The notes under the pieces were generated by a model. The model was not told where the DNA came from. It saw only the letters and a program-made list of their open reading frames with translations, and made no database searches. From the NCBI RefSeq assembly GCF_024494725.1, contig NZ_JANHDK010000001.1:1364001-1428000 (forward strand): a stretch of 64,000 bases of DNA, written 5' to 3'. The number at the start of each line of letters is the position of its first letter. Position 1 is the stretch's first letter. Source of the DNA: Haloplanus ruber. GTDB lineage: Archaea; Halobacteriota; Halobacteria; Halobacteriales; Haloferacaceae. Positions 1 to 64,000 of the stretch are shown one piece after another. The translations under genes and the position numbers were made by a program.

Positions 1-27
1 GAGAAACCGATGAAATACGCAAGACTC

Positions 28-3000
28 TCAGAAGTCAAGGAAAATGCTCGTACCATCAAATTCACCTGCCGGGAGGAGATTGCGTTCGAACATCTCGTCA
101 CTTGTATCGTCCGTCGGAACAGCCCGAGTGAGTTCTTCTCGTAGTGCCTCGAGGAGAACGTAACTCAACGAGTCGCTCTGTCCGGTCGCGGCGATGCACT
201 CGCTTAGGTGTAGATTCTCTACACAGCCGTCGATATCAGGTGAAGAAAACACCGTGTCAGCCCGTTCAACCTCGGAAAGATCGTAGCCGAGGGCTGAGAC
301 AGTCTCCTCTGGGAAGTCCTCAGATCCAGATACCTGCTCCTGAGCGATTACGTGCTTTATCGAATAGGCGTCGTCGATATCGATCCCTTCGTCGGTCGAA
401 AACTGATCCGCCTTGTCGATACTCGAAAGGACCTCTTGAACGACTCGTTCGACGACGGTGTCGAACGGTGTGTCCAACATGTCGGTGACCAAGCCCTCGA
501 TTTCGTCCTCATTCTCGGGCTGGCACGGAAGTTTCTCGACGAACTCTTCGCGAGCCCACAGCCGTTCGTTGATGACTTGGGGATTGTAGGCAATTCGATT
601 GATGGCTTCGAGGACGGTTCCAGGATCACTGGACAGTTCGTCGTACACTAAATCAGTGATTCCCTGTCCGCCTTCCGTCCGCTCGAAAATGTACACTTCA
701 CCTACCTCACGGTTGAAGCCATAGAACAACATCGTCGTATTGACGGCGCTGACATCGGAGACGAGTTGAAGGAGAAAGTGAGCAGCTGTGTGATAGGCGA
801 CGTATTCATAGTCGACTTCGTCGAAGTCGTTGTATCGTGCTACGATGTCGCGGATATCATCGTGGCCAACGCGTTGTAGGTACGATTCCATATCGAATAC
901 GAGACCGCGAGTATCAATTTGGAAGCCAATCGTCTCCTCGGGACGGTCTATCTTGACCTCGAACGGATCGGTCCCATCGAAATTCACACTCCCACCCCAG
1001 TAACTGGCTGGGCGAATGTTGAGGGTCACACCCTCTAATGTGACTTCAGACGTGAGTTCTGCTAGTGCGATCGAACCAGTTGCAACCTCCTCATTACGTT
1101 CCGTAATTCGAGTCCGAACTTGGGGATCAGAATGAATTTTCCCCAGAGCGCTTTTTCCGTGCCGGAGACAGTTATCCAAGTCGGAGATAATCTGGTAGCA
1201 CTCAGGACAGTACCGGACGATGTTGAGTGCTGCTTCCTCACTTAGATCGGTCATAGAGGACAACTCGATCGAATCGGGGACGAGAACGCCATCACGAACT
1301 TCCCCGCTGACGTGTTGTGAGAAATCGAAGACGACGCCGTTTTCGGTAACCTCTGTACGGGGGAGGAATGCATGCATTTCGTTCGTTTCTGATTGATACT
1401 CCGACCGGTACGGCGTGTAGGTACTGACGAGTTTGTCGATCGACTCGTCGGTGCTGTCGCGAGAGTCAGGGCGGAAAACGCTGAAGAACTGACCAGCATC
1501 CCCGTAGTAATTGGGCGGAACGTACCAGACGTCACCGAGACTCCGGTCGTCAATCTGGAGGTAGCGGTCGAAATAGTATGCCCCCCTGAGGAGATGCTTG
1601 ATCGCGTACAAGCTAAGGAAAGGCGTACGATAATCGGCGTACTCTCGGAGTTCGTCCAGCGCCTCTTGGAGGTAGTAGACCCGCTTTTGAGTTCGATAAT
1701 ACGCTTCGATCCGATCGTCATCGCTCAGGCTGTTGAGGCGCGTGACCGCATCTTGAACCTCGTTCAGTCGGTCCGTCCGAACCTGCGGGATCGGCCGGTC
1801 AGAGAGTCGATTTACTTGACTCTGAAGTTTGATCAGATCGCCGCTCAGTCCAAACAGATCGCCGAGTAGTGCTTCGAAGTGCTGGACTTTCGTCTGAGAA
1901 TCGCCGTCCGGAATCGCTGACGCCTTGCTTCGTAGTGCATCGAGCGTTGTCTCTAACTCTTCGATTTCGGTCGTATGTGTTTTCTCGTCAAGATGGTCAA
2001 GCTCGTTTCGGTACCCCGTGACTTGCCCAGAGAGAGCGTTAATGAGTTTCAACACTTGCTCTTGCACTTGATTGATGTAGGCATCGATAGCGCCGTTACC
2101 GCGGACGACGTTCCCGTCATCTAAGCCAAAGAACGACTCGATCTCCTCAAATTCCGAATGGAGATCATCGAGATATTTTGTGAGCGCATCCTCTGCTTCC
2201 TGTACGAGTTCGGCAGATAGGAGAGGCTCTGGCGCTACGTCAACACCAATCTCCTCCTCCAGAAATTCGGAAGGTGACAAAACAAGGTGCTCGTATCGAT
2301 CGTATCCGAGTCGGTCACCAAGATATTCCTCAAGGAAAAGTTCGTGTGGGTTTTGCAGGCGAAGATTTCGATTGTTGACATCGCTCGCAATCTCATAGTA
2401 GTCGCGGAACCGTTCGTGAATCCACTCGACAACCTCGTTGTCGGTCTTGAGCGGCGTTCGGATATCTGAATCCAGGAACCGATCGGCACGGTAGAACATA
2501 TTCGCATCACCTGTCAGGCTTGAAAGCATCACCGCGATGTGAGCATCCATGCCTTCCTTTCTTGCAGCCCGGCCAGCACGTTGCTTGAACGAAGAGAGAT
2601 CCCACGGAGTACGGTACTGGGTGATCGTCTTGATCTCACCGACGTCAATCCCGACCTCCAAGAACGAGGTGGAAAGAAGTACATCGGTTCGCCCGACTTC
2701 TGCGGAGTCGAATCCCCGGTCGGAGTAGACGGGCATGAAATTCAGATGCTCGTCAAGGAAATTATGGTCCATCTCATCGGCCACGGCAGCCCAGTCTTCA
2801 ACGTCATCGACACCCAAGTGATAACGCCAGAGTTCGCGACTGTGATCGGCGTCAACGAGTTGCGTGTATTTTTGGTTCACCTGTGAGATACTGTCGATGA
2901 AGGCAAGCATCTTCCCTCGCTCACCGGACGACTGTTCGAGAAGGCTATGACCGAAGAGTAAGTGCTGCTGGATCGACATCGACGAAGCACCCGGCCCGTC

Positions 3001-4101
3001 CGGTGAAGCCAGCATGAAGTAGTAGTGTTCGTGGTCGTTGTGTTCGTCGTCGAAATCGGACTCATGGGGCTTGATCGTACGAAGGTCGTCCCCAGACACT
3101 CCGAAGAGCTGTTTTCCGAATCGGTCGGTGCTGTCGACCGTTGCGCTGGAACCCAACCAGAGAATCGGTTGGTCGGTGATGTCGTTGACGTTTTGGATGA
3201 TCTTCGCAGCGTGTGCACCCCGCATCTGCGTGTTCAGGTGCACTTCGTCGATCACAATCGTCTCGATGTCGTCAATGAGAGGATAGTGTGGTTTGAGTGC
3301 GAACCCTTCGAGCGACTCGAGCGTCGTGAGGAGGATGTCCGGCTGATTGTTGAAGACTAGATCCTTCCGGGACAGAAGCAACTCACGATCGGTGAAAGAG
3401 TGTTCCTCATCGTGCTCACAGCGTAGGGTGTAGCCTTTCGACGTTCCGTGATATTCGAATGCGTTCGGGTTCCCCTCTTCGCCGCACCAACAGTTAGCGA
3501 GTTTGAACCGAGGGCGACCACCGCTCGTCTGGAAGAATACTTGGTTCGTTTCGACTTCATTCATCTCATACGGCATATTACCGACGTAAATGCCGACCGA
3601 CAGCTGGTCTCCAGACTGAGAGTTGATGTCGTAAACGTGCTTGAGGACGCGTCCGAGTTGGTCTTGGAGCAGTGCCCGACTCGGATAGACGAACGCCACG
3701 GAATCCTGTTTCCCCTCACGAAGTAACTGATATAGAGGACCTAGGAAGGCTTCCGTCTTCCCGAATCCAGTCGGGGCGGAGAAGATTGCAGCTTTCTTTT
3801 CGTCGGTTCGACGGCGCTCCTGATCGAGTTCTTTGATCGCTTTCCAGCTCTCGACTTGGAAATCGAGCGGGTCGAAGCCAAACAGGTCGATGATACTCTG
3901 GACGAATTCGTCTGATCCCGTGTATGGACTCGTTTGCCGTCGCTTCTGGCGTTCTCGGCGGTACTTCACTGCCTCCGTGACGAAAGGTGGATCGTCTTGC
4001 TCCGCATCGAAGATCCGGCGATTGTTAAGAATCGCTTCGATCAGTGGGCGAATATCGTCGTTCAGACGTGCGGGGTTTGTGTGGCGGTCTATAAACTGCA
4101 T
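28..4101 (-). CDS. Large SF2 DEAD/DEAH-box helicase, DpdJ/Drm-like defence helicase
   Basis: The 1357-residue protein has an N-terminal superfamily 2 helicase core: Walker A APTGFGKT at residues 109-116, DEVH at 285-288, SAT at 319-321 and motif VI QRAGRAAR at 507-514. A CxC...CxH cluster (C204, C206, C228, H230) interrupts the first RecA lobe and may bind zinc. The middle (about 600-830) is charged and probably coiled. A CPEC pair lies near residue 1000, and the C-terminal third resembles the DUF1998/MZB region of DNA-translocating helicases. Large helicases of this design occur in DISARM, Druantia and as DpdJ in Dpd islands; assignment to DpdJ rests on context. The role is probably ATP-driven DNA translocation during restriction of unmodified DNA. 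It is not contiguous with the main minus-strand operon: a membrane protein, an unknown gene and a non-coding stretch lie between. Confidence 0.75.
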   Translation of the reverse strand: MQFIDRHTNPARLNDDIRPLIEAILNNRRIFDAEQDDPPFVTEAVKYRRERQKRRQTSPYTGSDEFVQSIIDLFGFDPLDFQVESWKAIKELDQERRRTDEKKAAIFSAPTGFGKTEAFLGPLYQLLREGKQDSVAFVYPSRALLQDQLGRVLKHVYDINSQSGDQLSVGIYVGNMPYEMNEVETNQVFFQTSGGRPRFKLANCWCGEEGNPNAFEYHGTSKGYTLRCEHDEEHSFTDRELLLSRKDLVFNNQPDILLTTLESLEGFALKPHYPLIDDIETIVIDEVHLNTQMRGAHAAKIIQNVNDITDQPILWLGSSATVDSTDRFGKQLFGVSGDDLRTIKPHESDFDDEHNDHEHYYFMLASPDGPGASSMSIQQHLLFGHSLLEQSSGERGKMLAFIDSISQVNQKYTQLVDADHSRELWRYHLGVDDVEDWAAVADEMDHNFLDEHLNFMPVYSDRGFDSAEVGRTDVLLSTSFLEVGIDVGEIKTITQYRTPWDLSSFKQRAGRAARKEGMDAHIAVMLSSLTGDANMFYRADRFLDSDIRTPLKTDNEVVEWIHERFRDYYEIASDVNNRNLRLQNPHELFLEEYLGDRLGYDRYEHLVLSPSEFLEEEIGVDVAPEPLLSAELVQEAEDALTKYLDDLHSEFEEIESFFGLDDGNVVRGNGAIDAYINQVQEQVLKLINALSGQVTGYRNELDHLDEKTHTTEIEELETTLDALRSKASAIPDGDSQTKVQHFEALLGDLFGLSGDLIKLQSQVNRLSDRPIPQVRTDRLNEVQDAVTRLNSLSDDDRIEAYYRTQKRVYYLQEALDELREYADYRTPFLSLYAIKHLLRGAYYFDRYLQIDDRSLGDVWYVPPNYYGDAGQFFSVFRPDSRDSTDESIDKLVSTYTPYRSEYQSETNEMHAFLPRTEVTENGVVFDFSQHVSGEVRDGVLVPDSIELSSMTDLSEEAALNIVRYCPECYQIISDLDNCLRHGKSALGKIHSDPQVRTRITERNEEVATGSIALAELTSEVTLEGVTLNIRPASYWGGSVNFDGTDPFEVKIDRPEETIGFQIDTRGLVFDMESYLQRVGHDDIRDIVARYNDFDEVDYEYVAYHTAAHFLLQLVSDVSAVNTTMLFYGFNREVGEVYIFERTEGGQGITDLVYDELSSDPGTVLEAINRIAYNPQVINERLWAREEFVEKLPCQPENEDEIEGLVTDMLDTPFDTVVERVVQEVLSSIDKADQFSTDEGIDIDDAYSIKHVIAQEQVSGSEDFPEETVSALGYDLSEVERADTVFSSPDIDGCVENLHLSECIAATGQSDSLSYVLLEALREELTRAVPTDDTSDEMFERNLLPAGEFDGTSIFLDF

Positions 4102-4390
4102 ACGATGAGGGAAACGTACCCTGACGATTAGCTGGCCGCTCCTTCAACCTTTCTCACGGGTGAACAGTAAGAGCTGCTCTGTTGAATCCCAGACTGTTCG
4201 GGGACCATCTCAGTCAGACACATTCCAGATCCGAATAAGTGTAATAGTGCCTCGTAGAATATACTTGTAGGTGTCGCGTAGGACCTATAGTGTATTACCG
4301 ACGGGAAATTACTTGGTCCTCAACTGGTCGATGAAGTGAAGCTTGTAGAAGTGACCCCTCCGATTATTAGCAACGACTCGGTAATGCAAG
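4102..4390. other. Intergenic AT-rich spacer with degenerate transposon terminus
   Basis: No coding capacity is seen. The sequence at 4176-4189 matches most of the terminal inverted repeat of the MITE-like element at 33,881-34,156 but lacks its first G residues, so it looks like a decayed element end. The spacer separates divergent genes and should hold both promoters; no clear TATA box stood out. Confidence 0.35.
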
Positions 4391-5353
4391 TTGATCGTGG
4401 TAGTTGAGCAGGAACACGAGGAGAGCTCCAAGGTGAATGAAGAAGATGATTCTATCTCCGCTATACTGTTTAACTTCTCTCGGGAAGATCAAATCCAGTT
4501 CGAACTCGCCACATCCGGAATCCTGTCGGCCGCCACTCTCGCCACAGCCCCGCCTGGGATCAAGGGCCATATCATCCGAGTAGCAGCTCTCATTCTCGCT
4601 GCAATAGCCGTATTCCACTGGAGTGTGAACAGCTCCCGATTCTCGGATGAGGAGTTCTACTTCGAATACACATATCGTGTTGTCGAATTTTTGGGAGTCA
4701 TCGTTGCCTTCCACATCCTCCATATATCTGTGTCTCTCGTACTCCTCACGCTACCCATCCCTATGGGGATTGCTACTGCTCATTTGGTCGGAGCGATCGT
4801 CCTCTCCCTTATTAGCATCATCTTCATTGAGCTCATCTATCACGCCTACATCCTCTTCTGGGGAACTGCTATGTATATCTACGCGGCTTCAGCTGCTGAA
4901 AGCGTGGAAAATCCGACTACCCCTCTTGACGCCATTGTAAACTACTTTTTATATCAATTTAGCAGTCAACTCTCATATCTTCTCTTAAGAGACGAGATCC
5001 CCGATGGAGATTCTAAGGAACTTCAAGACCTGCGCGAATTCGTGTCCGGGATAGAAGAGACATTAGACGGCGAAGAAGAACCTAGTCTCCTCCGGCTATT
5101 CGTCTTAGCAGCAGCTATCGTTATCCCCGTATTCGCTGTCATAGCCTACTTACTCTCTGCCTCCGTAATCAGAGTGCCATACCTCAATGTTGTGTTCATT
5201 CTATTCGCCACACGAATCATAAAGCACGTCATTGAGGTGCCAGCTCTAATATTTGGCACGGTTATGTTTCCTACTTATCTCCAAACCAATCTCAGAACCA
5301 TTCTAACCATCGCGGTCTATACTGCCAGTGTCTACTGGATCTTTTTCATCTGA
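4391..5353 (+). CDS. Hypothetical multi-pass membrane protein
   Basis: The 320-residue protein has an acidic N-terminus of about 35 residues, then several hydrophobic stretches (about 50-80, 95-175, 235-255 and 265-320) consistent with six or more membrane helices. A charged segment (about 195-235) probably forms a cytoplasmic loop. The frame opens with TTG, with alternative GTG codons at 4397 and 4433, so the start is uncertain. I do not recognise the family. Codons 36-58 are duplicated in degraded form at 31,958-32,025, which suggests a second copy once existed on the island. Membrane proteins can act as effectors in defence islands, but nothing here shows that directly. Confidence 0.6.
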   Translation: MIVVVEQEHEESSKVNEEDDSISAILFNFSREDQIQFELATSGILSAATLATAPPGIKGHIIRVAALILAAIAVFHWSVNSSRFSDEEFYFEYTYRVVEFLGVIVAFHILHISVSLVLLTLPIPMGIATAHLVGAIVLSLISIIFIELIYHAYILFWGTAMYIYAASAAESVENPTTPLDAIVNYFLYQFSSQLSYLLLRDEIPDGDSKELQDLREFVSGIEETLDGEEEPSLLRLFVLAAAIVIPVFAVIAYLLSASVIRVPYLNVVFILFATRIIKHVIEVPALIFGTVMFPTYLQTNLRTILTIAVYTASVYWIFFI

Positions 5354-5527
5354 ATCTCAACGGACTCTACACGACTGGAAACCGTTCTCTTAGGCACCTC
5401 ATTCGACTCATTAAAGTCTTCAAAATGCAAGGAGCGGGTCGGTCACGAGTGGAACAGACTAACGAGCTAATCGGACGGTCGATATAGAAAACGTAGTGGT
5501 CTATACAGAGAGATTACGGTACAGATG

Positions 5528-6664
5528 TCATAATAGTAGTTCAGATTCTAAAGCCAGAAGAGCACGATCAAGGTGCTCCCACCCCTCAGCATAGCCATCT
5601 TCGAAGGGTTCGCCGAGATTACTACCCCAATGGCCGGGATGTGGCGCGAAAAGAACGTATTCCCCGGATTGGCGCTGCCAAACCGTTCCGAAATTATTCG
5701 TCGTAGCTCGGTCATTACTCGCATGTTCATGGACATATACAGGTTCAGCAGAACTGATTAACCCCTTTTGCGCGTGTTTTCCAAATCCGATGATGAGCTT
5801 AGGTGCAAGGTAGTCGAGTTCTCCCTTTTGTAGTAGGCCTTTTTCCGCAGTCAGCCCACCAAATAGAAGTTGTTCATGAAGGTGCTCTGAAGTTGAACAA
5901 ACAGGAATATTACTGCTCTCTGGAGTCCCAAATTTATACCGATTCGTAATATAAAAGTCGCTGTATAAACCCCATTCTGGGTCAGGCTTACAGCCAGATA
6001 ACCCCTCAGAGTCAGCCTTAATTTCCATCTCTCCAATATTCACGTGCAACGATTCCAGAGGATGTGGTTCGGTACAACCCTCTATTAACTCAAGGTACTG
6101 ATTTCCAACATTACTTGGATTGTAAAAATAGTCCTTCCAATCTGATACAGGCGCATTCATTTTTGTGGCAGAATCAGTACCAATCGGATCCCATTGATTT
6201 TGCTCAGATACTTTGTTAACGACATCAGAAATGTTTAGCGAGTCAAAAATGGTTCCAAGAGCTATGAAGAGTCGCTCTGTCGGACCCTTCCCGGTGAAAT
6301 ATGAATTATAATGTTCGGACGAGATTCGTGCTAATTGCTCAATATTAGTGGATTCTGTCAGAGCATACCTGCAATGCTCCAACGTCGGGAACCGATCGCT
6401 TCGCTCCTTGGTTTGGTTGGGCTTTGGTTCCCCAACATCGAGACGAGGATTATCAAGAACCAACGCAATTGGTTGGTTAGCGTATGGATAGTATCGAGTA
6501 AAACTGTGGAGTGAGTCAGGATGGTCAAGACACCATTCTGGGACGTCCTCCTTTCCAGTTGCATATTTGAAATAATCCTCTGTAGTTATATCGGTCCCGA
6601 GATTATCACGGATCCGTCGCCACATCTCCAAGCGGAACTGATTGAAGCGCTTCTTACCAACCAT
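5528..6664 (-). CDS. Hypothetical protein, faintly uracil-DNA-glycosylase-like
   Basis: The 378-residue protein is alone, flanked by AT-rich non-coding DNA on the start side. Three segments are spaced like the uracil-DNA glycosylase superfamily: a hydrophobic strand ending in LDNPRLD near residue 71, a KLIIGFGKHAQKGL segment in the C-terminal third, and APHPGHWG near residue 350, which recalls the HPSP-type loop. The long middle part (about 90-260) matches nothing I know, and no iron-sulfur cysteine pattern is visible. The glycosylase reading is a weak inference. If right, a base-excising enzyme beside a modified-base island would be notable. Base composition is more AT-rich than its neighbours, suggesting separate acquisition. 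Confidence 0.5.
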   Translation of the reverse strand: MVGKKRFNQFRLEMWRRIRDNLGTDITTEDYFKYATGKEDVPEWCLDHPDSLHSFTRYYPYANQPIALVLDNPRLDVGEPKPNQTKERSDRFPTLEHCRYALTESTNIEQLARISSEHYNSYFTGKGPTERLFIALGTIFDSLNISDVVNKVSEQNQWDPIGTDSATKMNAPVSDWKDYFYNPSNVGNQYLELIEGCTEPHPLESLHVNIGEMEIKADSEGLSGCKPDPEWGLYSDFYITNRYKFGTPESSNIPVCSTSEHLHEQLLFGGLTAEKGLLQKGELDYLAPKLIIGFGKHAQKGLISSAEPVYVHEHASNDRATTNNFGTVWQRQSGEYVLFAPHPGHWGSNLGEPFEDGYAEGWEHLDRALLALESELLL

Positions 6665-7216
6665 AGTACTTCAGTGTCAAAGTATGTTAAAAACGTTCGC
6701 CCTCTGAGACATCTTTGGAGGAATTAATTATTGGGCGAGCTCTAATGCCCTTCTCGCCGACAACTATAACATATGCATCTACCGAAATAGGAACGGATAC
6801 CCACACTACAGGCCGTGTTGTATACAGCCTCTGTATTGACCGATTCACTTCCCAAATTTCCGGACACACATTGAGACGCACCCTGTATATAGCATCGACT
6901 GAACGACCTATCCCAAATCTGCCAGAATCGGCATGCTGAACACAGTGTGAGTTCGGAATCGTATTGCGTTTCTCTCACATTGAACTCGCTAGACTGTCCT
7001 CTCACAGAACTTGCGAACGTAGAGAAATATCCGACATCTCATACTAATTCTATAATCCAACACATTGAATATTGTAGGGTTCTAAGTTTTATTTACTGGG
7101 TAAGCAGGGTAGGTGGTCAATGTAGGCCAATGCGGCCGGAGAACCGGTTCAAATCCGGACAATGGCAGGCTAGAGGGGAATCAAACGGCCGAAACAAAAC
7201 CTATATTGACCAAATT
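6665..7216. other. Non-coding AT-rich stretch with T-arm-like hairpin
   Basis: No convincing gene is visible on either strand. At 7144-7158 there is a CCGG-TTCAAAT-CCGG hairpin that looks like a tRNA T-arm, but no acceptor or anticodon partner can be built around it. It may be an old att remnant or chance. Confidence 0.3.
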
Positions 7217-7384
7217 ATGACAGGAATAGTTGCAATCAACGTTGACAGCATCGCTTCCTCAGTAATCCCAATCGGAGACCTAGTCGTACTAGGTTTGGCG
7301 GTGGGCGTACTCGCGTTCGTCGTCATCAAAGCACTTGCCTTCGACGCCTGCCTCATTCATAGTCTATCATCAGAACAACTGTAA
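7217..7384 (+). CDS. Possible small single-pass membrane protein
   Basis: A 55-codon frame starting ATG at 7217 encodes one clear hydrophobic helix (around GDLVVLGLAVGVLAFVVIKA) with short polar ends. A TATA-like sequence lies about 15 nt upstream. The frame is open further upstream (to 6947), but that part does not look protein-like. Small membrane proteins of this design occur in haloarchaeal viruses and plasmids. I cannot assign a function. Confidence 0.35.
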   Translation: MTGIVAINVDSIASSVIPIGDLVVLGLAVGVLAFVVIKALAFDACLIHSLSSEQL

Positions 7385-7613
7385 TTCAGAAAATTTCAGT
7401 TAGTCTTGACTACCTAGAACTCTACTTTTGATTACGATCCAGAAGCCTCTCTCCAAAGGTTGATTTAGCGGGCGTATAATGCGTAATTTCGACCGAATCA
7501 GGGAAGAGAAACATACGTATCCAAATCTAGCCCAAGTATTTGTGACAGTAGAATTAGTTGCCCTACTATTTTGATTTAGCACCGGAAATGCCAATAGTGG
7601 TTGTGTGATTGTC

Positions 7614-8294
7614 CTACGAAAGTGTGAGTTCGATATAGTCTTCGATATCGGATTCGGCAAGCAGTTGGCGTTGATTCTCCGAGAGATCGGAATACGAGAG
7701 TCGCTCGTCATCGATCATACGGTAGATGAGCCCCCGAATCTCTTCCGGATACGATCCGAATAACTCCTCTTTCAGATCCTCAAACGCAGTTCGCATCTCT
7801 TCACCATACTCTCGGGCATTCTCCTTCAGTTCGGCAAGCTCGTTATTCCCGTCAAGGTAGACGTGTTCTTTCCATCGCCAGTCATCGAGAAGTCCCTCAA
7901 GAGCCTGTAGACGCATCCCACTGACACGGTCAACGCGGTCGTTCAGACGCCGCATCGCAGTAACGGTCGAATTATGCTTCAACCGGAGTTCCTGAATACG
8001 GTTCTCCACCGTCTGTTCGGCTGCATCGACATCATCTCTGAGGTTGGAAAGACGTTCTTCGACTGTATCGTAATCGTTCTGCTTAAGCAAGCGAAGAACC
8101 TCTTGAACGCGCTCTTTGGCGGTCGTATCTATCTCGATTTCCTCCTGAAAGAACGCCTTCGCAAGCGTCCGCTGGAGAATAGTCTCTTCCATCACCTCCG
8201 CAATTTCGTCGAGTTCGTCGGACAGGTATCGTCGACGATGCTCTTCTTGAACCTTCTTTAGCCGATCCTGAAGCGGTTCTGACTCAGTCGACAT
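7614..8294 (-). CDS. Coiled-coil protein, last gene of restriction operon (DpdI position)
   Basis: From the ATG at 8294 the protein is 226 residues; five more codons upstream are open. It is almost entirely charged, helical sequence with heptad-like spacing (about 10-200) and no catalytic motif. The start lies inside the end of the 954-residue ATPase gene (11-nt overlap), so the two are translationally coupled and probably interact. In bacterial Dpd islands a small gene follows dpdG-dpdH, which makes this a positional counterpart of dpdI. That equivalence is inferred from order only. Confidence 0.7.
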   Translation of the reverse strand: MSTESEPLQDRLKKVQEEHRRRYLSDELDEIAEVMEETILQRTLAKAFFQEEIEIDTTAKERVQEVLRLLKQNDYDTVEERLSNLRDDVDAAEQTVENRIQELRLKHNSTVTAMRRLNDRVDRVSGMRLQALEGLLDDWRWKEHVYLDGNNELAELKENAREYGEEMRTAFEDLKEELFGSYPEEIRGLIYRMIDDERLSYSDLSENQRQLLAESDIEDYIELTLS

Positions 8295-11148
8295 AGTACT
8301 CACCCACACTCAGGAAGTGTTCAGCGAAGTCACCGCTCGATCCTCCACCGACGATTGTAATATCGTTGTAGCGCTGATACGCGTCGGTCGCCGTGAGTTT
8401 CATACTGATGAGTATGGCTTGGATTTGTTCATCGTTCGATCTGTGAATGAGCCGGGATGCTGTCTCCGCTGCTTCGACAGCGTCGTCGATTGCCGTTTGA
8501 TCCAACGCTACGAATTTGCTCACGGATTCGATCATCTCCGAATCGGCACTGTCGTAGGTATTCAGGGTATCGACGATATCCTCAATATTCGATAGAGAGA
8601 CTGACGAGAGTTCATCCGTGAAGACGGTGATCGTATCCGACCGATACTCGTCTCCGAGGTTATCGAGGGCGGCTTGTACGTCGTAGGCTTGGTCAGCCAT
8701 GTCCCGAATTTTGTTGTCGGTATCGAACCGAACCCGTGGGGAAATTTGCTGGATGTATTGCCGACCCAGCCCTGACAGCACTTCGTAGGGTGGATTTTTG
8801 TGGAGACGCTCTCGAATCCTTGCAAGATCCAGCGTATTGGCATTCGCGCCAAAGAGCGCACCGACCATCTCCTCGAAGTACTCTCCGTATTCGAGGAAAT
8901 CACGAACGTGTGAGAACTGATCGCCCAGTTCCTCTTTGAGATCCGTTCTGATCCCCGAATCAAGAGTATACGAGCCACTCTGAGAGAAGCGTCGACTCAG
9001 AGTTTGTGCGCTCAACTCCTCGAATGGAGAGTCGAGCATAACGATGCGCGCATATCCTGCCAGAACGAAATCCGCGAAGTCGTAGTTAGCCGACTGTTTG
9101 AACAAGCGCTGTCGGGAGTGGAGTTCATTCTCCTTGATTTTCTTTCGCCAGTGCTTGGCGTACCCCGTGAGCTGTGTTCCAAGACTCCGGAACAATCCCT
9201 CGAAATCTGCATTCGATTTGTCTTCTTCCCGATAGATGCCAAACTTCAAGAGATTCTTCAAATCTGAAAGTCGGAATTCTTCAGGATCGAGGACGATTTG
9301 ATCTCCCTCTGGGGCTCGCTGAAGGGATTCGAAGACGAATGGATCTTTCTGGCTACTTAGATTATATCTGAGAGTTATATCGCCGAACAACTGGTATCCG
9401 TTCGTCAGACGCTCGATCGCATCTCTGAGGCCAGAACGGATGTATCGACTAATCTCCGAGAAATCTGCAGGGTTCTTCTGCCAAGGCTGTACGTTCGGAC
9501 GATGTTCATCGATCAACCGCTCCGCTTTCGATTTCGGTTTGGGTTGTGGTTCAGGCTCTGGTTCAGGCTCCGGATCCGGTTCAGGCCCGGTTGAAGCAAT
9601 TTCTGTCGGAATGATCGTATACCCCGAAGCTTGGTCCACGTGGTTGATACTCGAAACCAACTCTACGAAGCCGAACGCTTCGATGAAACGTGTGTCTACC
9701 TTGATTCCGTCTGTCGTTTGCTTACCATACCATCGAGCCAATTTCGCGAGCGATTCGGCTTGTTCATAAATTTCGGTCGCCGGGTCGACCGAGTTTCGTA
9801 ACGTCGATAGCCGATCCGCATCGGATGGAGAATCCACGTATCCGTCATAGTAGTCACGAAGGATGTCGAAAACTGCCATCACGTATTCACGTGGGGACTG
9901 CTCATCCTCACGGAGGCCGGCGTAGACACGACGGAGAAACGCTTCGTTGAACGGGAAGAGATCGCGGAACGACTCATCACAGAATTCACACTCTCCACAG
10001 ATAGAGTTCTCTGGCGCTGGCTCAAGCGCTAACTCAAGACCCTCGCCACTTCGGTCGTACGAGACACTTCCGTCGAAGGATTTGAAGTAGCCAAGATACG
10101 GGCGGATGAAGTCAACTGCTGACTCCTCGTCGAGAAACAGAACACTATTGGAATTCTGTCGGTTCGTGCGGTAGAATTCGAAGCGATCCTCGGCAGTTTG
10201 GGTGTGAAGAACTCCCGTCGAATCTCGCGTACCTGCGACAACGAAGTCCCAGTTATCGCTTGCCTTGTCGCGCTCCATGTAGTTACGCAACCGCTCTCCC
10301 TCCATCGCTGTAATTGCGAAATCCTCAAAGATAATTACCGGGCGTGTATCCGTGAATTTCTGACCGACACGCTCTAGAACGTCATCGAGGGACGCGGTCT
10401 GGTAGCGTTCGCGGATCACTCTCCACAGCTCTGCGTTGAACGCGGAGACCGCTTCTTCGTCGGGGATATCGTCTTCAATGATCTGGAGGAATTCGTTCCG
10501 TTGGTACGCTTGCTCCGTCACGAACTTGATCTCTTTCGCGTACTCCCCTTTTTCAACGAGAAGAGAAAGCTGATCCTTAACGAACTCGCGAATTTTTTCC
10601 TCTTTATCCTGAACTTCAACGGAGTATCCTCGAGCAGTCAGGTTTAGGATTGCACCGGACGTTGCGTTGTTCGCGACGACACTTCCGTTCTGTTCGAGAT
10701 CGTCTCTGAGTTGCTGGAAATTTGAAGCTCCGGGAAGTGACTCGTCGAAGTGATCCTCGTAGAACTCCGGAATTCGTTCGGAAAGCAGCGTCATCAGATC
10801 ATCGTCTTTGTCGACGTGGAGGATCGGTCGACCGTCGTCTCTCAGTCGGTGAGCTAAATAGGCACAGAGTTCGGATTTCCCGGTCCCGACTTCACCTTCT
10901 ATGACGACGGTGAAATTCCCAGGTCGCTCGTCGGAAAATTCACGATATACCTCTTCTTCGCCGACGATTTCCTCTTCGGATTGGGTTCCCTGCGGAGAGC
11001 GGAATACTTTGATCGGCCGATGAGTGAATTCGAAGAGTTCGCGGTTATCGGACCGGACTGCTGCGACCTTCGAGAACAGCTGTCTGAGTGTCTTTTCGTC
11101 GACATTCTGGAAGTGCGGACAGTAGAGGTCTGGTTGTTCCGTACTCAT
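8284..11148 (-). CDS. DpdH-like P-loop ATPase
   Basis: The 954-residue protein has Walker A GEVGTGKS at residues 85-92 and a Walker B strand VIIFEDF at 271-277, so it is an AAA/STAND-like ATPase. A CGECEFC zinc-type motif follows at about residue 400. Residues near 520-545 form a low-complexity linker of alternating Pro and acidic or basic residues, separating the ATPase half from a C-terminal half with no recognised fold. It starts one nucleotide after the stop of the 278-residue gene and overlaps the coiled-coil gene downstream. Size, the P-loop and the position after a DpdG-like gene suggest DpdH. DpdH is thought to belong to the restriction rather than the modification arm. Confidence 0.7.
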   Translation of the reverse strand: MSTEQPDLYCPHFQNVDEKTLRQLFSKVAAVRSDNRELFEFTHRPIKVFRSPQGTQSEEEIVGEEEVYREFSDERPGNFTVVIEGEVGTGKSELCAYLAHRLRDDGRPILHVDKDDDLMTLLSERIPEFYEDHFDESLPGASNFQQLRDDLEQNGSVVANNATSGAILNLTARGYSVEVQDKEEKIREFVKDQLSLLVEKGEYAKEIKFVTEQAYQRNEFLQIIEDDIPDEEAVSAFNAELWRVIRERYQTASLDDVLERVGQKFTDTRPVIIFEDFAITAMEGERLRNYMERDKASDNWDFVVAGTRDSTGVLHTQTAEDRFEFYRTNRQNSNSVLFLDEESAVDFIRPYLGYFKSFDGSVSYDRSGEGLELALEPAPENSICGECEFCDESFRDLFPFNEAFLRRVYAGLREDEQSPREYVMAVFDILRDYYDGYVDSPSDADRLSTLRNSVDPATEIYEQAESLAKLARWYGKQTTDGIKVDTRFIEAFGFVELVSSINHVDQASGYTIIPTEIASTGPEPDPEPEPEPEPQPKPKSKAERLIDEHRPNVQPWQKNPADFSEISRYIRSGLRDAIERLTNGYQLFGDITLRYNLSSQKDPFVFESLQRAPEGDQIVLDPEEFRLSDLKNLLKFGIYREEDKSNADFEGLFRSLGTQLTGYAKHWRKKIKENELHSRQRLFKQSANYDFADFVLAGYARIVMLDSPFEELSAQTLSRRFSQSGSYTLDSGIRTDLKEELGDQFSHVRDFLEYGEYFEEMVGALFGANANTLDLARIRERLHKNPPYEVLSGLGRQYIQQISPRVRFDTDNKIRDMADQAYDVQAALDNLGDEYRSDTITVFTDELSSVSLSNIEDIVDTLNTYDSADSEMIESVSKFVALDQTAIDDAVEAAETASRLIHRSNDEQIQAILISMKLTATDAYQRYNDITIVGGGSSGDFAEHFLSVGEYYVD
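9538..9590 (-). repeat. Low-complexity repeat coding a Pro-Glu linker
   Basis: A run of near-identical 6-nt units encodes (Pro-Glu/Asp)n inside the ATPase gene. Haloarchaeal proteins often use such linkers; slippage here would change linker length without disrupting the frame. Confidence 0.6.
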
Positions 11149-11149
11149 A

Positions 11150-11986
11150 TCAGATCAGGGTGATCGTGTTCGCTTGGCTATCAATTCCGTCGTACGGTGG
11201 CACGCCTCCGAGTCCAACGGCCCCGGCGTCACCGTACTCGACGACCTCGATTTCGCCGTCGCGGACGAGTTCGAACAGAATTCTGGCGAGTCCTTCGGGG
11301 ATGTTCCCGTCAGATGTCGATTCGACGTACAGGAGGTGCTCTCGGAGCCATCGGAGATACTCTTCTACTTCGATTCCTGGGCCACCATCGACGTCGATAC
11401 CGCGGTCGTGGGTAGCCAATTCTAGTGAGGTTCGCACCAACTCCGGATCTGGATAGACGGTGTGTTCGCGTCCTCGAACCTTGTGTACCAACCCGAGGAA
11501 GTGAACGAGCCGTGTCCAGTTCGCGAACTTGTTGTCGTTGTGTTCGATGCGCCCCTGTTGAGACTGCGGTAGATACCCGAGTTCGTTGAACCATTCGTCG
11601 ATATCGGTGTAGAGCCTCTCTTCGTTGTTTTCGAAGAACTGGATGTCGTTTCGCAGTAGGTAGCTGTAGTTCAGTAGTACGACGGCTTGTTTCCCCCACG
11701 ATCCAGGTTGACATTCCTGTGCGAGACCGTGAAGTGCCGTGAGTTTGAAATTCAGCTCGTCGTTGCCGACGTCCCACTGGAATGGCTTCGTGTAGTACTC
11801 TCCCTCTTCCTTGCCAATCATCCGGAGAAGACGTAGTCCGCCGAGAGCGGCGTCTAATCCAGAGTCGATGCCGGTATCCGTCTTGATCGCGTCCTTCGTA
11901 CAGTTCCCATCGTCGACGGAACGATAGATCGGGAGGAGGGGTCCCGGAGTCTGAACTGTGTTGAGAATGTAACCTTCACTACTCAT
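11150..11986 (-). CDS. DpdG-like winged-helix protein
   Basis: The 278-residue protein begins with a helical segment followed by a short domain resembling a winged helix (about 25-65, where the LGGLRLLRMIGKE stretch could be the recognition part). A helical middle carries the NWTRLVHFLGLVH segment near 155-167. There is no enzymatic motif. Its ATG overlaps the stop of the upstream 310-residue gene by 4 nt, and its stop is 1 nt before the ATPase start. Length, the helix-turn-helix-like start and position directly before a large ATPase match DpdG. A role as DNA-binding adaptor of the restriction complex is inferred. Confidence 0.65.
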   Translation of the reverse strand: MSSEGYILNTVQTPGPLLPIYRSVDDGNCTKDAIKTDTGIDSGLDAALGGLRLLRMIGKEEGEYYTKPFQWDVGNDELNFKLTALHGLAQECQPGSWGKQAVVLLNYSYLLRNDIQFFENNEERLYTDIDEWFNELGYLPQSQQGRIEHNDNKFANWTRLVHFLGLVHKVRGREHTVYPDPELVRTSLELATHDRGIDVDGGPGIEVEEYLRWLREHLLYVESTSDGNIPEGLARILFELVRDGEIEVVEYGDAGAVGLGGVPPYDGIDSQANTITLI

Positions 11987-12915
11987 AGGAACTCCTCTTC
12001 CAACCAGGAACGGTATCGCTTATGAATTGAGGACTCATCGGGGTTGATACTTTTCGCCTCTTGCCGCGCTTCATGAACTTTGGGACTCCGGGGAACGTAC
12101 GAGGGATCGAACGTTTTCCCCTCTTCCCCGACAGCCCTATTGAGCGACTGCGCGATATCGCGAGCTGTTTTGCGATCCCACTCGACACGTCTCCGTAGCC
12201 AGCGTTCCAAGCCCTCCACATCATCTTCGCTCAGGGGGACGGTTCCAAATTCATCTTCGCGTCCGAATATCTGGCCGAATACACTATAGAGGGGCAGATA
12301 CGGCGCGTCCGGGAGTACGTCGAATAACTCCTCGGTCGTCTCGATTGATTGGCCGGTCACGAATGCGTAGATATTCGCGTTGTCGTGGAGGAAGATGTTC
12401 ATCGTATCCAAGAGCGGGAATCCCCAACCAGCGTTCTCGTATATCGACTCGAATCCGTTGTACAGGCGTTGGTAGGAACCGACAGCCTCGACGAACTGTT
12501 CTTGATATAGCGGGCGTTGTCCTCCCCGAGGAGTGAATCGCTTGGAATCAGTAACGATGAGAAGCGTTTCCGGAACGGACGAGTACCGGCTAACTAGGTG
12601 ATCGACCGAGTATTGTGTCTCCGACTCGTAATACTCGTTAGAGATGACGACAAGATCGTCATCGAACGCTTCCTCTTCGATTTGGCCGAGAACCTTGTAT
12701 TCGTACTCGAGGTAGTCGTACTGCTGTGAATACGACTGGAACTGTCCACCCGTATTGAGGGTGCGCCAAGACGTCGGATAGGTGAACGTCTCGAAGCCAA
12801 GATAGTGAATGGCCGGAAGCGACCTGAGGAGCCACCAGTACGTCTCGTCGACATCGTCGTGAATAACTGCGACGTCGGCGTTGCGTAGCCGTTTGAAGGT
12901 CGCCGGTTCGTCCAT
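11983..12915 (-). CDS. Hypothetical protein of the helicase operon
   Basis: The 310-residue protein is not recognised. The first about 150 residues alternate hydrophobic strands and helices (VAVIHDD near 14-20, DLVVISNEYYE near 87-97, LLIVTDS near 117-123), like a Rossmann-type or receiver-type fold. The last about 80 residues are charged and helical and end in WLEEEFL. There is no HKD (phospholipase D) motif, so it is not a DpdK/DrmC equivalent. The start codon shares one base with the stop of the helicase gene (TGATG), and the end overlaps the DpdG-like gene by 4 nt. It is therefore co-translated with the helicase and probably forms part of the same complex. Confidence 0.7.
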   Translation of the reverse strand: MDEPATFKRLRNADVAVIHDDVDETYWWLLRSLPAIHYLGFETFTYPTSWRTLNTGGQFQSYSQQYDYLEYEYKVLGQIEEEAFDDDLVVISNEYYESETQYSVDHLVSRYSSVPETLLIVTDSKRFTPRGGQRPLYQEQFVEAVGSYQRLYNGFESIYENAGWGFPLLDTMNIFLHDNANIYAFVTGQSIETTEELFDVLPDAPYLPLYSVFGQIFGREDEFGTVPLSEDDVEGLERWLRRRVEWDRKTARDIAQSLNRAVGEEGKTFDPSYVPRSPKVHEARQEAKSINPDESSIHKRYRSWLEEEFL

Positions 12916-15900
12916 CAGTGGGACTCAGCTCCGATAATCTCTCCAAGTGTCCGGTTGTCTAGGAGGTCGTTTTCGAGATAGTACGCGGGCGTTCGCGAAA
13001 GTAGGAGGCACTCGTCACAGTAGTCGTCACATCGGTCACAGGCCGCAATCTCGGCGACACGAGATTCGATATCGTCTATAGCGTTCCAGACTTGCCAGGC
13101 GATTCCGTTACCTCCCTGCCGACTGTCGACAATACGGACAACCACCTCTGTTTCCTCCTTATTCGCCTTCACACGGAAGTCGGAGCGATCACACTGCGCC
13201 ACGACAGCAATCGCCTTATCCAGCGCCTGCTCCAAGCTGACCAGCGCCTGTGGCCACGAGGCCGTCTCGTGGGTCAATCGATCGAAGCGGTTTCGAACAT
13301 CGTCAAAATCGAACCGGAGAGTGATTCCCTGAGTGTGATACTGTTGTCCCACAGGAGCGTACTCCTCGGTATCCGCATCTTCCAGCCGCTCCTGCCACGA
13401 ACGTCCGCTGTCCTCGGTCGTGGAATCTTGTTCGATTAGTGCTTCGGAGCGTAGAACTTCTTTGTCGGGACTGGCCGAATGGCGACGTTCGAAGGCGAAG
13501 ATGAAGTCGGTTATCTCGAGTTCGCCGTAGCTCGCATCGCAACTGAGACCGAATACGGAGCGTGAGGACGTGTTCTGGGGTCTTGCTGAATTCTCGGACG
13601 TAATTGACGTCGCCATAAGTCCGTGGGTGTTGTACATCCGCTGCCCCCCTTTCGCAGGCTTACACTCAACTGAACTCACACCGTGAACGTTCGTCTCTTC
13701 GAGACTTTCGTCACAGTGGGGGCACTGCGCGGCGTCATGAGAGTAGCTTTCGAATGGGCGGTCGCAGTCTTCGTTGACACAGACCATGACCGTCGCCAGC
13801 GGTGTCGACGATCCGTGGACATCGTCGACGATGTAGTCCGTCCCGTGGAGGGTGATGACGGAACCAAGGTCGTTTTCCGGGCCAGGATACATATCGTAGA
13901 GTCGGCCGGATGCTTCGAATTCGATACCCTCACTGTGCCCCTGAAATTTCACGGGGAATTGCTGTCCGAAACTTCGATAGTTCGCCAGATAGCCGAGTCG
14001 AGAGAGCCACTGGTCGAGTCGGTTGTTGTTCTCGGTGAACGCCTTGTTCGTCTCCGCAGATCCCGACAGGGCGGTGATGCGAGAGAATGTCTTTTCGACG
14101 CGGTTCGACACCGACAGTGGCCCATCTTCCACGAACGCTTGCTCGAACGCGTCCACACCGGGCTGACCGAAGACAGACTCGATGTGGCGCTCCAAGGCAT
14201 CGCGACGCTCGTCGAGGAGGAAATCGACGAGAATTCCCAAATTTTCCTCCACTCCGTTCACGAACGCCCCGAGGTTCTGATTGATTTCGGTGAGTTGGTA
14301 CATCCGCTCGAATATATTTGATGGGTGGGGATTTCGAGCCAGATATGCAAAGGTTTCCGTAACGACGTGGCCGGTGAGGATTTCGTCGAATTCGTACGGA
14401 TCAGGAACTCGAACTGGTTCGAACTCGTTGAGGAACGTTTCGAGATTTCCGTAATAATGGCCGTCAACGGGATGCTCTCCTCGAATCGCGGTTAGCACCA
14501 GCGAGGAACTTCCACGTGTTCGTCCGGTTCGACCACTACGCTGGACGTAATTCGTTAGTGTCGGCGGAATACCCACTTGTGAGACAGTATCCAGCGTACC
14601 GATGTCGACACCGAGTTCCATCGTCGGAGTTGAACTAACAATGTTCACGTCGGGGTCGTCCTTACGGAATCCTTCTTCAATAGCACCACGAAGGGTGTGG
14701 GGAATATTCCCTTTATGAATTCCCACGGAAATGAACTCGGGAGAGTTCCCATTCCTGATCGGAGTCGTAATATCGTGGGCCCAGTGGTCGATCGCATAAG
14801 GCCATCCAGAGTCAGCTTGTGCGTATCCCGGATCAACGGCGAGTGATCCGTCGTCTTCTCTCGTGAATCGACGATGGGTTTCGAGTGGATGTCCACAGTT
14901 GGGACACGTATCGATCGCATCGTCTTCAGGAACAGGATAGGAACGGTAACAATCCGTACAGAAGGCTGTCCGTTCAAGCAACGTCAGATTGGAATCGTCT
15001 CGACGAAGTACACGTGTGAGGATGCCACTTTCTGCATCCGATTCGGAGTCGACAGCGTCGGCATATTCGTCACGGACGCGTTCGAGGTAGTCGAACGTTG
15101 CTTGTTTCTTTTCGTCGCTGATCGACGCGTTCGCTACCGTCTGTCTGACCTCCTCCCAAGACTGCTCGACGACGATCGATTGATTCAGTAGCCGTTGCAA
15201 AACTTTCGGTACGACTGACCCGACATCACCGCGGTCATATCCGGATCGCTTCGCAACACGGTTGATGATTTTCGGGAGCGACAGCCCCTCGATACTGATA
15301 TTGTTTTTACTGAATCCAACGCCCGGATCCGTTGCAAACAGCTTGTACGTCTCGTGTGCGATGACGATCTCTCTGGGGTCGTCGAACTCCGAAACCGGAG
15401 CGGCCGTGACGAGGGCACTGTCAAGGAGACCGGTGGCGTTGTGTAGCATCGCGTGGCCCTCAATATCGTCAAGGAGCGTTCGAAGGAAGTTGTAGGCCGT
15501 GCCGTCTTCGTCGATTTCGTTCTGAATCAGTGGCTCCCAGTACTCCTCTCGAAGACGATCCGCCACAGTTCGGAACAGTTCGTAATTGTCACGCGAGCCA
15601 CCGCTGTCGATCAGCTCTTCGATGTAGAGTGTCTGGGCCATCAGGCCGTACTCTGTTCCGATGATCCGGTCACCAACCGACTCTGCGGCGCTATGTGAAT
15701 CCGAGAAGACGAGCGTCTTCTTCGATGGAGAAGTACGGCATATCTCCGTTAGCATGTACGACAGCAAACTCGAAGTGGGTACCCCGATGTCAGAGAGGTT
15801 AGGCCACTGTTCACAACCGGGACAGGAGTCGACGGACTCAGCGTGATCGAACGGGCGGAATGTGTCCTCATCACCACTGACCTTCACTTCCACGTAGGGG

Positions 15901-17645
15901 TAGTGACACCGCTTGCAAAACTGGAGTTCGAGGTTCTCCGTGTTACAGGAAATACACCGTTTATCTCGGGTGACTTCACTGCACGCCTCGCACAGATACG
16001 CTCTGTGTGGCGGCTTGAGGAAGACGTGATATTTCTCCGTGATCATCCCAGCAAGTCGACCGAAAGCCATCACCGTACCCAGAACTCCTTCTGGATTTTC
16101 GACACCCGTCTCGGAGAGTTGTGTGAGAAGTTCGTCGTAGTGCTTGAATCCGACTTCCCCTGTCGTTCCTTCGTTGAACCACTGCGCGAATTCGGCAACC
16201 TCAGGAACCGAGTCGACGACGAAGTCGAACCACTCGCTGTATAGTCCACCGGCATCTAGGATTGCTTCGGAGAGCCGGTCATGGCCTCGGGGTGATTCGG
16301 CTACCGCACGCGGTGATTCGAACTCGCCTTCCGAAATGAGCGTCTGCGTTTCACTTCGGATGGGTGCTCGAATCCACTCAGCGTCAACCGAGAGCACTAT
16401 CTCTCCACTTGATTCCACTTCGACGAGCCCAACCTCGCTTGCTGTTTCGAATGCGTCTTCCAGTTCTTGCTCTCTCAGATCCGAAACCGTGACCCCACCC
16501 ACTCGTGCGAGCGCGATAACAGCCGCAAGGCCAGTTACATCCGTAGCTGTGAATCGGTTAAACCGAGGACGCCCGTTAACCGGAAATTCGCGGGGTGTGA
16601 ATCCGATTGAATTGATGTCGGATTCCGGCGTACCGGTGAGTTTGTGAGCGAGTTCGGTCGGATTATCGACCGTTGCCGAAACCATCGAAATCTGTGGATC
16701 GCGATCACCGTAAAACTCCTTGAGTCGTTCGGAGAGAAGACGAATTGACGCTCCAGAAATGCCGCTCCAGACGTGCGCTTCGTCGAAAACGATGTGCTCG
16801 ACGGGATGTTGTGCTGGATTTTCGCCAAGGATTTCGCGAGTCTCCGAATTGTTACTCACGAACATGTGGTCCAAAGCTTCGGGGTTCGTGAGGAGGATAT
16901 CAGCACCGTTCCGAATGGCGTCCCGCGTTACTCTGATCCACGAATACCGATTATCGTCGGTACCGACTGTCATATCCCCGAGTATGCGTAGCTTCTCGCC
17001 TTCCTCTCGTGGACACTCAAGGCCCCGAATATAGGAACCCTCCTCGATCTCGTGCTCTCTGGTACCGATACGAGTCGGTGTGTCGGAGTCCCAGATTCCG
17101 ATTGTGATTCGGTCTTCGGGTTCTCGATACCGATTAATTCGGTCAAGATACGAAATGAACCGGTTGAGTTGATCGACACCGAGCGTTTTCATCGGATACA
17201 CAATAAGTGACTTCAGACCCGACTCTTCGGTAGAGAGACAATGATTCAAAATCGGGAAAAAGAACGCCTCTGTCTTCCCTGTCGCCGTTGGGACGGCGAG
17301 GATGTTGTCATCCGAATCGGCTGAAATGGCCTCAATTGTCTGTGCCTGATGCTCGTATAATGATCCAGTTTCGTTTCCGTCGAATAGTTCGTCAACGATC
17401 GCCTCGACTAGTTCGTCGCGGTACCCGAGATCAGCCAGAAAGTCGGCAGCAGGTTGCTCGTAGAACTTCGGTGCATCGACAAATTCGACGTACGGCCCCT
17501 TCTGCTCCACGATTTCGTTCTGGACGAACGAGGTAGCGGCTTCGTCATCGACCACATGGTTAAGCCGCGTCATCTGTCGATTCCACCAAGTAATCTCCGA
17601 CGCTCTGTCGACCGCAGCTTCGAGGGTTCGTTGTGGGGAGTGCAT
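12915..17645 (-). CDS. DEAD/DEAH-box helicase with C-terminal DUF1998, DruE/DrmB/MrfA-like
   Basis: The 1576-residue protein has Walker A PTATGKT at 119-125, DEAH at 288-291, SAT at 323-325 and motif VI QRSGRTGR in the second lobe. Several zinc-ribbon CxxC pairs follow: CEAC/CISC/CKRC/CPGC in the 560-640 region, then CTDC/CPNC and CPHC. The end carries a DUF1998-type domain with CDRC...CDEC. This layout is that of the YprA/MrfA family and of large helicases in defence systems (DrmB, DruE). It opens the five-gene minus-strand operon and is probably the motor of the restriction arm. It is longer than typical MrfA proteins (about 750 residues). Its own promoter (TATA on the minus strand at 17,687-17,693) lies in the 57-nt gap from the upstream gene. 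Confidence 0.85.
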   Translation of the reverse strand: MHSPQRTLEAAVDRASEITWWNRQMTRLNHVVDDEAATSFVQNEIVEQKGPYVEFVDAPKFYEQPAADFLADLGYRDELVEAIVDELFDGNETGSLYEHQAQTIEAISADSDDNILAVPTATGKTEAFFFPILNHCLSTEESGLKSLIVYPMKTLGVDQLNRFISYLDRINRYREPEDRITIGIWDSDTPTRIGTREHEIEEGSYIRGLECPREEGEKLRILGDMTVGTDDNRYSWIRVTRDAIRNGADILLTNPEALDHMFVSNNSETREILGENPAQHPVEHIVFDEAHVWSGISGASIRLLSERLKEFYGDRDPQISMVSATVDNPTELAHKLTGTPESDINSIGFTPREFPVNGRPRFNRFTATDVTGLAAVIALARVGGVTVSDLREQELEDAFETASEVGLVEVESSGEIVLSVDAEWIRAPIRSETQTLISEGEFESPRAVAESPRGHDRLSEAILDAGGLYSEWFDFVVDSVPEVAEFAQWFNEGTTGEVGFKHYDELLTQLSETGVENPEGVLGTVMAFGRLAGMITEKYHVFLKPPHRAYLCEACSEVTRDKRCISCNTENLELQFCKRCHYPYVEVKVSGDEDTFRPFDHAESVDSCPGCEQWPNLSDIGVPTSSLLSYMLTEICRTSPSKKTLVFSDSHSAAESVGDRIIGTEYGLMAQTLYIEELIDSGGSRDNYELFRTVADRLREEYWEPLIQNEIDEDGTAYNFLRTLLDDIEGHAMLHNATGLLDSALVTAAPVSEFDDPREIVIAHETYKLFATDPGVGFSKNNISIEGLSLPKIINRVAKRSGYDRGDVGSVVPKVLQRLLNQSIVVEQSWEEVRQTVANASISDEKKQATFDYLERVRDEYADAVDSESDAESGILTRVLRRDDSNLTLLERTAFCTDCYRSYPVPEDDAIDTCPNCGHPLETHRRFTREDDGSLAVDPGYAQADSGWPYAIDHWAHDITTPIRNGNSPEFISVGIHKGNIPHTLRGAIEEGFRKDDPDVNIVSSTPTMELGVDIGTLDTVSQVGIPPTLTNYVQRSGRTGRTRGSSSLVLTAIRGEHPVDGHYYGNLETFLNEFEPVRVPDPYEFDEILTGHVVTETFAYLARNPHPSNIFERMYQLTEINQNLGAFVNGVEENLGILVDFLLDERRDALERHIESVFGQPGVDAFEQAFVEDGPLSVSNRVEKTFSRITALSGSAETNKAFTENNNRLDQWLSRLGYLANYRSFGQQFPVKFQGHSEGIEFEASGRLYDMYPGPENDLGSVITLHGTDYIVDDVHGSSTPLATVMVCVNEDCDRPFESYSHDAAQCPHCDESLEETNVHGVSSVECKPAKGGQRMYNTHGLMATSITSENSARPQNTSSRSVFGLSCDASYGELEITDFIFAFERRHSASPDKEVLRSEALIEQDSTTEDSGRSWQERLEDADTEEYAPVGQQYHTQGITLRFDFDDVRNRFDRLTHETASWPQALVSLEQALDKAIAVVAQCDRSDFRVKANKEETEVVVRIVDSRQGGNGIAWQVWNAIDDIESRVAEIAACDRCDDYCDECLLLSRTPAYYLENDLLDNRTLGEIIGAESH

Positions 17646-17686
17646 CAGTAGTTCAGGTGCGATGTTCGTTGACTGTCAGCCAGCTC

Positions 17687-17693
17687 ATTTATA
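17687..17693 (-). promoter_or_regulatory. TATA box for the helicase operon
   Basis: A minus-strand TATAAAT lies about 42 nt before the ATG at 17,645, in the gap after the 1052-residue gene. It would give a leader of about 15 nt and lets the helicase operon be transcribed apart from the upstream gene. Confidence 0.5.
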
Positions 17694-17702
17694 GTACGTG
17701 GG

Positions 17703-20700
17703 CTATTCGCCGACATCGAGTTTGATACGCATGGCGATTTGGTCGCTGATACCGTCAAGAGACGTTAGTTGATCCACGGACGCGCTCCGAAGGTCGTCCC
17801 GCGACTCGAAGCCCTCCTGTTGCAAGGTAGTGGAAATCTGCTCCGTGACTCCACCTACGTCAAGCAAGTCGTCCGATGGTGGATTCGTCGTTGATTCTTG
17901 GTCATCCTCTTCATCGTCCCCGTTATCCTCGCTTTCATCTTCCTGATCGTCACCCGCTGCCGGTGGCTCTAACGGAAGACGTTCTAACATACCGATTGCC
18001 CGTTCCAGTTCATCTTCAGTTTCGACGATCACGGGAAAGGTGGCGTTCGTCTTCGCATCGACAGGGAGATAGAAAGTGTCGAGATCGGCTATAAGGAACC
18101 GACCGAGAAACGTCTGGAGGGTTGGGATAGGAGGGCAAGTGGAGATGCAGCTGAACTCCGTCACACGATCTCCATTGCCGAATTCTTGGCGGTACTCGCG
18201 CATCGAAAACGGGTTTCGGTCTTTTTGCTGAGCACCGTAGTTGTCTACCTCAATCGATTCACCGGACCATCTCTTTTCGATAGCATCGAGCCACTTCTCC
18301 ATCGGGTCCCTCTGCCGACTGGTCGTTTCATCAGAGGATTCGTCATGCATATTAATTACAGATTGACACAATGATCGGAGGTTCCGGAGAACCTCGTACC
18401 TCTCGGATAGCTCGTTCTGACCGATTGTCGGTGGTTCCGTTGTGGTACCTGGGTCTGATTTGGTGTCGTCTCCTGCAGAGTTAGCGGCAGCGAGCGCGTC
18501 ATCCCAACTTTCGAAGAACTTGTATATTACTCCTGACGAATAGGGTGCAACAGACGCAAAATAAGACATGTTTGGCCGTCCATCGGCAGAATCCTTGGCC
18601 TGTTGGACGTAATCGATCACAGACTGTTTCAGATCAAGTCCTGCTTCTCTGAGGGCGTCATCGATGCTTCCGAATTCCCTCTGGTACTCGTATTGAGAGA
18701 ATTCTCCGTGCTTGTCAATTTGTATCGTGAGAGGAACGAATCCACACTCCTCTCGTACTCTTCGGAGATCCTCAAGAAGCTCTTGGCGAGAAATCGTTTC
18801 GATGGATGCGGCGTCAATCGCGCTGTCCCACGAATCGAAAAATTGGTACACGTCCGAGGTGCTGTACGTTGAGTGCTTGTGGTAGTCACTCGTAGATGGA
18901 CGCTTCCCTAATTCCTCTGAGACCCGCTCTAATTCGGCGAGGACGTCTTCGCGTGTCGGATCAGAAACGTCAGGTGAGGAACTATCCTCGGGAGTCTCGG
19001 AGTTTGTCCCAGATGTACCTGCATCCTGCTCAGTTCCCCTCTCACGTGTTGCTTCTTTTTTCACATCATCGAAGGCAATTGCTATCGCCTCCTCATACGT
19101 TCCAAATTCGTGTTCGAACGCCGATTCGGAGTAGTTAGAGAATTTTCGAACGTGTACTGGATCTGGAGCCTTTTCGAGACGGTTCCGGATTCTTTGGAGA
19201 TCGCTGATGAGTTCCGAGCGACTGGGGGAAGGCGATTTCTTCTGTGTTTTTTCCGGTTCATTCTCGGGGAATGAGGAACGAGCCCCGTCTGAACGCTCTC
19301 GCTGGGTCTCTGATGATGAGTTGTCGGTCTGATATTGATAGTTTCGTCTCTGTGGTCTCTCCGAATCCGAGGCGGTTGAAATCTCTGCTTGATACTCTTT
19401 GAGACGAGCCGTCGAGCGTTCTAGCTCATTCGCGGCCGTCAACGCATTATCAATGGACGACTGAACATCGTCTAGCGTCTCTTGTGGAATATGCATTCCA
19501 TTGTCTGCAAGAGATAGATACCGCTTTGCCTCGGCATAAGCGGTGGTGATCTGTTTGAGTTTGCTCAGCTTCCCGTTGACACGAGTGACTACATCCTCGA
19601 CCTGTGATGTTCGAATACCTGGCTCGTCGGCGATGCATTGGAGCTCCTCTTTCGCCGTCTCTAACCGTGAGGTTGCGTCGGCGAGATCGTCCTCACCGGT
19701 ATCGACATCGTTTATCGTCCAAGCTGCGTGTCGTGTCGTCTTGCGGGTGTTCTCGGAGAGTTGTTCCGAATCCCCGACAAAGACGGTTTCCGGTCCACTC
19801 TGTGGCTCATCTGCGCCGGAATCACTCGTATTCTCAGGCCTCGTCTCAGAGACGGTCCTCTTGGAACTCTCTGACTGACTATCGTCAGCATCGGCAGCTG
19901 AGGAAGAAAATTGGTCAGTCGACGTTTTTTCTTCCGGATCAGTGTCTCCCTGATCAAGTTCGCTCAGCGCTCTATCAAGGCGGTCGATAGCGTTCTCCAC
20001 CTGTGATGCCCGAATTCCTGGTTCGTCAGCGATGCGTCGGAGTTCCTCTTTTGCAGTCTCTAACCGTGGGATTGCATCGGTGGGGGCGTCCTCACTGGTA
20101 TCTACATCATCGATTGTCCAAGCCGCGTGTCGTGCTGTTTCACGGATGTCCTCAGCGAGTTGCTCCGAATCTCTGACGAAAACGGCCTCCGGTCCACTCT
20201 GTGGCTCGTCTCCGCTGGAATCATCCCCGCTCGCGGAACTCATTCTAGAGGCCGTCGCCTCCGTACTTTCCGATTGGCGGCCGTTGGTGTCGGGAGGAGG
20301 AGACAGTGGCTGCCCGGACCGCGTTTCCTCACTGGGGTCCGTCCCTTTGTCGTTCGTAACTGGGACGAATTGTTCCCGAACGTACTCAACGGCACCTCCA
20401 GGATCTGACGACTCCCGTTTCTTGACGCCGAATTCGTACTGTTTTGAGGAAGTTTCGAAAGTGATGGTTGTCGTTAAAAACCCGCTCTGTAGTTCTACAC
20501 CGGAGATGTCATTGATATCAACTTCGAGAAACGTATCACCCTCATCATCACCAATGAGGAAGAAGATACGACGATTCGTAATTGCTACTAGAGCACGGTA
20601 GCTCCCGCTGGGGGATAGTCTATGAGATTGGTTCGATTCCTTCGACGTAATCGCGACTCCGTTCGACCGACTTACGAGAAGGAAATGAATCGTCTCGTGG

Positions 20701-20861
20701 TCGTCCAGCCTCTCGTAAACGGAACTGTCCGCGAGATAGGCCTTGGAGAATAGGCCCGACCTCTCGCCAGTAAACATCTGGAGGTCAATCGATCCTTTCG
20801 CTTGAGAGAGCAGGGTGTCCGGATCGGGCTTCTCATCTGGAGGGGTATTCGGGCTTTCCAT
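17703..20861 (-). CDS. Multidomain protein: PH-like domain, tandem duplication, four HNH-associated repeats, helix-hairpin-helix
   Basis: The 1052-residue protein has a bacterial PH-like domain (about 40-165, with TNRRIFFLIG and the strand FLTTTITFETSSK). Two tandem copies of an about 85-residue unit follow (219-303 and 352-436). Next are four repeats of the type associated with HNH/homing endonucleases (about 551-597, 637-684, 692-740 and 746-793; consensus L..L..v...LG..P....y.....YS......F.sWd.A...A). The end has helix-hairpin-helix sequence (about 1005-1052), and an acidic Asp/Glu tract precedes it. No nuclease motif (HNH, PD-(D/E)XK) is visible. These are DNA-recognition parts without a catalytic part, so it may guide or sense DNA for the neighbouring helicase operon. 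Its start faces a long non-coding stretch, from which the modification genes run the other way. Confidence 0.8.
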   Translation of the reverse strand: MESPNTPPDEKPDPDTLLSQAKGSIDLQMFTGERSGLFSKAYLADSSVYERLDDHETIHFLLVSRSNGVAITSKESNQSHRLSPSGSYRALVAITNRRIFFLIGDDEGDTFLEVDINDISGVELQSGFLTTTITFETSSKQYEFGVKKRESSDPGGAVEYVREQFVPVTNDKGTDPSEETRSGQPLSPPPDTNGRQSESTEATASRMSSASGDDSSGDEPQSGPEAVFVRDSEQLAEDIRETARHAAWTIDDVDTSEDAPTDAIPRLETAKEELRRIADEPGIRASQVENAIDRLDRALSELDQGDTDPEEKTSTDQFSSSAADADDSQSESSKRTVSETRPENTSDSGADEPQSGPETVFVGDSEQLSENTRKTTRHAAWTINDVDTGEDDLADATSRLETAKEELQCIADEPGIRTSQVEDVVTRVNGKLSKLKQITTAYAEAKRYLSLADNGMHIPQETLDDVQSSIDNALTAANELERSTARLKEYQAEISTASDSERPQRRNYQYQTDNSSSETQRERSDGARSSFPENEPEKTQKKSPSPSRSELISDLQRIRNRLEKAPDPVHVRKFSNYSESAFEHEFGTYEEAIAIAFDDVKKEATRERGTEQDAGTSGTNSETPEDSSSPDVSDPTREDVLAELERVSEELGKRPSTSDYHKHSTYSTSDVYQFFDSWDSAIDAASIETISRQELLEDLRRVREECGFVPLTIQIDKHGEFSQYEYQREFGSIDDALREAGLDLKQSVIDYVQQAKDSADGRPNMSYFASVAPYSSGVIYKFFESWDDALAAANSAGDDTKSDPGTTTEPPTIGQNELSERYEVLRNLRSLCQSVINMHDESSDETTSRQRDPMEKWLDAIEKRWSGESIEVDNYGAQQKDRNPFSMREYRQEFGNGDRVTEFSCISTCPPIPTLQTFLGRFLIADLDTFYLPVDAKTNATFPVIVETEDELERAIGMLERLPLEPPAAGDDQEDESEDNGDDEEDDQESTTNPPSDDLLDVGGVTEQISTTLQQEGFESRDDLRSASVDQLTSLDGISDQIAMRIKLDVGE
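19554..19808 (-). repeat. Second copy of internal 85-codon tandem duplication
   Basis: It encodes residues 352-436 of the PH/HNH-repeat protein and closely matches 19,953-20,207. Shared stretches include EPQSGPE, RHAAWTI, DVDT and ADEPGIR. The similarity at the nucleotide level suggests a fairly recent duplication. Confidence 0.8.
19953..20207 (-). repeat. First copy of internal 85-codon tandem duplication
   Basis: It encodes residues 219-303 of the PH/HNH-repeat protein, the partner of 19,554-19,808, with a spacer of about 48 codons between the copies. Confidence 0.8.
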
Positions 20862-21723
20862 CGGTAACTACGGAGCCCAACACATTCGATGTAACTCGTT
20901 CACTGTGCCTCTGTTTCCTCTACTGGCACGGCATATCATATAAGTTGAGCCTACCACGGGGCGAGAAGTGACATTTAGATGTCGAGAGAGGTCTTCCAAG
21001 ATTGGTACGTGGATCGGACTTATTTCGAACCAACTCATCAATGTGTGATTCGTATTGGATATAGTGAGCAATCCGGAGAGATGCCTCCTGGTCGATTCCG
21101 AACCATTACTCTACTGTACATGGTACAATCTTGTCGGGTGATTGTCTCCTCATATCTGCTATTTTCCCTTAATTGCTGCCTCGAGCGCAGGATCGCAGAA
21201 TCTTGTGAATGTGTGCTCCATCGTGATGTTCAACGCACCGGCAACTATCCATGACTCGGCGGTGTCGGAGGAATCGAGGAGCGGGAGGCCCCTTCGGCCA
21301 TCTCTTTGACAGGGTAGTGTTCGTAGTCATCACGTTCGACTTGGCCGAGAAATCTCGAGTACAACCGCACCGATGGCGGCTTCGAATCCGCCGGAGGTGT
21401 CTCGATTCTCCGAAGAAGTATCGTCACCGGTGGGTCCAACAGCTTTCGGGAAGGCGTCCACGTACCGGTCGATTAGTATCAACTCTGATCTCGTACGTGT
21501 GAATATTTATCATGATTCTAAGTCACGGGGAGAGGCTCTCCGATATAAATCGACAATTCCGATGCCAATTCTCTCTGACGAGACTGGACCTCTCGAGTGA
21601 CGGAGATAGCGCTGGATTCTCTCATCGGCACCGAAATATAAGATGGAGGTAGTTGCGGCTTCACTCGCCTGCGGCGGCATGACTTGGGAAAGCTTCAAGC
21701 CGGTGTGGTCTCAACGGCAGGGT
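20862..21723. other. Long divergent non-coding region between restriction and modification genes
   Basis: No gene is convincing here. The region separates the minus-strand PH/HNH-repeat gene from the plus-strand modification genes and should hold both promoters. A TATA-like AAATATAAG lies near 21,632-21,640, and a minus-strand TTATATGATATG lies near 20,933-20,944. A GC-richer patch at 21,245-21,439 could be a gene fragment on the minus strand, but I cannot identify it. Confidence 0.4.
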
Positions 21724-22200
21724 ATGTCGATGTTGCTGGTGCAAGGGTGTTCTAAATCGAAAAATCAGCCGGAGGAGGCCATGTCGGCGCTGAATCTGTA
21801 CACTGGATACTTCTTCAAAATTATCAAGAAAGCGATGAGAGAGGATGCGTTCGACGACCGGGTCGACGTGTGTATTCTCTCTGCTGAACACGGGATTATC
21901 GACCCCGATGCTGAGATCACGTGGTACGATCGAAGAATGGATGCCGACCGTGCAGCGGAACTCGCTCCCAAAGTACGAGAAGATCTTCGTGAAAGGATCA
22001 CCGGCGACTACGATCGCGTCATTATCAATGTTGGGAGCGTTTACCGGCGGGCAATCGAAGGTGTTGACTCGTCAGTAGACGCCGACATACACTATATCGA
22101 AGGAGAAGGGATTGGTGTCAAGGGCCATATTCTCAAGCGTGTTGTACGAGGCGAAGTAGAAGCTGTATTTCAGACAGCCGAAGCGGCAGGTGGCTGTTGA
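21724..22200 (+). CDS. YaaA/DUF6884-like protein, first gene of the TGT operon
   Basis: From ATG 21,724 the protein has 158 residues; in-frame ATGs at 21,679 and 21,643 are possible, but the conserved part begins at once with MLLVQGCSKSK. The GCSxSK start, LSAEHGII near residue 60 and the strand VIINVGS are features of the YaaA/DUF6884 fold, which also underlies the catalytic core domain of archaeosine synthase. The full PCX3KPY signature is absent: the cysteine and first lysine remain, but KPY does not. The stop shares one base with the start of the transglycosylase (TGATG). It probably works with that enzyme, either on the inserted base or as a specificity subunit. A DpdC-like role is conceivable but not shown. 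Confidence 0.7.
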   Translation: MSMLLVQGCSKSKNQPEEAMSALNLYTGYFFKIIKKAMREDAFDDRVDVCILSAEHGIIDPDAEITWYDRRMDADRAAELAPKVREDLRERITGDYDRVIINVGSVYRRAIEGVDSSVDADIHYIEGEGIGVKGHILKRVVRGEVEAVFQTAEAAGGC

Positions 22201-23441
22201 TGGCGAAGGCACGTTCTACGGGCACATTCCGCTTCGAAGTGAAGGAAAGAGCGGGAGATGCTCGAACTGGAGAACTATTCGTCAAGGACACGCAACTTTC
22301 CACCCCGAATCTATTTCCAGTTATCAACTTCTACGCCGGGGGGATGGAACGGAGCGTCTACGGTGGTGGTGTACACCGAACAATAAAGGAGCTGATGATT
22401 GGTGCAGATCGGGTCGGTATCGGCCCCCTCTCAGAGTATTTCGACGCGACGATGATGTCCGTCTCTTCACTCACCGATTACAATATCTCACGCGAGCGCT
22501 ACGAAGATTACCTTGCCGCACCGATCAAAGAGCGTGATCTTTTCGAGCCGTTCGATGGTCTCCTCTTCACGGATTCGGGTGGTTTCAAATTCTTGAATAA
22601 TGCGGAGATAGACGGAAGCGACTTCGAGGTGGAAATGAATCAAGAAGCGGTGTACGAGATTCAACAGGCGCTAGGTAGCGATATCATCGTCAACCTTGAT
22701 CACCCAATCGCCCCTGACGACACCCACCAAGATCGTGTCGAAAAGGCCGAAAAGACGGCGGCGAACATCCACAAATTCCTCACACTCACTCGGGATTTTG
22801 ACGGCGCACAGTATCTCACCCTGCACGGGTACAATTACTCGATGATGGACGAGTTCCTCGACGTCATTACTGATCGCGTTCCTGCCGGTGTTCTCCGGGA
22901 AGGTTTTGACGGGATCGCCCTTGGAAGCCTCGTACCCAAGAAAGACGACCGTGGTGCGCTGATCCAAGCCGTCACCGACTGTCGCGAGGTGATGGTCGAG
23001 TGGGGGATGGAAGATTGGCCGCTACATGTTCTCGGAATCTCCAGCCGGGCAATCCCTCTGCTGGCCGGTCTCGGGGCAGATACATTTGACTCGAGCACTC
23101 ACCTTCACAATGCCATCAACAGGAAGTACCAGCAATCGTTGATGGAAACCATATCGATAGATGAAGTGGATTTCAGTGAGTGTGACTGTCCGGTTTGCCA
23201 GTCCGACTTGCTCGTACAGCGAATGAAGGGAGACGCCAAGTATCAGAAGGACATTCTCGGGCCAGTCGCGATGCATAACCTGATCATCCAAAAGCGGGAA
23301 TTAGCGGAAATTCGACAACGGATTCGACAGGACGGAACGAAGGCCTTAGTCGAATACTTCGAGAAGACGTTCAGTAGAGATAAGACGATGCGGCGATTCG
23401 CCCATCAAGTAGTCAATCAGTCTCTCGGAGGATATTTCTAA
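22200..23441 (+). CDS. DpdA-like 7-deazaguanine DNA transglycosylase (TGT family)
   Basis: The 413-residue protein from ATG 22,200 is a queuine/archaeosine tRNA-ribosyltransferase fold. The DSGGF substrate loop has D125 (TDSGGFK, 124-130). The GIALGSLVP strand (238-246) corresponds to the base-binding GG loop. The second aspartate is in GADTFDS (D297), and a zinc site is formed by C328, C330, C333 and H359. Both catalytic aspartates appear intact. It lacks the PUA domain that archaeal tRNA TGTs use to bind tRNA, and its neighbours are defence genes, so DNA is the likely substrate, as in DpdA. It probably exchanges guanine for preQ0. It is coupled to the DUF6884 gene upstream and the GHKL ATPase downstream by 1-nt overlaps. 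Confidence 0.85.
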   Translation: MAKARSTGTFRFEVKERAGDARTGELFVKDTQLSTPNLFPVINFYAGGMERSVYGGGVHRTIKELMIGADRVGIGPLSEYFDATMMSVSSLTDYNISRERYEDYLAAPIKERDLFEPFDGLLFTDSGGFKFLNNAEIDGSDFEVEMNQEAVYEIQQALGSDIIVNLDHPIAPDDTHQDRVEKAEKTAANIHKFLTLTRDFDGAQYLTLHGYNYSMMDEFLDVITDRVPAGVLREGFDGIALGSLVPKKDDRGALIQAVTDCREVMVEWGMEDWPLHVLGISSRAIPLLAGLGADTFDSSTHLHNAINRKYQQSLMETISIDEVDFSECDCPVCQSDLLVQRMKGDAKYQKDILGPVAMHNLIIQKRELAEIRQRIRQDGTKALVEYFEKTFSRDKTMRRFAHQVVNQSLGGYF

Positions 23442-24997
23442 TGAAAAAGTCACCCAAGGTCAACGAGGTCAACGAATTTCTGGAAATCGCGAGCGACTTC
23501 GAAGATCCCCTCGAAGTTCTCCGCGAATCGCTGTCTAACGCATACGACGCAGGAGCGACTGAAGTCGATATCACGATACGCAGTCGTCCCAACGGCTCCG
23601 ACATCGTAATCGAAGACGATGGTCACGGGATGAACGAGCGCGATATAGAGTCGTTTTTCGATCTCGGGAATTCGCGGAAGACGGACTCGATCGGATACAA
23701 AGGCCACGGAACGAAAATCTTCTACAAAAGCGATCGGATTGAAGTCACCACGGTCCATGATGGAACGAGCTATCGGGCGGTAATGGACGATCCGTGGCGG
23801 AAGCTCAATCGGAAAGAACTCCCCGAGTACGAGATGACGGCTGAATCGGTTCGCCGCGGGAATCCCGGAACCAAGATCAAAATCACCAACTTCCGCTCCG
23901 GCCACGGATTCGACGCCGAGGAACTCACGTACAACAAGATCCACCATTATCTGAAGTGGAAAACCATCGCTGGATCGACCGCCCATTACTTCGGAGACGA
24001 TCAGCGTGAGATGGAGATTACGGTCAATCTTGACGACGAGATTGACAATACCTGCGACGAGCTAACCACGACGAACAGGCTGGAATTTCCCGACGAACAA
24101 CTTGAGCCAGGCAACAACGAGTACCCCGCTAAACGGATGTGCAAACACTATCCTGCGCGGGAAATCGACATCGAATACGAGAACGGCCAGACGACGCTCC
24201 AAATTGTAGGGATGGTTGGCGGGAAGGATACTCGGAATGAATTACCGACCTACGGCCGCCATTCGGCGCAGTTCGGAATCTGGTTCGCGAAGGATCATAT
24301 CAAGGTCGAACGCCTGAACGAAGCAATCTCTCACGACAACGAGTTCATCCACTTCTTTTTCGTCGCCAACTGCCAAGATATCGAACTCTCCGCGAACCGG
24401 GAAACGATTCGAAACAAGGCCAGTCCTGTGTACCAAGCCCTCGAGCAAGAGGTCGAATACTATCTTTCGAAGGTGACACAGGATCCGTGGTTCAAAGAGT
24501 ACCTGCAAATTCGAAAAGAGGGGGAACACCGACGACGGTCAGCTAGTCAACGCTCGTCGCTCAAAGACCGGCGTGAACGGATCGAATCGGACGGATTTCA
24601 GCCGAGTAACAAAGCTGAGGTGTTACTTGGACTCGAACGAGCAAGCAATCAGAGCGGCTCTCTATCCCTGACTGTCGAAGACTTCGATCCCGAGGCGGAT
24701 GTGCATGCGATCATCCGACAAGATGGAGCGCTCCGGAACGCGGCAGTTCACCCAAACCTCACAGGTCTCTTCGAAGACGAAGTTCCGCTCGAAAACACGG
24801 AGGTTGCCGTGTGTTGGAATCAGGGCGATCCCGCGGAACTGCAGGAGTACGAACGGAACGGCTATTTCGGCGGGGAAGTCTCGATCCAGCTCGACAACGG
24901 TGGGATTCGATATCAGAACGGGGACAGCCACTTCATCGAAGTCATCCAGGTGGAGGATTTACTTCAAACGAAATCCGCGCCACCTGCTGACGATTGA
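23441..24997 (+). CDS. GHKL-family ATPase (Hsp90/MutL/MORC type)
   Basis: The 518-residue protein has the Bergerat-fold motifs: N-box ESLSNAYDAGAT (residues 29-40), G1 DDGHGM (near 59-64) and G2 GYKGHGTK (near 83-90). A transducer-like middle region follows, and the C-terminus is unrecognised. There is no phospho-acceptor histidine or HNH domain, so it resembles MORC/MutL-type clamps rather than a sensor kinase. A GGAGGA ribosome-binding site at 23,427-23,432 precedes the ATG, which shares one base with the stop of the transglycosylase. Bacterial DpdA needs the ATPase DpdB; no DpdB is present here, so this ATPase may replace it as the energy-coupling or DNA-clamping partner. That replacement is my inference. 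Confidence 0.8.
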   Translation: MKKSPKVNEVNEFLEIASDFEDPLEVLRESLSNAYDAGATEVDITIRSRPNGSDIVIEDDGHGMNERDIESFFDLGNSRKTDSIGYKGHGTKIFYKSDRIEVTTVHDGTSYRAVMDDPWRKLNRKELPEYEMTAESVRRGNPGTKIKITNFRSGHGFDAEELTYNKIHHYLKWKTIAGSTAHYFGDDQREMEITVNLDDEIDNTCDELTTTNRLEFPDEQLEPGNNEYPAKRMCKHYPAREIDIEYENGQTTLQIVGMVGGKDTRNELPTYGRHSAQFGIWFAKDHIKVERLNEAISHDNEFIHFFFVANCQDIELSANRETIRNKASPVYQALEQEVEYYLSKVTQDPWFKEYLQIRKEGEHRRRSASQRSSLKDRRERIESDGFQPSNKAEVLLGLERASNQSGSLSLTVEDFDPEADVHAIIRQDGALRNAAVHPNLTGLFEDEVPLENTEVAVCWNQGDPAELQEYERNGYFGGEVSIQLDNGGIRYQNGDSHFIEVIQVEDLLQTKSAPPADD

Positions 24998-25023
24998 ACT
25001 CGCCGAAGTAATCGGGGCGAGAG

Positions 25024-27030
25024 CTACTTGCTGTCACGGGAGGGGACTGTCCGCTCGTCAAGATGGTCGAGTAACTCTTGGATATTGCTGTTACGGAAGT
25101 ACTCGGTGAGCTGGAGCGCCTGCGGATCCCGCGGGAGGACGGTTCCCTGACCGTACGCATCAAAGGCGTCTTCAACGACCTGTCGGTAGGTCTTGCTCGT
25201 CACGTAGGCGACGATTTCGTCGAATTGATCACCGTACTCCTCCAGATAGCGGAGTACGCGATCGGTCACAAGTGTGATCTGATCATTGTCCTCCTTCGCG
25301 AGAACGTAGTCATATTCCAAGACCGGCTGTTCTCGCTCGAATTCTTTTGGGACAGGTCCGTACATGCCCGAGACGGTTAGCTTATGAATTCGGCTCGTTC
25401 GGTCGCCCAGCTTATCGAACAGGACGGAGTGTGTGCGGGATTCCGAGTATGGTTTCTTTTGACTACACGGGATCAACAGGAGAACATCTTTGTCCGCTGG
25501 CGGCTCGTGAGAACGAGTGAAGATATTGAAATCGTTTGGGCTATACTTGAGTGAGATCCGTCGGTTGTTAGTCGATTCGTCGACACCGGCGTCCCACTGG
25601 GATAGCTTCGCCTGATCGCTGGTGAGAGTTGAGCCTGGGAGAAGATCGTACGCTTCCCGTGCCTCGATATCTTGGCGGAGTCTCTTGTCGCGTAGTTGGG
25701 CCTCTTTGAGACCCTTCTTGATATCGTCGTGGTCGCGTGCGAAGTCGATGACGTAGTCCAGAAGTCGCCCATCCTGAATCGCTTCACGGACGTGTCTGAG
25801 TTCTTCATTGTAAAGCTCGAAATTGTGACGAGCCAATAGCGCGTAGTAGTCGCTCTTGATTGGCTCTCCGTTCTCTTTGCGCTCTTGGCGTTCGTCGTAG
25901 CTGAGATCAGTATTCAGTTCTTCTAGTAGGGTTTCATAGTCAATGCCGTCGTCACCGCACAGCGTACACTCGGGGAGGTCACAGGGAAAGCTCCCATCCG
26001 GCCGGAGATGTTCCTCAAGTTCTTCGAGCTTGTAGTGTGACCACGTCTCCGGGTGAGTGTACTTCTTGTATCGTGCAGTCTGCATATGCGTTGAACAATC
26101 GAACGAGTCGACACCGAGAAGAGAGAGCAGACCGACCTGTTTCCCTCCGACACCGAAGACGTGGAGGCCGATTTCGTCGGAGTGTGCCTCTGGGATTGCG
26201 TCTTTCGCTCCTTGGACAATATCCACAAGAACGTCGATACTGCTTCGTAATGGAACTAGCGAGCCGATAGCGAATCCTTCGAATGAACTTTCGATATTGA
26301 CTTCTTCAACGCGATCAAGGAAATTCCCGACATACCAGTTGATTGTCTCGTAGTCATGGCCGTGAAGGGCGATATAGACTCCCGGCTCTTCGCCAGCGGC
26401 TTTTTGTGCCCGAAGCCGATCAGCGGCACGGCTGTTAATATCGAAATTCTCCTCTAGGAGTGACGGGTCATCGAGAATGCGGAGACATTCGACAGCACTG
26501 TCGATGCTCTTGTTCATCCGTTCGACAGTCTCGTCATCTCGAAGGTTCGGCGGAATGGGGTAGTCCAACGTTGCGACGATGTCCGCCCCGAAATCGAGCT
26601 GCAGACCGAGGATACTCTTCGGATCGGTATAGAGTCCCCATTCGTTGGGGACGCCACCTTTCTCGGGGGCGTCACCAAACGTGTTCGAATTCATCAGCTT
26701 GAATCCTCCCGAGTCGATGAAGATGGGTGCGTTCAGATCCTCAAAGCGTTCGTGAAACGTTTCAGTTCGCCAGAAGTCGTTTAGGTTGTCTGGAGAGACG
26801 CCATAGTCGGTGAAACTCATCGCCTGAAACATTATTCCTTGAAGGTGATCCTTCGAAATGAGCTTGTCCCGCATCCGACGCCACACGCCTCCGGATTTCT
26901 CCGTAGTACCGCCGATCAGGTTGACGACAGGAAAGAGAACAGGTGTTTCGACAGGGCCGTGAGGAACGTCAAGTTCCCCGAGTCGACCATAGCCATCGTC
27001 TCCGACGAGTTTCACGCTGAACGATGCCAT
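25024..27030 (-). CDS. DpdA-like transglycosylase fused to ArcS-type DUF5591 domain
   Basis: In the 668-residue protein, residues 1-420 are a TGT fold with D106 in FIDSGGFK, strand GFAIGSLVP (252-260), D311 in GVDSFDCSTH and a zinc site C350/C355/C358/H402. Residues about 512-640 are an ArcS-like domain with the full archaeosine-synthase signature PCX3KPYX2SX2H: P521, C522, K526, P527, Y528, S531, H534. GMYGPVPKEFE follows near 555-565. In tRNA ArcS this motif joins lysine to preQ0, and the TGT half of ArcS is catalytically dead; here both halves look intact. No PUA domain is visible. It may insert preQ0 into DNA and convert it to a lysine adduct, with a radical SAM enzyme such as host RaSEA needed to reach archaeosine. 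It converges with the GHKL gene, 26 nt apart. Confidence 0.8.
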   Translation of the reverse strand: MASFSVKLVGDDGYGRLGELDVPHGPVETPVLFPVVNLIGGTTEKSGGVWRRMRDKLISKDHLQGIMFQAMSFTDYGVSPDNLNDFWRTETFHERFEDLNAPIFIDSGGFKLMNSNTFGDAPEKGGVPNEWGLYTDPKSILGLQLDFGADIVATLDYPIPPNLRDDETVERMNKSIDSAVECLRILDDPSLLEENFDINSRAADRLRAQKAAGEEPGVYIALHGHDYETINWYVGNFLDRVEEVNIESSFEGFAIGSLVPLRSSIDVLVDIVQGAKDAIPEAHSDEIGLHVFGVGGKQVGLLSLLGVDSFDCSTHMQTARYKKYTHPETWSHYKLEELEEHLRPDGSFPCDLPECTLCGDDGIDYETLLEELNTDLSYDERQERKENGEPIKSDYYALLARHNFELYNEELRHVREAIQDGRLLDYVIDFARDHDDIKKGLKEAQLRDKRLRQDIEAREAYDLLPGSTLTSDQAKLSQWDAGVDESTNNRRISLKYSPNDFNIFTRSHEPPADKDVLLLIPCSQKKPYSESRTHSVLFDKLGDRTSRIHKLTVSGMYGPVPKEFEREQPVLEYDYVLAKEDNDQITLVTDRVLRYLEEYGDQFDEIVAYVTSKTYRQVVEDAFDAYGQGTVLPRDPQALQLTEYFRNSNIQELLDHLDERTVPSRDSK

Positions 27031-27226
27031 TAATCACTGCCAATTACTGAACCACGCTGGATAGGCGCTTCGTTTTTCGTAATTTGGGGAGTTCACTCGA
27101 ACGCGTTCTTGTTGAATTAGATATGGGATGGTGCTGAAATCATACGATCGATGTGTATCTCATCAGTCGCTCTTTCGACTCCGAACTCCCCCACTTACAA
27201 GATAGGTGGGCTCACCAACCAATCTA

Positions 27227-27637
27227 ATGAGCAGTCCTTCCCCTATCGACAAGTACGATACTGTTTCGGAGGCAGAGGACGACATCCACAGGCGTATAGA
27301 TTTGATTCCAAATGTTGACGAATGGCTGCTGAAACCCCTTGCAGTAGCAGTTATGCCGACGTGGACGGACGCACTCACGTCGTTCAGCGCGAAGTCAAGG
27401 GTGACACGTAGCGAAGCAGCGGCGTTGGATCAAATCGAATCATTGTATCAGAATATCCAGCCGTTACTCCAACAGCGATCAGAACTCCTCGGTTCGGGAA
27501 CGATGGACACTCTCGAAGAAAGTCACGTCTTGTTTATTGTTCTCTTTCGCGATCTCCAACGAGAAACCGGCGAGCGAGCGAATATGAATCCGCACAAACT
27601 TCGAGTTCTTCTTGATGGTCGATACACCATCAAATAA
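27227..27637 (+). CDS. Hypothetical protein
   Basis: The protein has 136 residues from ATG 27,227; a GTG at 27,206 would add seven. It is mostly helical, with a hydrophobic patch around LKPLAVAVMPTW and a C-terminal half of amphipathic helices. It has no cysteines, no catalytic motif and no family I recognise. It stands between the transglycosylase-ArcS fusion and the regulator, so it belongs to the modification block by position. It converges with the regulator gene. Confidence 0.55.
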   Translation: MSSPSPIDKYDTVSEAEDDIHRRIDLIPNVDEWLLKPLAVAVMPTWTDALTSFSAKSRVTRSEAAALDQIESLYQNIQPLLQQRSELLGSGTMDTLEESHVLFIVLFRDLQRETGERANMNPHKLRVLLDGRYTIK

Positions 27638-27679
27638 GACGATTGCAGATTGTGAGTAGCTGATGGGGATCACATCTCT

Positions 27680-28057
27680 TCATCCTGAATTCTCATCTGA
27701 ATATCGTTGCCTGCCCGGTAATTCCTCGCGGTGTTCGATAAGTAGCTCCAGCATCGGCGCTATTTCTTCGAATCGGATTCCTCGGCTGATAGTATCCTCT
27801 TCACGGTTCCAATTTATAAGTTCGATCTGATCGAGTTTCGGAAGGTGGTTATGATGAAGTGAGAGCTCGATATCTCGTCTGTCGCTAGCTTGAATGAGGT
27901 GGTCTATGCCGAATTTTATATCCGAATCATGCTGGACAAGCACCACCAGAATTCGGCGTCGATAGGTATGGCTTAGAATTTCAAACGCACTGTCCAGTGA
28001 TATCGCATCTTCAGAGTTATTTTCCACAGTCACAAACCGATCACTTGCTGAGTGCAT
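27680..28057 (-). CDS. DUF7344-type winged-helix transcriptional regulator
   Basis: The 125-residue protein carries the haloarchaeal ILSHTYRRRILVVL segment (about residues 27-40), the first helices of an ArsR-like or DUF7344 winged helix. A wing and the LHHNHLPKLDQIELI recognition-helix region follow. It is divergent from queD across 143 bp containing a perfect 16-bp palindrome. It probably regulates the queDE-folE-queC operon and itself. A TATA-like element lies only about 10 nt before the ATG, so a GTG at codon 9 or 11 may be the true start. Ligand unknown. Confidence 0.75.
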   Translation of the reverse strand: MHSASDRFVTVENNSEDAISLDSAFEILSHTYRRRILVVLVQHDSDIKFGIDHLIQASDRRDIELSLHHNHLPKLDQIELINWNREEDTISRGIRFEEIAPMLELLIEHREELPGRQRYSDENSG

Positions 28058-28131
28058 CGATCAAATATAAATTGACACCCGACAGTACGTATTTAGAACA
28101 CGAGCAACAGGCGATTTTCTTGACGACGTCC

Positions 28132-28147
28132 TTCTCTCTAGAGAGAA
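28132..28147. promoter_or_regulatory. 16-bp perfect palindrome, candidate operator
   Basis: TTCTCTCTAGAGAGAA reads the same on both strands. It lies 23 bp upstream of the queD TATA box, between queD and the divergent DUF7344 regulator, where archaeal activators or repressors bind. A regulator dimer is the likely ligand. Confidence 0.55.
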
Positions 28148-28170
28148 TCTTCTGAGTTCTGAAGGGATGG

Positions 28171-28178
28171 TTTTATTT
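28171..28178 (+). promoter_or_regulatory. TATA box of the preQ0 operon
   Basis: TTTTATTT lies about 25 nt before the queD ATG at 28,201, the spacing of a haloarchaeal leaderless transcript. No ribosome-binding site precedes the ATG. Confidence 0.6.
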
Positions 28179-28200
28179 ACGCTCTAAATGATCTCTGGGT

Positions 28201-28659
28201 ATGTCTGAGAGAATACCTGGATCATATTCTGGAAGCATACTTACCGACGCTGGTGAACGAACACTCCATATCGGAGATGACCATCCGATACGGATTAGTG
28301 CCGGGCATCGGATTCAACACCACGAGGGGAAGTGCAGCCGACCCCATGGGCACAACTACGAAGTCTCCGTCTCACTAACTGGAGAGCTCACGGAAGCGGG
28401 CTGGGTCGTCGACAAAGGTGACGTAACTACGGTCATCAACGAGTGGGATCACCGATTTTTACTTGAAGAGGGCGACCCACTCATCGATGCCTTCGAACAG
28501 TCGAACGATCGTGATGCTGTCGTCATTCTCGACTACCCGCCGACAGCGGAAGTAATGAGCGTCATCCTCGAAGAGCGTCTCCAAAACGAACTACCTGATA
28601 CTGTCTCCGATGTCTCCGTCCAAGTGGCAGAAACAGGTGAACTCTGCTCCGGGTACTGA
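28201..28659 (+). CDS. queD: QueD-like 6-carboxy-5,6,7,8-tetrahydropterin synthase
   Basis: The 152-residue protein belongs to the PTPS/QueD family. The zinc histidines are in SAGHRIQHHEG (His near 38) and the CSRPHGHNYEV segment. The CX3HGH arrangement supplies the catalytic cysteine and two zinc ligands typical of QueD. The C-terminal CSGY end and the ETGELCS segment also fit the family. It turns 7,8-dihydroneopterin triphosphate (the FolE product) into CPH4, the second preQ0 step. It is the first gene of queD-queE-folE-queC, 3 nt before queE, and is expressed from its own leaderless promoter. In this context it feeds the DNA transglycosylases. Confidence 0.92.
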   Translation: MSERIPGSYSGSILTDAGERTLHIGDDHPIRISAGHRIQHHEGKCSRPHGHNYEVSVSLTGELTEAGWVVDKGDVTTVINEWDHRFLLEEGDPLIDAFEQSNDRDAVVILDYPPTAEVMSVILEERLQNELPDTVSDVSVQVAETGELCSGY

Positions 28660-28662
28660 TCT

Positions 28663-29439
28663 ATGCCAGTCAACGCAGAATCCCATCCCGAAAGCGGAGA
28701 TCATGATATCGATGGCGACGCTCTCCCCATCAACGAAGTTTTCTACTCTCTTCAGGGCGAAGGAAAACTTGCCGGAACGCCGTCGGTATTCATCAGAACG
28801 AGTGGTTGCAATCTCCGGTGTTGGTTCTGTGACTCATACCATACATCTTGGAAGCCGACCCACTCGTGGATGTCGATAGAGGATATCATCGACGAAGTCC
28901 GTACCTTCGATGAGGCAGACCATGTTGTCCTCACCGGCGGTGAGCCCCTAATCCACGAAGAGAGTGTCAAGCTGCTCGACGAACTCGCCGATTACGGCTA
29001 TCACACGACAGTCGAAACGAACGGCACAATCTATCGCGATACGGCAATTGATCTTGCAAGTATCAGTCCGAAACTTCGGAGTAGCACGCCGACTACCGAA
29101 CGCGACCCAGACGGCGAGGGAGAGTGGGCTAACCGTCATGACAGCCGGCGAATTAATCTGGATGCACTCAGACAACTCGTTACGAATTACGAGAGCCAGC
29201 TAAAGTTCGTCATCACGGGTGCCGACGACTTCGAGGAGATTACCGATCTTGTGGAACGCGTTCGAAACCAGACTCAGATAGCTGTACCTGATGACGATGT
29301 GCTACTCATGCCGGAAGGAAGAACACGCGATGAACTCGCCGACACGCGTACTACTGTCGCCGAATTAGCGATGGATCACGGTTATCGATACACACCTCGA
29401 CTACACGTCGACCTCTGGAACGATGCCTCAGGTACCTGA
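28663..29439 (+). CDS. queE: 7-carboxy-7-deazaguanine synthase QueE (radical SAM)
   Basis: The 258-residue protein opens its core with NEVFYSLQGEG, the QueE signature. The radical-SAM cluster motif is CNLRCWFC (CX3CX2C), followed by the SAM-binding LTGGEPL segment. It converts CPH4 to 7-carboxy-7-deazaguanine, the third preQ0 step. It is not RaSEA (the archaeosine-synthase partner), since the length and the SLQGEG start are those of QueE. It lies 3 nt after queD and 2 nt before folE, so all are co-transcribed. Confidence 0.93.
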   Translation: MPVNAESHPESGDHDIDGDALPINEVFYSLQGEGKLAGTPSVFIRTSGCNLRCWFCDSYHTSWKPTHSWMSIEDIIDEVRTFDEADHVVLTGGEPLIHEESVKLLDELADYGYHTTVETNGTIYRDTAIDLASISPKLRSSTPTTERDPDGEGEWANRHDSRRINLDALRQLVTNYESQLKFVITGADDFEEITDLVERVRNQTQIAVPDDDVLLMPEGRTRDELADTRTTVAELAMDHGYRYTPRLHVDLWNDASGT

Positions 29440-29441
29440 TC

Positions 29442-30074
29442 ATGGCAAATGAAGACACCCACCTCATAGAGACGAATCGTAGCTCCGATTCCAAGAACGG
29501 AGAATCGACAGCGATCGACCACGAGAAGGCTCAGCGAGGAGTACGACTTCTTCTGGAGGCGGTGGGCGAAAATCCTGATCGGACGGAACTCACGGAGACG
29601 TGGAAGCGTCGAGTTCCGGACGTACTAGAGACGTTTAGTGAGGGTGAGCGTCTCGAGGACAAACCAACCATGCGAACATTCGATGCGGATTCGGATGGGC
29701 TAATCGTCAAGACCGGTGTACCCGTGTACAGTCTTTGTGAACACCATCTGCTCCCGTATCACGGGAAAGCCCACGTCGCTTATCGACCCGAAGATCAAGT
29801 CGTCGGCCTCTCGAAACTTCCGCGATACGTTCGATGGCAGTCACGCCGGCTGACGATGCAAGAGCAGTTGACTCGTGATATCGCGGATGGCCTCGCTGAC
29901 GAAATTGGTGCGGAAGCGGTGTTGGTAGAGATCACGGCCACCCACATGTGTGAAGCCATGCGCGGCGTCGAGACAGCGACAGCGACAACGACTCGGGCGA
30001 CAGTCGGGTCTCCGACGGATACGGAACAGCGGCGCTTCAGAGACGCGATTCAGCGAGCGGAGGATTCAACATGA
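29442..30074 (+). CDS. folE: GTP cyclohydrolase I
   Basis: The 210-residue protein is a type I enzyme. The zinc ligands are in CEHHLLPYHG (Cys and His, near residue 97) and THMCEAMRG (second Cys). GLSKLPRYV and RLTMQEQLT are further family motifs. It hydrolyses GTP to dihydroneopterin triphosphate, the entry to preQ0. The first about 35 residues are a variable acidic extension. Many haloarchaea use the unrelated MptA for this step, so a FolE here suggests the island brings its own complete supply line. It overlaps the queC start by 4 nt. Confidence 0.93.
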   Translation: MANEDTHLIETNRSSDSKNGESTAIDHEKAQRGVRLLLEAVGENPDRTELTETWKRRVPDVLETFSEGERLEDKPTMRTFDADSDGLIVKTGVPVYSLCEHHLLPYHGKAHVAYRPEDQVVGLSKLPRYVRWQSRRLTMQEQLTRDIADGLADEIGAEAVLVEITATHMCEAMRGVETATATTTRATVGSPTDTEQRRFRDAIQRAEDST

Positions 30075-30769
30075 ACACCGAAGAGAAACGGGCAGTAGTA
30101 CTAGTCTCCGGCGGGATGGATAGTGCGACGGCTGTTGCTGAGGCACGCGACCGTGGCTACGAACCGTACTTTTTCCACACCTCCTATGGCCAGCAGACCG
30201 AGGATAGAGAACTCGAGTGTGCCCGACAGCTAGCCGATGATTTCGATGCAGCGGACTTTCTCCACGTCGAAACTGAGCATCTAGCGCGGATCGGTGCATC
30301 CTCCCTAACGGACGACGAGATGGATGTCGCTGAAGCCGATCTCGAGAGCGACGAAATCCCGTCCTCGTACGTCCCGTTCCGGAACGCAAACCTCCTGTCG
30401 ATGGCTGTGTCGTACGCTGAAGCGAACGACTGCACTGCCGTCTTCATGGGTGCACACTCAGAGGACTTCTCCGGATATCCTGACTGTCGGCCGGAGTTCT
30501 TCGAAGCGTTCCAGCACGTCGTCGACGTTGGGACGAAGCCGGAGACGACGATCAGTATTGAAGCACCGTTCACCGAATGGTCGAAGACGGATATCGTGGA
30601 ACGGGGACTCAAACTCGATGTCCCGTTCGAACACACGTGGTCGTGCTACCGAGAATCCGAGCCAGCCTGTGGTACGTGTGACGCGTGTGCCTTCCGTCTT
30701 CAGGCGTTCCAACGGGCCGGTGTCGAGGATCCGATTGGATACGCTGAGCGGCCGAGTTACGTGGAGTAA
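30071..30769 (+). CDS. queC: 7-cyano-7-deazaguanine synthase QueC
   Basis: The 232-residue protein has the PP-loop SGGMDSAT (residues 13-20) for ATP, and a C-terminal zinc site in the segment CYRESEPACGTCDAC, with four cysteines as in QueC. It converts 7-carboxy-7-deazaguanine to preQ0 using ATP and ammonia. No Gat-like amidotransferase domain is fused, so the product is preQ0 itself. It is the last gene of the four-gene operon. The product would be used by the two transglycosylases at 22-27 kb. Confidence 0.93.
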   Translation: MNTEEKRAVVLVSGGMDSATAVAEARDRGYEPYFFHTSYGQQTEDRELECARQLADDFDAADFLHVETEHLARIGASSLTDDEMDVAEADLESDEIPSSYVPFRNANLLSMAVSYAEANDCTAVFMGAHSEDFSGYPDCRPEFFEAFQHVVDVGTKPETTISIEAPFTEWSKTDIVERGLKLDVPFEHTWSCYRESEPACGTCDACAFRLQAFQRAGVEDPIGYAERPSYVE

Positions 30770-30926
30770 AGTGGCTGATAATTCGTTGCTGGTGTAAAGG
30801 GTGTCATAGAGGACTTCTCTCACCACACGGGAATCGCTTAATTCAGAGGATAGATTCAGCAGAGACCGTATAAGCGAATCCCGTTGCTGACCCAACTTCC
30901 ATAATCTGTGCGTGGCAAGCAATAGT

Positions 30927-31253
30927 ATGGCAAACCTGTATGATCTGACGAAGAATCTGGAAGAGGGACATAAAATCGCCTGGGTAGCAGAAAAATCGAT
31001 AGATGACGTTGACCGGATCCACGCAAAGACGATTACTAACATCCAAAGAGATGGCAAGACAATCCAAGTCGAGGCCAAGGGAATCCGAGGTGGCGAGTAC
31101 TACTACACCGTCGATTCTAGCGGATCAAGTGAGGCATTCTTCGTGAATCCTGAGAAGGAAAATCCAGTGTCCAAGGGTTCAGTTGCTTTCATGGAGTTGA
31201 CAGAGTCAGATGATATAGTTACAGTCAAACGAGGAGTATACGATAGTCGGTGA
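30927..31253 (+). CDS. Hypothetical protein
   Basis: The protein has 108 residues from ATG 30,927 (GTG 30,912 is also possible). It looks beta-rich, like a small barrel: alternating strands such as KIAWVAEKS, KTIQVEAKG and YYYTVDSSG, with a positively charged C-terminus. A TATA-like CGTATAAG near 30,867 suggests its own transcript. It lies 157 nt after queC. No family is recognised. Confidence 0.5.
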   Translation: MANLYDLTKNLEEGHKIAWVAEKSIDDVDRIHAKTITNIQRDGKTIQVEAKGIRGGEYYYTVDSSGSSEAFFVNPEKENPVSKGSVAFMELTESDDIVTVKRGVYDSR

Positions 31254-31342
31254 ATCGCAAGCGCATTCTGATGGGTGATTCAGACTCATCGGTGTAAAAA
31301 GAACCCTGGTGAATAGTTCTGTGACACCTCCGAGAACTGAAC

Positions 31343-31354
31343 TGCTGAATGCAG
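31343..31354 (+). repeat. 12-bp inverted repeat, left copy, flanking HNH gene
   Basis: TGCTGAATGCAG is the exact reverse complement of 31,900-31,911. The pair encloses the HNH endonuclease gene almost exactly. It may mark the ends of a small mobile unit, or form a stem in the transcript. Confidence 0.5.
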
Positions 31355-31359
31355 AGTAT

Positions 31360-31905
31360 TCATTCAGCACAGGATGCCTCTCTTTCTGTCACATGTTTAC
31401 CCACATCAAGAATGAAATTGGGAAATGTTCGTGGTGGAGGATCGCTAACGGTATTTCTTAGGGAAGTATGGTTTTTGATTGAAGCAGGGTCTGGGAGTGA
31501 TCCAGCAACCGTCTTGGCGATAGACCGAGGATCAATGTCTGTAATATTTCCATGTCTCCATTGGAAACTCCTTACCTCCTCTTTCAGACGGTCAATATAA
31601 GCTAAATGATCGTCTGGGGTCCTTACATTCCCGTTATGCGTGCGATCGTGGCAGTGCTGACACATTGTAACCAAATTATATTTTTCATGGGAACCTCCTC
31701 TGCTCCGGGGAACAATGTGATGAACTTCGAGCGAAACACCCCTCATCTCCTCATGCCTCTCGCAATGACGGCACATATAGTCATCTCTGCGGAGAACCTC
31801 TCTCCGGCGCTTTGTCCAATCACTGGGGAGGGGCCTTGACATACACTTCACATTGTAGTTTTGAGAATCAAAATAATTGGGCTGTGCCGAATGTGGGGCC
31901 TGCAT
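31360..31905 (-). CDS. HNH endonuclease
   Basis: Up to 181 residues; an internal Met at residue 18 (MSRPLPSDW, position 31,854) may be the true start. It has a classic zinc-bound HNH motif: CRHC, then LEVHHIVPRSRGG (the HH pair), NLVTMCQHCHDRTH (second CxxC and last His). It resembles free-standing McrA-type haloarchaeal HNH nucleases. It lies between perfect 12-bp inverted repeats. Possible roles are a mobile nuclease, or the DNA-cleaving part that the neighbouring restriction arm otherwise lacks. The position apart from the helicase operon favours the first reading. Confidence 0.8.
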   Translation of the reverse strand: MQAPHSAQPNYFDSQNYNVKCMSRPLPSDWTKRRREVLRRDDYMCRHCERHEEMRGVSLEVHHIVPRSRGGSHEKYNLVTMCQHCHDRTHNGNVRTPDDHLAYIDRLKEEVRSFQWRHGNITDIDPRSIAKTVAGSLPDPASIKNHTSLRNTVSDPPPRTFPNFILDVGKHVTEREASCAE

Positions 31906-31911
31906 TCAGCA
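31900..31911 (+). repeat. 12-bp inverted repeat, right copy, flanking HNH gene
   Basis: CTGCATTCAGCA is the reverse complement of 31,343-31,354 and overlaps the first possible start codon of the HNH gene. Confidence 0.5.
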
Positions 31912-31937
31912 CGATCGCTAGAACCTATCTCTGATTG

Positions 31938-31954
31938 AGGATTTCAACAGAGCC
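31938..31954 (-). repeat. Solo transposon terminal repeat
   Basis: AGGATTTCAACAGAGCC is identical to the right end of the MITE-like element at 34,140-34,156. No partner end was found close by. It abuts the duplicated fragment of the 4.4-kb membrane gene. Confidence 0.6.
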
Positions 31955-31957
31955 CTT

Positions 31958-32025
31958 AGTTCGAACTCACCACATCTGGTATTCTGTCAGCCGCCACTCC
32001 TACTACAGCCCCGTCGGAGATCAAG
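31958..32025 (+). pseudogene. Fragment duplicated from membrane-protein gene at 4.4 kb
   Basis: The 68 bases match 4,497-4,564 with a few substitutions and encode FELTTSGILSAATPTTAPSEIK, against FELATSGILSAATLATAPPGIK there. A stop follows within three codons. The fragment begins next to a transposon terminal repeat, so an insertion or deletion probably removed the rest. Confidence 0.65.
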
Positions 32026-32050
32026 AAGTAAATCCATCCCCCGGATTCAC

Positions 32051-32060
32051 ATTTATAAAT
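32051..32060 (+). promoter_or_regulatory. TATA box of the VWA gene
   Basis: ATTTATAAAT ends 26 nt before the ATG at 32,086, indicating a leaderless transcript. An imperfect palindrome (ACTCTCCCTTGGGGAGT) lies between it and the ATG and might be an operator. Confidence 0.6.
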
Positions 32061-32085
32061 AGTACTCTCCCTTGGGGAGTGAAAC

Positions 32086-32721
32086 ATGAATACGCACATC
32101 ACGTTCGTTCTCGACTCCTCGGGATCAATGTCCACTATCGAAGACGATACCAAGGGCGGATTCAACGCATTCCTGAAAGACCAGCGAGACGAGGAGGGAT
32201 CGGCGACAGTCACACTCTACGACTTCAATACGAATGTCGATCTCGTCTACCACGGATATTCGATCGAAGACGCACCCAAACTCGACGACGAAAACTACAC
32301 TCCTGGCGGGAAAACGGCGCTACACGATGCTCTCTATACGGCAGTCGCGGAAACAGCAGAGCGAGTTTCTAAACAGGAGTCAGCGAACCGCCCCGACAAC
32401 GTGATTATCGTCGTGTTGACTGACGGCAAAGAGAACGCATCAGAGACTCATCAGGAGCGTGTGCGTGAACAAGTCGAGTATCGGCGCAAAGAGTTCGATT
32501 GGGAGTTCCTCTTCATTGGTGCCAATCAAGATGCTGCACTCACAGCCGCTAGCATGGGGATGGACGAAGAGCGGTCGCTGAACATGTCTCACAGCGGAGA
32601 AGGGACAAGAGCTGCGTACGAGTCGACATCGGATCGAGTCACCCAAGCACGACAGGAAGGAACGACAGGCACGTACAAGGAGGAAGACCGGAAGAAACAG
32701 CGAGACGCGCAGGATTCGTAA
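32086..32721 (+). CDS. VWA-domain protein
   Basis: The 211-residue protein is one von Willebrand factor A domain. The metal-ion-dependent adhesion site is DSSGS at residues 10-14, with a threonine in PGGKTAL near residue 80 and VVLTDGKENAS near 107-117. It has no membrane segment or signal, so it is cytoplasmic. The last about 60 residues are charged. Such proteins act as metal-dependent adaptors, often with an AAA ATPase. Its neighbours are the HNH gene and, convergently 24 nt away, the Qng1-like glycosylase. Confidence 0.8.
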   Translation: MNTHITFVLDSSGSMSTIEDDTKGGFNAFLKDQRDEEGSATVTLYDFNTNVDLVYHGYSIEDAPKLDDENYTPGGKTALHDALYTAVAETAERVSKQESANRPDNVIIVVLTDGKENASETHQERVREQVEYRRKEFDWEFLFIGANQDAALTAASMGMDEERSLNMSHSGEGTRAAYESTSDRVTQARQEGTTGTYKEEDRKKQRDAQDS

Positions 32722-32745
32722 GTCCGGGTTGTAGATCCGTTGGCA

Positions 32746-33780
32746 TCAATACGCCGTCGTTCGTGTGATATGGATGGTTCCGTCTATCTCGTCGCGCATT
32801 TGGAAGAGTTTGTAATCTAGATGGGGTGCGTAGACAGAAGAGTCTCGGCAGTCCATGAGTTTCTCAATGAGTTCGTCACCCGCATGGACGGTTGCCGCCC
32901 GCAGTTCGACTTCTTCTCGGCTTCCCGCTTCAATCATCGTTCGGGAATCGACTAATTCGGCGAGGTGATCTGAATACTCAAGCACGCCTAATTCACGAAG
33001 GACGTTGGGCAGATTGTAATCGACGAATAGCGTGAATGCACCAGGATCTTCGACTCGAAAGCACTCCTGATTTTGAAAACGACCGTAAGCCATTCCAGCC
33101 GCAAGTTGAGCGCGTTTCCAGAACGCGACTTCAAGTGCAGATCCATCAGCGAGGGTTACAGCGCTGGAATCATCGAATGAGGGCAAGTGAGTAACTAATC
33201 GATCTACAATACCATTTCCGTCGGCGTATAGGCACGGTTCCGCAGAATCGATGAGGTTTGCGAATCGACCGTCGTACTGATTGGAGAGGTTCTCGCCGAC
33301 TTGCGTGAGAATTTGATGACGTTCCTCGAGCATCGGAATCTCGTCACCGTCAGCAGGCTCGAACAGTCGTTCTACGTCAGAGAGGGACAAGTCGGAAAGC
33401 GTGTCGCCGCGTAGGATAGCAGGGTTATCATCGAATTCGCGGCGCAAGCAGGCCCACATAGCGAACGCGCCGCTCCACTCGGTTCCTGCATAGGTAGCGG
33501 TGAACTTGTCACCGGTGTCGTAATCGCGGAACTGAAAATTGATCGTATTGCCAAGAAACAGAAAATCTATAATATCCCTTTCAGAGACGCCCGAAGAATT
33601 CTCGTCGGGGAACACCGGAGCCCGCCACTCCGGGAGTGAGAATTCGTCTGCGGCTAGCCGTTCGGAGAGAAGTTCGATTGCTCCCTCTTGGATGTCCACG
33701 AACCTAAGCTCCGGAACTAGCGTTTGCACGCTCTCCCTGACGAGAGTCGTCGGGAGAGCTTGATTACCGGATGTACCCAT
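32746..33780 (-). CDS. Qng1/DUF2419-like queuosine-nucleotide N-glycosylase homologue
   Basis: The 344-residue protein matches the queuosine salvage protein family (human QNG1/C9orf64) across its length. The order of motifs is GNTINFQF (77-84), WSGAFAMWACL (102-112), PMLEERHQIL (149-158), FWKRAQL (220-226), FTLFVDYNLPNVL (249-261), LGVLEYSD (264-271) and REEVELRA (288-295). Known members cleave queuosine 5'-monophosphate to free queuine. Archaea are not known to make queuosine, so here the natural target may be another 7-deazaguanine nucleotide, such as those released from modified DNA, giving base back to the transglycosylases. A role on DNA is possible but speculative. Substrate unproven. 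Confidence 0.8.
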   Translation of the reverse strand: MGTSGNQALPTTLVRESVQTLVPELRFVDIQEGAIELLSERLAADEFSLPEWRAPVFPDENSSGVSERDIIDFLFLGNTINFQFRDYDTGDKFTATYAGTEWSGAFAMWACLRREFDDNPAILRGDTLSDLSLSDVERLFEPADGDEIPMLEERHQILTQVGENLSNQYDGRFANLIDSAEPCLYADGNGIVDRLVTHLPSFDDSSAVTLADGSALEVAFWKRAQLAAGMAYGRFQNQECFRVEDPGAFTLFVDYNLPNVLRELGVLEYSDHLAELVDSRTMIEAGSREEVELRAATVHAGDELIEKLMDCRDSSVYAPHLDYKLFQMRDEIDGTIHITRTTAY

Positions 33781-33872
33781 TCCAGTCGGATCTTACTCGG
33801 GGTACTGTATAATGGTTGAGACAGTACATTAGACGTTCCCCAAATTTGGACTCTCGAACGGATCAGAATTTC

Positions 33873-33880
33873 ACCTCGTC
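33873..33880 (+). repeat. Target-site duplication, left copy
   Basis: ACCTCGTC is repeated exactly at 34,157-34,164, flanking the MITE-like element. Confidence 0.8.
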
Positions 33881-34156
33881 GGCTTTGTTGAAACCCTCAG
33901 TACCTGACAATTTTCACTCCAATCGCTCAGTACAGGGTACATATTTCGAACTCTAGTCAGTAGTGTATTGACACGGGGTTCGTTACAATTACAGCAGTTT
34001 CAGACGGGATTCGTTGTAGTGAAGCAGGGGATAGTACACTTGGATGAGGGCCAGCCGCTAGGTCCTGTTAGTATGGCCTAATGCTGAATTCGCAGTTCTC
34101 ATCGATCGGCTATTTCAGATATATGTCTGTCTGAAGAATAGGATTTCAACAGAGCC
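33881..34156. mobile_element. 276-bp MITE-like element with terminal inverted repeats
   Basis: The left end GGCTTTGTTGAAACCCT and the right end, read on the minus strand as GGCTCTGTTGAAATCCT, are inverted repeats with three mismatches in 17. Direct repeats of 8 bp flank the element. The interior has no gene. An 8-bp duplication and GGCTCTGTTG-type ends recall IS6-like elements, so a non-autonomous derivative is likely. The parent family is not certain. Confidence 0.8.
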
Positions 34157-34164
34157 ACCTCGTC
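34157..34164 (+). repeat. Target-site duplication, right copy
   Basis: This is the exact second copy of ACCTCGTC (33,873-33,880). Confidence 0.8.
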
Positions 34165-34211
34165 AAAAATAGTCGCGGTAGTCAGAACCCCGACTGATGG
34201 TATCAGCCCGA

Positions 34212-34535
34212 TCACTCGTCGTGTTCATCACCCGTGAATTCAGGTTCGTTATTGAGACGTCCAATCGTACCGTTCATCGCGTAGATAAGTGCTCCTGCCG
34301 ATTCGAATGCTTCCTCTCGGGAGAGCCGTGAGATTGGTTTCGTCACAAACTCCTCTCCATCCTCGTTCACTCCAGTAACTGGGATAACAGAATAATCGTC
34401 TCCCATCGTCCCATCGAGCCGAACGAAAATAGACTCGTCGTCATCGTACACCCATTCGATATAGTAGTCATCATGAATATGTTCTGTCCATCCAGCCGGA
34501 TAGTAGTCGAGGAGTTCCGTCTTGCTCTCGGGCAT
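34212..34535 (-). CDS. Small acidic hypothetical protein
   Basis: The protein has 107 residues from the ATG at 34,535, which begins a natural-looking MPESKTELLDYYPAGW; the frame stays open 17 codons further upstream. It is very acidic and probably a small mixed alpha-beta domain. It has no catalytic motif and is not recognised. It is the last gene before the island boundary. Confidence 0.55.
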   Translation of the reverse strand: MPESKTELLDYYPAGWTEHIHDDYYIEWVYDDDESIFVRLDGTMGDDYSVIPVTGVNEDGEEFVTKPISRLSREEAFESAGALIYAMNGTIGRLNNEPEFTGDEHDE

Positions 34536-34888
34536 CTTTCTATTCAAGATCTCTACCGACTCGGGTAAAAATGTTCGTCTATACACTCTTCGTCGTCCGA
34601 TTCCTCTATATCGTCAAACCCGAATGAGGCACAAATCGGCCAATTCTTGGATAGCGTTATCACTCACACCAACGCTGTCGAATCAAAATAGATGGATCCG
34701 AGCTATTAGACGGACATCGTCGGAGAACACCATCGGACGGTTCGTCCGAACCGGTATTGCCTGGGTGGCAATTCGCAGGGTGTTTATAACCATCTGCCGG
34801 GTCGAATAGTCCGATATAGGGTGAATTCCGTATTGGATAGAGAAAATATCGACTTGAGGGAGGTTGCCGATCATGCGAAGCGACGTGG
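34536..34888. other. Non-coding stretch before the island boundary
   Basis: AT-rich with no convincing gene on either strand. It leads into the tRNA remnant. Confidence 0.4.
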
Positions 34889-34930
34889 CCTCTCACGGCA
34901 ATGACCAGGGTTCGAATCCCTGTCGGAGCA
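34889..34930 (+). pseudogene. tRNA 3'-half remnant (tRNA-Glu-like), probable att site
   Basis: The segment holds an intact T-arm CAGGG-TTCGAAT-CCCTG (34,906-34,922), then TCGGAGC and A, an acceptor 3' strand with discriminator. Upstream, CCTCTC and ATGACC match the anticodon loop (CTC) and variable region of haloarchaeal tRNA-Glu, but the anticodon stem is broken and there is no 5' half. AT-rich island DNA is on the left and GC-rich core DNA on the right. This is what remains at the far junction when an element integrates into a tRNA 3' end. The intact tRNA should then be to the left of this window. Confidence 0.65.
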
Positions 34931-35307
34931 CTCTTCCGCGATTCTTTCAGCCCCATAGCGTCGGTGTCACTGACCCCACTGCGTTGGGTTGTGCACACAA
35001 CACGTCAGCGAGGCCGTTCCCTCTATCGAGACGGCCGGTATTTGCGTCCTCGTCGGGGCAGTCCCGTGTCCGTCCAGCGTCCGAGCCGTCGTGTCGGCGG
35101 ACGCCCCCGGACGGACTGGACCGAACGCGTGTAAAAGCCCCGCGTACCCGTCCGAACGGCCGCGCCCTCCGACCCGGCCGGTCCACCGCTCGATAGCGCG
35201 TGAAGATTTTTCGGATATGGCTTCGAAATCAGAATAGAACACGCCGGACACATGCGAATTAGGATATCGTTCAAAACATTCATGTCCTACGCTTACGACA
35301 TCCTACC
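34931..35307. other. GC-rich non-coding stretch after the boundary
   Basis: No supported gene. Overlapping short frames reflect high GC only. The end should hold the promoter of the aminotransferase; a clear TATA box was not found. Confidence 0.4.
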
Positions 35308-36648
35308 ATGGCAAGCCAGGAGTCAGAGCGAACCGAGATTGAGCGTCTCGACCGCGAGTACACGCTCGGAACGTGGACCCGCCAGCGGGACTTCGACCCG
35401 ACCGAAATCGTCGACACCGAGGGACCACGGATCGTCACCGTCGACGGCGATTCGATCCTCGATTTCAGCAGCCAGTACGTCTGTACGAGCCTCGGCTACG
35501 ACGCCGAACGCATCGCCGACGCCGTCAACGAACAGATTCGGTCGGTGCCCTACGTCAACCCCGGCTGGGCGACTGAACCCCGGGCGCGACTCTCCGAGAA
35601 ACTCGCCGAAATCACCCCCGGCTCCCTGAAGAAAACCTTCTACTCTACCAGCGGCACCGAGGCCAACGAGGCGGCCTTCAAGATCGCCCGCTCCTATACG
35701 GGCAAACACAAGATCCTCTCGCGCTACCGGTCGTACCACGGCGCGACCGCCGCCTCCCTGTCGGCCTCCGGAGACCCCCGACGCGTCGCTCAGGGCCCAG
35801 AGATCCAGCCCGAAGTCCCCGGCATGGTCAAAGGCCCCGATCCCTACGCCTACGGCTCGAGTCTCGACCCCGAACAGAGCCTCGAATACATCGACGAGAT
35901 GCTCACCCTCGAAGGAGATACCGTCGCTGGCGTCTTGGTCGAACCCCTCGTCGGCTCGAACGGCGTTCTCACCCCGCCCGACGACTATCTCCCGCGACTC
36001 CAGGAGATTGCACACGACCACGGCGCACTGTTGATCTGTGACGAGGTGATGACCGGCTTCGGCCGCACCGGCGAGTGGTTCGCTTCGGGACTGTACGACG
36101 CCGAACCTGACATCATCACCATGGCGAAAGGTCTCACCGGCTCTTACCAGCCTCTGGCCGCGACGACCGTCACCGAGGAAATCGCGACCCACCTCGAAGA
36201 CACCCTCCTCAACCAGGGCCACACGTTCGCCGGTCACCCGACCGCCTGTGCGGCCGGGGTTGCGGCCATCGAAACCTACGAACAGGAAGGACTCCTCGAA
36301 AACGCACGCGAGATGGGTGCGTACCTGAAATCCGAACTCGAATCCCTGGCCGAGCGTCACCCGAGCGTCGGGGAACGCCGGGGGATTGGTCTCCACCAAG
36401 GACTCGAACTCACGCGAAGCGAGGAGAAACGTGTCCCCTTCGAGCAACGAAGCGACAAGGTGTCCGGACGCACGACCGTCCTCGACGAAGTCGGCGCCCA
36501 CGCCCTCGACAACGACGTCTACTTCTACACGTCCGTCAACACCATCGTCGTCACTCCGCCGTTGACGATCACCGAAGCCCACGTCGACGAGGCCATCGAC
36601 GCACTCGACGACGCACTCGAAATCTCCGACGCCGCGATGGAAGAGTAG
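35308..36648 (+). CDS. Class III PLP-dependent aminotransferase
   Basis: The 446-residue protein is of the omega-amino acid/aspartate aminotransferase family. The PLP lysine is K274 in TMAKGLTGSYQPL. The aspartate that binds the pyridine nitrogen is in CDEVMTGFGRTG (245-255). STSGTEANEA (113-122) and HGATAASLS are phosphate and substrate loops. It transfers the terminal amino group of an omega-amino acid or amine to a 2-oxo acid. It is convergent with the importer cluster, so it may act on the imported compound. Substrate cannot be read from sequence. Confidence 0.85.
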   Translation: MASQESERTEIERLDREYTLGTWTRQRDFDPTEIVDTEGPRIVTVDGDSILDFSSQYVCTSLGYDAERIADAVNEQIRSVPYVNPGWATEPRARLSEKLAEITPGSLKKTFYSTSGTEANEAAFKIARSYTGKHKILSRYRSYHGATAASLSASGDPRRVAQGPEIQPEVPGMVKGPDPYAYGSSLDPEQSLEYIDEMLTLEGDTVAGVLVEPLVGSNGVLTPPDDYLPRLQEIAHDHGALLICDEVMTGFGRTGEWFASGLYDAEPDIITMAKGLTGSYQPLAATTVTEEIATHLEDTLLNQGHTFAGHPTACAAGVAAIETYEQEGLLENAREMGAYLKSELESLAERHPSVGERRGIGLHQGLELTRSEEKRVPFEQRSDKVSGRTTVLDEVGAHALDNDVYFYTSVNTIVVTPPLTITEAHVDEAIDALDDALEISDAAMEE

Positions 36649-36705
36649 CGGCGCGGACACGCGGTTCGGATCGTTCGGCCGAGGACAGAACGACCGTATC
36701 GACGC

Positions 36706-37809
36706 TCAGCCCTGCTTGACTTCCTGGAACATCTGCTGCCAGTCCGAGACGGCGGGGTCGACGGTGCCCCAGTCGACCCACATCAGGTCGTCGGGACTCT
36801 CGGTGTAGTCCGGGAGGTTACGGATGACCTCCGGCGGGTCCTGAACGGGGACCGGGTATCCGGTGTTGTCGGACAGTTCGACGATGATATCGCGCTGGAA
36901 GACGTGATTGAGGAGGTCGTGGACGAGATCCTGATTCTCGCTGGAGGCCGGAATGGCCCAGTCCTCGGTGATGGTCGACGTCCCACCCTCGGGAATGACG
37001 TACTCGATCTCACCGAATCCTTCTTCCTGGAGTGCGCGGGTGCGCCCACCCCACGTCTCCGCGACGGTCGCGGTGCCCTCGCGGAGCCATCGGATGCTCT
37101 CCGCGCCGGCGCCCCAGTAGCCGAATGTGTTCTCGTTCTGTGCGGCGAGTTCCTCGCGGACCTGCGCGACCGCGTCCGAGTTGCCGGGCACGTCGTTGAT
37201 GTTCATGCCGAGAGAGGCCGCGGCGTTCGTCACGCGTGAGGTGGCCTGATCCCGTAGCCCCAGAGAGTCCTGAAACTCGTCGGCCTTGATGTCGTCCCAC
37301 GTCGACATCTCGATGTCGGTCTCCTCGGTGTTGTACGCGTACCCCTGCGTAAGCGCGTCACGGAAGACGGCGTCGTCCTCGATGTACGGGCGGTCGGCCC
37401 AGTCCTGTTTAACGTTTTCCTGGTAGTTCGGCAGGTCGTCGTAGTTGATGTCTGCCAGCAGATCCTCCTGTCGAGCGGTGTACACACCGAAGGAGGTGGG
37501 CATGAACAGGTCGATCTCGCCGGGGTTCTCCCGGATGATCGAGAGGAACTCCGAGTCACCACCCGCCGACTGGTGTTCGACCTCCACGCCACTCTCCTCG
37601 GTCCAGTATTCGAAGGCCGTCCGCGCGGAGTCCTGGGTGTTTCCACCCCACCCGAGATAGCGGATCGTGTCCGCGCTCCCGCCGCCGCCACCGAGACATC
37701 CCGCGAGTCCCGTGGCCGCGATGCCACCCCCGAGGGTCTTCAATACTGACCGTCGATTCACTGATCTCGTCGACTGTCGCGCGCTGTCACCGAACATGCT
37801 CCTACCCAT
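36706..37809 (-). CDS. ABC transporter substrate-binding lipoprotein (PotD/spermidine-putrescine type)
   Basis: The 367-residue protein has a Tat signal (NRRSVLKTLGGG) ending in a lipobox LAGC, so it is exported folded and anchored as a lipoprotein. The mature part begins IRYLGWGG and follows the type 2 periplasmic-binding fold of PotD-like proteins, with DLFMPTSFGV and GYAYNTEETD segments. A second ATG at 37,797 may be the start, since a TATA-like sequence lies about 25 nt before it. It is the last gene of the minus-strand importer cluster and delivers ligand to the two permeases. Confidence 0.88.
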   Translation of the reverse strand: MGRSMFGDSARQSTRSVNRRSVLKTLGGGIAATGLAGCLGGGGGSADTIRYLGWGGNTQDSARTAFEYWTEESGVEVEHQSAGGDSEFLSIIRENPGEIDLFMPTSFGVYTARQEDLLADINYDDLPNYQENVKQDWADRPYIEDDAVFRDALTQGYAYNTEETDIEMSTWDDIKADEFQDSLGLRDQATSRVTNAAASLGMNINDVPGNSDAVAQVREELAAQNENTFGYWGAGAESIRWLREGTATVAETWGGRTRALQEEGFGEIEYVIPEGGTSTITEDWAIPASSENQDLVHDLLNHVFQRDIIVELSDNTGYPVPVQDPPEVIRNLPDYTESPDDLMWVDWGTVDPAVSDWQQMFQEVKQG

Positions 37810-37883
37810 AGCGGATATTGTAAAAAAACTTTGGAGGCATTAGTATCTCGGTGACATGTGTATGAACGGACGATAATGAACGA

Positions 37884-39089
37884 TCACGCGACGATGAGAT
37901 CCGTCGGTGCGTTGTTGAGGACGACCGTGTCCTCGCTCCCGACAAGCAGCGTGTTCTCGATACACGCCGCGCCGGTGCCCGGGACGTGAATCGCGGGTTC
38001 GACGTTGAGGAACTGTCCCGCCGCAAGCTCGCCGGTTTCCGTAGGCGAGACGAACGGCGGCACCGAGATGGCCGCACCGGTCGTATGGCCCAGATACACG
38101 CCATTGAGTCGGTCCTCGTAGCCGTACTCGGCGGCAACGTCGTGGCCCGCACGCCAGACCGCCCGCCCGGTCACCCCCGGTTCGACCGTCTCGACCATCG
38201 CCTCGTACATGGCCGCACACGCGTCGTAGATGCGTCGTTGCTCCGCACTCGGGTCACCGACCGAGACGGTTCGGTCACAGTCGACGTAGTAGCCGTCGCG
38301 ACAGACGATGAGGTCGACCCAGAACATCTCCCCGGGTTCGAGCGGCGTCTCGGTGTAGTAAAACGGCTGGAGGTTGCTCTCGGAGCGTGCGTACGCGCCC
38401 ACGTCGACGTGTGTCGAGATGGCACTAGCGTGGCGGAATTCGGCGCCCGCGGCCGCCAGTTCGGCGAGGACGTCGAAACACACCTCGCGTTCCGACCGGC
38501 CCGGCCGACAGGCCGACGCGAGCGCCGCGAGTCCCGCGTCCGCGGCCGCGGCCGCACGCTCGACACCGCGCACGTCGTGATCGGTCGGCGCGCCGACGAG
38601 AGTCGGCCAGAGTTCCGGGAGGAAGGTGGTTTCGATCCCCGATCCGGCGGCCGAGACGGCTTCCAACACCGACGCCGGGAGGTCGTCGTCGACGACGCCG
38701 ATCCGCCCGCCGGTCAGGCCACAGTCCGCGAGCGCAACCCCGACCGCCGTCGACAACGCCTCGGCGTCGCGTCCCGGGACCGCCCGCACCTCGTCGGCCC
38801 ACGTCATGGCCTGCGCCGCCTCGCGGTGCCACTCGCGGTCGATCAGCAAGACCGTCGGCCCCGAAGCGGGGACGAAAAGCAGCGACCGGGCCCGCGGGAA
38901 CGGGTGAACGTACCCCGAGAGATACCGGACTGCGTCGGGATGTGTCGGCCCGCTCCCGTAAACGACGACCCCGTCAAGCCCGCGATTCCGGAGTGCTCCA
39001 CGAACCGCTCGCAGACGGCGAGCGCGTTCGGCGGGTGGCGGTCCCGTCGGGACGCCGGCGGATCGTCGGCGGTGAACGTCTCCTTCCAT
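37884..39089 (-). CDS. M24-family metallopeptidase (Xaa-Pro/prolidase-like)
   Basis: The 401-residue protein has the creatinase N-terminal domain (about 20-160) and a pita-bread catalytic domain. All five metal ligands of active M24 peptidases are visible: D in FWVDLIV, D in YVDCDRT, H in LGHTTG, E in NVEPAI and E in CIENTLL. True creatinases lack these, so a hydrolase of Xaa-Pro or another amide is likely. It is within a cluster for uptake and breakdown of an amine or amide compound. Confidence 0.82.
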   Translation of the reverse strand: MEGDVHRRRSAGVPTGPPPAERARRLRAVRGALRNRGLDGVVVYGSGPTHPDAVRYLSGYVHPFPRARSLLFVPASGPTVLLIDREWHREAAQAMTWADEVRAVPGRDAEALSTAVGVALADCGLTGGRIGVVDDDLPASVLEAVSAAGSGIETTFLPELWPTLVGAPTDHDVRGVERAAAAADAGLAALASACRPGRSEREVCFDVLAELAAAGAEFRHASAISTHVDVGAYARSESNLQPFYYTETPLEPGEMFWVDLIVCRDGYYVDCDRTVSVGDPSAEQRRIYDACAAMYEAMVETVEPGVTGRAVWRAGHDVAAEYGYEDRLNGVYLGHTTGAAISVPPFVSPTETGELAAGQFLNVEPAIHVPGTGAACIENTLLVGSEDTVVLNNAPTDLIVA

Positions 39090-39147
39090 CTAGGTCACCC
39101 GACAGTCGGCGGGATGGCGTCCCCTCGCCGGGCTGAACGACGAACGG

Positions 39148-40440
39148 TCACGACGACGTCTCCGGAAGCGCGTCGAGGGCGGCGTCGAGCGTCTCGAGGA
39201 ACGTGTCGACCTCGGCGTCGGTCATCGGCGTCGAGAGGTTCCCCATGCCGCGGGGCGCCATGAAGACACCGCGGTTCCGCATGGCGAGAAAGAGATCCTC
39301 GAAGGCCTCGGTCCCGGCGGCGGACGACGCCCAGTCGGTCACCGTCTCGTCGGTGAGGTGAAGCTGAAACATCGACCCGTCGCCGGTCACCCGGAGCGGG
39401 TGGTCGTGATCGGCGGCGACCTCTCTGACTCCGGCGCGCAACCGGTCACCGAGTCGGTTCAAGTCCGTGATCGCCGCCTCGTCGAGTGCATCGAGGGTCG
39501 CGATGCCGCCCGCCATCGTCGCCGGGTTCGCGTTGAACGTTCCGGAGTGGTCGGCCACCCCCTCGTGTGGGTGGAAGACGGACATGATATCTTCTCGCCC
39601 CCCGAAGGCCCCGACCGGCAGGCCGCCGCCGATGAACTTCCCGAAGGCCGTCAGGTCGGGCGTGACGCCGTAGCGCTCCTGGGCGCCGCCGTACCCGAGT
39701 CGGAACGTCATCACCTCGTCGAAGACGAGGGGGACTCCGTGATCCTCGGTCAGGTCCCGCGCGGTGTGGAGAAACGACTCGTCGGCGGGAAGCCCGCCGG
39801 CAACGCCCATGAGCGGTTCGAGGATGAAACAGGCGATGTCGTCGCCGGCCGTGGCGAACGCCTCCTTGAGCGCCTCGGGATCGTTGAACGGCGTCGTCAG
39901 CACGCGGTCCTCGACGTCCCGCGGGATGCCCTGGTGTTCGCGGCCCGTAGCGTCGACGGCAACTTCGACCGTGTCGTGGGTGCCGTGGTACCCACCCTCA
40001 ATCTTCAGAATCGTCTCGTTCCCGGTGTAGGCCATCGCGCCGCGGATGGCGTTCATCGTCGCCTCCGTGCCGGAGTTTGCGAACCTGACCTGCTCGACCG
40101 AGGGAACCCGGTCGACGAGGCGCTCCGCCAGCGCCACGGCCTCCGTCGTCGGCGCGCCGAACCCGTTGCCCCGTTCGAACCGCTCGGTGACCGCCTCGAC
40201 GACCGCTGGTGGTGCGTGACCGAGCACGGATTGTGTGTAGTTGTTGAGGAAATCGAGCAGCGTCTCGCCGTCTTCGGTGCGGAGCCGACAGCCGGACCCC
40301 GACGCGACAAACGACGGATACGGGTCGTGGTAGGTGACCGACCGGGTGTCGCCGCCCGGCATCACCGCCGCCGCACGTTCGTACAAACTCCCGGATTTCG
40401 GCGTCGACGAACGATAATGTTCGACCGGCTGATCCACCAT
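39148..40440 (-). CDS. Class III aminotransferase, glutamate-1-semialdehyde aminomutase-like
   Basis: The 430-residue protein resembles HemL in layout. The PLP lysine is in FGKFIGGGLPVGAFGG, the aspartate in FDEVMTFRLG, and SGTEATMNAIR forms the phosphate loop. Haloarchaeal hemL normally lies with other haem genes, so a paralogue acting on the transported compound is more likely than haem synthesis. It lies between the M24 peptidase and the DUF1989 gene on the same strand. Confidence 0.82.
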   Translation of the reverse strand: MVDQPVEHYRSSTPKSGSLYERAAAVMPGGDTRSVTYHDPYPSFVASGSGCRLRTEDGETLLDFLNNYTQSVLGHAPPAVVEAVTERFERGNGFGAPTTEAVALAERLVDRVPSVEQVRFANSGTEATMNAIRGAMAYTGNETILKIEGGYHGTHDTVEVAVDATGREHQGIPRDVEDRVLTTPFNDPEALKEAFATAGDDIACFILEPLMGVAGGLPADESFLHTARDLTEDHGVPLVFDEVMTFRLGYGGAQERYGVTPDLTAFGKFIGGGLPVGAFGGREDIMSVFHPHEGVADHSGTFNANPATMAGGIATLDALDEAAITDLNRLGDRLRAGVREVAADHDHPLRVTGDGSMFQLHLTDETVTDWASSAAGTEAFEDLFLAMRNRGVFMAPRGMGNLSTPMTDAEVDTFLETLDAALDALPETSS

Positions 40441-40510
40441 GTGAATGTGTTTCAGTCAGCTCGTAATAAACCTACGCCGAACGACCGTCGGAATCCCCGG
40501 TGTGGCGCCG

Positions 40511-41116
40511 CTACCAGTTCGTGTGTACGTCCGTGCCGTCGGGGACGGTGACATCGATAGGGCCGGTGTCACCGGCGTTGACCGTCGATTCGCCCGCACA
40601 CGCAGAGACCGCGACGTAGCAGTCCCGGTCCGCGCGGAATCGGACGGTGTCGCCGGGGGCCGACTGTGGTTCTCGAATGTCGATCCGCCCGTCAGTGACC
40701 GTCGCTCGCATGAAGATGTTCAGCGTTTCGAGGACGAGAGCGGGATCGACGCCGAGCGGCGCTATCGCCTCCGAGAGGTTCTCACGACAGCCGTTCGCTT
40801 CCGGCTGATCGTAGTAGTCGGCGAGAATCCACTCGTTGCACGGGCCGTACAGAAGGTCGTGGTCACCGCAGTCGTCGGCGGTGATGGTGAGGATCGGATC
40901 GCCCTCGGTGGTGTACAGGGTGTCGTCGGTCGTCACGCTGACCCTCCCGCTCCGCCGATACGTGTACTTCGTCGAGAGTCGTTCGGTTGGGTCTTCGGCG
41001 GCGAACGCGACCAAGTCGGCGACCTGCTGGCCGGCCACGTCGGTCACGTCGAACGTCTCGCCCGCGGTGACTTCGAACGCGGCGCCACGCTTCTCGGGGA
41101 TTCGTCGTTCGAGCAT
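40511..41116 (-). CDS. DUF1989 (urea carboxylase-associated) family protein
   Basis: The 201-residue protein matches DUF1989 through GQQVADLVAF (near 29-38), STKYTYRR (near 48-55), a CGDHDLLYGPCNE segment with possible metal-binding Cys/His, and LNIFMRA in the second half. Family members accompany urea carboxylase and amine or guanidine breakdown; the reaction is not established. It is placed after the permease genes of the importer. Confidence 0.85.
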   Translation of the reverse strand: MLERRIPEKRGAAFEVTAGETFDVTDVAGQQVADLVAFAAEDPTERLSTKYTYRRSGRVSVTTDDTLYTTEGDPILTITADDCGDHDLLYGPCNEWILADYYDQPEANGCRENLSEAIAPLGVDPALVLETLNIFMRATVTDGRIDIREPQSAPGDTVRFRADRDCYVAVSACAGESTVNAGDTGPIDVTVPDGTDVHTNW

Positions 41117-41164
41117 TGTCGACGCCGCGAAGTCGGACGGAGTGGGATATAAACCCAGGGGGCG

Positions 41165-41947
41165 TCAGGCGTCGCCGCCGCTGACCTCGCCGATGACCGC
41201 GGCGACCAGCATGATCACCGCAAGCACCGTCGCGAGGGCGCTGATCGTCGGCGTGAGGCCGGTCCGCAACTCCGTGTAGATGATGACGGGAACGGTTGTG
41301 GTGCCCGGCGAGATGAGGAACTGGGTTGCGGTGAACTCACCGAACGAGACGACGAAGGCGATCAGAGCGCCGGTGAAGACGCTCGGCGAGATGATCGGGA
41401 GCGTCACGTTGAGCGCCGTCTCCAGCCAGTTGGCGCCCATGATCAGAGAGGCCTGTTCGAGCGTCTCGTCGAACGTGACGAGTCTGGCACGGATGATCAG
41501 GAACACGTATGGGAGCGTGAGCACCACGTGCCCGAGGATCAACACGGGGTAGTCGCCGGGGAGCCGGATCATCCCCGCGTACTGGACGATGGCGAGTCCC
41601 GTGATGACCGGCGAGATCATCAGCGGGAGCAGAAGTACCGTCGAGACCGTCTGCTTGTACGGGAAGTCACTGCGGACGAACCCGAAGGCAGTAATCGTCC
41701 CGATGAGTCCGGAGACGACCGCCGATGCGACTGCGACGACGGTGCTGACGACGAGTGCGTTGAGGATCTGGCTGCTCCCCGCCAGCTCGCCGTACCACTG
41801 CAGACTCAGGCCGTCGGTCGGAATCGTCGGCACCGACGACGTCGTCAGCGACGTGATGATGACGAGCGCCACCGGCACGAGCAACAGCGCGTAGACGATC
41901 AGCGCGACCGGCAGGTAGCCGAACCTGAATCGACTGGTCCGATTCAT
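41165..41947 (-). CDS. ABC transporter permease (PotC type)
   Basis: The 260-residue inner-membrane protein has about six helices and the EAA-type loop around LEQASLIMGANWLETALNVTLP, which contacts the ATPase. The start overlaps the stop of the preceding permease by 4 nt. It pairs with that permease to form the channel of a polyamine/opine-type importer. Confidence 0.88.
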   Translation of the reverse strand: MNRTSRFRFGYLPVALIVYALLLVPVALVIITSLTTSSVPTIPTDGLSLQWYGELAGSSQILNALVVSTVVAVASAVVSGLIGTITAFGFVRSDFPYKQTVSTVLLLPLMISPVITGLAIVQYAGMIRLPGDYPVLILGHVVLTLPYVFLIIRARLVTFDETLEQASLIMGANWLETALNVTLPIISPSVFTGALIAFVVSFGEFTATQFLISPGTTTVPVIIYTELRTGLTPTISALATVLAVIMLVAAVIGEVSGGDA

Positions 41948-42786
41948 AGTTCACCCAACACCTCCCCGAGGTTGACGTAGCTGTTGAACACCATGAGCAA
42001 GACAAGTAGGATGGTCGTGTAGATGACCGCCAAACTCGACGCGAGACCGAGGTCGAACGTCTGCGAGTAGGACTGCTCGATGACGTTCGCGATCATCGTA
42101 TCGCTCGGCCCGCCGAGCATCGCCGGAGCCAGGAACGACCCGGTCGCGAGGATGAACACGATGATCCCGCCGGCGACCACACCCGACAGACTCAACGGGA
42201 GGATCACCGAGCGCACGGTCCGCAGTTGGGTCGCCCCGAGGATACGAGACGCGTCGATGAGGTCCTCGTCGATGGATTTGAGCGCGTGGTAGATCGGAAG
42301 AATCGCGAATGGCAGGAAGACGGTCGTGAGACCGACGATGACGCCCTTTGTCGAAAACAGGATGCCGAAGTCGGTGCCGAGCAACTGGACGAGTGGGCTG
42401 GACGGGAACAGCAGGAGCTGAATCCCGAGATAGCGGATCACGTACGCGATCCAGAGCGGGAGGACGACGAGTCCGAGGAGGAACTTCTCCCGCGAGGACC
42501 GGAAGGCGATGTAGTACGCGAGCACGTATCCGAGCGCAAGGGTGACGACGGTGGTGAGCGCCCCGAAGTAAAACGACCGCCCGAGCGTCACGAGATAGAT
42601 ATTGCTGAACGCCCGCTCGTAGTTGCTGAAGAGGCCGCCGCCCCCGAAGTTCAGGCTGTTCCAGTAGAGAAACAGAATGGGGACGATATAGAAGACGGTG
42701 AGAAACCCGAGTCCGAAGGCGGCCAGCGAGCGCGACGAGACGCGGCGTTCGACGAACTTCGGGACGGGGATGCCTTCGATGATCAT
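41944..42786 (-). CDS. ABC transporter permease (PotB type)
   Basis: The 280-residue protein has six predicted helices and the EAA loop DLIDASRILGATQLRTVRSV, as in PotB. It overlaps the ATPase stop by 4 nt (ATGA) and the second permease by 4 nt, a classic coupled importer operon. Confidence 0.88.
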   Translation of the reverse strand: MIIEGIPVPKFVERRVSSRSLAAFGLGFLTVFYIVPILFLYWNSLNFGGGGLFSNYERAFSNIYLVTLGRSFYFGALTTVVTLALGYVLAYYIAFRSSREKFLLGLVVLPLWIAYVIRYLGIQLLLFPSSPLVQLLGTDFGILFSTKGVIVGLTTVFLPFAILPIYHALKSIDEDLIDASRILGATQLRTVRSVILPLSLSGVVAGGIIVFILATGSFLAPAMLGGPSDTMIANVIEQSYSQTFDLGLASSLAVIYTTILLVLLMVFNSYVNLGEVLGEL

Positions 42787-43829
42787 GCTTCGAGAACGAT
42801 TACGTTGGACGGGTCGAACGTCAGGGCGACCTCGTCGCCGATGTCGACGTTGGCGGAGGTGCTCGTGTGGAGCACGGCCTGAATCCCCTCGCCGGCGTCG
42901 ATCAGTACCTCGCTGTACGTACCCAGATATTCGACGTTCGTGACGGACCCTCGAAGCACTCCGTCACCGGCGTCGGCGAGGCTGAGGTCCTCCGGTCGGA
43001 GGAACACTTCGACGTCCGCACCCGGGTCGAAGCCGTCGAGCGACGCCGTATCGGTCGGAACCGTTCCAATCGGGGTGTCGATCTGCGGCGGGTCGTGGGA
43101 CGCCACCGTGCCCGGAAGTCGCGTCGACTTCCCGACGAAGTTCGCGACGAACCGGTTCGACGGATCGTCGTAGATTTCGGTCGGCGTTCCCTCCTGCTGT
43201 TTCTCCCCGTTGTTGAGGACGAGAATCTTATCGGACATCGAGAGCGCCTCCTCCTGGTCGTGGGTGACATACAGGGTCGTGACCTCCACCTCACGTTGGA
43301 TCTGCTTGATTTCGTTGCGGAGGTCCTGGCGCAGTACGCGGTCGAGACCAGTCAGCGGTTCGTCGAGGAGGAGGATGTCGGGTTCGTAGGCGAGCGCCCG
43401 GGCGATAGAGACGCGGCGTTCCTGACCGCCACTCAGTTCGGTGGGTCGGTGATCCCGGTACTCGGAAATCTGGACGAGGTCGAGATACTTCGTGATCTGC
43501 TTCTCTCGCTCGTCGGGGTCGAACCCGCTCATCTTGAGGCCGTATTCGATGTTCTCCTCGACGGTCATGTGGGGGAACGTCGCGGAGTCCTGGAACACCA
43601 GCCCGATGTTTCGCTCGTTCGGGGCTTGTCCCGTCACGTCGTCGCCACGGAGGTAGATCCCGCCCTCGGTCGGGTCGACGAGCCCGGCGATGGTGCGTAG
43701 CGTGGTACTCTTTCCGCACCCACTCGGACCGAGCAGCGTGCCGAACTCTCCCTCCTCGATCCGGAAGGAGAGATCGTTGACAGCACGTAAATCCCCGTAG
43801 AATTTCGTCAGGTTCTCAACTTCGAGCAT
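42783..43829 (-). CDS. ABC transporter ATP-binding protein (PotA type)
   Basis: The 348-residue ATPase has Walker A GPSGCGKST (near 34-42), signature LSGGQERR, Walker B ILLLDEPLTG and the switch histidine in VTHDQEEA. A C-terminal TOBE domain follows (about 270-345). It is the first gene of the importer cluster, from a leaderless promoter (TATA at 43,851-43,858). Confidence 0.9.
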   Translation of the reverse strand: MLEVENLTKFYGDLRAVNDLSFRIEEGEFGTLLGPSGCGKSTTLRTIAGLVDPTEGGIYLRGDDVTGQAPNERNIGLVFQDSATFPHMTVEENIEYGLKMSGFDPDEREKQITKYLDLVQISEYRDHRPTELSGGQERRVSIARALAYEPDILLLDEPLTGLDRVLRQDLRNEIKQIQREVEVTTLYVTHDQEEALSMSDKILVLNNGEKQQEGTPTEIYDDPSNRFVANFVGKSTRLPGTVASHDPPQIDTPIGTVPTDTASLDGFDPGADVEVFLRPEDLSLADAGDGVLRGSVTNVEYLGTYSEVLIDAGEGIQAVLHTSTSANVDIGDEVALTFDPSNVIVLEA

Positions 43830-43850
43830 ACCGACCCGTTTTGTGGTATT

Positions 43851-43858
43851 GTATTAAA
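43851..43858 (-). promoter_or_regulatory. TATA box of the importer operon
   Basis: The minus-strand TTTAATAC ends about 22 nt before the ATG of the ATPase gene, giving a leaderless transcript. The 270-bp gap to the divergent gene shows nothing else. Confidence 0.55.
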
Positions 43859-44068
43859 TCTAGTGCTACTCTCACACGGTACATGTGTACAATATCTTAC
43901 TGAACCACCACTTGTTGCGGATGATATTTCGAATTCGCGCAAAAGAGCGTACGGCGTGGGGCGTCCGTCTCCACCGAACGGCGGCGTCGGCGCCCCACGA
44001 ACCGGCGGCGAGACCACCGCGCTGCCGTCGGTCCGGGGCGTGGCTCCGCCGACACCGGTCGTGGAGGG

Positions 44069-44076
44069 TTTATCAA
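44069..44076 (+). promoter_or_regulatory. TATA box of the phosphodiesterase-like gene
   Basis: TTTATCAA lies 24 nt before the ATG at 44,100 and so decides that start over the longer open frame from 43,863. Confidence 0.55.
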
Positions 44077-44099
44077 TCGCGGAGCGGAATCGGTCGACG

Positions 44100-45374
44100 A
44101 TGAGGCGTGATCGCATCGCCCGTTCGCTCCGTGACGGCGCCGAGCGACCCGGATCTCTCGCCCCAGCGTACGGCGGGTACTGCGTCGTCGGCGTCCCCGG
44201 AACGTGTCTCTCGGTCCTCGATGCGGCCCCGGCTGGCATCCCGACGCTGCCGCCGGACACCTATCGTGACGCCGATCACGGGAGAACGACCACCGTCTTG
44301 GTCGTGCTGATCGACGGGCTTGGCTACGACGGCTGGTGTCGCGTCGTCGACGACGACCAGCGCCGGACGGACCTGTTGGAACGGTTCGAGCGTCGCGGCA
44401 CTGTCACGCCCCTGACGGCCCCGTTTCCCTCCGAGACGGCGGCCGCTCTTCCCTCCCTCCACAGCGGTCGCTACCCCGTGGAACACGGGTCGCTCGGCTG
44501 GTGGCGACATCTGACCGGCGTCGGGCGCGTCCAGTCGCTCCCGTACCTGACCGCGGCGGGCGAACCTGTACGGACAGTCGCTCCCGAAACCCCGCCGGCC
44601 TCGGAGACCCTCTACGACGTCGAGTCGCTCTACGAGCGGATGCCAGCGGGCGTGCGAACGGTGCTGTTCAGGCCCGCCGCGTTCGACGACCCGGACCCGG
44701 GTGGGTACGACGCCGGCGCCGACGCGTACGTCGGATACCAGTCGGTTCCCGAACTGGCCGCCGCCGTGCGACGCGAACTCGAAAACGAGGGGACACAGTA
44801 CCTGTTCGCGTATCTCCCCCAGATCGACGCCCTGTCCCACGAGGCAGGCCCTCGGGCCGAGGCGACGGCGTCGCAACTCGAAGACATCGTGGCGTCTCTG
44901 GATCGGGCACTGTGTCGCGTCGACGCCGAGCGCGCCCGTGAGACGCTGGTGGCCGTGACGGCCGATCACGGCCACATCGAGACCGACGGCCACGTCGATC
45001 TGACGGGCAACGACGTTGTGCGGCGTGCCCTCGCCGAAGCCGCCGACGGGACCCGGATTCCGCCGCTCGGGAGTCCCCGACAACTGCAGTTTCACCTGCG
45101 CGACGGCCGGGTCGAGACCGTGCGGCGCGTCCTCGAACGGACGGTCGACTGTCTGACGTTCTCCCGGGCAGAGTACGTGACCGAGGACCTGTTCGGCCCC
45201 GGCGACCCCACCCCGGCGTTCGAACGGAGCGCGCCCGACCTGCTCTGTGTCCCCCGAAGCGAGAGCGTGTGGTTCGGCGGGGACACCCCAGAGGAGGTGG
45301 GGATGCACGGCGGTCTCTCCCCCGCGGAGATGCTGGTGCCCTTCGCCGTCGCGAACCTCCGGACACTCCAGTAG
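44100..45374 (+). CDS. Alkaline-phosphatase-superfamily phosphodiesterase/pyrophosphatase
   Basis: The protein has 424 residues from ATG 44,100. It has the type I phosphodiesterase/nucleotide pyrophosphatase fold: metal aspartate in VLIDGLGYDGW (near residue 60), nucleophile region PFPSETAAALPSLHSGRY, and further metal ligands in LPQIDALSHEAG and TADHGHIET. No signal peptide is visible, so it is probably cytoplasmic. It hydrolyses a phosphodiester or pyrophosphate of unknown identity. Confidence 0.85.
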   Translation: MRRDRIARSLRDGAERPGSLAPAYGGYCVVGVPGTCLSVLDAAPAGIPTLPPDTYRDADHGRTTTVLVVLIDGLGYDGWCRVVDDDQRRTDLLERFERRGTVTPLTAPFPSETAAALPSLHSGRYPVEHGSLGWWRHLTGVGRVQSLPYLTAAGEPVRTVAPETPPASETLYDVESLYERMPAGVRTVLFRPAAFDDPDPGGYDAGADAYVGYQSVPELAAAVRRELENEGTQYLFAYLPQIDALSHEAGPRAEATASQLEDIVASLDRALCRVDAERARETLVAVTADHGHIETDGHVDLTGNDVVRRALAEAADGTRIPPLGSPRQLQFHLRDGRVETVRRVLERTVDCLTFSRAEYVTEDLFGPGDPTPAFERSAPDLLCVPRSESVWFGGDTPEEVGMHGGLSPAEMLVPFAVANLRTLQ

Positions 45375-45470
45375 CGGCCGGCGCCACGTCCCGTCACTCG
45401 GATCGGTCGGCGTCTCCGCCTCGGAAACACGACACAATGTATATCACCGCTCTGTCTGCTCGATAGCTAC

Positions 45471-45656
45471 ATGGCACAGGGAAATCCGTTTGCCAACCCC
45501 GCAATCAGATACGGCGTCGGCGCGAGCGGTGCGCTGGTAATCGCCTTCGTCGCGTACACCTACCTCGACGGGACGATGCAACTCGTCGCGTACCTGATCG
45601 CCGCGCTCGACTTGCTCGTCACGCCACAGGTACTGAAGCGCGCGGGGACCGCCTGA
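45471..45656 (+). CDS. Small two-helix membrane protein
   Basis: The 61-residue protein has two hydrophobic helices (GALVIAFVAYTYL and QLVAYLIAALDLLV). A TATA sequence (GTATATC, 45,439-45,445) lies 26 nt before the ATG, which supports expression. Conserved-looking haloarchaeal protein of unknown function. Confidence 0.7.
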   Translation: MAQGNPFANPAIRYGVGASGALVIAFVAYTYLDGTMQLVAYLIAALDLLVTPQVLKRAGTA

Positions 45657-45694
45657 CACGGCGGTCGCCCCGTCGCAGCACCGGACCGGTCTCA

Positions 45695-45946
45695 TCAAGC
45701 CCCCTCCGAGAGACACGCCCGACAGTAGCGGAACGTCGCCGCGGATACGTCACGCTCACAGCGACAACACGTAGGCGACCGGGCGGATGCCCCGTCCGCG
45801 AGCGTCTCGAACGGGGCGGCACGGTCGCCGTCGGCCGTCTCGAACAGGTGTCGCCGTTGTGGCGGCCGACCATCGCGCTCCCGCACGGTCAGCCACGTCC
45901 CGATACTCGCACCGAGCGTCGGAAGTATCCAGACTGTCCACTCCAT
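45695..45946 (-). CDS. Small zinc-ribbon membrane-anchored protein
   Basis: The 83-residue protein has an N-terminal hydrophobic helix (WTVWILPTLGASIGTWL) and a C-terminal CCRC...CRAC zinc ribbon. No function can be given. Confidence 0.6.
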   Translation of the reverse strand: MEWTVWILPTLGASIGTWLTVRERDGRPPQRRHLFETADGDRAAPFETLADGASARSPTCCRCERDVSAATFRYCRACLSEGA

Positions 45947-46077
45947 CGTTCGTCAATTGTTTTGTAATCTATCTACAAAAGCCTATTTTTCCATGTTTTA
46001 TCAGAACTATTGAGCGATTGTTTCACGTATTGGCTGAAAAATTGGTTCCCGGTGGTTCCTGTGCCGGCAGGGTGGCG

Positions 46078-47133
46078 TCAGGAACGTTCGACGGCGAAGA
46101 GTCGCTCGTTGTTCGACGCGTAGACGAGGTCCCGGCCGGCGACGACCGAGCCGACGGTGGTGTTGGTTTCGATCTGCCACCGCGGTTCGCCGTCGTGTGA
46201 GAAGGCATAGAGCCGGTCGTCGTTCGACCCGGCGTACACCGTCTCGGCGGTGACGGCCGGTTCGTACACGGTGCTGTTCTGGTCGGTGAACGACCACCGC
46301 TCGGTCCCGTCGGCACGGTCGAGCGCCACGAGAGTACCGTGGTCGCGTCCGCTACACCCGAGATACACCGCGTCGGGGCCGACGACCGGTCGCGTCCCGC
46401 GTTTCGGCGACGGCGTGTCGCGCTCCCACCGGACGGTCCCGTCGTCGAGATTCAGGGCGAGCAGTCGTCCCGACCGCCCCGGTTCGGTCGACGTGGCGAC
46501 GTACACCGTGCCGTCGGCGACGGTCGGCCCCCGGGTTTCGGTGTCGGTCCGGTGTTGCCACCGTTGCTCGCCGTCGGTCCCGAAGGCGGTGACGACGCCG
46601 TCGACGCGGTTGGTGAAGACGACGCCGTTCGGGGTCGCCGCGGGCCGCGTGAGACGCTCGCCGCCGGTCGAGACGCGCCAGTCGACCGCCCCCGTCTCGG
46701 CGTCAATTGCGAGCAGGTCGGCGGCGTTCGCGTACACCCGTCCGTCGGCGACGGCGACGGCGCCGCGAAGCGGGTCATCGACGACCCAAGTTCGTTCACC
46801 GCTGGATCGATCGAGTGCCCGGAGACCGTCACAACCCGGCAGGTAGATCCGGCGGTCGTCGACGGTGATGTTGCTGTCCAGACAGAGGCGCTGTTCGAAC
46901 TCGCTCTCGTCATATTCGACCGTCCACCGCGTGCTGCCGTCGGCCGGTGACAGCGCGTGCAGCGTCAGTCGCTCCATCACGTAGAGGTCGCCCTCGTCGA
47001 TGACGGGCGGGCCGCGGATGCTCGCTTGCCAGCGGATTCGGTCGGCGGAGGGACCCGACTGGCCGACACAACCGGCGGCAGCACCGACGAGGCAGGCGCT
47101 GATACTTTGGAGGGTTTGTCTGCGGGAGACCAT
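46078..47133 (-). CDS. PQQ-type beta-propeller lipoprotein (BamB-like)
   Basis: The 351-residue protein has a Tat-like signal SRRQTLQ and lipobox AAGC. About seven repeats of the PQQ/quinoprotein type follow (blades ending in G..RW or D..TG, such as LDLDDGT-like ALNLDDGTVRWERD and ALDRADGTERW). No catalytic residues for a dehydrogenase are apparent, so it is probably an extracytoplasmic scaffold. It stands alone. Confidence 0.82.
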   Translation of the reverse strand: MVSRRQTLQSISACLVGAAAGCVGQSGPSADRIRWQASIRGPPVIDEGDLYVMERLTLHALSPADGSTRWTVEYDESEFEQRLCLDSNITVDDRRIYLPGCDGLRALDRSSGERTWVVDDPLRGAVAVADGRVYANAADLLAIDAETGAVDWRVSTGGERLTRPAATPNGVVFTNRVDGVVTAFGTDGEQRWQHRTDTETRGPTVADGTVYVATSTEPGRSGRLLALNLDDGTVRWERDTPSPKRGTRPVVGPDAVYLGCSGRDHGTLVALDRADGTERWSFTDQNSTVYEPAVTAETVYAGSNDDRLYAFSHDGEPRWQIETNTTVGSVVAGRDLVYASNNERLFAVERS

Positions 47134-47261
47134 ACCTCGTGACGCATTTCATCCGAAAAGAAGCCTTCGCAGTGTCGCCGCCACAGCCACAGTCAGCGGT
47201 GTTCGCCCGGTCGGCCCCGCCGACGCGCCAGTGCGGAGACGGCGGGTGGATCGGCGCGGCC

Positions 47262-47462
47262 TCACAGGCCGGCGAGGGCCGCATAGAAGATCAGCAGCGA
47301 GAGGGCCACCCCGAGGATGACGAAGGCGGCGTTCTCGGCGGACGGCGTCTCGGGTTCGATTGGCTCCGGCACGTCGGGTTCGGCGTCCTCGCCAACCTCG
47401 TCGAGGCCGAACCGCCACTGCGACTCGCCCTCGTCGCGGTCCTCCTCCGGAACTGCGCTCAT
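47262..47462 (-). CDS. DUF7312-like small membrane protein
   Basis: The 66-residue protein has an acidic N-terminus with PEP repeats and one C-terminal helix (FVILGVALSLLIFYAAL). Similar small proteins occur widely in haloarchaea. It lies just downstream of the pyruvate kinase gene on the same strand. Confidence 0.7.
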   Translation of the reverse strand: MSAVPEEDRDEGESQWRFGLDEVGEDAEPDVPEPIEPETPSAENAAFVILGVALSLLIFYAALAGL

Positions 47463-47514
47463 GGTCCTCGATAACGCCCGATCACTGAAAGGGATACCGA
47501 CCCGCGGCGGCGGG

Positions 47515-49269
47515 TCACCGCTTGTGTTCTCGTGGGGTCACGTCGCCCTCGTAGACGACGCCCCGGTCGGCGTTGATCGTCACCGTCGTGCCGTCGACGA
47601 CGTCGTCCGGGAGCGGCGCCCCGCTGACCATCGGTACGCCCCGTTCCCGGGCGATTACCGCGGCGTAACTCGTCATCCCCGGCCGGGCGTCGACGATGCC
47701 ACCGATGCGGCCGGTGTCGCCCGCGAACTGGCCGTCGAAGGTCGCCGGGAGGACGACGATGGCGCCGTCGGGGGCGTCCGAGAGGTCGCCGTCCGGACAC
47801 CGGAAGACGGGGCCGGCGACCCGCCCGCTCACGACGTTTCGGCCCGTCGCGACCGTCTCCGAGGCGACGTGGACCTTCAACGTGTTCGTCGTGTTGGTCC
47901 CTTCGAGTTCCGTCATCATCCCCGTGAGGACGACGACGGTGTCGCCGCTCTCGGCGGCGCCGGCGTCGATGGCGGCGTCGACCGCCGCGTCGATCATCCC
48001 CTCGATGTCCTCACGGTAGGCGGCGTACTGGGCGTCGACCCCCCACGAGAGGGCGAGTTGCCGACGGACCCAGTCCCGCGGCGTCGTCGCCACGACAGGG
48101 ACGCTCGGCCGGAACTTCGCGGTGGAGCGAGCCGTATAGCCCGACTCGGAGACGGCGACGATAGCCGTCGCCCCGAGGTCGCGGGCGAGATAGCGCGCCG
48201 CCCGTGCCAGCGCCTCGGTCTGGGACCCCTCGGCCGCCGCGGGCACCCGTCCCTCAGTCGTCTCGCCGTACTCCGCGCTCTCCTCTACCTCGCGGACGAT
48301 ACGGTCCATCGTCTCGACGACGCGAACCGGGTGGTCACCGATGGCCGTCTCGCCCGAGAGCATCACCGCGTCCGTCCCGTCGAGCACCGCGTTCGCCACG
48401 TCGGAGGCCTCCGCCCGCGTCGGTCGCCGGGCCGAGACCATCGAGTCCAGCATCTCCGTCGCCGTGATGACGGGGACGCCCGCGTCCTGTGCGGTCCCGA
48501 TGATCCGCTTCTGTATCATCGGGACGTCCTCCAGTGGGCACTCCACCCCGAGGTCGCCTCGGGCGACCATCACGCCGTAGGAGGCCGCGACGATGCCGTC
48601 GACGTTGTCGACCGCGCCCGCCCGCTCGATCTTCGAGACGACCGGGATGTCCCCACCCGCGTTCTCGATGGCGTCGGTGACCGCGAGGACGTCGGCGGCG
48701 TCGCGGACGAAACTCGCCGCGACGAAGTCCGCCCCGCCTTCGACGGCAACCTCGATGTCCCGACGGTCCCGCTCGGTCACCACGTCCAGATCGAGGTCGA
48801 CGCCGGGGACGTTCACCCCCTTTCGACCCCCGAGTTCGCCCCCGGAGACGACGCGGGCGGTCACGGTGTCGCCGTCGACGGCCGTCACACGCGTCTCGAT
48901 CCGGCCGTCGTCGAGGAGAACCCGGTCGTCGGGGTCGACCGCCCCGAGGGCATAGGAGAGACCGATCTCCTCGGGCGTCGCGGCGTCACCCTCGACGAAT
49001 CGAACCGCCGAGTCGGCCGCCAGGTGGATCGGCTCGTCGAGCGGGGCCGTCCGGACCTCCGGACCCTGAAGATCGAGCATCACCGAGAGTGGGTCGTCGG
49101 TGGCGGCGTCGACCGCGTGGACCCGCTCGATCAGCGCCGCGCGGTCCTCGTGGGTGCCGTGGCTCGCGTTGAGGCGGGCCACGGACATCCCCGCGTCGGC
49201 GAGTTCGCGGATCGTCGCCCGGTCGTCGGAGGCGGGGCCCAGCGTACAGACGATCTTTGCCCGTCGCAT
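47515..49269 (-). CDS. pyk: Pyruvate kinase
   Basis: The 584-residue enzyme starts with RRAKIVCTLGPAS and ARLNASHGTH. The catalytic lysine region is VVSKIERAGAVDN and the metal/PEP site MVARGDLGVE. It is longer than classic pyruvate kinase because a PEP-utilising mobile domain is fused at the end (about 480-584, with PGMTSYAAVIARERGVPMV). It converts PEP and ADP to pyruvate and ATP. Confidence 0.95.
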   Translation of the reverse strand: MRRAKIVCTLGPASDDRATIRELADAGMSVARLNASHGTHEDRAALIERVHAVDAATDDPLSVMLDLQGPEVRTAPLDEPIHLAADSAVRFVEGDAATPEEIGLSYALGAVDPDDRVLLDDGRIETRVTAVDGDTVTARVVSGGELGGRKGVNVPGVDLDLDVVTERDRRDIEVAVEGGADFVAASFVRDAADVLAVTDAIENAGGDIPVVSKIERAGAVDNVDGIVAASYGVMVARGDLGVECPLEDVPMIQKRIIGTAQDAGVPVITATEMLDSMVSARRPTRAEASDVANAVLDGTDAVMLSGETAIGDHPVRVVETMDRIVREVEESAEYGETTEGRVPAAAEGSQTEALARAARYLARDLGATAIVAVSESGYTARSTAKFRPSVPVVATTPRDWVRRQLALSWGVDAQYAAYREDIEGMIDAAVDAAIDAGAAESGDTVVVLTGMMTELEGTNTTNTLKVHVASETVATGRNVVSGRVAGPVFRCPDGDLSDAPDGAIVVLPATFDGQFAGDTGRIGGIVDARPGMTSYAAVIARERGVPMVSGAPLPDDVVDGTTVTINADRGVVYEGDVTPREHKR

Positions 49270-49308
49270 ACGGCCCCTTCGACGGGCCGGGTGAAAAAGC
49301 CGGTCGGC

Positions 49309-51405
49309 CTACCGCACCCGCTCGCCGGGGTCGGCGTCCGCGAGCGTCGTCAGGAGGTCCGCCTCCTCGCCGGCGGCGAGGACCATCCCGTTGGACTCGA
49401 CGCCGAACAGTTCCGCCGACTCCAGATTCGCCAGCACTACAACCCGCGTCCCGGGCAGGCTGTCGAGATCGTGGAGTTGCTTGATGCCCGCGACGATCTG
49501 TCGCTCCTCGACGCCGATATCGACGACGAGTCGCGCGAGGTCGTCCGCCCCCTCGATCCCCTCGGCCTCCAGAATCTCGCCGACTCGCATGTCGAGGTCC
49601 TGGAACTCCTCGAAGCCGATCCGGTCGGCTTCGACGGGTTCGAGGGTGGTATCGGTTTCGGCGTCGTCGTCCGCGTCGGCGTCACCCTCCTCGTCGCGTT
49701 CCGCTTCCGCGACCCGCGCTTCGAGTTTCGCGTTGAGTTCCTCGACGCGCTCTGCGGGAATCTTCTCGTAGAGTTCGTCGGGTTCACCGAAGTCGGGGGC
49801 GGGCGGTTCGAGCGCCGCGTCGACGGTCACGTCGTGAACCGACCCCTCGCCGCCGACCTGCGACCACAGGCGATCAGCGGTGCCGGGGGCGACCGGCGCA
49901 AAGAGGACGGAAACAGCCTTGGCGACTTGGACGCAGTCCCGGAGCACCTGTGCCGCCCGTTCGGGGTCCTCGTCGACGAGGTTCCACGGTTCGTTCTGCT
50001 GAATGTACTCGTTGCCGAAGGAAGCCAGCGAGACGGCGGCATCGCCGGCGGCCCGCACCGAGTAGTCGTTGACCGCGGCGGTGAACTCGTCGATGGCGTC
50101 TTCGATGCGCTCGCGCACCTCGGTCGAGAGGTCGGCGTCGGGCGTCCCGTCGAACTCGCGGTGGGCAAAGAGCAGGGCGCGGTAGGCGAAGTTGCCGACG
50201 GTTCCGACGAGTTCGTTGTTGACACGCTCGCGGAATCGCTCCCACGAGAAGTCGACGTCCTGCTGGAAGCCGCCGTTCGTGGCGAGATAGTACCGCAGGA
50301 GGTCCGGATGGAAGCCCTCGTCGAGGTATTCGTCGGCCCAGACGGCGCGGTTGCGCGAGGTCGAAAAGCCCTGGCCGTTGAGCGTGATGAACCCGCTCGC
50401 CATCACCGCACGCGGTTCGACGTAGTCGGCGCCCCGCAACATGGCGGGCCAGAAGACGGTGTGGTGTTGGATGATGTCGCGACCGATGACGTGAACCACC
50501 TCTCCGCCGGACTCGTCCGCCGATCCCTTCCAAGCTTCCTCCCAGTCGAAGACGTCGGCACCGACGCGCTCGGAGTACTGCTTCGTCGAGGCGGCGTACT
50601 CGATAGGCGCGTCGACCCAGACATAGAGCACGAGATCACTCTCGTCGCTCGGCTCCTCGCCGTCGGGGTAGTCGATCCCCCAGTCCATATCGCGGGTGAT
50701 ACACCAGTCGCGGAGTTCCCCTTCGATCCACTCCCGGGGCTGGTTTTTGGCGTTTGCCGTCCCCTCGAGACGGTCGATGAACTCGGCGAGGTAGTCTTGG
50801 AACGCCGAGACGCGGAAGAACTTGTGGGTCTGTTCCCTGTACTCGGCGGGGTTGCCGGTGATGGTACTCTGAGGGTCCTCGATCTCCCCGGGTTCGAGGT
50901 GGCGGCCACAGCCCTCGTCACACTCGTCACCGCGGGCGCGTTCGCCACAGTAGGGACAGGTCCCCTCGACGTAGCGGTCCGGGAGCGACTGCTCCTCCGC
51001 GGGATCGTAGGCCACCATGATCTCCTTCTCGTAGACGTGGCCGTTCTCGTCCAGCGTCCGCACGATTTCGCTCGTCAACTCGACGTTCGTCGTGTCGTGG
51101 GTGTGGCCGTAGTTGTCGAACTCGACGCCGAACTTCGGAAACGTCTCCGCGTAGGTCTCGTGCCACTCCAAGGCGAACGTTTCGGGGGAGACACCCGCCT
51201 CCTCGGCGTTGACCGCGACAGGGGTCCCGTGCATGTCCGATCCGGAGACGAAAGCCGTCTCCTGGCCCAGTGTTCGCAGGGCGCGGGCGTAGACGTCCCC
51301 GCCGACGTACGTTCGCAGGTGGCCGATGTGGAGGTCGCCGTTGGCGTAGGGCAACCCACAGGTCACCACCGCCGGTCGATCCGTGGGGAACTCCTCGTGG
51401 CTCAT
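49309..51405 (-). CDS. metG: Methionine-tRNA ligase
   Basis: The 698-residue class I synthetase has the HIGH motif (DLHIGHLRTY, near 20-29), a CPYC...CDEGC zinc knuckle (about 145-165) and a KMSKS counterpart FSTSRN. A C-terminal EMAP-type tRNA-binding domain follows an acidic linker (from about 590; GEILEAEGIEGAD and ANLESAELFGVESNGM). It charges initiator and elongator tRNA-Met. Confidence 0.95.
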   Translation of the reverse strand: MSHEEFPTDRPAVVTCGLPYANGDLHIGHLRTYVGGDVYARALRTLGQETAFVSGSDMHGTPVAVNAEEAGVSPETFALEWHETYAETFPKFGVEFDNYGHTHDTTNVELTSEIVRTLDENGHVYEKEIMVAYDPAEEQSLPDRYVEGTCPYCGERARGDECDEGCGRHLEPGEIEDPQSTITGNPAEYREQTHKFFRVSAFQDYLAEFIDRLEGTANAKNQPREWIEGELRDWCITRDMDWGIDYPDGEEPSDESDLVLYVWVDAPIEYAASTKQYSERVGADVFDWEEAWKGSADESGGEVVHVIGRDIIQHHTVFWPAMLRGADYVEPRAVMASGFITLNGQGFSTSRNRAVWADEYLDEGFHPDLLRYYLATNGGFQQDVDFSWERFRERVNNELVGTVGNFAYRALLFAHREFDGTPDADLSTEVRERIEDAIDEFTAAVNDYSVRAAGDAAVSLASFGNEYIQQNEPWNLVDEDPERAAQVLRDCVQVAKAVSVLFAPVAPGTADRLWSQVGGEGSVHDVTVDAALEPPAPDFGEPDELYEKIPAERVEELNAKLEARVAEAERDEEGDADADDDAETDTTLEPVEADRIGFEEFQDLDMRVGEILEAEGIEGADDLARLVVDIGVEERQIVAGIKQLHDLDSLPGTRVVVLANLESAELFGVESNGMVLAAGEEADLLTTLADADPGERVR

Positions 51406-51470
51406 ACGTGTCCAGTGGGCGATGGACCCCTAAAGCCCGCCGGTTCGGGCGCCCGCGGCGACCCGCGCGG

Positions 51471-52217
51471 TCACGCCGGTGTCGCCGCGATGGCGACGTA
51501 CGTCCCCTCCCGGGTCGGGCGCGGAACGGTCGCCACACGCTCGACGGTCAGCCCCGCGTCTTCGAGACACCCCCGCCAGTACACCTCGTGGTCGTCGACC
51601 CCGTCGGGCGTGATCGGCAACTCCAGCAGTCCGACGACGCCGTCGTTCGCACACACCCGTCGGAGTTCCGCAAAGGCTGCCGCCCGCCGCTCTTCGGGCA
51701 CGTCGTGGAGCACCCGACAGGCCGTGACGGCGTCGACCGAGCCGTCCGCGAGGGGGAGACGGCCGGCGTCGCCCGCGACCGGAGCGACATCGACGCGTGC
51801 AAGTGTCCCGTTCCGTCGCGCCAGCGCCGGGCCGTTGCCCAGGATCACCCGGTCGTCGAAGGGGTCGAGACCGATCACCGTCGCGTCGTCGGGGAGGTGT
51901 GGCGCGAGACCGACGACCGACCGCCCGGTGCCACACCCCACGTCGAGGACGCGGTCGGCACCGTCGAGCGACAGGATCGAGCCGAGGGCGTCGTACTTGC
52001 TGCGGTCGAGCGCCCACGGCGCCGGCGAGCAGAGGCGACGGGTCGCGTCGCCGCCACGGTAGAGCGACCCCGCCGCGACGCCGGCAGCGACCGCCCGGAG
52101 CGTCCGCCCACCGCGCCGGTAGGCGACGGCGGCGGCGGCGAGTAGAACGCCCGCGGCGGCGATCCGACCCAGGCGCTCGCGCCAGTGATACACGCCGAAG
52201 AAGTACGGCCGGAGCAT
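51471..52217 (-). CDS. Class I SAM-dependent methyltransferase
   Basis: The 248-residue protein has motif I VLDVGCGTGRSVVGLA (near 93-108), acidic motif II VIGLDPFDD, and a DAVTACRVLHDV motif-IV segment. About 60 N-terminal residues contain a hydrophobic stretch, possibly a membrane anchor. Substrate unknown; ubiquinone/menaquinone-type family resemblance is only general. Confidence 0.8.
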   Translation of the reverse strand: MLRPYFFGVYHWRERLGRIAAAGVLLAAAAVAYRRGGRTLRAVAAGVAAGSLYRGGDATRRLCSPAPWALDRSKYDALGSILSLDGADRVLDVGCGTGRSVVGLAPHLPDDATVIGLDPFDDRVILGNGPALARRNGTLARVDVAPVAGDAGRLPLADGSVDAVTACRVLHDVPEERRAAAFAELRRVCANDGVVGLLELPITPDGVDDHEVYWRGCLEDAGLTVERVATVPRPTREGTYVAIAATPA

Positions 52218-52295
52218 GAGTGGAGTCGACGCCGCGACAGCATGTAACTGACGGGGGATCGAACAGCTTTTCCACGCGCCCGGCTACCGCCGACT

Positions 52296-53456
52296 ATGAC
52301 ACTTGGCCCCACTGAGCGTGTCCGTGGCGTCGAACGGTCCAGCATCCGCTACATGTTCGACATCGCGGAGGAGATGGACGAGGACCTCGTGCGCCTAGAG
52401 GTCGGCATCCCCGATTTCGACACGCCCGAACACGCCGTCGACGCCGCCTGTCGGGCGGCGCGGGACGGCCACACCAGTTACACCACCAACGCCGGCAACC
52501 CGGAACTCAGGACGGCCATCGCCGACCACATGGCCGGCGACTACGGCGTCCAGGTCGACCCCGAGGAGGTGATCGTCACCGCCGGCGGGATGGAGGCGCT
52601 CCATCTCGCCGCCCTCTGTACCGTCTCGCCCGGCGACGAGGTGGTCTTCCCGACGCCCGGCTTCCCCAACTACTGGGTTCAGATTCGGATGGCCGACGGC
52701 GTGCCCGCGCCGGTCCCGATGCCAACCGAGTCGGGCTTTGCCCTCGATGCCGACCGTCTCGTCGACGCCATCGGCCCCGAGACGGGGCTGGTGATTCTCT
52801 GTTCGCCCAACAACCCCACGGGACGGACGTACGATGCCGACGCCGTCCGCGCCGTCGTCGACGCCGCCGCGGAACACGACGCCTACGTCGTCGCCGACGA
52901 GGTGTATCTCGGCCTCTCCTACGAGCGCGATCCCCAAGGCGTCGCCGCCATGACCGGCCACCCCGAGAACGTCCTCACGGTCAACTCCTGTTCGAAGCGC
53001 TACGCCATGACCGGGTGGCGAGTGGGGTGGCTCGCGGGGACGACCGAAATCGTCGATCAGGCGACGAAGATTCACGAGTCGACCACCTCCTGTGCGTCGA
53101 GTGTGAGCCAACACGCCGCCCTCGCGGCGCTAACCGGGCCACAGGACGACGCCGAGGAGATGTACGACGCCTTCCGCGAGCGCCGCGACTACGTCGTCGA
53201 GCGAGTCGCCGACATCGAGGGGTTGACCGGCCCGCGACCCGAGGGAGCCTTCTACGCCTTCCTCGACCCGGATCTCCCGGGGACGAGCCTGGAGATGGCC
53301 GAACACCTCCTCCGGGAACACGGCGTCGTTCTCGCGCCCGGCGACGGCTTCGGCGCGGCGGGTGACGGGTGGCTCCGCCTGAGTTTCGCCAACAGCCTCG
53401 ACCGCCTGGAGACGGGACTCGACCGCATCGAACGCGCGCTCGCCGACGCTCGGTAG
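52296..53456 (+). CDS. Class I/II pyridoxal-phosphate aminotransferase
   Basis: The 386-residue fold-type I enzyme has SPNNPTGRTYD (substrate/PLP site), the Schiff-base lysine in NSCSKRYAMTGWRVGW and the terminal arginine in GWLRLSFAN. It belongs to the aspartate/aromatic aminotransferase group. Which amino acid it uses is not evident. Confidence 0.88.
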   Translation: MTLGPTERVRGVERSSIRYMFDIAEEMDEDLVRLEVGIPDFDTPEHAVDAACRAARDGHTSYTTNAGNPELRTAIADHMAGDYGVQVDPEEVIVTAGGMEALHLAALCTVSPGDEVVFPTPGFPNYWVQIRMADGVPAPVPMPTESGFALDADRLVDAIGPETGLVILCSPNNPTGRTYDADAVRAVVDAAAEHDAYVVADEVYLGLSYERDPQGVAAMTGHPENVLTVNSCSKRYAMTGWRVGWLAGTTEIVDQATKIHESTTSCASSVSQHAALAALTGPQDDAEEMYDAFRERRDYVVERVADIEGLTGPRPEGAFYAFLDPDLPGTSLEMAEHLLREHGVVLAPGDGFGAAGDGWLRLSFANSLDRLETGLDRIERALADAR

Positions 53457-53494
53457 CGCGACGGGCTTTTGCCCGATGGACGGTATCGTTCCAC

Positions 53495-54553
53495 ATGGCA
53501 CCGGTCCTCGACCGCCTCGTCCCACCGCCGCGGACCGTCGACTGGTCGCTGTTCGCCACCACCGGCGTCGCCGTCGCGACCGGTATCGCGGGGTTCTGGA
53601 TCGGCCACCCCTCCGACGCCGCCGTCTTCTGGGTACACGCCGTCGCTGGCCTGTCGATCCTCCCGCTCCTAGTGGCGAAGTTCCGCCGAGTCGCCGCCCG
53701 TCTCCGCGACCGGCGCGCCTGGGACCGTGCCACCCCGCTTTCGGTCTGTCTCGCGGCCGTCGCCGTGGCCGCCGGCGCGACGGGCGTCGGCTGGGCGCTC
53801 GGCGCCACCGCGCCGCTCGGAGTCTGGACGCTGCTCAACCTCCACATCCTGTTCGGCCTGCTGATCGGACCGCTCCTGCTGGCACACCTACGGTCGCGCT
53901 TTCGCCCGCTCCGCGGCCGAGACGTCCGCAGCCGGCGGGTCGCGCTCCAGTACGCGGGGCTGGTGGCTGCCGGCGGCGCGACGGTGTGGCTGTTGCGGAG
54001 GGTCGCGACCCTCCTAGAGACGCCCGCGGCGACCCGGCGGTTCACCGGCTCGCGGGAACTCGACGACGGCGACGCCCTCCCGGTCACGAGTTGGGTGGCC
54101 GACGACCCCGATCCGATCGATCCGGGAGCGTGGACGCTCACCGTCGATGGGGAGGTCGACCGGCCGCTGGCGCTCGGCGCCGAGGACCTGCGGCCCGGGG
54201 CGGCACGGCGAGCCGTCCTCGACTGTACGAGCGGGTGGTACGCCGAGCGTGAGTGGCAGGGACTCGACCTCGGGGCGCTCGTCGACGCCGCGGAGCCGAC
54301 TGCGGACGCCGCGTGGGTGACGATTCACTCGGTGACGGGCTACCGGTGGAGTCTCCCACTGTCGGAGGCGCGGGGCGCCCTGCTAGCGACGCGGCTCTCC
54401 GGCGAGCGCCTCGAACACGGCCACGGCTACCCGCTTCGACTCGTCGCGCCGGATCGCCGCGGCTTCCAGTGGGTGAAGTGGGTCGAACGGGTCGAACTCC
54501 GGCGGCGGCCCGACCCACGTCAGTGGCTCGCCGTCTTCGTGAGCGGGGTTTAG
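53495..54553 (+). CDS. Membrane-bound molybdopterin-dependent oxidoreductase (sulfite oxidase fold)
   Basis: The protein has 352 residues from ATG 53,495. The N-terminal half has about four membrane helices, followed by an oxidoreductase molybdopterin-binding domain (about 185-350) with the likely Mo-ligand cysteine in LDCTSGWYAEREW, as in sulfite oxidase/YedY-type enzymes. Membrane helices and domain are fused in one chain, unlike the YedY-YedZ pair. Substrate unknown. Confidence 0.85.
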   Translation: MAPVLDRLVPPPRTVDWSLFATTGVAVATGIAGFWIGHPSDAAVFWVHAVAGLSILPLLVAKFRRVAARLRDRRAWDRATPLSVCLAAVAVAAGATGVGWALGATAPLGVWTLLNLHILFGLLIGPLLLAHLRSRFRPLRGRDVRSRRVALQYAGLVAAGGATVWLLRRVATLLETPAATRRFTGSRELDDGDALPVTSWVADDPDPIDPGAWTLTVDGEVDRPLALGAEDLRPGAARRAVLDCTSGWYAEREWQGLDLGALVDAAEPTADAAWVTIHSVTGYRWSLPLSEARGALLATRLSGERLEHGHGYPLRLVAPDRRGFQWVKWVERVELRRRPDPRQWLAVFVSGV

Positions 54554-55290
54554 CCGTCTCGGATGGCGCGTTCGGCGGCCGCGAGCGTCGCCTCGGGGTC
54601 GAACTCGCCGACGATTCGTTCGAGGGTGGGCCGGTCGGCGTCGGCCAACTCGCGCGCGTGCGTCGTAATGTTCGGGATTGCCCGCAGAATGTTGTCGACG
54701 ACCGGCACGTCCGCGACCCGGGCCGACCGCGACATCGGGTTCAGGTCGATCACGATTTCGACTTTCCCGAGATCCGAAAGCGCCGCCGCGCGGTCGCCGT
54801 CCTCCAGTGGCACCAACACCACGTCGGCGTCGGCGATGCCGTCAGCGTCCACCTTCGCGCGCTCGTGAGCCAGATTCGGGATGCGGGCGTCTGCGGCCAG
54901 CCCTTTCACCCCGGTCGCCCCGTGGTCGCGGAGGTGCTCGGCGATGGCCCGCATCCGCTCTTCCGTGCGGTTGAATAGGTTCACCTCGAGGTCGGCCCCG
55001 ACGGCGTCGGCGAGAGCGACCAGTTCCGCGGGGACGAGCGCCGCCGCGTTGCCGTTCACGGAGACGACGGGGTGATCGGCCAGGAGGAGGTGAGCGGCGG
55101 CCGCCCGCGCCGCCGCGTCCGCCGAGGGGATGGTCCGCTCGCCGAGCAGGTAGTCGAAGGCCTCGCCACGACCCTGTGCGATAAGGCCCTGTCGGCTGGT
55201 GATCCCTTTCTCGACGCCCGCCTCGACACGGTGGCGGGTCACCAGCGAGTCGTGACGCGGGTGGTCCGCCGGAATCTCGGCCTCGACCAT
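54550..55290 (-). CDS. 4-phosphopantoate-beta-alanine ligase
   Basis: The 246-residue protein from ATG 55,290 is the archaeal phosphopantothenate synthetase (DUF137) with the family start IPADHPR...SLVTRHRVEAGVE and SVNGNAAALVP. It joins phosphopantoate and beta-alanine with ATP, an archaea-specific CoA step. It lies 38 nt from the pantoate kinase gene, which makes its substrate. Confidence 0.92.
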   Translation of the reverse strand: MVEAEIPADHPRHDSLVTRHRVEAGVEKGITSRQGLIAQGRGEAFDYLLGERTIPSADAAARAAAAHLLLADHPVVSVNGNAAALVPAELVALADAVGADLEVNLFNRTEERMRAIAEHLRDHGATGVKGLAADARIPNLAHERAKVDADGIADADVVLVPLEDGDRAAALSDLGKVEIVIDLNPMSRSARVADVPVVDNILRAIPNITTHARELADADRPTLERIVGEFDPEATLAAAERAIRDG

Positions 55291-55328
55291 GCGCGACCGA
55301 TACGCCGGCCCGAACAAAAGCGCCCCGA

Positions 55329-56189
55329 TCAGTCGGCGACGAGGTGTGCGCCCGCGTCGTAGGTCCGACAGACCGACGCGTCGTAGCCCGCGTCGGAGAG
55401 TCCCGATCCGAGCGCGAACACCGTCTCCCCGAGCATCGCCATGGACGCCCGCCCACCGGCGTCGTCGACAGCCGAGAGCACGTCGGCCAAACGGTCGGTC
55501 ACCAGCCCCGTCTCGTCGGCGAATCGTCGCGATTCGTCGATCAGTGTCGGCAGGGTCGGCCGCTCCACCAACCGCGAGAGCGCGTCCTCGCCGGCGGTCA
55601 CCAGTCGGTCGGTGTCGCCGGCGAGAACCTCCGCCGTCGAGAGGTCGCCAAGCGCGAGATACTCCACCCGCGTCCGTTCGGGGACGGCGTCGAGACGGCC
55701 GTGTGTGGGTGCGCCCGGATCGAGACGGATCGGCACCCCGCCGCGGGCTTGGGCCACCACGTCACCGAGACCGGTCCCCGCCATCACCTCCGCGCGGTGG
55801 GCGAGGGTTACGAGGGCGTTCGCCGACCGCTCGCAGCCGAACGCGTGGTTGGCCGCGAGCGCCGCCCCGAGGGCCATCGCCCCCGAGACGCCGAACCCCG
55901 TCCCCAGCGGCGGGTCGCTCTCGGCGACGACCCGCGCCCGGTCGGCGACGTCGAGCGCCGAGAGTACCGTCGTCACGGCGTCCATCGGGAGGTGATCACC
56001 GTCGAGGGTGATCCGGGGGGCGTCGCCGTCGGCCGGCCGTACCGTGACGCGGACGCCGTCCGAGAGGGTCACCCCCGCCCCGCGCGACCCCGCACGCCCG
56101 GGGTCGTCGTCCGGATACGGGCTAAAAAAGCCGGTGACGTGACCGGGGACGAACGCCGTCGCGCCGGGTCCCCGCGACTGCTCGCTCAT
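55329..56189 (-). CDS. Pantoate kinase (GHMP family)
   Basis: The 286-residue GHMP kinase has AFVPGHVTGFF at the start and the ATP loop GFGVSGAMALGAALA (near 98-112). It makes 4-phosphopantoate for CoA in archaea. It is co-directional with the ligase gene just downstream. Confidence 0.92.
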   Translation of the reverse strand: MSEQSRGPGATAFVPGHVTGFFSPYPDDDPGRAGSRGAGVTLSDGVRVTVRPADGDAPRITLDGDHLPMDAVTTVLSALDVADRARVVAESDPPLGTGFGVSGAMALGAALAANHAFGCERSANALVTLAHRAEVMAGTGLGDVVAQARGGVPIRLDPGAPTHGRLDAVPERTRVEYLALGDLSTAEVLAGDTDRLVTAGEDALSRLVERPTLPTLIDESRRFADETGLVTDRLADVLSAVDDAGGRASMAMLGETVFALGSGLSDAGYDASVCRTYDAGAHLVAD

Positions 56190-56285
56190 GTCCCCGAGGA
56201 GGGGCCGGGGGTCGTTAAGCCCTGTCGGAACGGAACGAGACGACTCGGGGACCGTCGACCGGCCGACGCGAGAGAACGTCCGGTC

Positions 56286-57593
56286 CTACGGACTCAGACG
56301 CTGGCGGTCACGCGGGAAGAGGACGGCTTCGCGGATGTTGTCCAGATCCAGCATCGTCATCACCAGCCGTTCGACGCCGTAGGCCCACCCGGCGTGGGGC
56401 GGCATGCCATATTTGAACATCCGGGTGTAGTAGTCGAACTGCTCGGGGTCAAGTCCCTGCTGTTCGAAGCCCGCGACGAGTTCGTCGTAGCGGTGTTCGC
56501 GCTGACCACCCGAGACGAGTTCCATCCGCGGGTGCATCAGGTCAAAGCCCTTCGAGAGCTGTGGGTCGTCGTCGTAATCCTGGATGTAGAACGGCTTGAT
56601 CTCGGAGGGCCAGTCGGTGACGAAGTAGTGGCCGCCCACGTCCACGCCGAGGGCCTTCTCGGCCTCGGTCGACAGGTCGTCGCCCCAGACCAGTTGTTCG
56701 TCGAGTTCACCCGTGGCGTTGACCCGTTCGATGGCCTCCTCGTAGGTGAGCCGCGGGAAGTCGTCGTCGGGGACCGCGAAGTCGTCGTAGCCCAGCAGTT
56801 CGAGTTCGTCGGCACAGTTCTCGGCGACACCCTCGTAGGCAGCCTTGAGCGTCCCCTCACAGACGTCCATCGCCTCGTGGTGATCGACGAAGGCCGACTC
56901 GAAGTCGATCATCGTCGCCTCGTTGAGGTGGCGGGGGGTGTTGTGTTCCTCGGCGCGGAAGATGGGACCGACCTCGAAGACGCGTTCGAGGCCGCTGCCG
57001 ATCATCAGCTGTTTGAACAGCTGTGGCGACTGGTTCATGAACGCCTCCTGCCCGAAGTAGGTGATCGGGAACAGCTCCGTGCCGCCCTCCGTCCCGGTGG
57101 CGACGATTTTCGGGGTGTTGATCTCCGTGCTCCCGACCGAGCGGAAGTACTCCCGGACCGACCGCAGAATCTCGCTCCGGATCTCGAAGATGGCTTTCAC
57201 CTCGGGCTTGCGGAGGTCGAGGGTGCGGTTGTCCAGCCGGGTCGGGAGTTCGGCGTCGACCTTCCCCGAGGGGTCGAGGGGTAGTTCGGGGTCGGCGTCG
57301 GCCAGCACATCGAGAGAGTCGGGGACCATCTCCAGGCCCGTCGGCGCTCGGGGTTCCTCCTCGACGGCGCCGGTGACGGTCACGACGCTCTCGCGGTGAA
57401 CGCCCAGCCCCGTCTCGACGAGGGCTTCGTCCATCTCGTCTTTCTCGAATTTGATCTGGAGTTTGCCGGTGCGGTCCCGGAGGATCAGAAAGGCGATGCC
57501 ACCCAGGTCGCGGATCTCGTGGACCCAGCCGGCGACAGTCGCCGTCTCGCCGGCGGCCACGTCGGCCGCGTGCGTTCGGTCTTCCATATCCAC
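56286..57593 (-). CDS. aspS: Aspartate-tRNA(Asp/Asn) ligase
   Basis: The 435-residue class II synthetase of archaeal type has an OB-fold anticodon domain (about 15-105), motif 2 [14 protein letters not shown] and motif 3 [11 protein letters not shown]. Since gatB is also encoded in the window, a non-discriminating enzyme that makes Asp-tRNA(Asn) is plausible. Confidence 0.95.
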
Positions 57594-57642
57594 CTGTATC
57601 GGTCCCCGTACCTTAAACGCGACCGTTTCCTGTCACGCGACC

Positions 57643-58743
57643 TCAGCCGACGCGATACTCGCCGATCACCGCCTCGTCGAGCGAGACGCCGAGTCCCGGC
57701 TCCTCGGGGAGGGCGATCCGACCGTCGTCGAGCGCCGGCGGCGTCTCGAACAGCGCGTCGTAGACGGGGAAGTCGGTCGGGTCGAACTCCAACCACTCGC
57801 AGGCCGGCGAGGCCGCCATCACGTGCATCGTCGCCGCGAGGCCGACACCCGTGGTGAAACAGTGGGGGCTGACGACCGTCCCGTGGGCCGCCGCGAGCGC
57901 ACAGACCTTCTTCGCCTCGGTGATGCCGCCACAGCGCATCACGTCGGGCATCGCGTAGTCGACGGCCTCCGCCTCGAACAGTTCCCGGAACCCCCACTTG
58001 GTGAATTCGTTTTCGCCGGCCGCGATGGGCACGGCGAGTTCCTCGCGCAGGGCTGCCAGCCCGTCAACGTCGTACGGCGTGAGCGGCTCCTCGTACCAGT
58101 AGACGTCGTAGTCTTCGAGCATCCGCCCGACGCGCCGGGCGTCCGGCCGGTCGTACCCGCAGTTCATGTCGACCATCAGCGCGGCGTCGCCGATGGCGTC
58201 CCGCATCGCCGCGACCCGCTCCTCGTCGGCGTCGATCCCCCGCCCCAGGTGGGTCTTGACGCCCGCGAACCCGCGGTCGACGTACGACGCCGCCCGCTCG
58301 GCCATCGTCTCGGGGTCCTGCCAGAACAGGTCGCTCGCGTACGGTTTGAGGGCGCCGCCGACGGGGCCGCCCAGGAGGCGATAGACGGGGACGTCGTGGT
58401 GTTTGCCCGCGATATCCCAGAGCGCGATGTCGACACCGCTCGCCGCCGACAACCCCTGCCCCTTCAGATCCTTGTACAGCGTGTCGGTTACCATCGACTC
58501 CCAGTGACGCTCGATATCGAGCGGATTCTCGCCGATCAGCCGCGGGGCGTACTTCTCCTCGACGATGCGCTCGACGATGTACGACTCCGGCCCGACGCCC
58601 TCGCCAACGCCCGTGATCCCCGCGTCCGTCTCGACGACGACGAAGGCTGCCCCGCGGGCCGACATCGACCGGCCACGCGAGACACCGAGCGGTCGCTCCA
58701 GCGGCACCTCGATCCGTTCGACCCGTACGTCGGTGATCTCCAT
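57643..58743 (-). CDS. Enolase-superfamily enzyme (mandelate racemase/muconate lactonizing type)
   Basis: The protein has 366 residues from ATG 58,743; the open frame continues upstream but is not protein-like. Metal ligands are D in MVDMNCGYD, E in YWYEEPLTPYD and E in AAGENEF. The C-terminal His is in VVSPHCF, as in the mandelate racemase subgroup. The usual KxK base motif reads KTH. It is likely a racemase or sugar-acid dehydratase. Confidence 0.85.
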   Translation of the reverse strand: MEITDVRVERIEVPLERPLGVSRGRSMSARGAAFVVVETDAGITGVGEGVGPESYIVERIVEEKYAPRLIGENPLDIERHWESMVTDTLYKDLKGQGLSAASGVDIALWDIAGKHHDVPVYRLLGGPVGGALKPYASDLFWQDPETMAERAASYVDRGFAGVKTHLGRGIDADEERVAAMRDAIGDAALMVDMNCGYDRPDARRVGRMLEDYDVYWYEEPLTPYDVDGLAALREELAVPIAAGENEFTKWGFRELFEAEAVDYAMPDVMRCGGITEAKKVCALAAAHGTVVSPHCFTTGVGLAATMHVMAASPACEWLEFDPTDFPVYDALFETPPALDDGRIALPEEPGLGVSLDEAVIGEYRVG

Positions 58744-58903
58744 GTGTCGTCGGTCGGGGGGACAGCCGGTAAAACCAGGGGGGCCAGCGAGGGTTCCGTA
58801 TCGGTCCCGGGGCCACTCTGTCCGGATCGAAGCGGGCGGCCCAACCGCCGACCCATAGACTGAAGCGGTGCCTACCGACGTGGCCGGCGGATGCCGTGGT
58901 GAG

Positions 58904-59623
58904 TCACGTCGGGTCCGTGTCCTCGGCCGCCTTCGCGCCCTCGACCGTCTCGCGAACGGCGTCACAGCCCTCGTCGTGGAGGAGGTCACCGACGACGATG
59001 ACGTCGGCGTACTGGCTCATCTCCTTGGCGGCGTCGTAGTCACCGATGCCGCCGCCGTAAAATAGGGTGGTATCGTCGAGCGCGTCGCTCGCGGCTTCGA
59101 CCGTCTCGGGGTCGCCGAAGGTGCCCGAATACTCGATGTAGACGATCTCTTGGCCGAACAGCTTCTCCGCGACGGCGGCGTACGCGGCCACGTCGTCCGG
59201 CGACTGATCGCAGTCGGCGTCGGTGTACTCGGCGACGGAGGAGTCGGGATTGAGGACGATGTACGCCTCGGTGTGGGTACGACTCCAGTCGAGACCGTTC
59301 TCGATCCGAACCCACTCCTTGTGCGCGCCGGTGACCCAGAAGCTGTCGCCGGCGTTGAACACCGTCGGGATCAGGTAGCCGTCCAGCGCGTCGTCGTCGA
59401 TGACGACCGCGGGATTCGACGGCTCCTGATAGAGCGGTACGCCGTACTTCGCGCAGGCGTCGACGACCGTCTCCATCTTCTCTTTGGTCATGCCCGTCGT
59501 CCCGCCAATCTCGATGGCGTCGGTTCCGGTGGCACAGACGTCCTCGAACGTCTCGCCCGCGACGAGGTCCTTGTCGGGGTCGACCTTGAGGACGTGGTCC
59601 CACTCGTCCCACGGCGTGGTCAT
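58904..59623 (-). CDS. Geranylgeranylglyceryl phosphate synthase
   Basis: The 239-residue TIM-barrel protein of the PcrB/GGGPS family has KVDPDKD near the start, [24 protein letters not shown] and [16 protein letters not shown]. It forms the first ether bond of archaeal membrane lipids from glycerol-1-phosphate and GGPP. Confidence 0.94.
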
Positions 59624-59732
59624 TACAGGTGGCTACTCCGCGGAGACGATAAAAAGAGTCCGACTCGCGGCGGGGACGGTTGGGGGCCGTGAGGCTCGTG
59701 TCGGCGGTTGATCGCCCGCGGCGGGCGCCGTA

Positions 59733-62249
59733 TCAGTCCGCGTCGGCCTGCCAGGTTCGAACTGTCTCTTCCCCGACACCGTCGATTTCGTCGGCTAGCG
59801 CGTCCGGTTCGGCGGACTTCAGGCCGTCGACGTCCTCGACGCCCGCAGCCTTCAGCTTCTCGGCGGTCTTCTCGCCGATGCCCTCGATGGCCTCCAGTTC
59901 CGTCCCCGCCTGTCGAGCCTGGTACTCCCGATAGTTACAGATGGGACAGCCCAAGTCCCACGGCTCGCGGTCCGAGTCCTCGTAGGTGATCCGCAACCCC
60001 GGCAGCCCGTGTTCCTCGCAGGTCTCCTCGACGCGTTCGACTTCGCCACGCCGGGGCATCGGGAGGGAGTACTCGCAGTCGGGGTAGCGCGTACAGCCGA
60101 CGAGTCGACCGCCCGAGCGAAGCCGTTTGACCGCGAGTTCGCCGCCGTGGGCCTCGCCACACTCCGGGCACGCCCCGACGACCAGGTCGGATTCCTCGTC
60201 GGCCGCCTCCGCCGCACAGAGCGGGCAGCCGTGGACGAACGTCTTCCGGCCCGCGAGCATTTTCACGTCGTGGAGACCGTGTTCCCCACAGACGTCGTCA
60301 AGGAGGATTGGCTTGCCCGTCGAGGGGAGCGGGAGGGTATACTCGCAGTCGGGGTACCCGTCACAGCCGACAAAGTAGGAACCACCGCGGCTCCGCCGAA
60401 TCACGAGGTCTGCGCCACACTCGGGACACGGGCCAACGGTCTTGTCCGCCTTCAGCGACTCGCGCAGGTGATCACCGAGTGCCTCCCGAGACTGTTCGAG
60501 GCGGTCGAACACGCGTTCGAGGATCGCCCGAGACTCGTCGGTTACGTCCGCGAGGTCGGCCTCGCCGCGGGCGATGGCCTGCATGTCCTCCTCCAGTCGG
60601 GCGGTCATCTCCTCGCTGACGATGCGATCCGCGAACTCCTCGGAGGCTTCGACGACCCCTCGTGCCAGCCGAGTCGGCCGCGGCGGGTCACCCTCGATGT
60701 ACCCCCGGTCGTACAGCTTTTGAATCACGTCGTGTCGGGTCGCCTTCGTGCCGATCCCCATCTCCTCCATGGTCTCGATGAGACGGGACTGCCCGTACCG
60801 CCGCGGTGGCTGGGTCTGCTTGGCTTCGAGGCGCGTCTCGGTAACCGTGAGTTCCTCGCCCTCGGTGACGTCTGGGACGTAGTTCTCCGTCGTCGAGCGG
60901 TAGGGGTAGACGGCGTGGTACCCCGGATCGACGAGGCGCTTGCCGTTTGCTTTCAGACGCCGATCCGCGTCGGCGCCGTCGACGGCCGCGACGACGCGCA
61001 GGTGCTCCCAGGTCGCCGCGTCGGCAACGGTGGCGAGAAAGCGCCGCACGACGAGTTCGTACACCTCCCACTCATCCTCCGAGAGGTCGGACGGCGAGGG
61101 GAGTTCGTCGGTCGGGTGGATCGGCGGGTGGTCGGTCGTCTCCTCGTCACCGGCGGTCGGGGTGATGTCCTCGGCGTCGAGTAGGTCGGCGGCGTCGTCG
61201 CCGAACCGGGGGCCGGCCGACAGCGCGTCGAGTAGGTCCCGCGGGTCGAGGTCCTCGGGGTACACCGTGTTGTCCGTTCGGGGGTAGGTAACGTACCCTG
61301 CGGTGTAGAGATCCTCGGCGATGCTCATCGCTCGCTGGGCGGAGTAGCCGATCCCGCTCGCGGCGCGGATGAACTGCGTCGTGTTGAACGGCGCCGGCGG
61401 GTCGTCGGTTCGGGTGCGACGGCGCACCTCCTCGACAGTGGCGACGGCGGCCGCCGAGAGCGTCCGGTCGACCACCTCCGCCCGCTCGCCGTCCCAGACG
61501 CGTTCGGCCTCGTTGTCGTCGTCGTCGAGGTAGAAAAACTGCGCCTCGAAGGTTTCGTCGTCTTTCGCGAGGGCGGCGAACAGTTCCCAGTAGTCCTCGG
61601 GGTCGAAGGCGTCGATTTCACGCTCGCGGTCGACGATCAGCTTTAGCGTCGGTCCCTGAACCCGGCCGACCGAGATGAAGTCGTCGCCGAGTTGCCGGGC
61701 CGACAGCGAGAGAAAGCGTGTGAGCGAGGCGCCCCACATCAGGTCGATGATCTGTCGGGCCTCGCCCGCGGCCGCGAGGTTAAAGTCCAGGTCGTCGGGG
61801 TCGGCGAAGGCCTCGCGTACCTCGCGGTCGGTGATCGAGGAAAAGCGCACCCGGTCGACCGGCGCCTCCTCGTTGACGTCGCGGACGAGTTCGTACGCCT
61901 CCTTGCCGATGAGTTCACCCTCGCGGTCGTAGTCGGTCGCGATGTGGACGTGCGAGGCGTTGCGTGCCAGTCGCCGGAGCGCCGCGACGATGTTCTCCTG
62001 GGTCGGCCGCTTCTCGACGTCCGCGCTCACGAGTTCGACCGGCTCTACGTCGCGCCAGTCGCTGTACTCCGGGGGGAAGTCGACGCCGACGACGTGGCCC
62101 GAGAGGCCGATACACCGCTTGCCGCCCCACTTGTAGACGTTGACGCCGTTGACGCGGTCGCTCCCCGCGCTCCCGTCGCTCAGGATGTCTGCGATGCGAC
62201 GGGCGGCATTGTCCTTCTCCGTAATGATCAGTTCGGGGCCGCGTTTCAT
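59733..62249 (-). CDS. topA: DNA topoisomerase I
   Basis: The protein has 838 residues from ATG 62,249 (MKRGPELIITEKDNAAR); an upstream ATG at 62,294 is less natural. It has a Toprim domain (ELIITEK, ATDYDREGE), active-site tyrosine region GYVTYPRTDNT, several four-cysteine zinc fingers (CPEC...CDGYPDCEY, CPLC, CPEC...CTRYPDCEY) and a C-terminal helix-hairpin-helix (IEGIGEKTAEKL). It relaxes negative supercoils. Confidence 0.94.
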   Translation of the reverse strand: MKRGPELIITEKDNAARRIADILSDGSAGSDRVNGVNVYKWGGKRCIGLSGHVVGVDFPPEYSDWRDVEPVELVSADVEKRPTQENIVAALRRLARNASHVHIATDYDREGELIGKEAYELVRDVNEEAPVDRVRFSSITDREVREAFADPDDLDFNLAAAGEARQIIDLMWGASLTRFLSLSARQLGDDFISVGRVQGPTLKLIVDREREIDAFDPEDYWELFAALAKDDETFEAQFFYLDDDDNEAERVWDGERAEVVDRTLSAAAVATVEEVRRRTRTDDPPAPFNTTQFIRAASGIGYSAQRAMSIAEDLYTAGYVTYPRTDNTVYPEDLDPRDLLDALSAGPRFGDDAADLLDAEDITPTAGDEETTDHPPIHPTDELPSPSDLSEDEWEVYELVVRRFLATVADAATWEHLRVVAAVDGADADRRLKANGKRLVDPGYHAVYPYRSTTENYVPDVTEGEELTVTETRLEAKQTQPPRRYGQSRLIETMEEMGIGTKATRHDVIQKLYDRGYIEGDPPRPTRLARGVVEASEEFADRIVSEEMTARLEEDMQAIARGEADLADVTDESRAILERVFDRLEQSREALGDHLRESLKADKTVGPCPECGADLVIRRSRGGSYFVGCDGYPDCEYTLPLPSTGKPILLDDVCGEHGLHDVKMLAGRKTFVHGCPLCAAEAADEESDLVVGACPECGEAHGGELAVKRLRSGGRLVGCTRYPDCEYSLPMPRRGEVERVEETCEEHGLPGLRITYEDSDREPWDLGCPICNYREYQARQAGTELEAIEGIGEKTAEKLKAAGVEDVDGLKSAEPDALADEIDGVGEETVRTWQADAD

Positions 62250-62403
62250 CGCCGACTCGTAGGCCGACCACCCGCCTAAAGCTTTCGTGGCCACAATCGG
62301 CCGACTCCGACGGCGGGGCGCGTGCCCTCTGGCGGGAGTCGCCGCGCTTCGGGGCCGGTCGACGGATTCGGACGGGGTCCCGGACGTTCGGTGCTGGAGC
62401 GCC

Positions 62404-63894
62404 CTACTCGTCGAGACGCTCGCGAAGCAGTCCGTTGACCGTCCCGGGGTCGGCGCTCCCCCCGGTCTTGCTCATCACCTGCCCGACGAGGAAGTTGAGC
62501 GCGCCGCCCTCGCCGTCGTGGTAGTCCTCGACCGCGTCGGGGTTCTCCTCGATGGCCGCCTCGACGGCGGCGGCGACGGCGTCGTCGCCGGCCTTGCCCA
62601 GTCCCTCACGCTCGACCACCTCCTCCGGGGTGTGTCCCTCGTCGAGCATCGTCCGCAGGACAACCTCGCGGGCGTTTTTCTCCGTGATCTCGTCGGTGTC
62701 GACAAGTTCGATCAGCCGGGCAAACTCGTCGAGACGCCCCGAAACGTCCGTGATCGTCATATCGCGGTAGTTGAGTTCGCCCAGGAGGTCGTCGGCCACC
62801 CAGGTCGCCGCGAGACCGGCGTCGAATCGGTCGGCCACGTCCTCGAAGAAGTCGGCCACCTCCTTTGTCGAGGTGAGTTTGGCGGCTGCCTCCGCGTCGA
62901 GACCGTACGCCTCGCGGAAGCGCTCGCGGCGAGCGTCCGGGAGTTCGGGGATCGGAATGCGCTCCTTCCAGTCGGCCACCTGCAGAGGCGGGAGGTCGGC
63001 CTCGCGGAAGTAGCGGTAGTCTTTCTCCTCTTCCTTCGAGCGCATCGAGACGGTGATCCCGCGGCTCTCGTCCCAGTGGCGCGTCTCCTGTTCAATTTCG
63101 CGGCCGCGCTCGACGGCGTTTTTCTGACGGGTCACCTCGTAGGCCAGCGCCTTCTCTGCGCCCTTGTGACTGGAGATGTTCTTCACCTCGGTGCGGTTGG
63201 CCGCCTCGAGCGCCGCCTCGTCGACGCTCCCGTCGTCGGCCATCTCGTCTGCGGGCATCAAGGAGATGTTGGCGTCGATGCGGAGACTCCCGTCGCGGGA
63301 GGCGTCGAAGACGCCGAGATACTCCAGTACCTCCTCCAGTTTCGCGAGGAAGGCGCGCACCTCGCCCGGGCCGCGGAAGTCCGGTTCGGTGACGATCTCC
63401 ATCAGGGGCGTCCCCGCGCGGTTGTAGTCGACGAGCGTGTGATCGGCCGTCTCGATGCTGCCGCCCTCGTGCTGGAGGCTACCGGGGTCCTCCTCCAAGT
63501 GGGCGCGGCCGATACCGATCTCTCGGCGGTCGTCCTCGACGCTCACTTCTAGGGCGCCGTCGGCACAGATCGGCGCGTCGTACTGCGTGATCTGGAAGTT
63601 CTTCGGGAGGTCAGGATAGTAGTAATTTTTGCGGTGGAAGCGGGTCTCCTCGGCGATATCGGCGTCGAGTGCCTTTCCCACCTTCACCGCCGCCTCGACT
63701 GCCGCCTCGTTGAGGACCGGGAGAGCACCCGGCAGCCCGAGACAGACGGGGCAGGTTCGGGTGTTCGGCGCCTCGTCGTCGGCCGACTCGGTCGAGCAGC
63801 CACAGAAGATCTTCGTGTCGGTTTCGAGCTGGACGTGAACCTCCAGCCCGATGACGACCGCGAGATCGCGTTGCTGGAGTGCCTGCGCAGTCAT
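62404..63894 (-). CDS. gatB: Asp-tRNA(Asn)/Glu-tRNA(Gln) amidotransferase subunit B
   Basis: The 496-residue protein has the GatB signature VIGLEVHVQLETDTKIFCGCS (split by residue 31), the CPVCLGLPG zinc region, the YNRAGTPLMEIV segment, and a C-terminal YqeY-type tail domain. It works with GatA and GatC (not in this window) to amidate misacylated tRNA. Confidence 0.94.
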   Translation of the reverse strand: MTAQALQQRDLAVVIGLEVHVQLETDTKIFCGCSTESADDEAPNTRTCPVCLGLPGALPVLNEAAVEAAVKVGKALDADIAEETRFHRKNYYYPDLPKNFQITQYDAPICADGALEVSVEDDRREIGIGRAHLEEDPGSLQHEGGSIETADHTLVDYNRAGTPLMEIVTEPDFRGPGEVRAFLAKLEEVLEYLGVFDASRDGSLRIDANISLMPADEMADDGSVDEAALEAANRTEVKNISSHKGAEKALAYEVTRQKNAVERGREIEQETRHWDESRGITVSMRSKEEEKDYRYFREADLPPLQVADWKERIPIPELPDARRERFREAYGLDAEAAAKLTSTKEVADFFEDVADRFDAGLAATWVADDLLGELNYRDMTITDVSGRLDEFARLIELVDTDEITEKNAREVVLRTMLDEGHTPEEVVEREGLGKAGDDAVAAAVEAAIEENPDAVEDYHDGEGGALNFLVGQVMSKTGGSADPGTVNGLLRERLDE

Positions 63895-63925
63895 TGTGCG
63901 GGGTTGTACCGGCGGTGGCTAAAGG

Positions 63926-64000
63926 CTAACGGGACTCGGCGTCGTCGTCGGAGACGGGCACCCCGTCCGTCTCCCGGAGGATGAACGGCCCGATGGAGAG
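63926..64000 (-). CDS. Partial CDS, C-terminus of an unidentified protein
   Basis: The last 24 codons (ending in DDDAESR and stop) of a minus-strand gene run off the right edge. The visible part is too short to identify. Confidence 0.4.
   Translation of the reverse strand, partial: LSIGPFILRETDGVPVSDDDAESR

Follow-up and report, generated by a model that had tools for sequence, protein, structure and literature searches.

Qng1 is known from humans, where it is the enzyme that allows the tRNA base queuine to be recycled. The solved homologues bind queuosine-5'-monophosphate (Q-5'-MP), as judged from the titles of their PDB entries. A transporter encoded next to qng1 in Acidobacteriota carries preQ0/preQ1, not Q (PMC11130926), which hints at non-Q roles within the family. 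For DPANN archaea, which live as symbionts or parasites, a Q pathway with Tgt has been published (PMC8204110), and haloviruses with 7-deazaguanine DNA exist (PMC8651126, PMC6884629). Two kinds of system connected with tRNA-guanine transglycosylase (TGT) family proteins are relevant here, namely the Dpd system (DpdA-K) and the BRC (BREX-related capture) systems. For the latter, a TGT-based DNA marking has been proposed by the authors of their description (PMC12839542).

We analysed a stretch of 64,000 nucleotides from Haloplanus ruber (contig NZ_JANHDK010000001.1, positions 1,364,001 to 1,428,000), hereafter called the window. It encodes a 344-residue DUF2419 protein that has the Pfam family, the full-length fold and the catalytic residue pair in common with Qng1 (S. 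thermophilus 7u07/7u91, human 7ugk). In contrast to the characterised enzymes, it falls outside their clade, carries Met at the position of Asp207, and is located in a DNA-modification island. In the reading that we favour, with an estimated probability of about 0.5, the protein acts in the cytosol as an N-glycosidase with the DUF2419 fold, cleaves 7-deazaguanine 5'-mononucleotides and does not serve tRNA queuosine salvage.

Fold, active site and relatives of the DUF2419 protein

Residues 67-335 of the window protein match PF10343 (Q_salvage) with an E-value of 3.7e-54 and 184.7 bits, which is above the curated cut-off of 25. With phmmer, Sphaerobacter thermophilus Qng1 (7uk3/7u07) was matched over residues 19-340 (E 3e-33) and human QNG1 (7ugk) with E 5e-30. 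The AlphaFold2 model (pLDDT 88.5, pTM 0.88) superimposes on 7uk3 with a Z-score of 37.4 and an rmsd of 2.0 for 312 aligned residues and thus shows the Qng1 fold. The Lys/Asp active-site pair of Qng1 (K199/D231 in S. thermophilus) is present as K222 and D254. The best reading of sequence and model is a predicted nucleotide N-glycosidase of the Qng1 fold that is not a Qng1 orthologue.

Relatives were sought in 84,980 named species genomes and were found in metagenome-assembled genomes (MAGs) of Nanoarchaeota and Micrarchaeota; PF10343 lies above the cut-off in 27 of the 279 genomes of the phylum to which locus L055 belongs. The tree took in the two solved Qng1 proteins and DUF2419 proteins from DPANN, Chloroflexota and three haloarchaea. 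One clade of 18 rows (100/96; Qng1 clade) comprises S. thermophilus Qng1, human QNG1, two Chloroflexota and 14 DPANN proteins. The haloarchaeal proteins lie outside this clade and group together (100/100). All other archaeal rows, including these three, form clade A (91/84). A grouping of the haloarchaeal proteins with the Qng1 clade was not rejected by the AU test (p 0.24). Hence, the tree places the haloarchaeal proteins with DPANN clade A at a support of 91/84, with the AU test leaving the alternative. Proteins of DPANN clade A are the nearest non-haloarchaeal relatives (38-40% identity where aligned). A comparison of alignment columns revealed Asp at position 207 in 89% of the Qng1 clade and Met in 82% of DPANN clade A. 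This exchange, M230 in the window protein, is a candidate for an altered specificity.

An earlier note, made from the DNA letters, had named the protein a Qng1 homologue with matching motifs and length. The family assignment is confirmed by the PF10343 match, the Z-score and the conserved K222/D254. An orthologous relationship is not, since the characterised enzymes lie in a separate clade; a sister position is left by the AU test. The note had also stated that archaea use archaeosine, not queuosine. This is not universal, because a Q pathway is described for DPANN archaea and a bacterial-type TGT was seen in many DPANN genomes; those of the Qng1 clade usually have one.

As an alternative, the window protein might perform true queuine salvage and, like Qng1, hydrolyse Q-5'-MP that stems from bacterial tRNA and has been taken up. 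The common family, fold and active-site pair would agree with this, as would the sister grouping left by the AU test. However, a bacterial-type TGT was not found in the H. ruber genome. Its TGT-family hits are TgtA and ArcS, which are encoded on another contig outside the island, and two island proteins. Together with the position outside the 100/96 clade of both characterised enzymes this makes queuine salvage in H. ruber very improbable.

In DPANN, the assumption that DUF2419 is always paired with a TGT was rejected (TGT in 13 of 26 genomes with and 19 of 30 without DUF2419). Such a pairing does hold for the Qng1 clade: a TGT is present in the genomes of 10 of its 14 DPANN rows versus 1 of 11 in clade A (Fisher p 0.004), in a comparison of incomplete MAGs whose rows are not independent. 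In one DPANN genome (G464, locus L131) the DUF2419 gene (5998-6915) lies directly beside the gene of a bacterial-type TGT (4796-6070), and true queuine salvage in an archaeon is likely there, judging from this gene arrangement.

The island and its borders

Near 35 kb of the window the GC content rises from ~0.52 to 0.65. A 24-bp exact repeat of the tRNA-Glu(CTC) 3' end is found at C1:1347926, where the tRNA is intact, and at C1:1398907 (window 34907; C1 denotes the contig that carries the window). Since these direct repeats occur on both sides, the DUF2419 gene falls within an island of ~51 kb, close to the right border. Also located there are genes for preQ0 synthesis, two TGT-family proteins and Dpd-like restriction genes (Table 1). 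The island is mobile, and its genes probably introduce unusual bases into the archaeon's own DNA.

Table 1. Features of the H. ruber window that are relevant to the DUF2419 gene.
Feature	Position in window	Strand	Basis
DpdJ-like helicase, 1357 aa	28..4101	-	PADLOC DpdJ, E 8e-46
Dpd-like restriction block: 231 aa, DpdH-like 954 aa, 278 aa, 310 aa, 1576-aa helicase	7614..17645	-	profiles, island comparison
DUF6884 protein, 414-aa DpdA-like TGT (22197-23441) and GHKL-type ATPase	21643..24997	+	profiles
TGT-ArcS fusion, 668 aa: TGT domain and ArcS core (DUF5591, PCSxKPYS motif)	25024..27030	-	Pfam, NCBIfam, alignment
preQ0 operon QueD, QueE, FolE, QueC	28201..30769	+	Pfam, NCBIfam
VWA-domain protein, beside DUF2419	32086..32721	+	Pfam
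DUF2419/Q_salvage protein, 344 aa, haloarchaeal branch	32746..33780	-	ATG start; PF10343, PDB matches, model, tree
Codon of D254 (D231 of S. thermophilus Qng1; D231N mutant, 7ulc)	33019..33021	-	alignment, codon check, structure title
Codon of M230 (D207 of Qng1), candidate specificity position	33091..33093	-	column comparison of clades
Codon of K222 (K199 of S. thermophilus Qng1; K199C mutant, 7u5a)	33115..33117	-	alignment, codon check, structure title
Attachment-site repeat, right copy of the tRNA-Glu 3' end	34907..34930	+	exact repeat; left copy ~16 kb left of window start

Like the Dpd system, the island combines preQ0 genes with relatives of DpdA of the TGT type and with proteins resembling DpdH and DpdJ. 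In contrast to that system, it encodes a TGT-ArcS fusion and the DUF2419 protein, which is no Dpd component, and its matches are distant: besides DpdJ, PADLOC found DpdH with E 1e-13 and DpdA with 4e-5, and the NCBIfam DpdA equivalog scores far below its cut-off. No PADLOC profile matched the DUF2419 protein. The catalytic DSGG and FD motifs are intact in both island TGTs (668 aa and 414 aa), according to the alignment. A PUA domain was not called by Pfam in the 668-residue fusion. In view of the ArcS motif and the missing PUA call, the DNA mark would more likely be of the archaeosine type than plain preQ0. The domain composition suggests that a single protein makes DNA archaeosine. QueC of the island is the only full-length QueC found in a search of the own genome.

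Further observations concern related islands. Of eight further haloarchaeal Dpd-like loci used for comparison, seven have a conserved TGT-ArcS fusion (65-83%), and the trio of DUF6884 protein, 414-aa TGT and GHKL-type ATPase is conserved across haloarchaeal Dpd-like islands. A counterpart of the VWA-domain protein, with 63-67% identity, was found close to three of seven other Dpd-like islands; this protein may so far have been missed as a component of the Dpd-like system. A 1052-residue protein (17703-20861) contains several HNH-associated repeats and a helix-hairpin-helix domain, and its relatives in other islands are weakly similar (20-33%). QueC was detected in 3 of 12 genomes of the genus, in each case beside a DNA-type TGT island (L027, L029 and window 28201-30769). 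When four genomes of the genus were rechecked with the Pfam model, QueC-like matches were partial only; TgtA is present in G289, the one of these four that was checked for TGT.

DUF2419 and DNA-type TGT systems in Halobacteria

DUF2419 is carried by 3 of 391 Halobacteria: H. ruber, Halogeometricum limi (G157) and a third genome, G123. All three possess a DNA-type TGT system, which is of two unlike kinds (Dpd-like and BRC-like), and in two of them (H. ruber and H. limi) the DUF2419 gene is situated within the TGT island or at its border. G123 has the same Dpd-like operon (TGT-ArcS 65%, helicase 55%, DpdH-like 46-61%) and its DUF2419 gene is located ~1.4 Mb from this locus.

In H. limi the gene borders an island of low GC content, in which a PglZ-like protein, HerA, GNAT, a member of the TGT family and QueF-II are encoded. 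PglZ, HerA, GNAT and TGT are the gene set that this island shares with BRC, with a weak match for PglZ. Neither QueF-II nor DUF2419 is among the BRC components in the accessible part of the description (PMC12839542). Two proteins of 1312 and 1328 residues gave zero Pfam matches at 1e-3 when the BRC domains DUF6079/BrxC-like and DUF4007 were sought. The QueF-II gene lies beside that of the TGT (L005 18459-19895). This arrangement suggests that the H. limi system marks DNA with a base of the preQ1 type rather than the preQ0 type.

Relatives of the 414-aa island TGT are present in 42 of 391 Halobacteria. Taking the Dpd-type TGT alone, the association with DUF2419 has a one-sided Fisher p of 0.03 at this base rate, so that the co-occurrence is suggestive, not strong. 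Forty of the 42 genomes with a Dpd-type TGT have no DUF2419; hence, these systems work without it. Apart from the G123 locus, seven other Dpd-like islands were examined; they have more or fewer of the core genes in common, and a DUF2419 gene is absent from all of them. Both observations show that DUF2419 does not belong to the Dpd core: it is an accessory gene of the Dpd-like system. Moreover, it is not co-transcribed with the modification genes.

With respect to the earlier note, the location of the gene in a 7-deazaguanine DNA-modification island is borne out by FolE, QueD, QueE, QueC, two TGTs, DpdH/DpdJ-like proteins and the tRNA-Glu repeats. The survey it had proposed, for co-occurrence of DUF2419 with DpdA-type proteins in haloarchaeal islands, gave a divided answer. 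The two do co-occur beyond this genome; the absence of DUF2419 from most genomes with the island TGT and from the other islands shows that it is no core part of the Dpd-like system. For an attack on invading DNA, also considered in the note, the sole hint is the DNA-glycosylase-like fold, and no virus-encoded relative was found.

This idea belongs to a reading in which the protein would excise 7-deazaguanines from the DNA of invaders (or of the host) as a DNA glycosylase and thereby serve as an eraser or immune effector. Its fold is common to helix-hairpin-helix DNA glycosylases, and the second-tier matches of the model are AGOG, an 8-oxoguanine DNA glycosylase, at Z 13.1 and endonuclease III at Z 11.7. 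In addition, haloviruses with 7-deazaguanine DNA are known, and the gene sits in a defence-type island. However, the similarity to these enzymes is far weaker than that to the nucleotide-cleaving Qng1 (Z 37), the island itself should place such bases in host DNA, and the gene is not core to the system. The very acidic nature of the protein (pI 4.3) also speaks against this reading, although it is usual in haloarchaea. Of the alternatives discussed here we regard this one as the least probable.

Virus-encoded relatives were found neither in GenBank phages nor in IMG/VR, so a recent viral source of the gene is unsupported. Relatives on plasmids of Variovorax and Azospira are a distant outgroup with no annotated deazaguanine-synthesis genes nearby.

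Clade A neighbourhoods and a proposed fate of 7-deazaguanine nucleotides

In contrast to the haloarchaeal genes, those of DPANN clade A have no DNA-modification genes as neighbours, and several lie next to genes of the pentose-phosphate pathway or of nucleotide salvage. RpiB and ribulose-phosphate 3-epimerase are encoded directly beside DUF2419 at two loci (L137 and L140), one of which also has a transketolase. In a Micrarchaeota locus (L058), genes for a ribokinase, a HAD protein, a transaldolase and a transketolase face the DUF2419 gene. A dCMP-deaminase-family gene lies just upstream at locus L144, and NUDIX and thymidylate kinase also occur among the neighbours. For the Qng1 clade, no pentose-phosphate enzyme is among the first 25 neighbour families listed. 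Such neighbourhoods in clade A would be expected of an enzyme that yields ribose-5-phosphate, in accordance with Qng1 chemistry. Since DPANN of clade A mostly lack a TGT, their enzymes cannot serve the re-use of the freed base and may accept a broader range of nucleotides.

A rival explanation is a nucleotide N-glycosidase whose base specificity is wider or otherwise different, which would act e.g. on ordinary or damaged NMPs and feed ribose-5-phosphate to the pentose-phosphate pathway. The location in the island would then be chance cargo. Such an enzyme would account for the DPANN neighbours, for the missing TGT hit in 10 of 11 DPANN genomes of clade A and for the Met that replaces Asp207 in clade A and in the window protein. 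Furthermore, the DUF2419 gene lies near an edge in both islands, where unrelated cargo such as HNH collects. On the other hand, all three haloarchaeal cases belong to genomes with a DNA-type TGT, two of them to the TGT island itself, and pentose-phosphate genes were not recognised beside the haloarchaeal DUF2419 genes. We consider this explanation unlikely, although it is the most probable of the rivals.

Probably, the haloarchaeal enzyme recycles or clears 7-deazaguanine nucleotides, as its fold and genomic context suggest both for the substrate and for a role in salvage or sanitation. Nucleases would degrade modified host or viral DNA (and tRNA) to preQ0- or archaeosine-type (deoxy)nucleotides, which would be barred from normal salvage and might be misincorporated. 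The DUF2419 enzyme would hydrolyse the bond between the 7-deazaguanine-type base and the pentose-5-phosphate in the free 5'-mononucleotide. The island TGTs, TgtA or ArcS could then use the released base again, and the (deoxy)ribose-5-phosphate would enter central metabolism. Since the island contains the only full-length QueC, recycling of the base would pay, and since preQ0 synthesis depends on the island, it would serve tRNA archaeosine as well.

A more far-reaching proposal would be a separate archaeal DUF2419 subfamily of 7-deazaguanine deoxynucleotide hydrolases/glycosylases that was recruited by DNA-modification immunity, where it guards the nucleotide pool against misincorporation or strips viral deazaguanines. 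DPANN archaea would use the same subfamily to live on the modified nucleotides of their hosts. In this full form we regard the proposal as speculative and distinctly unlikely.

To our knowledge, there are no studies on the fate of 7-deazaguanine nucleotides after the breakdown of modified DNA. This question becomes testable with an enzyme that has the right chemistry and is encoded next to two different DNA-TGT systems. For the family, the archaeal Q_salvage annotation spans at least two clades, one usually with and one usually without a bacterial-type TGT. Presumably, "queuosine salvage" is the wrong label for the second of them, clade A.
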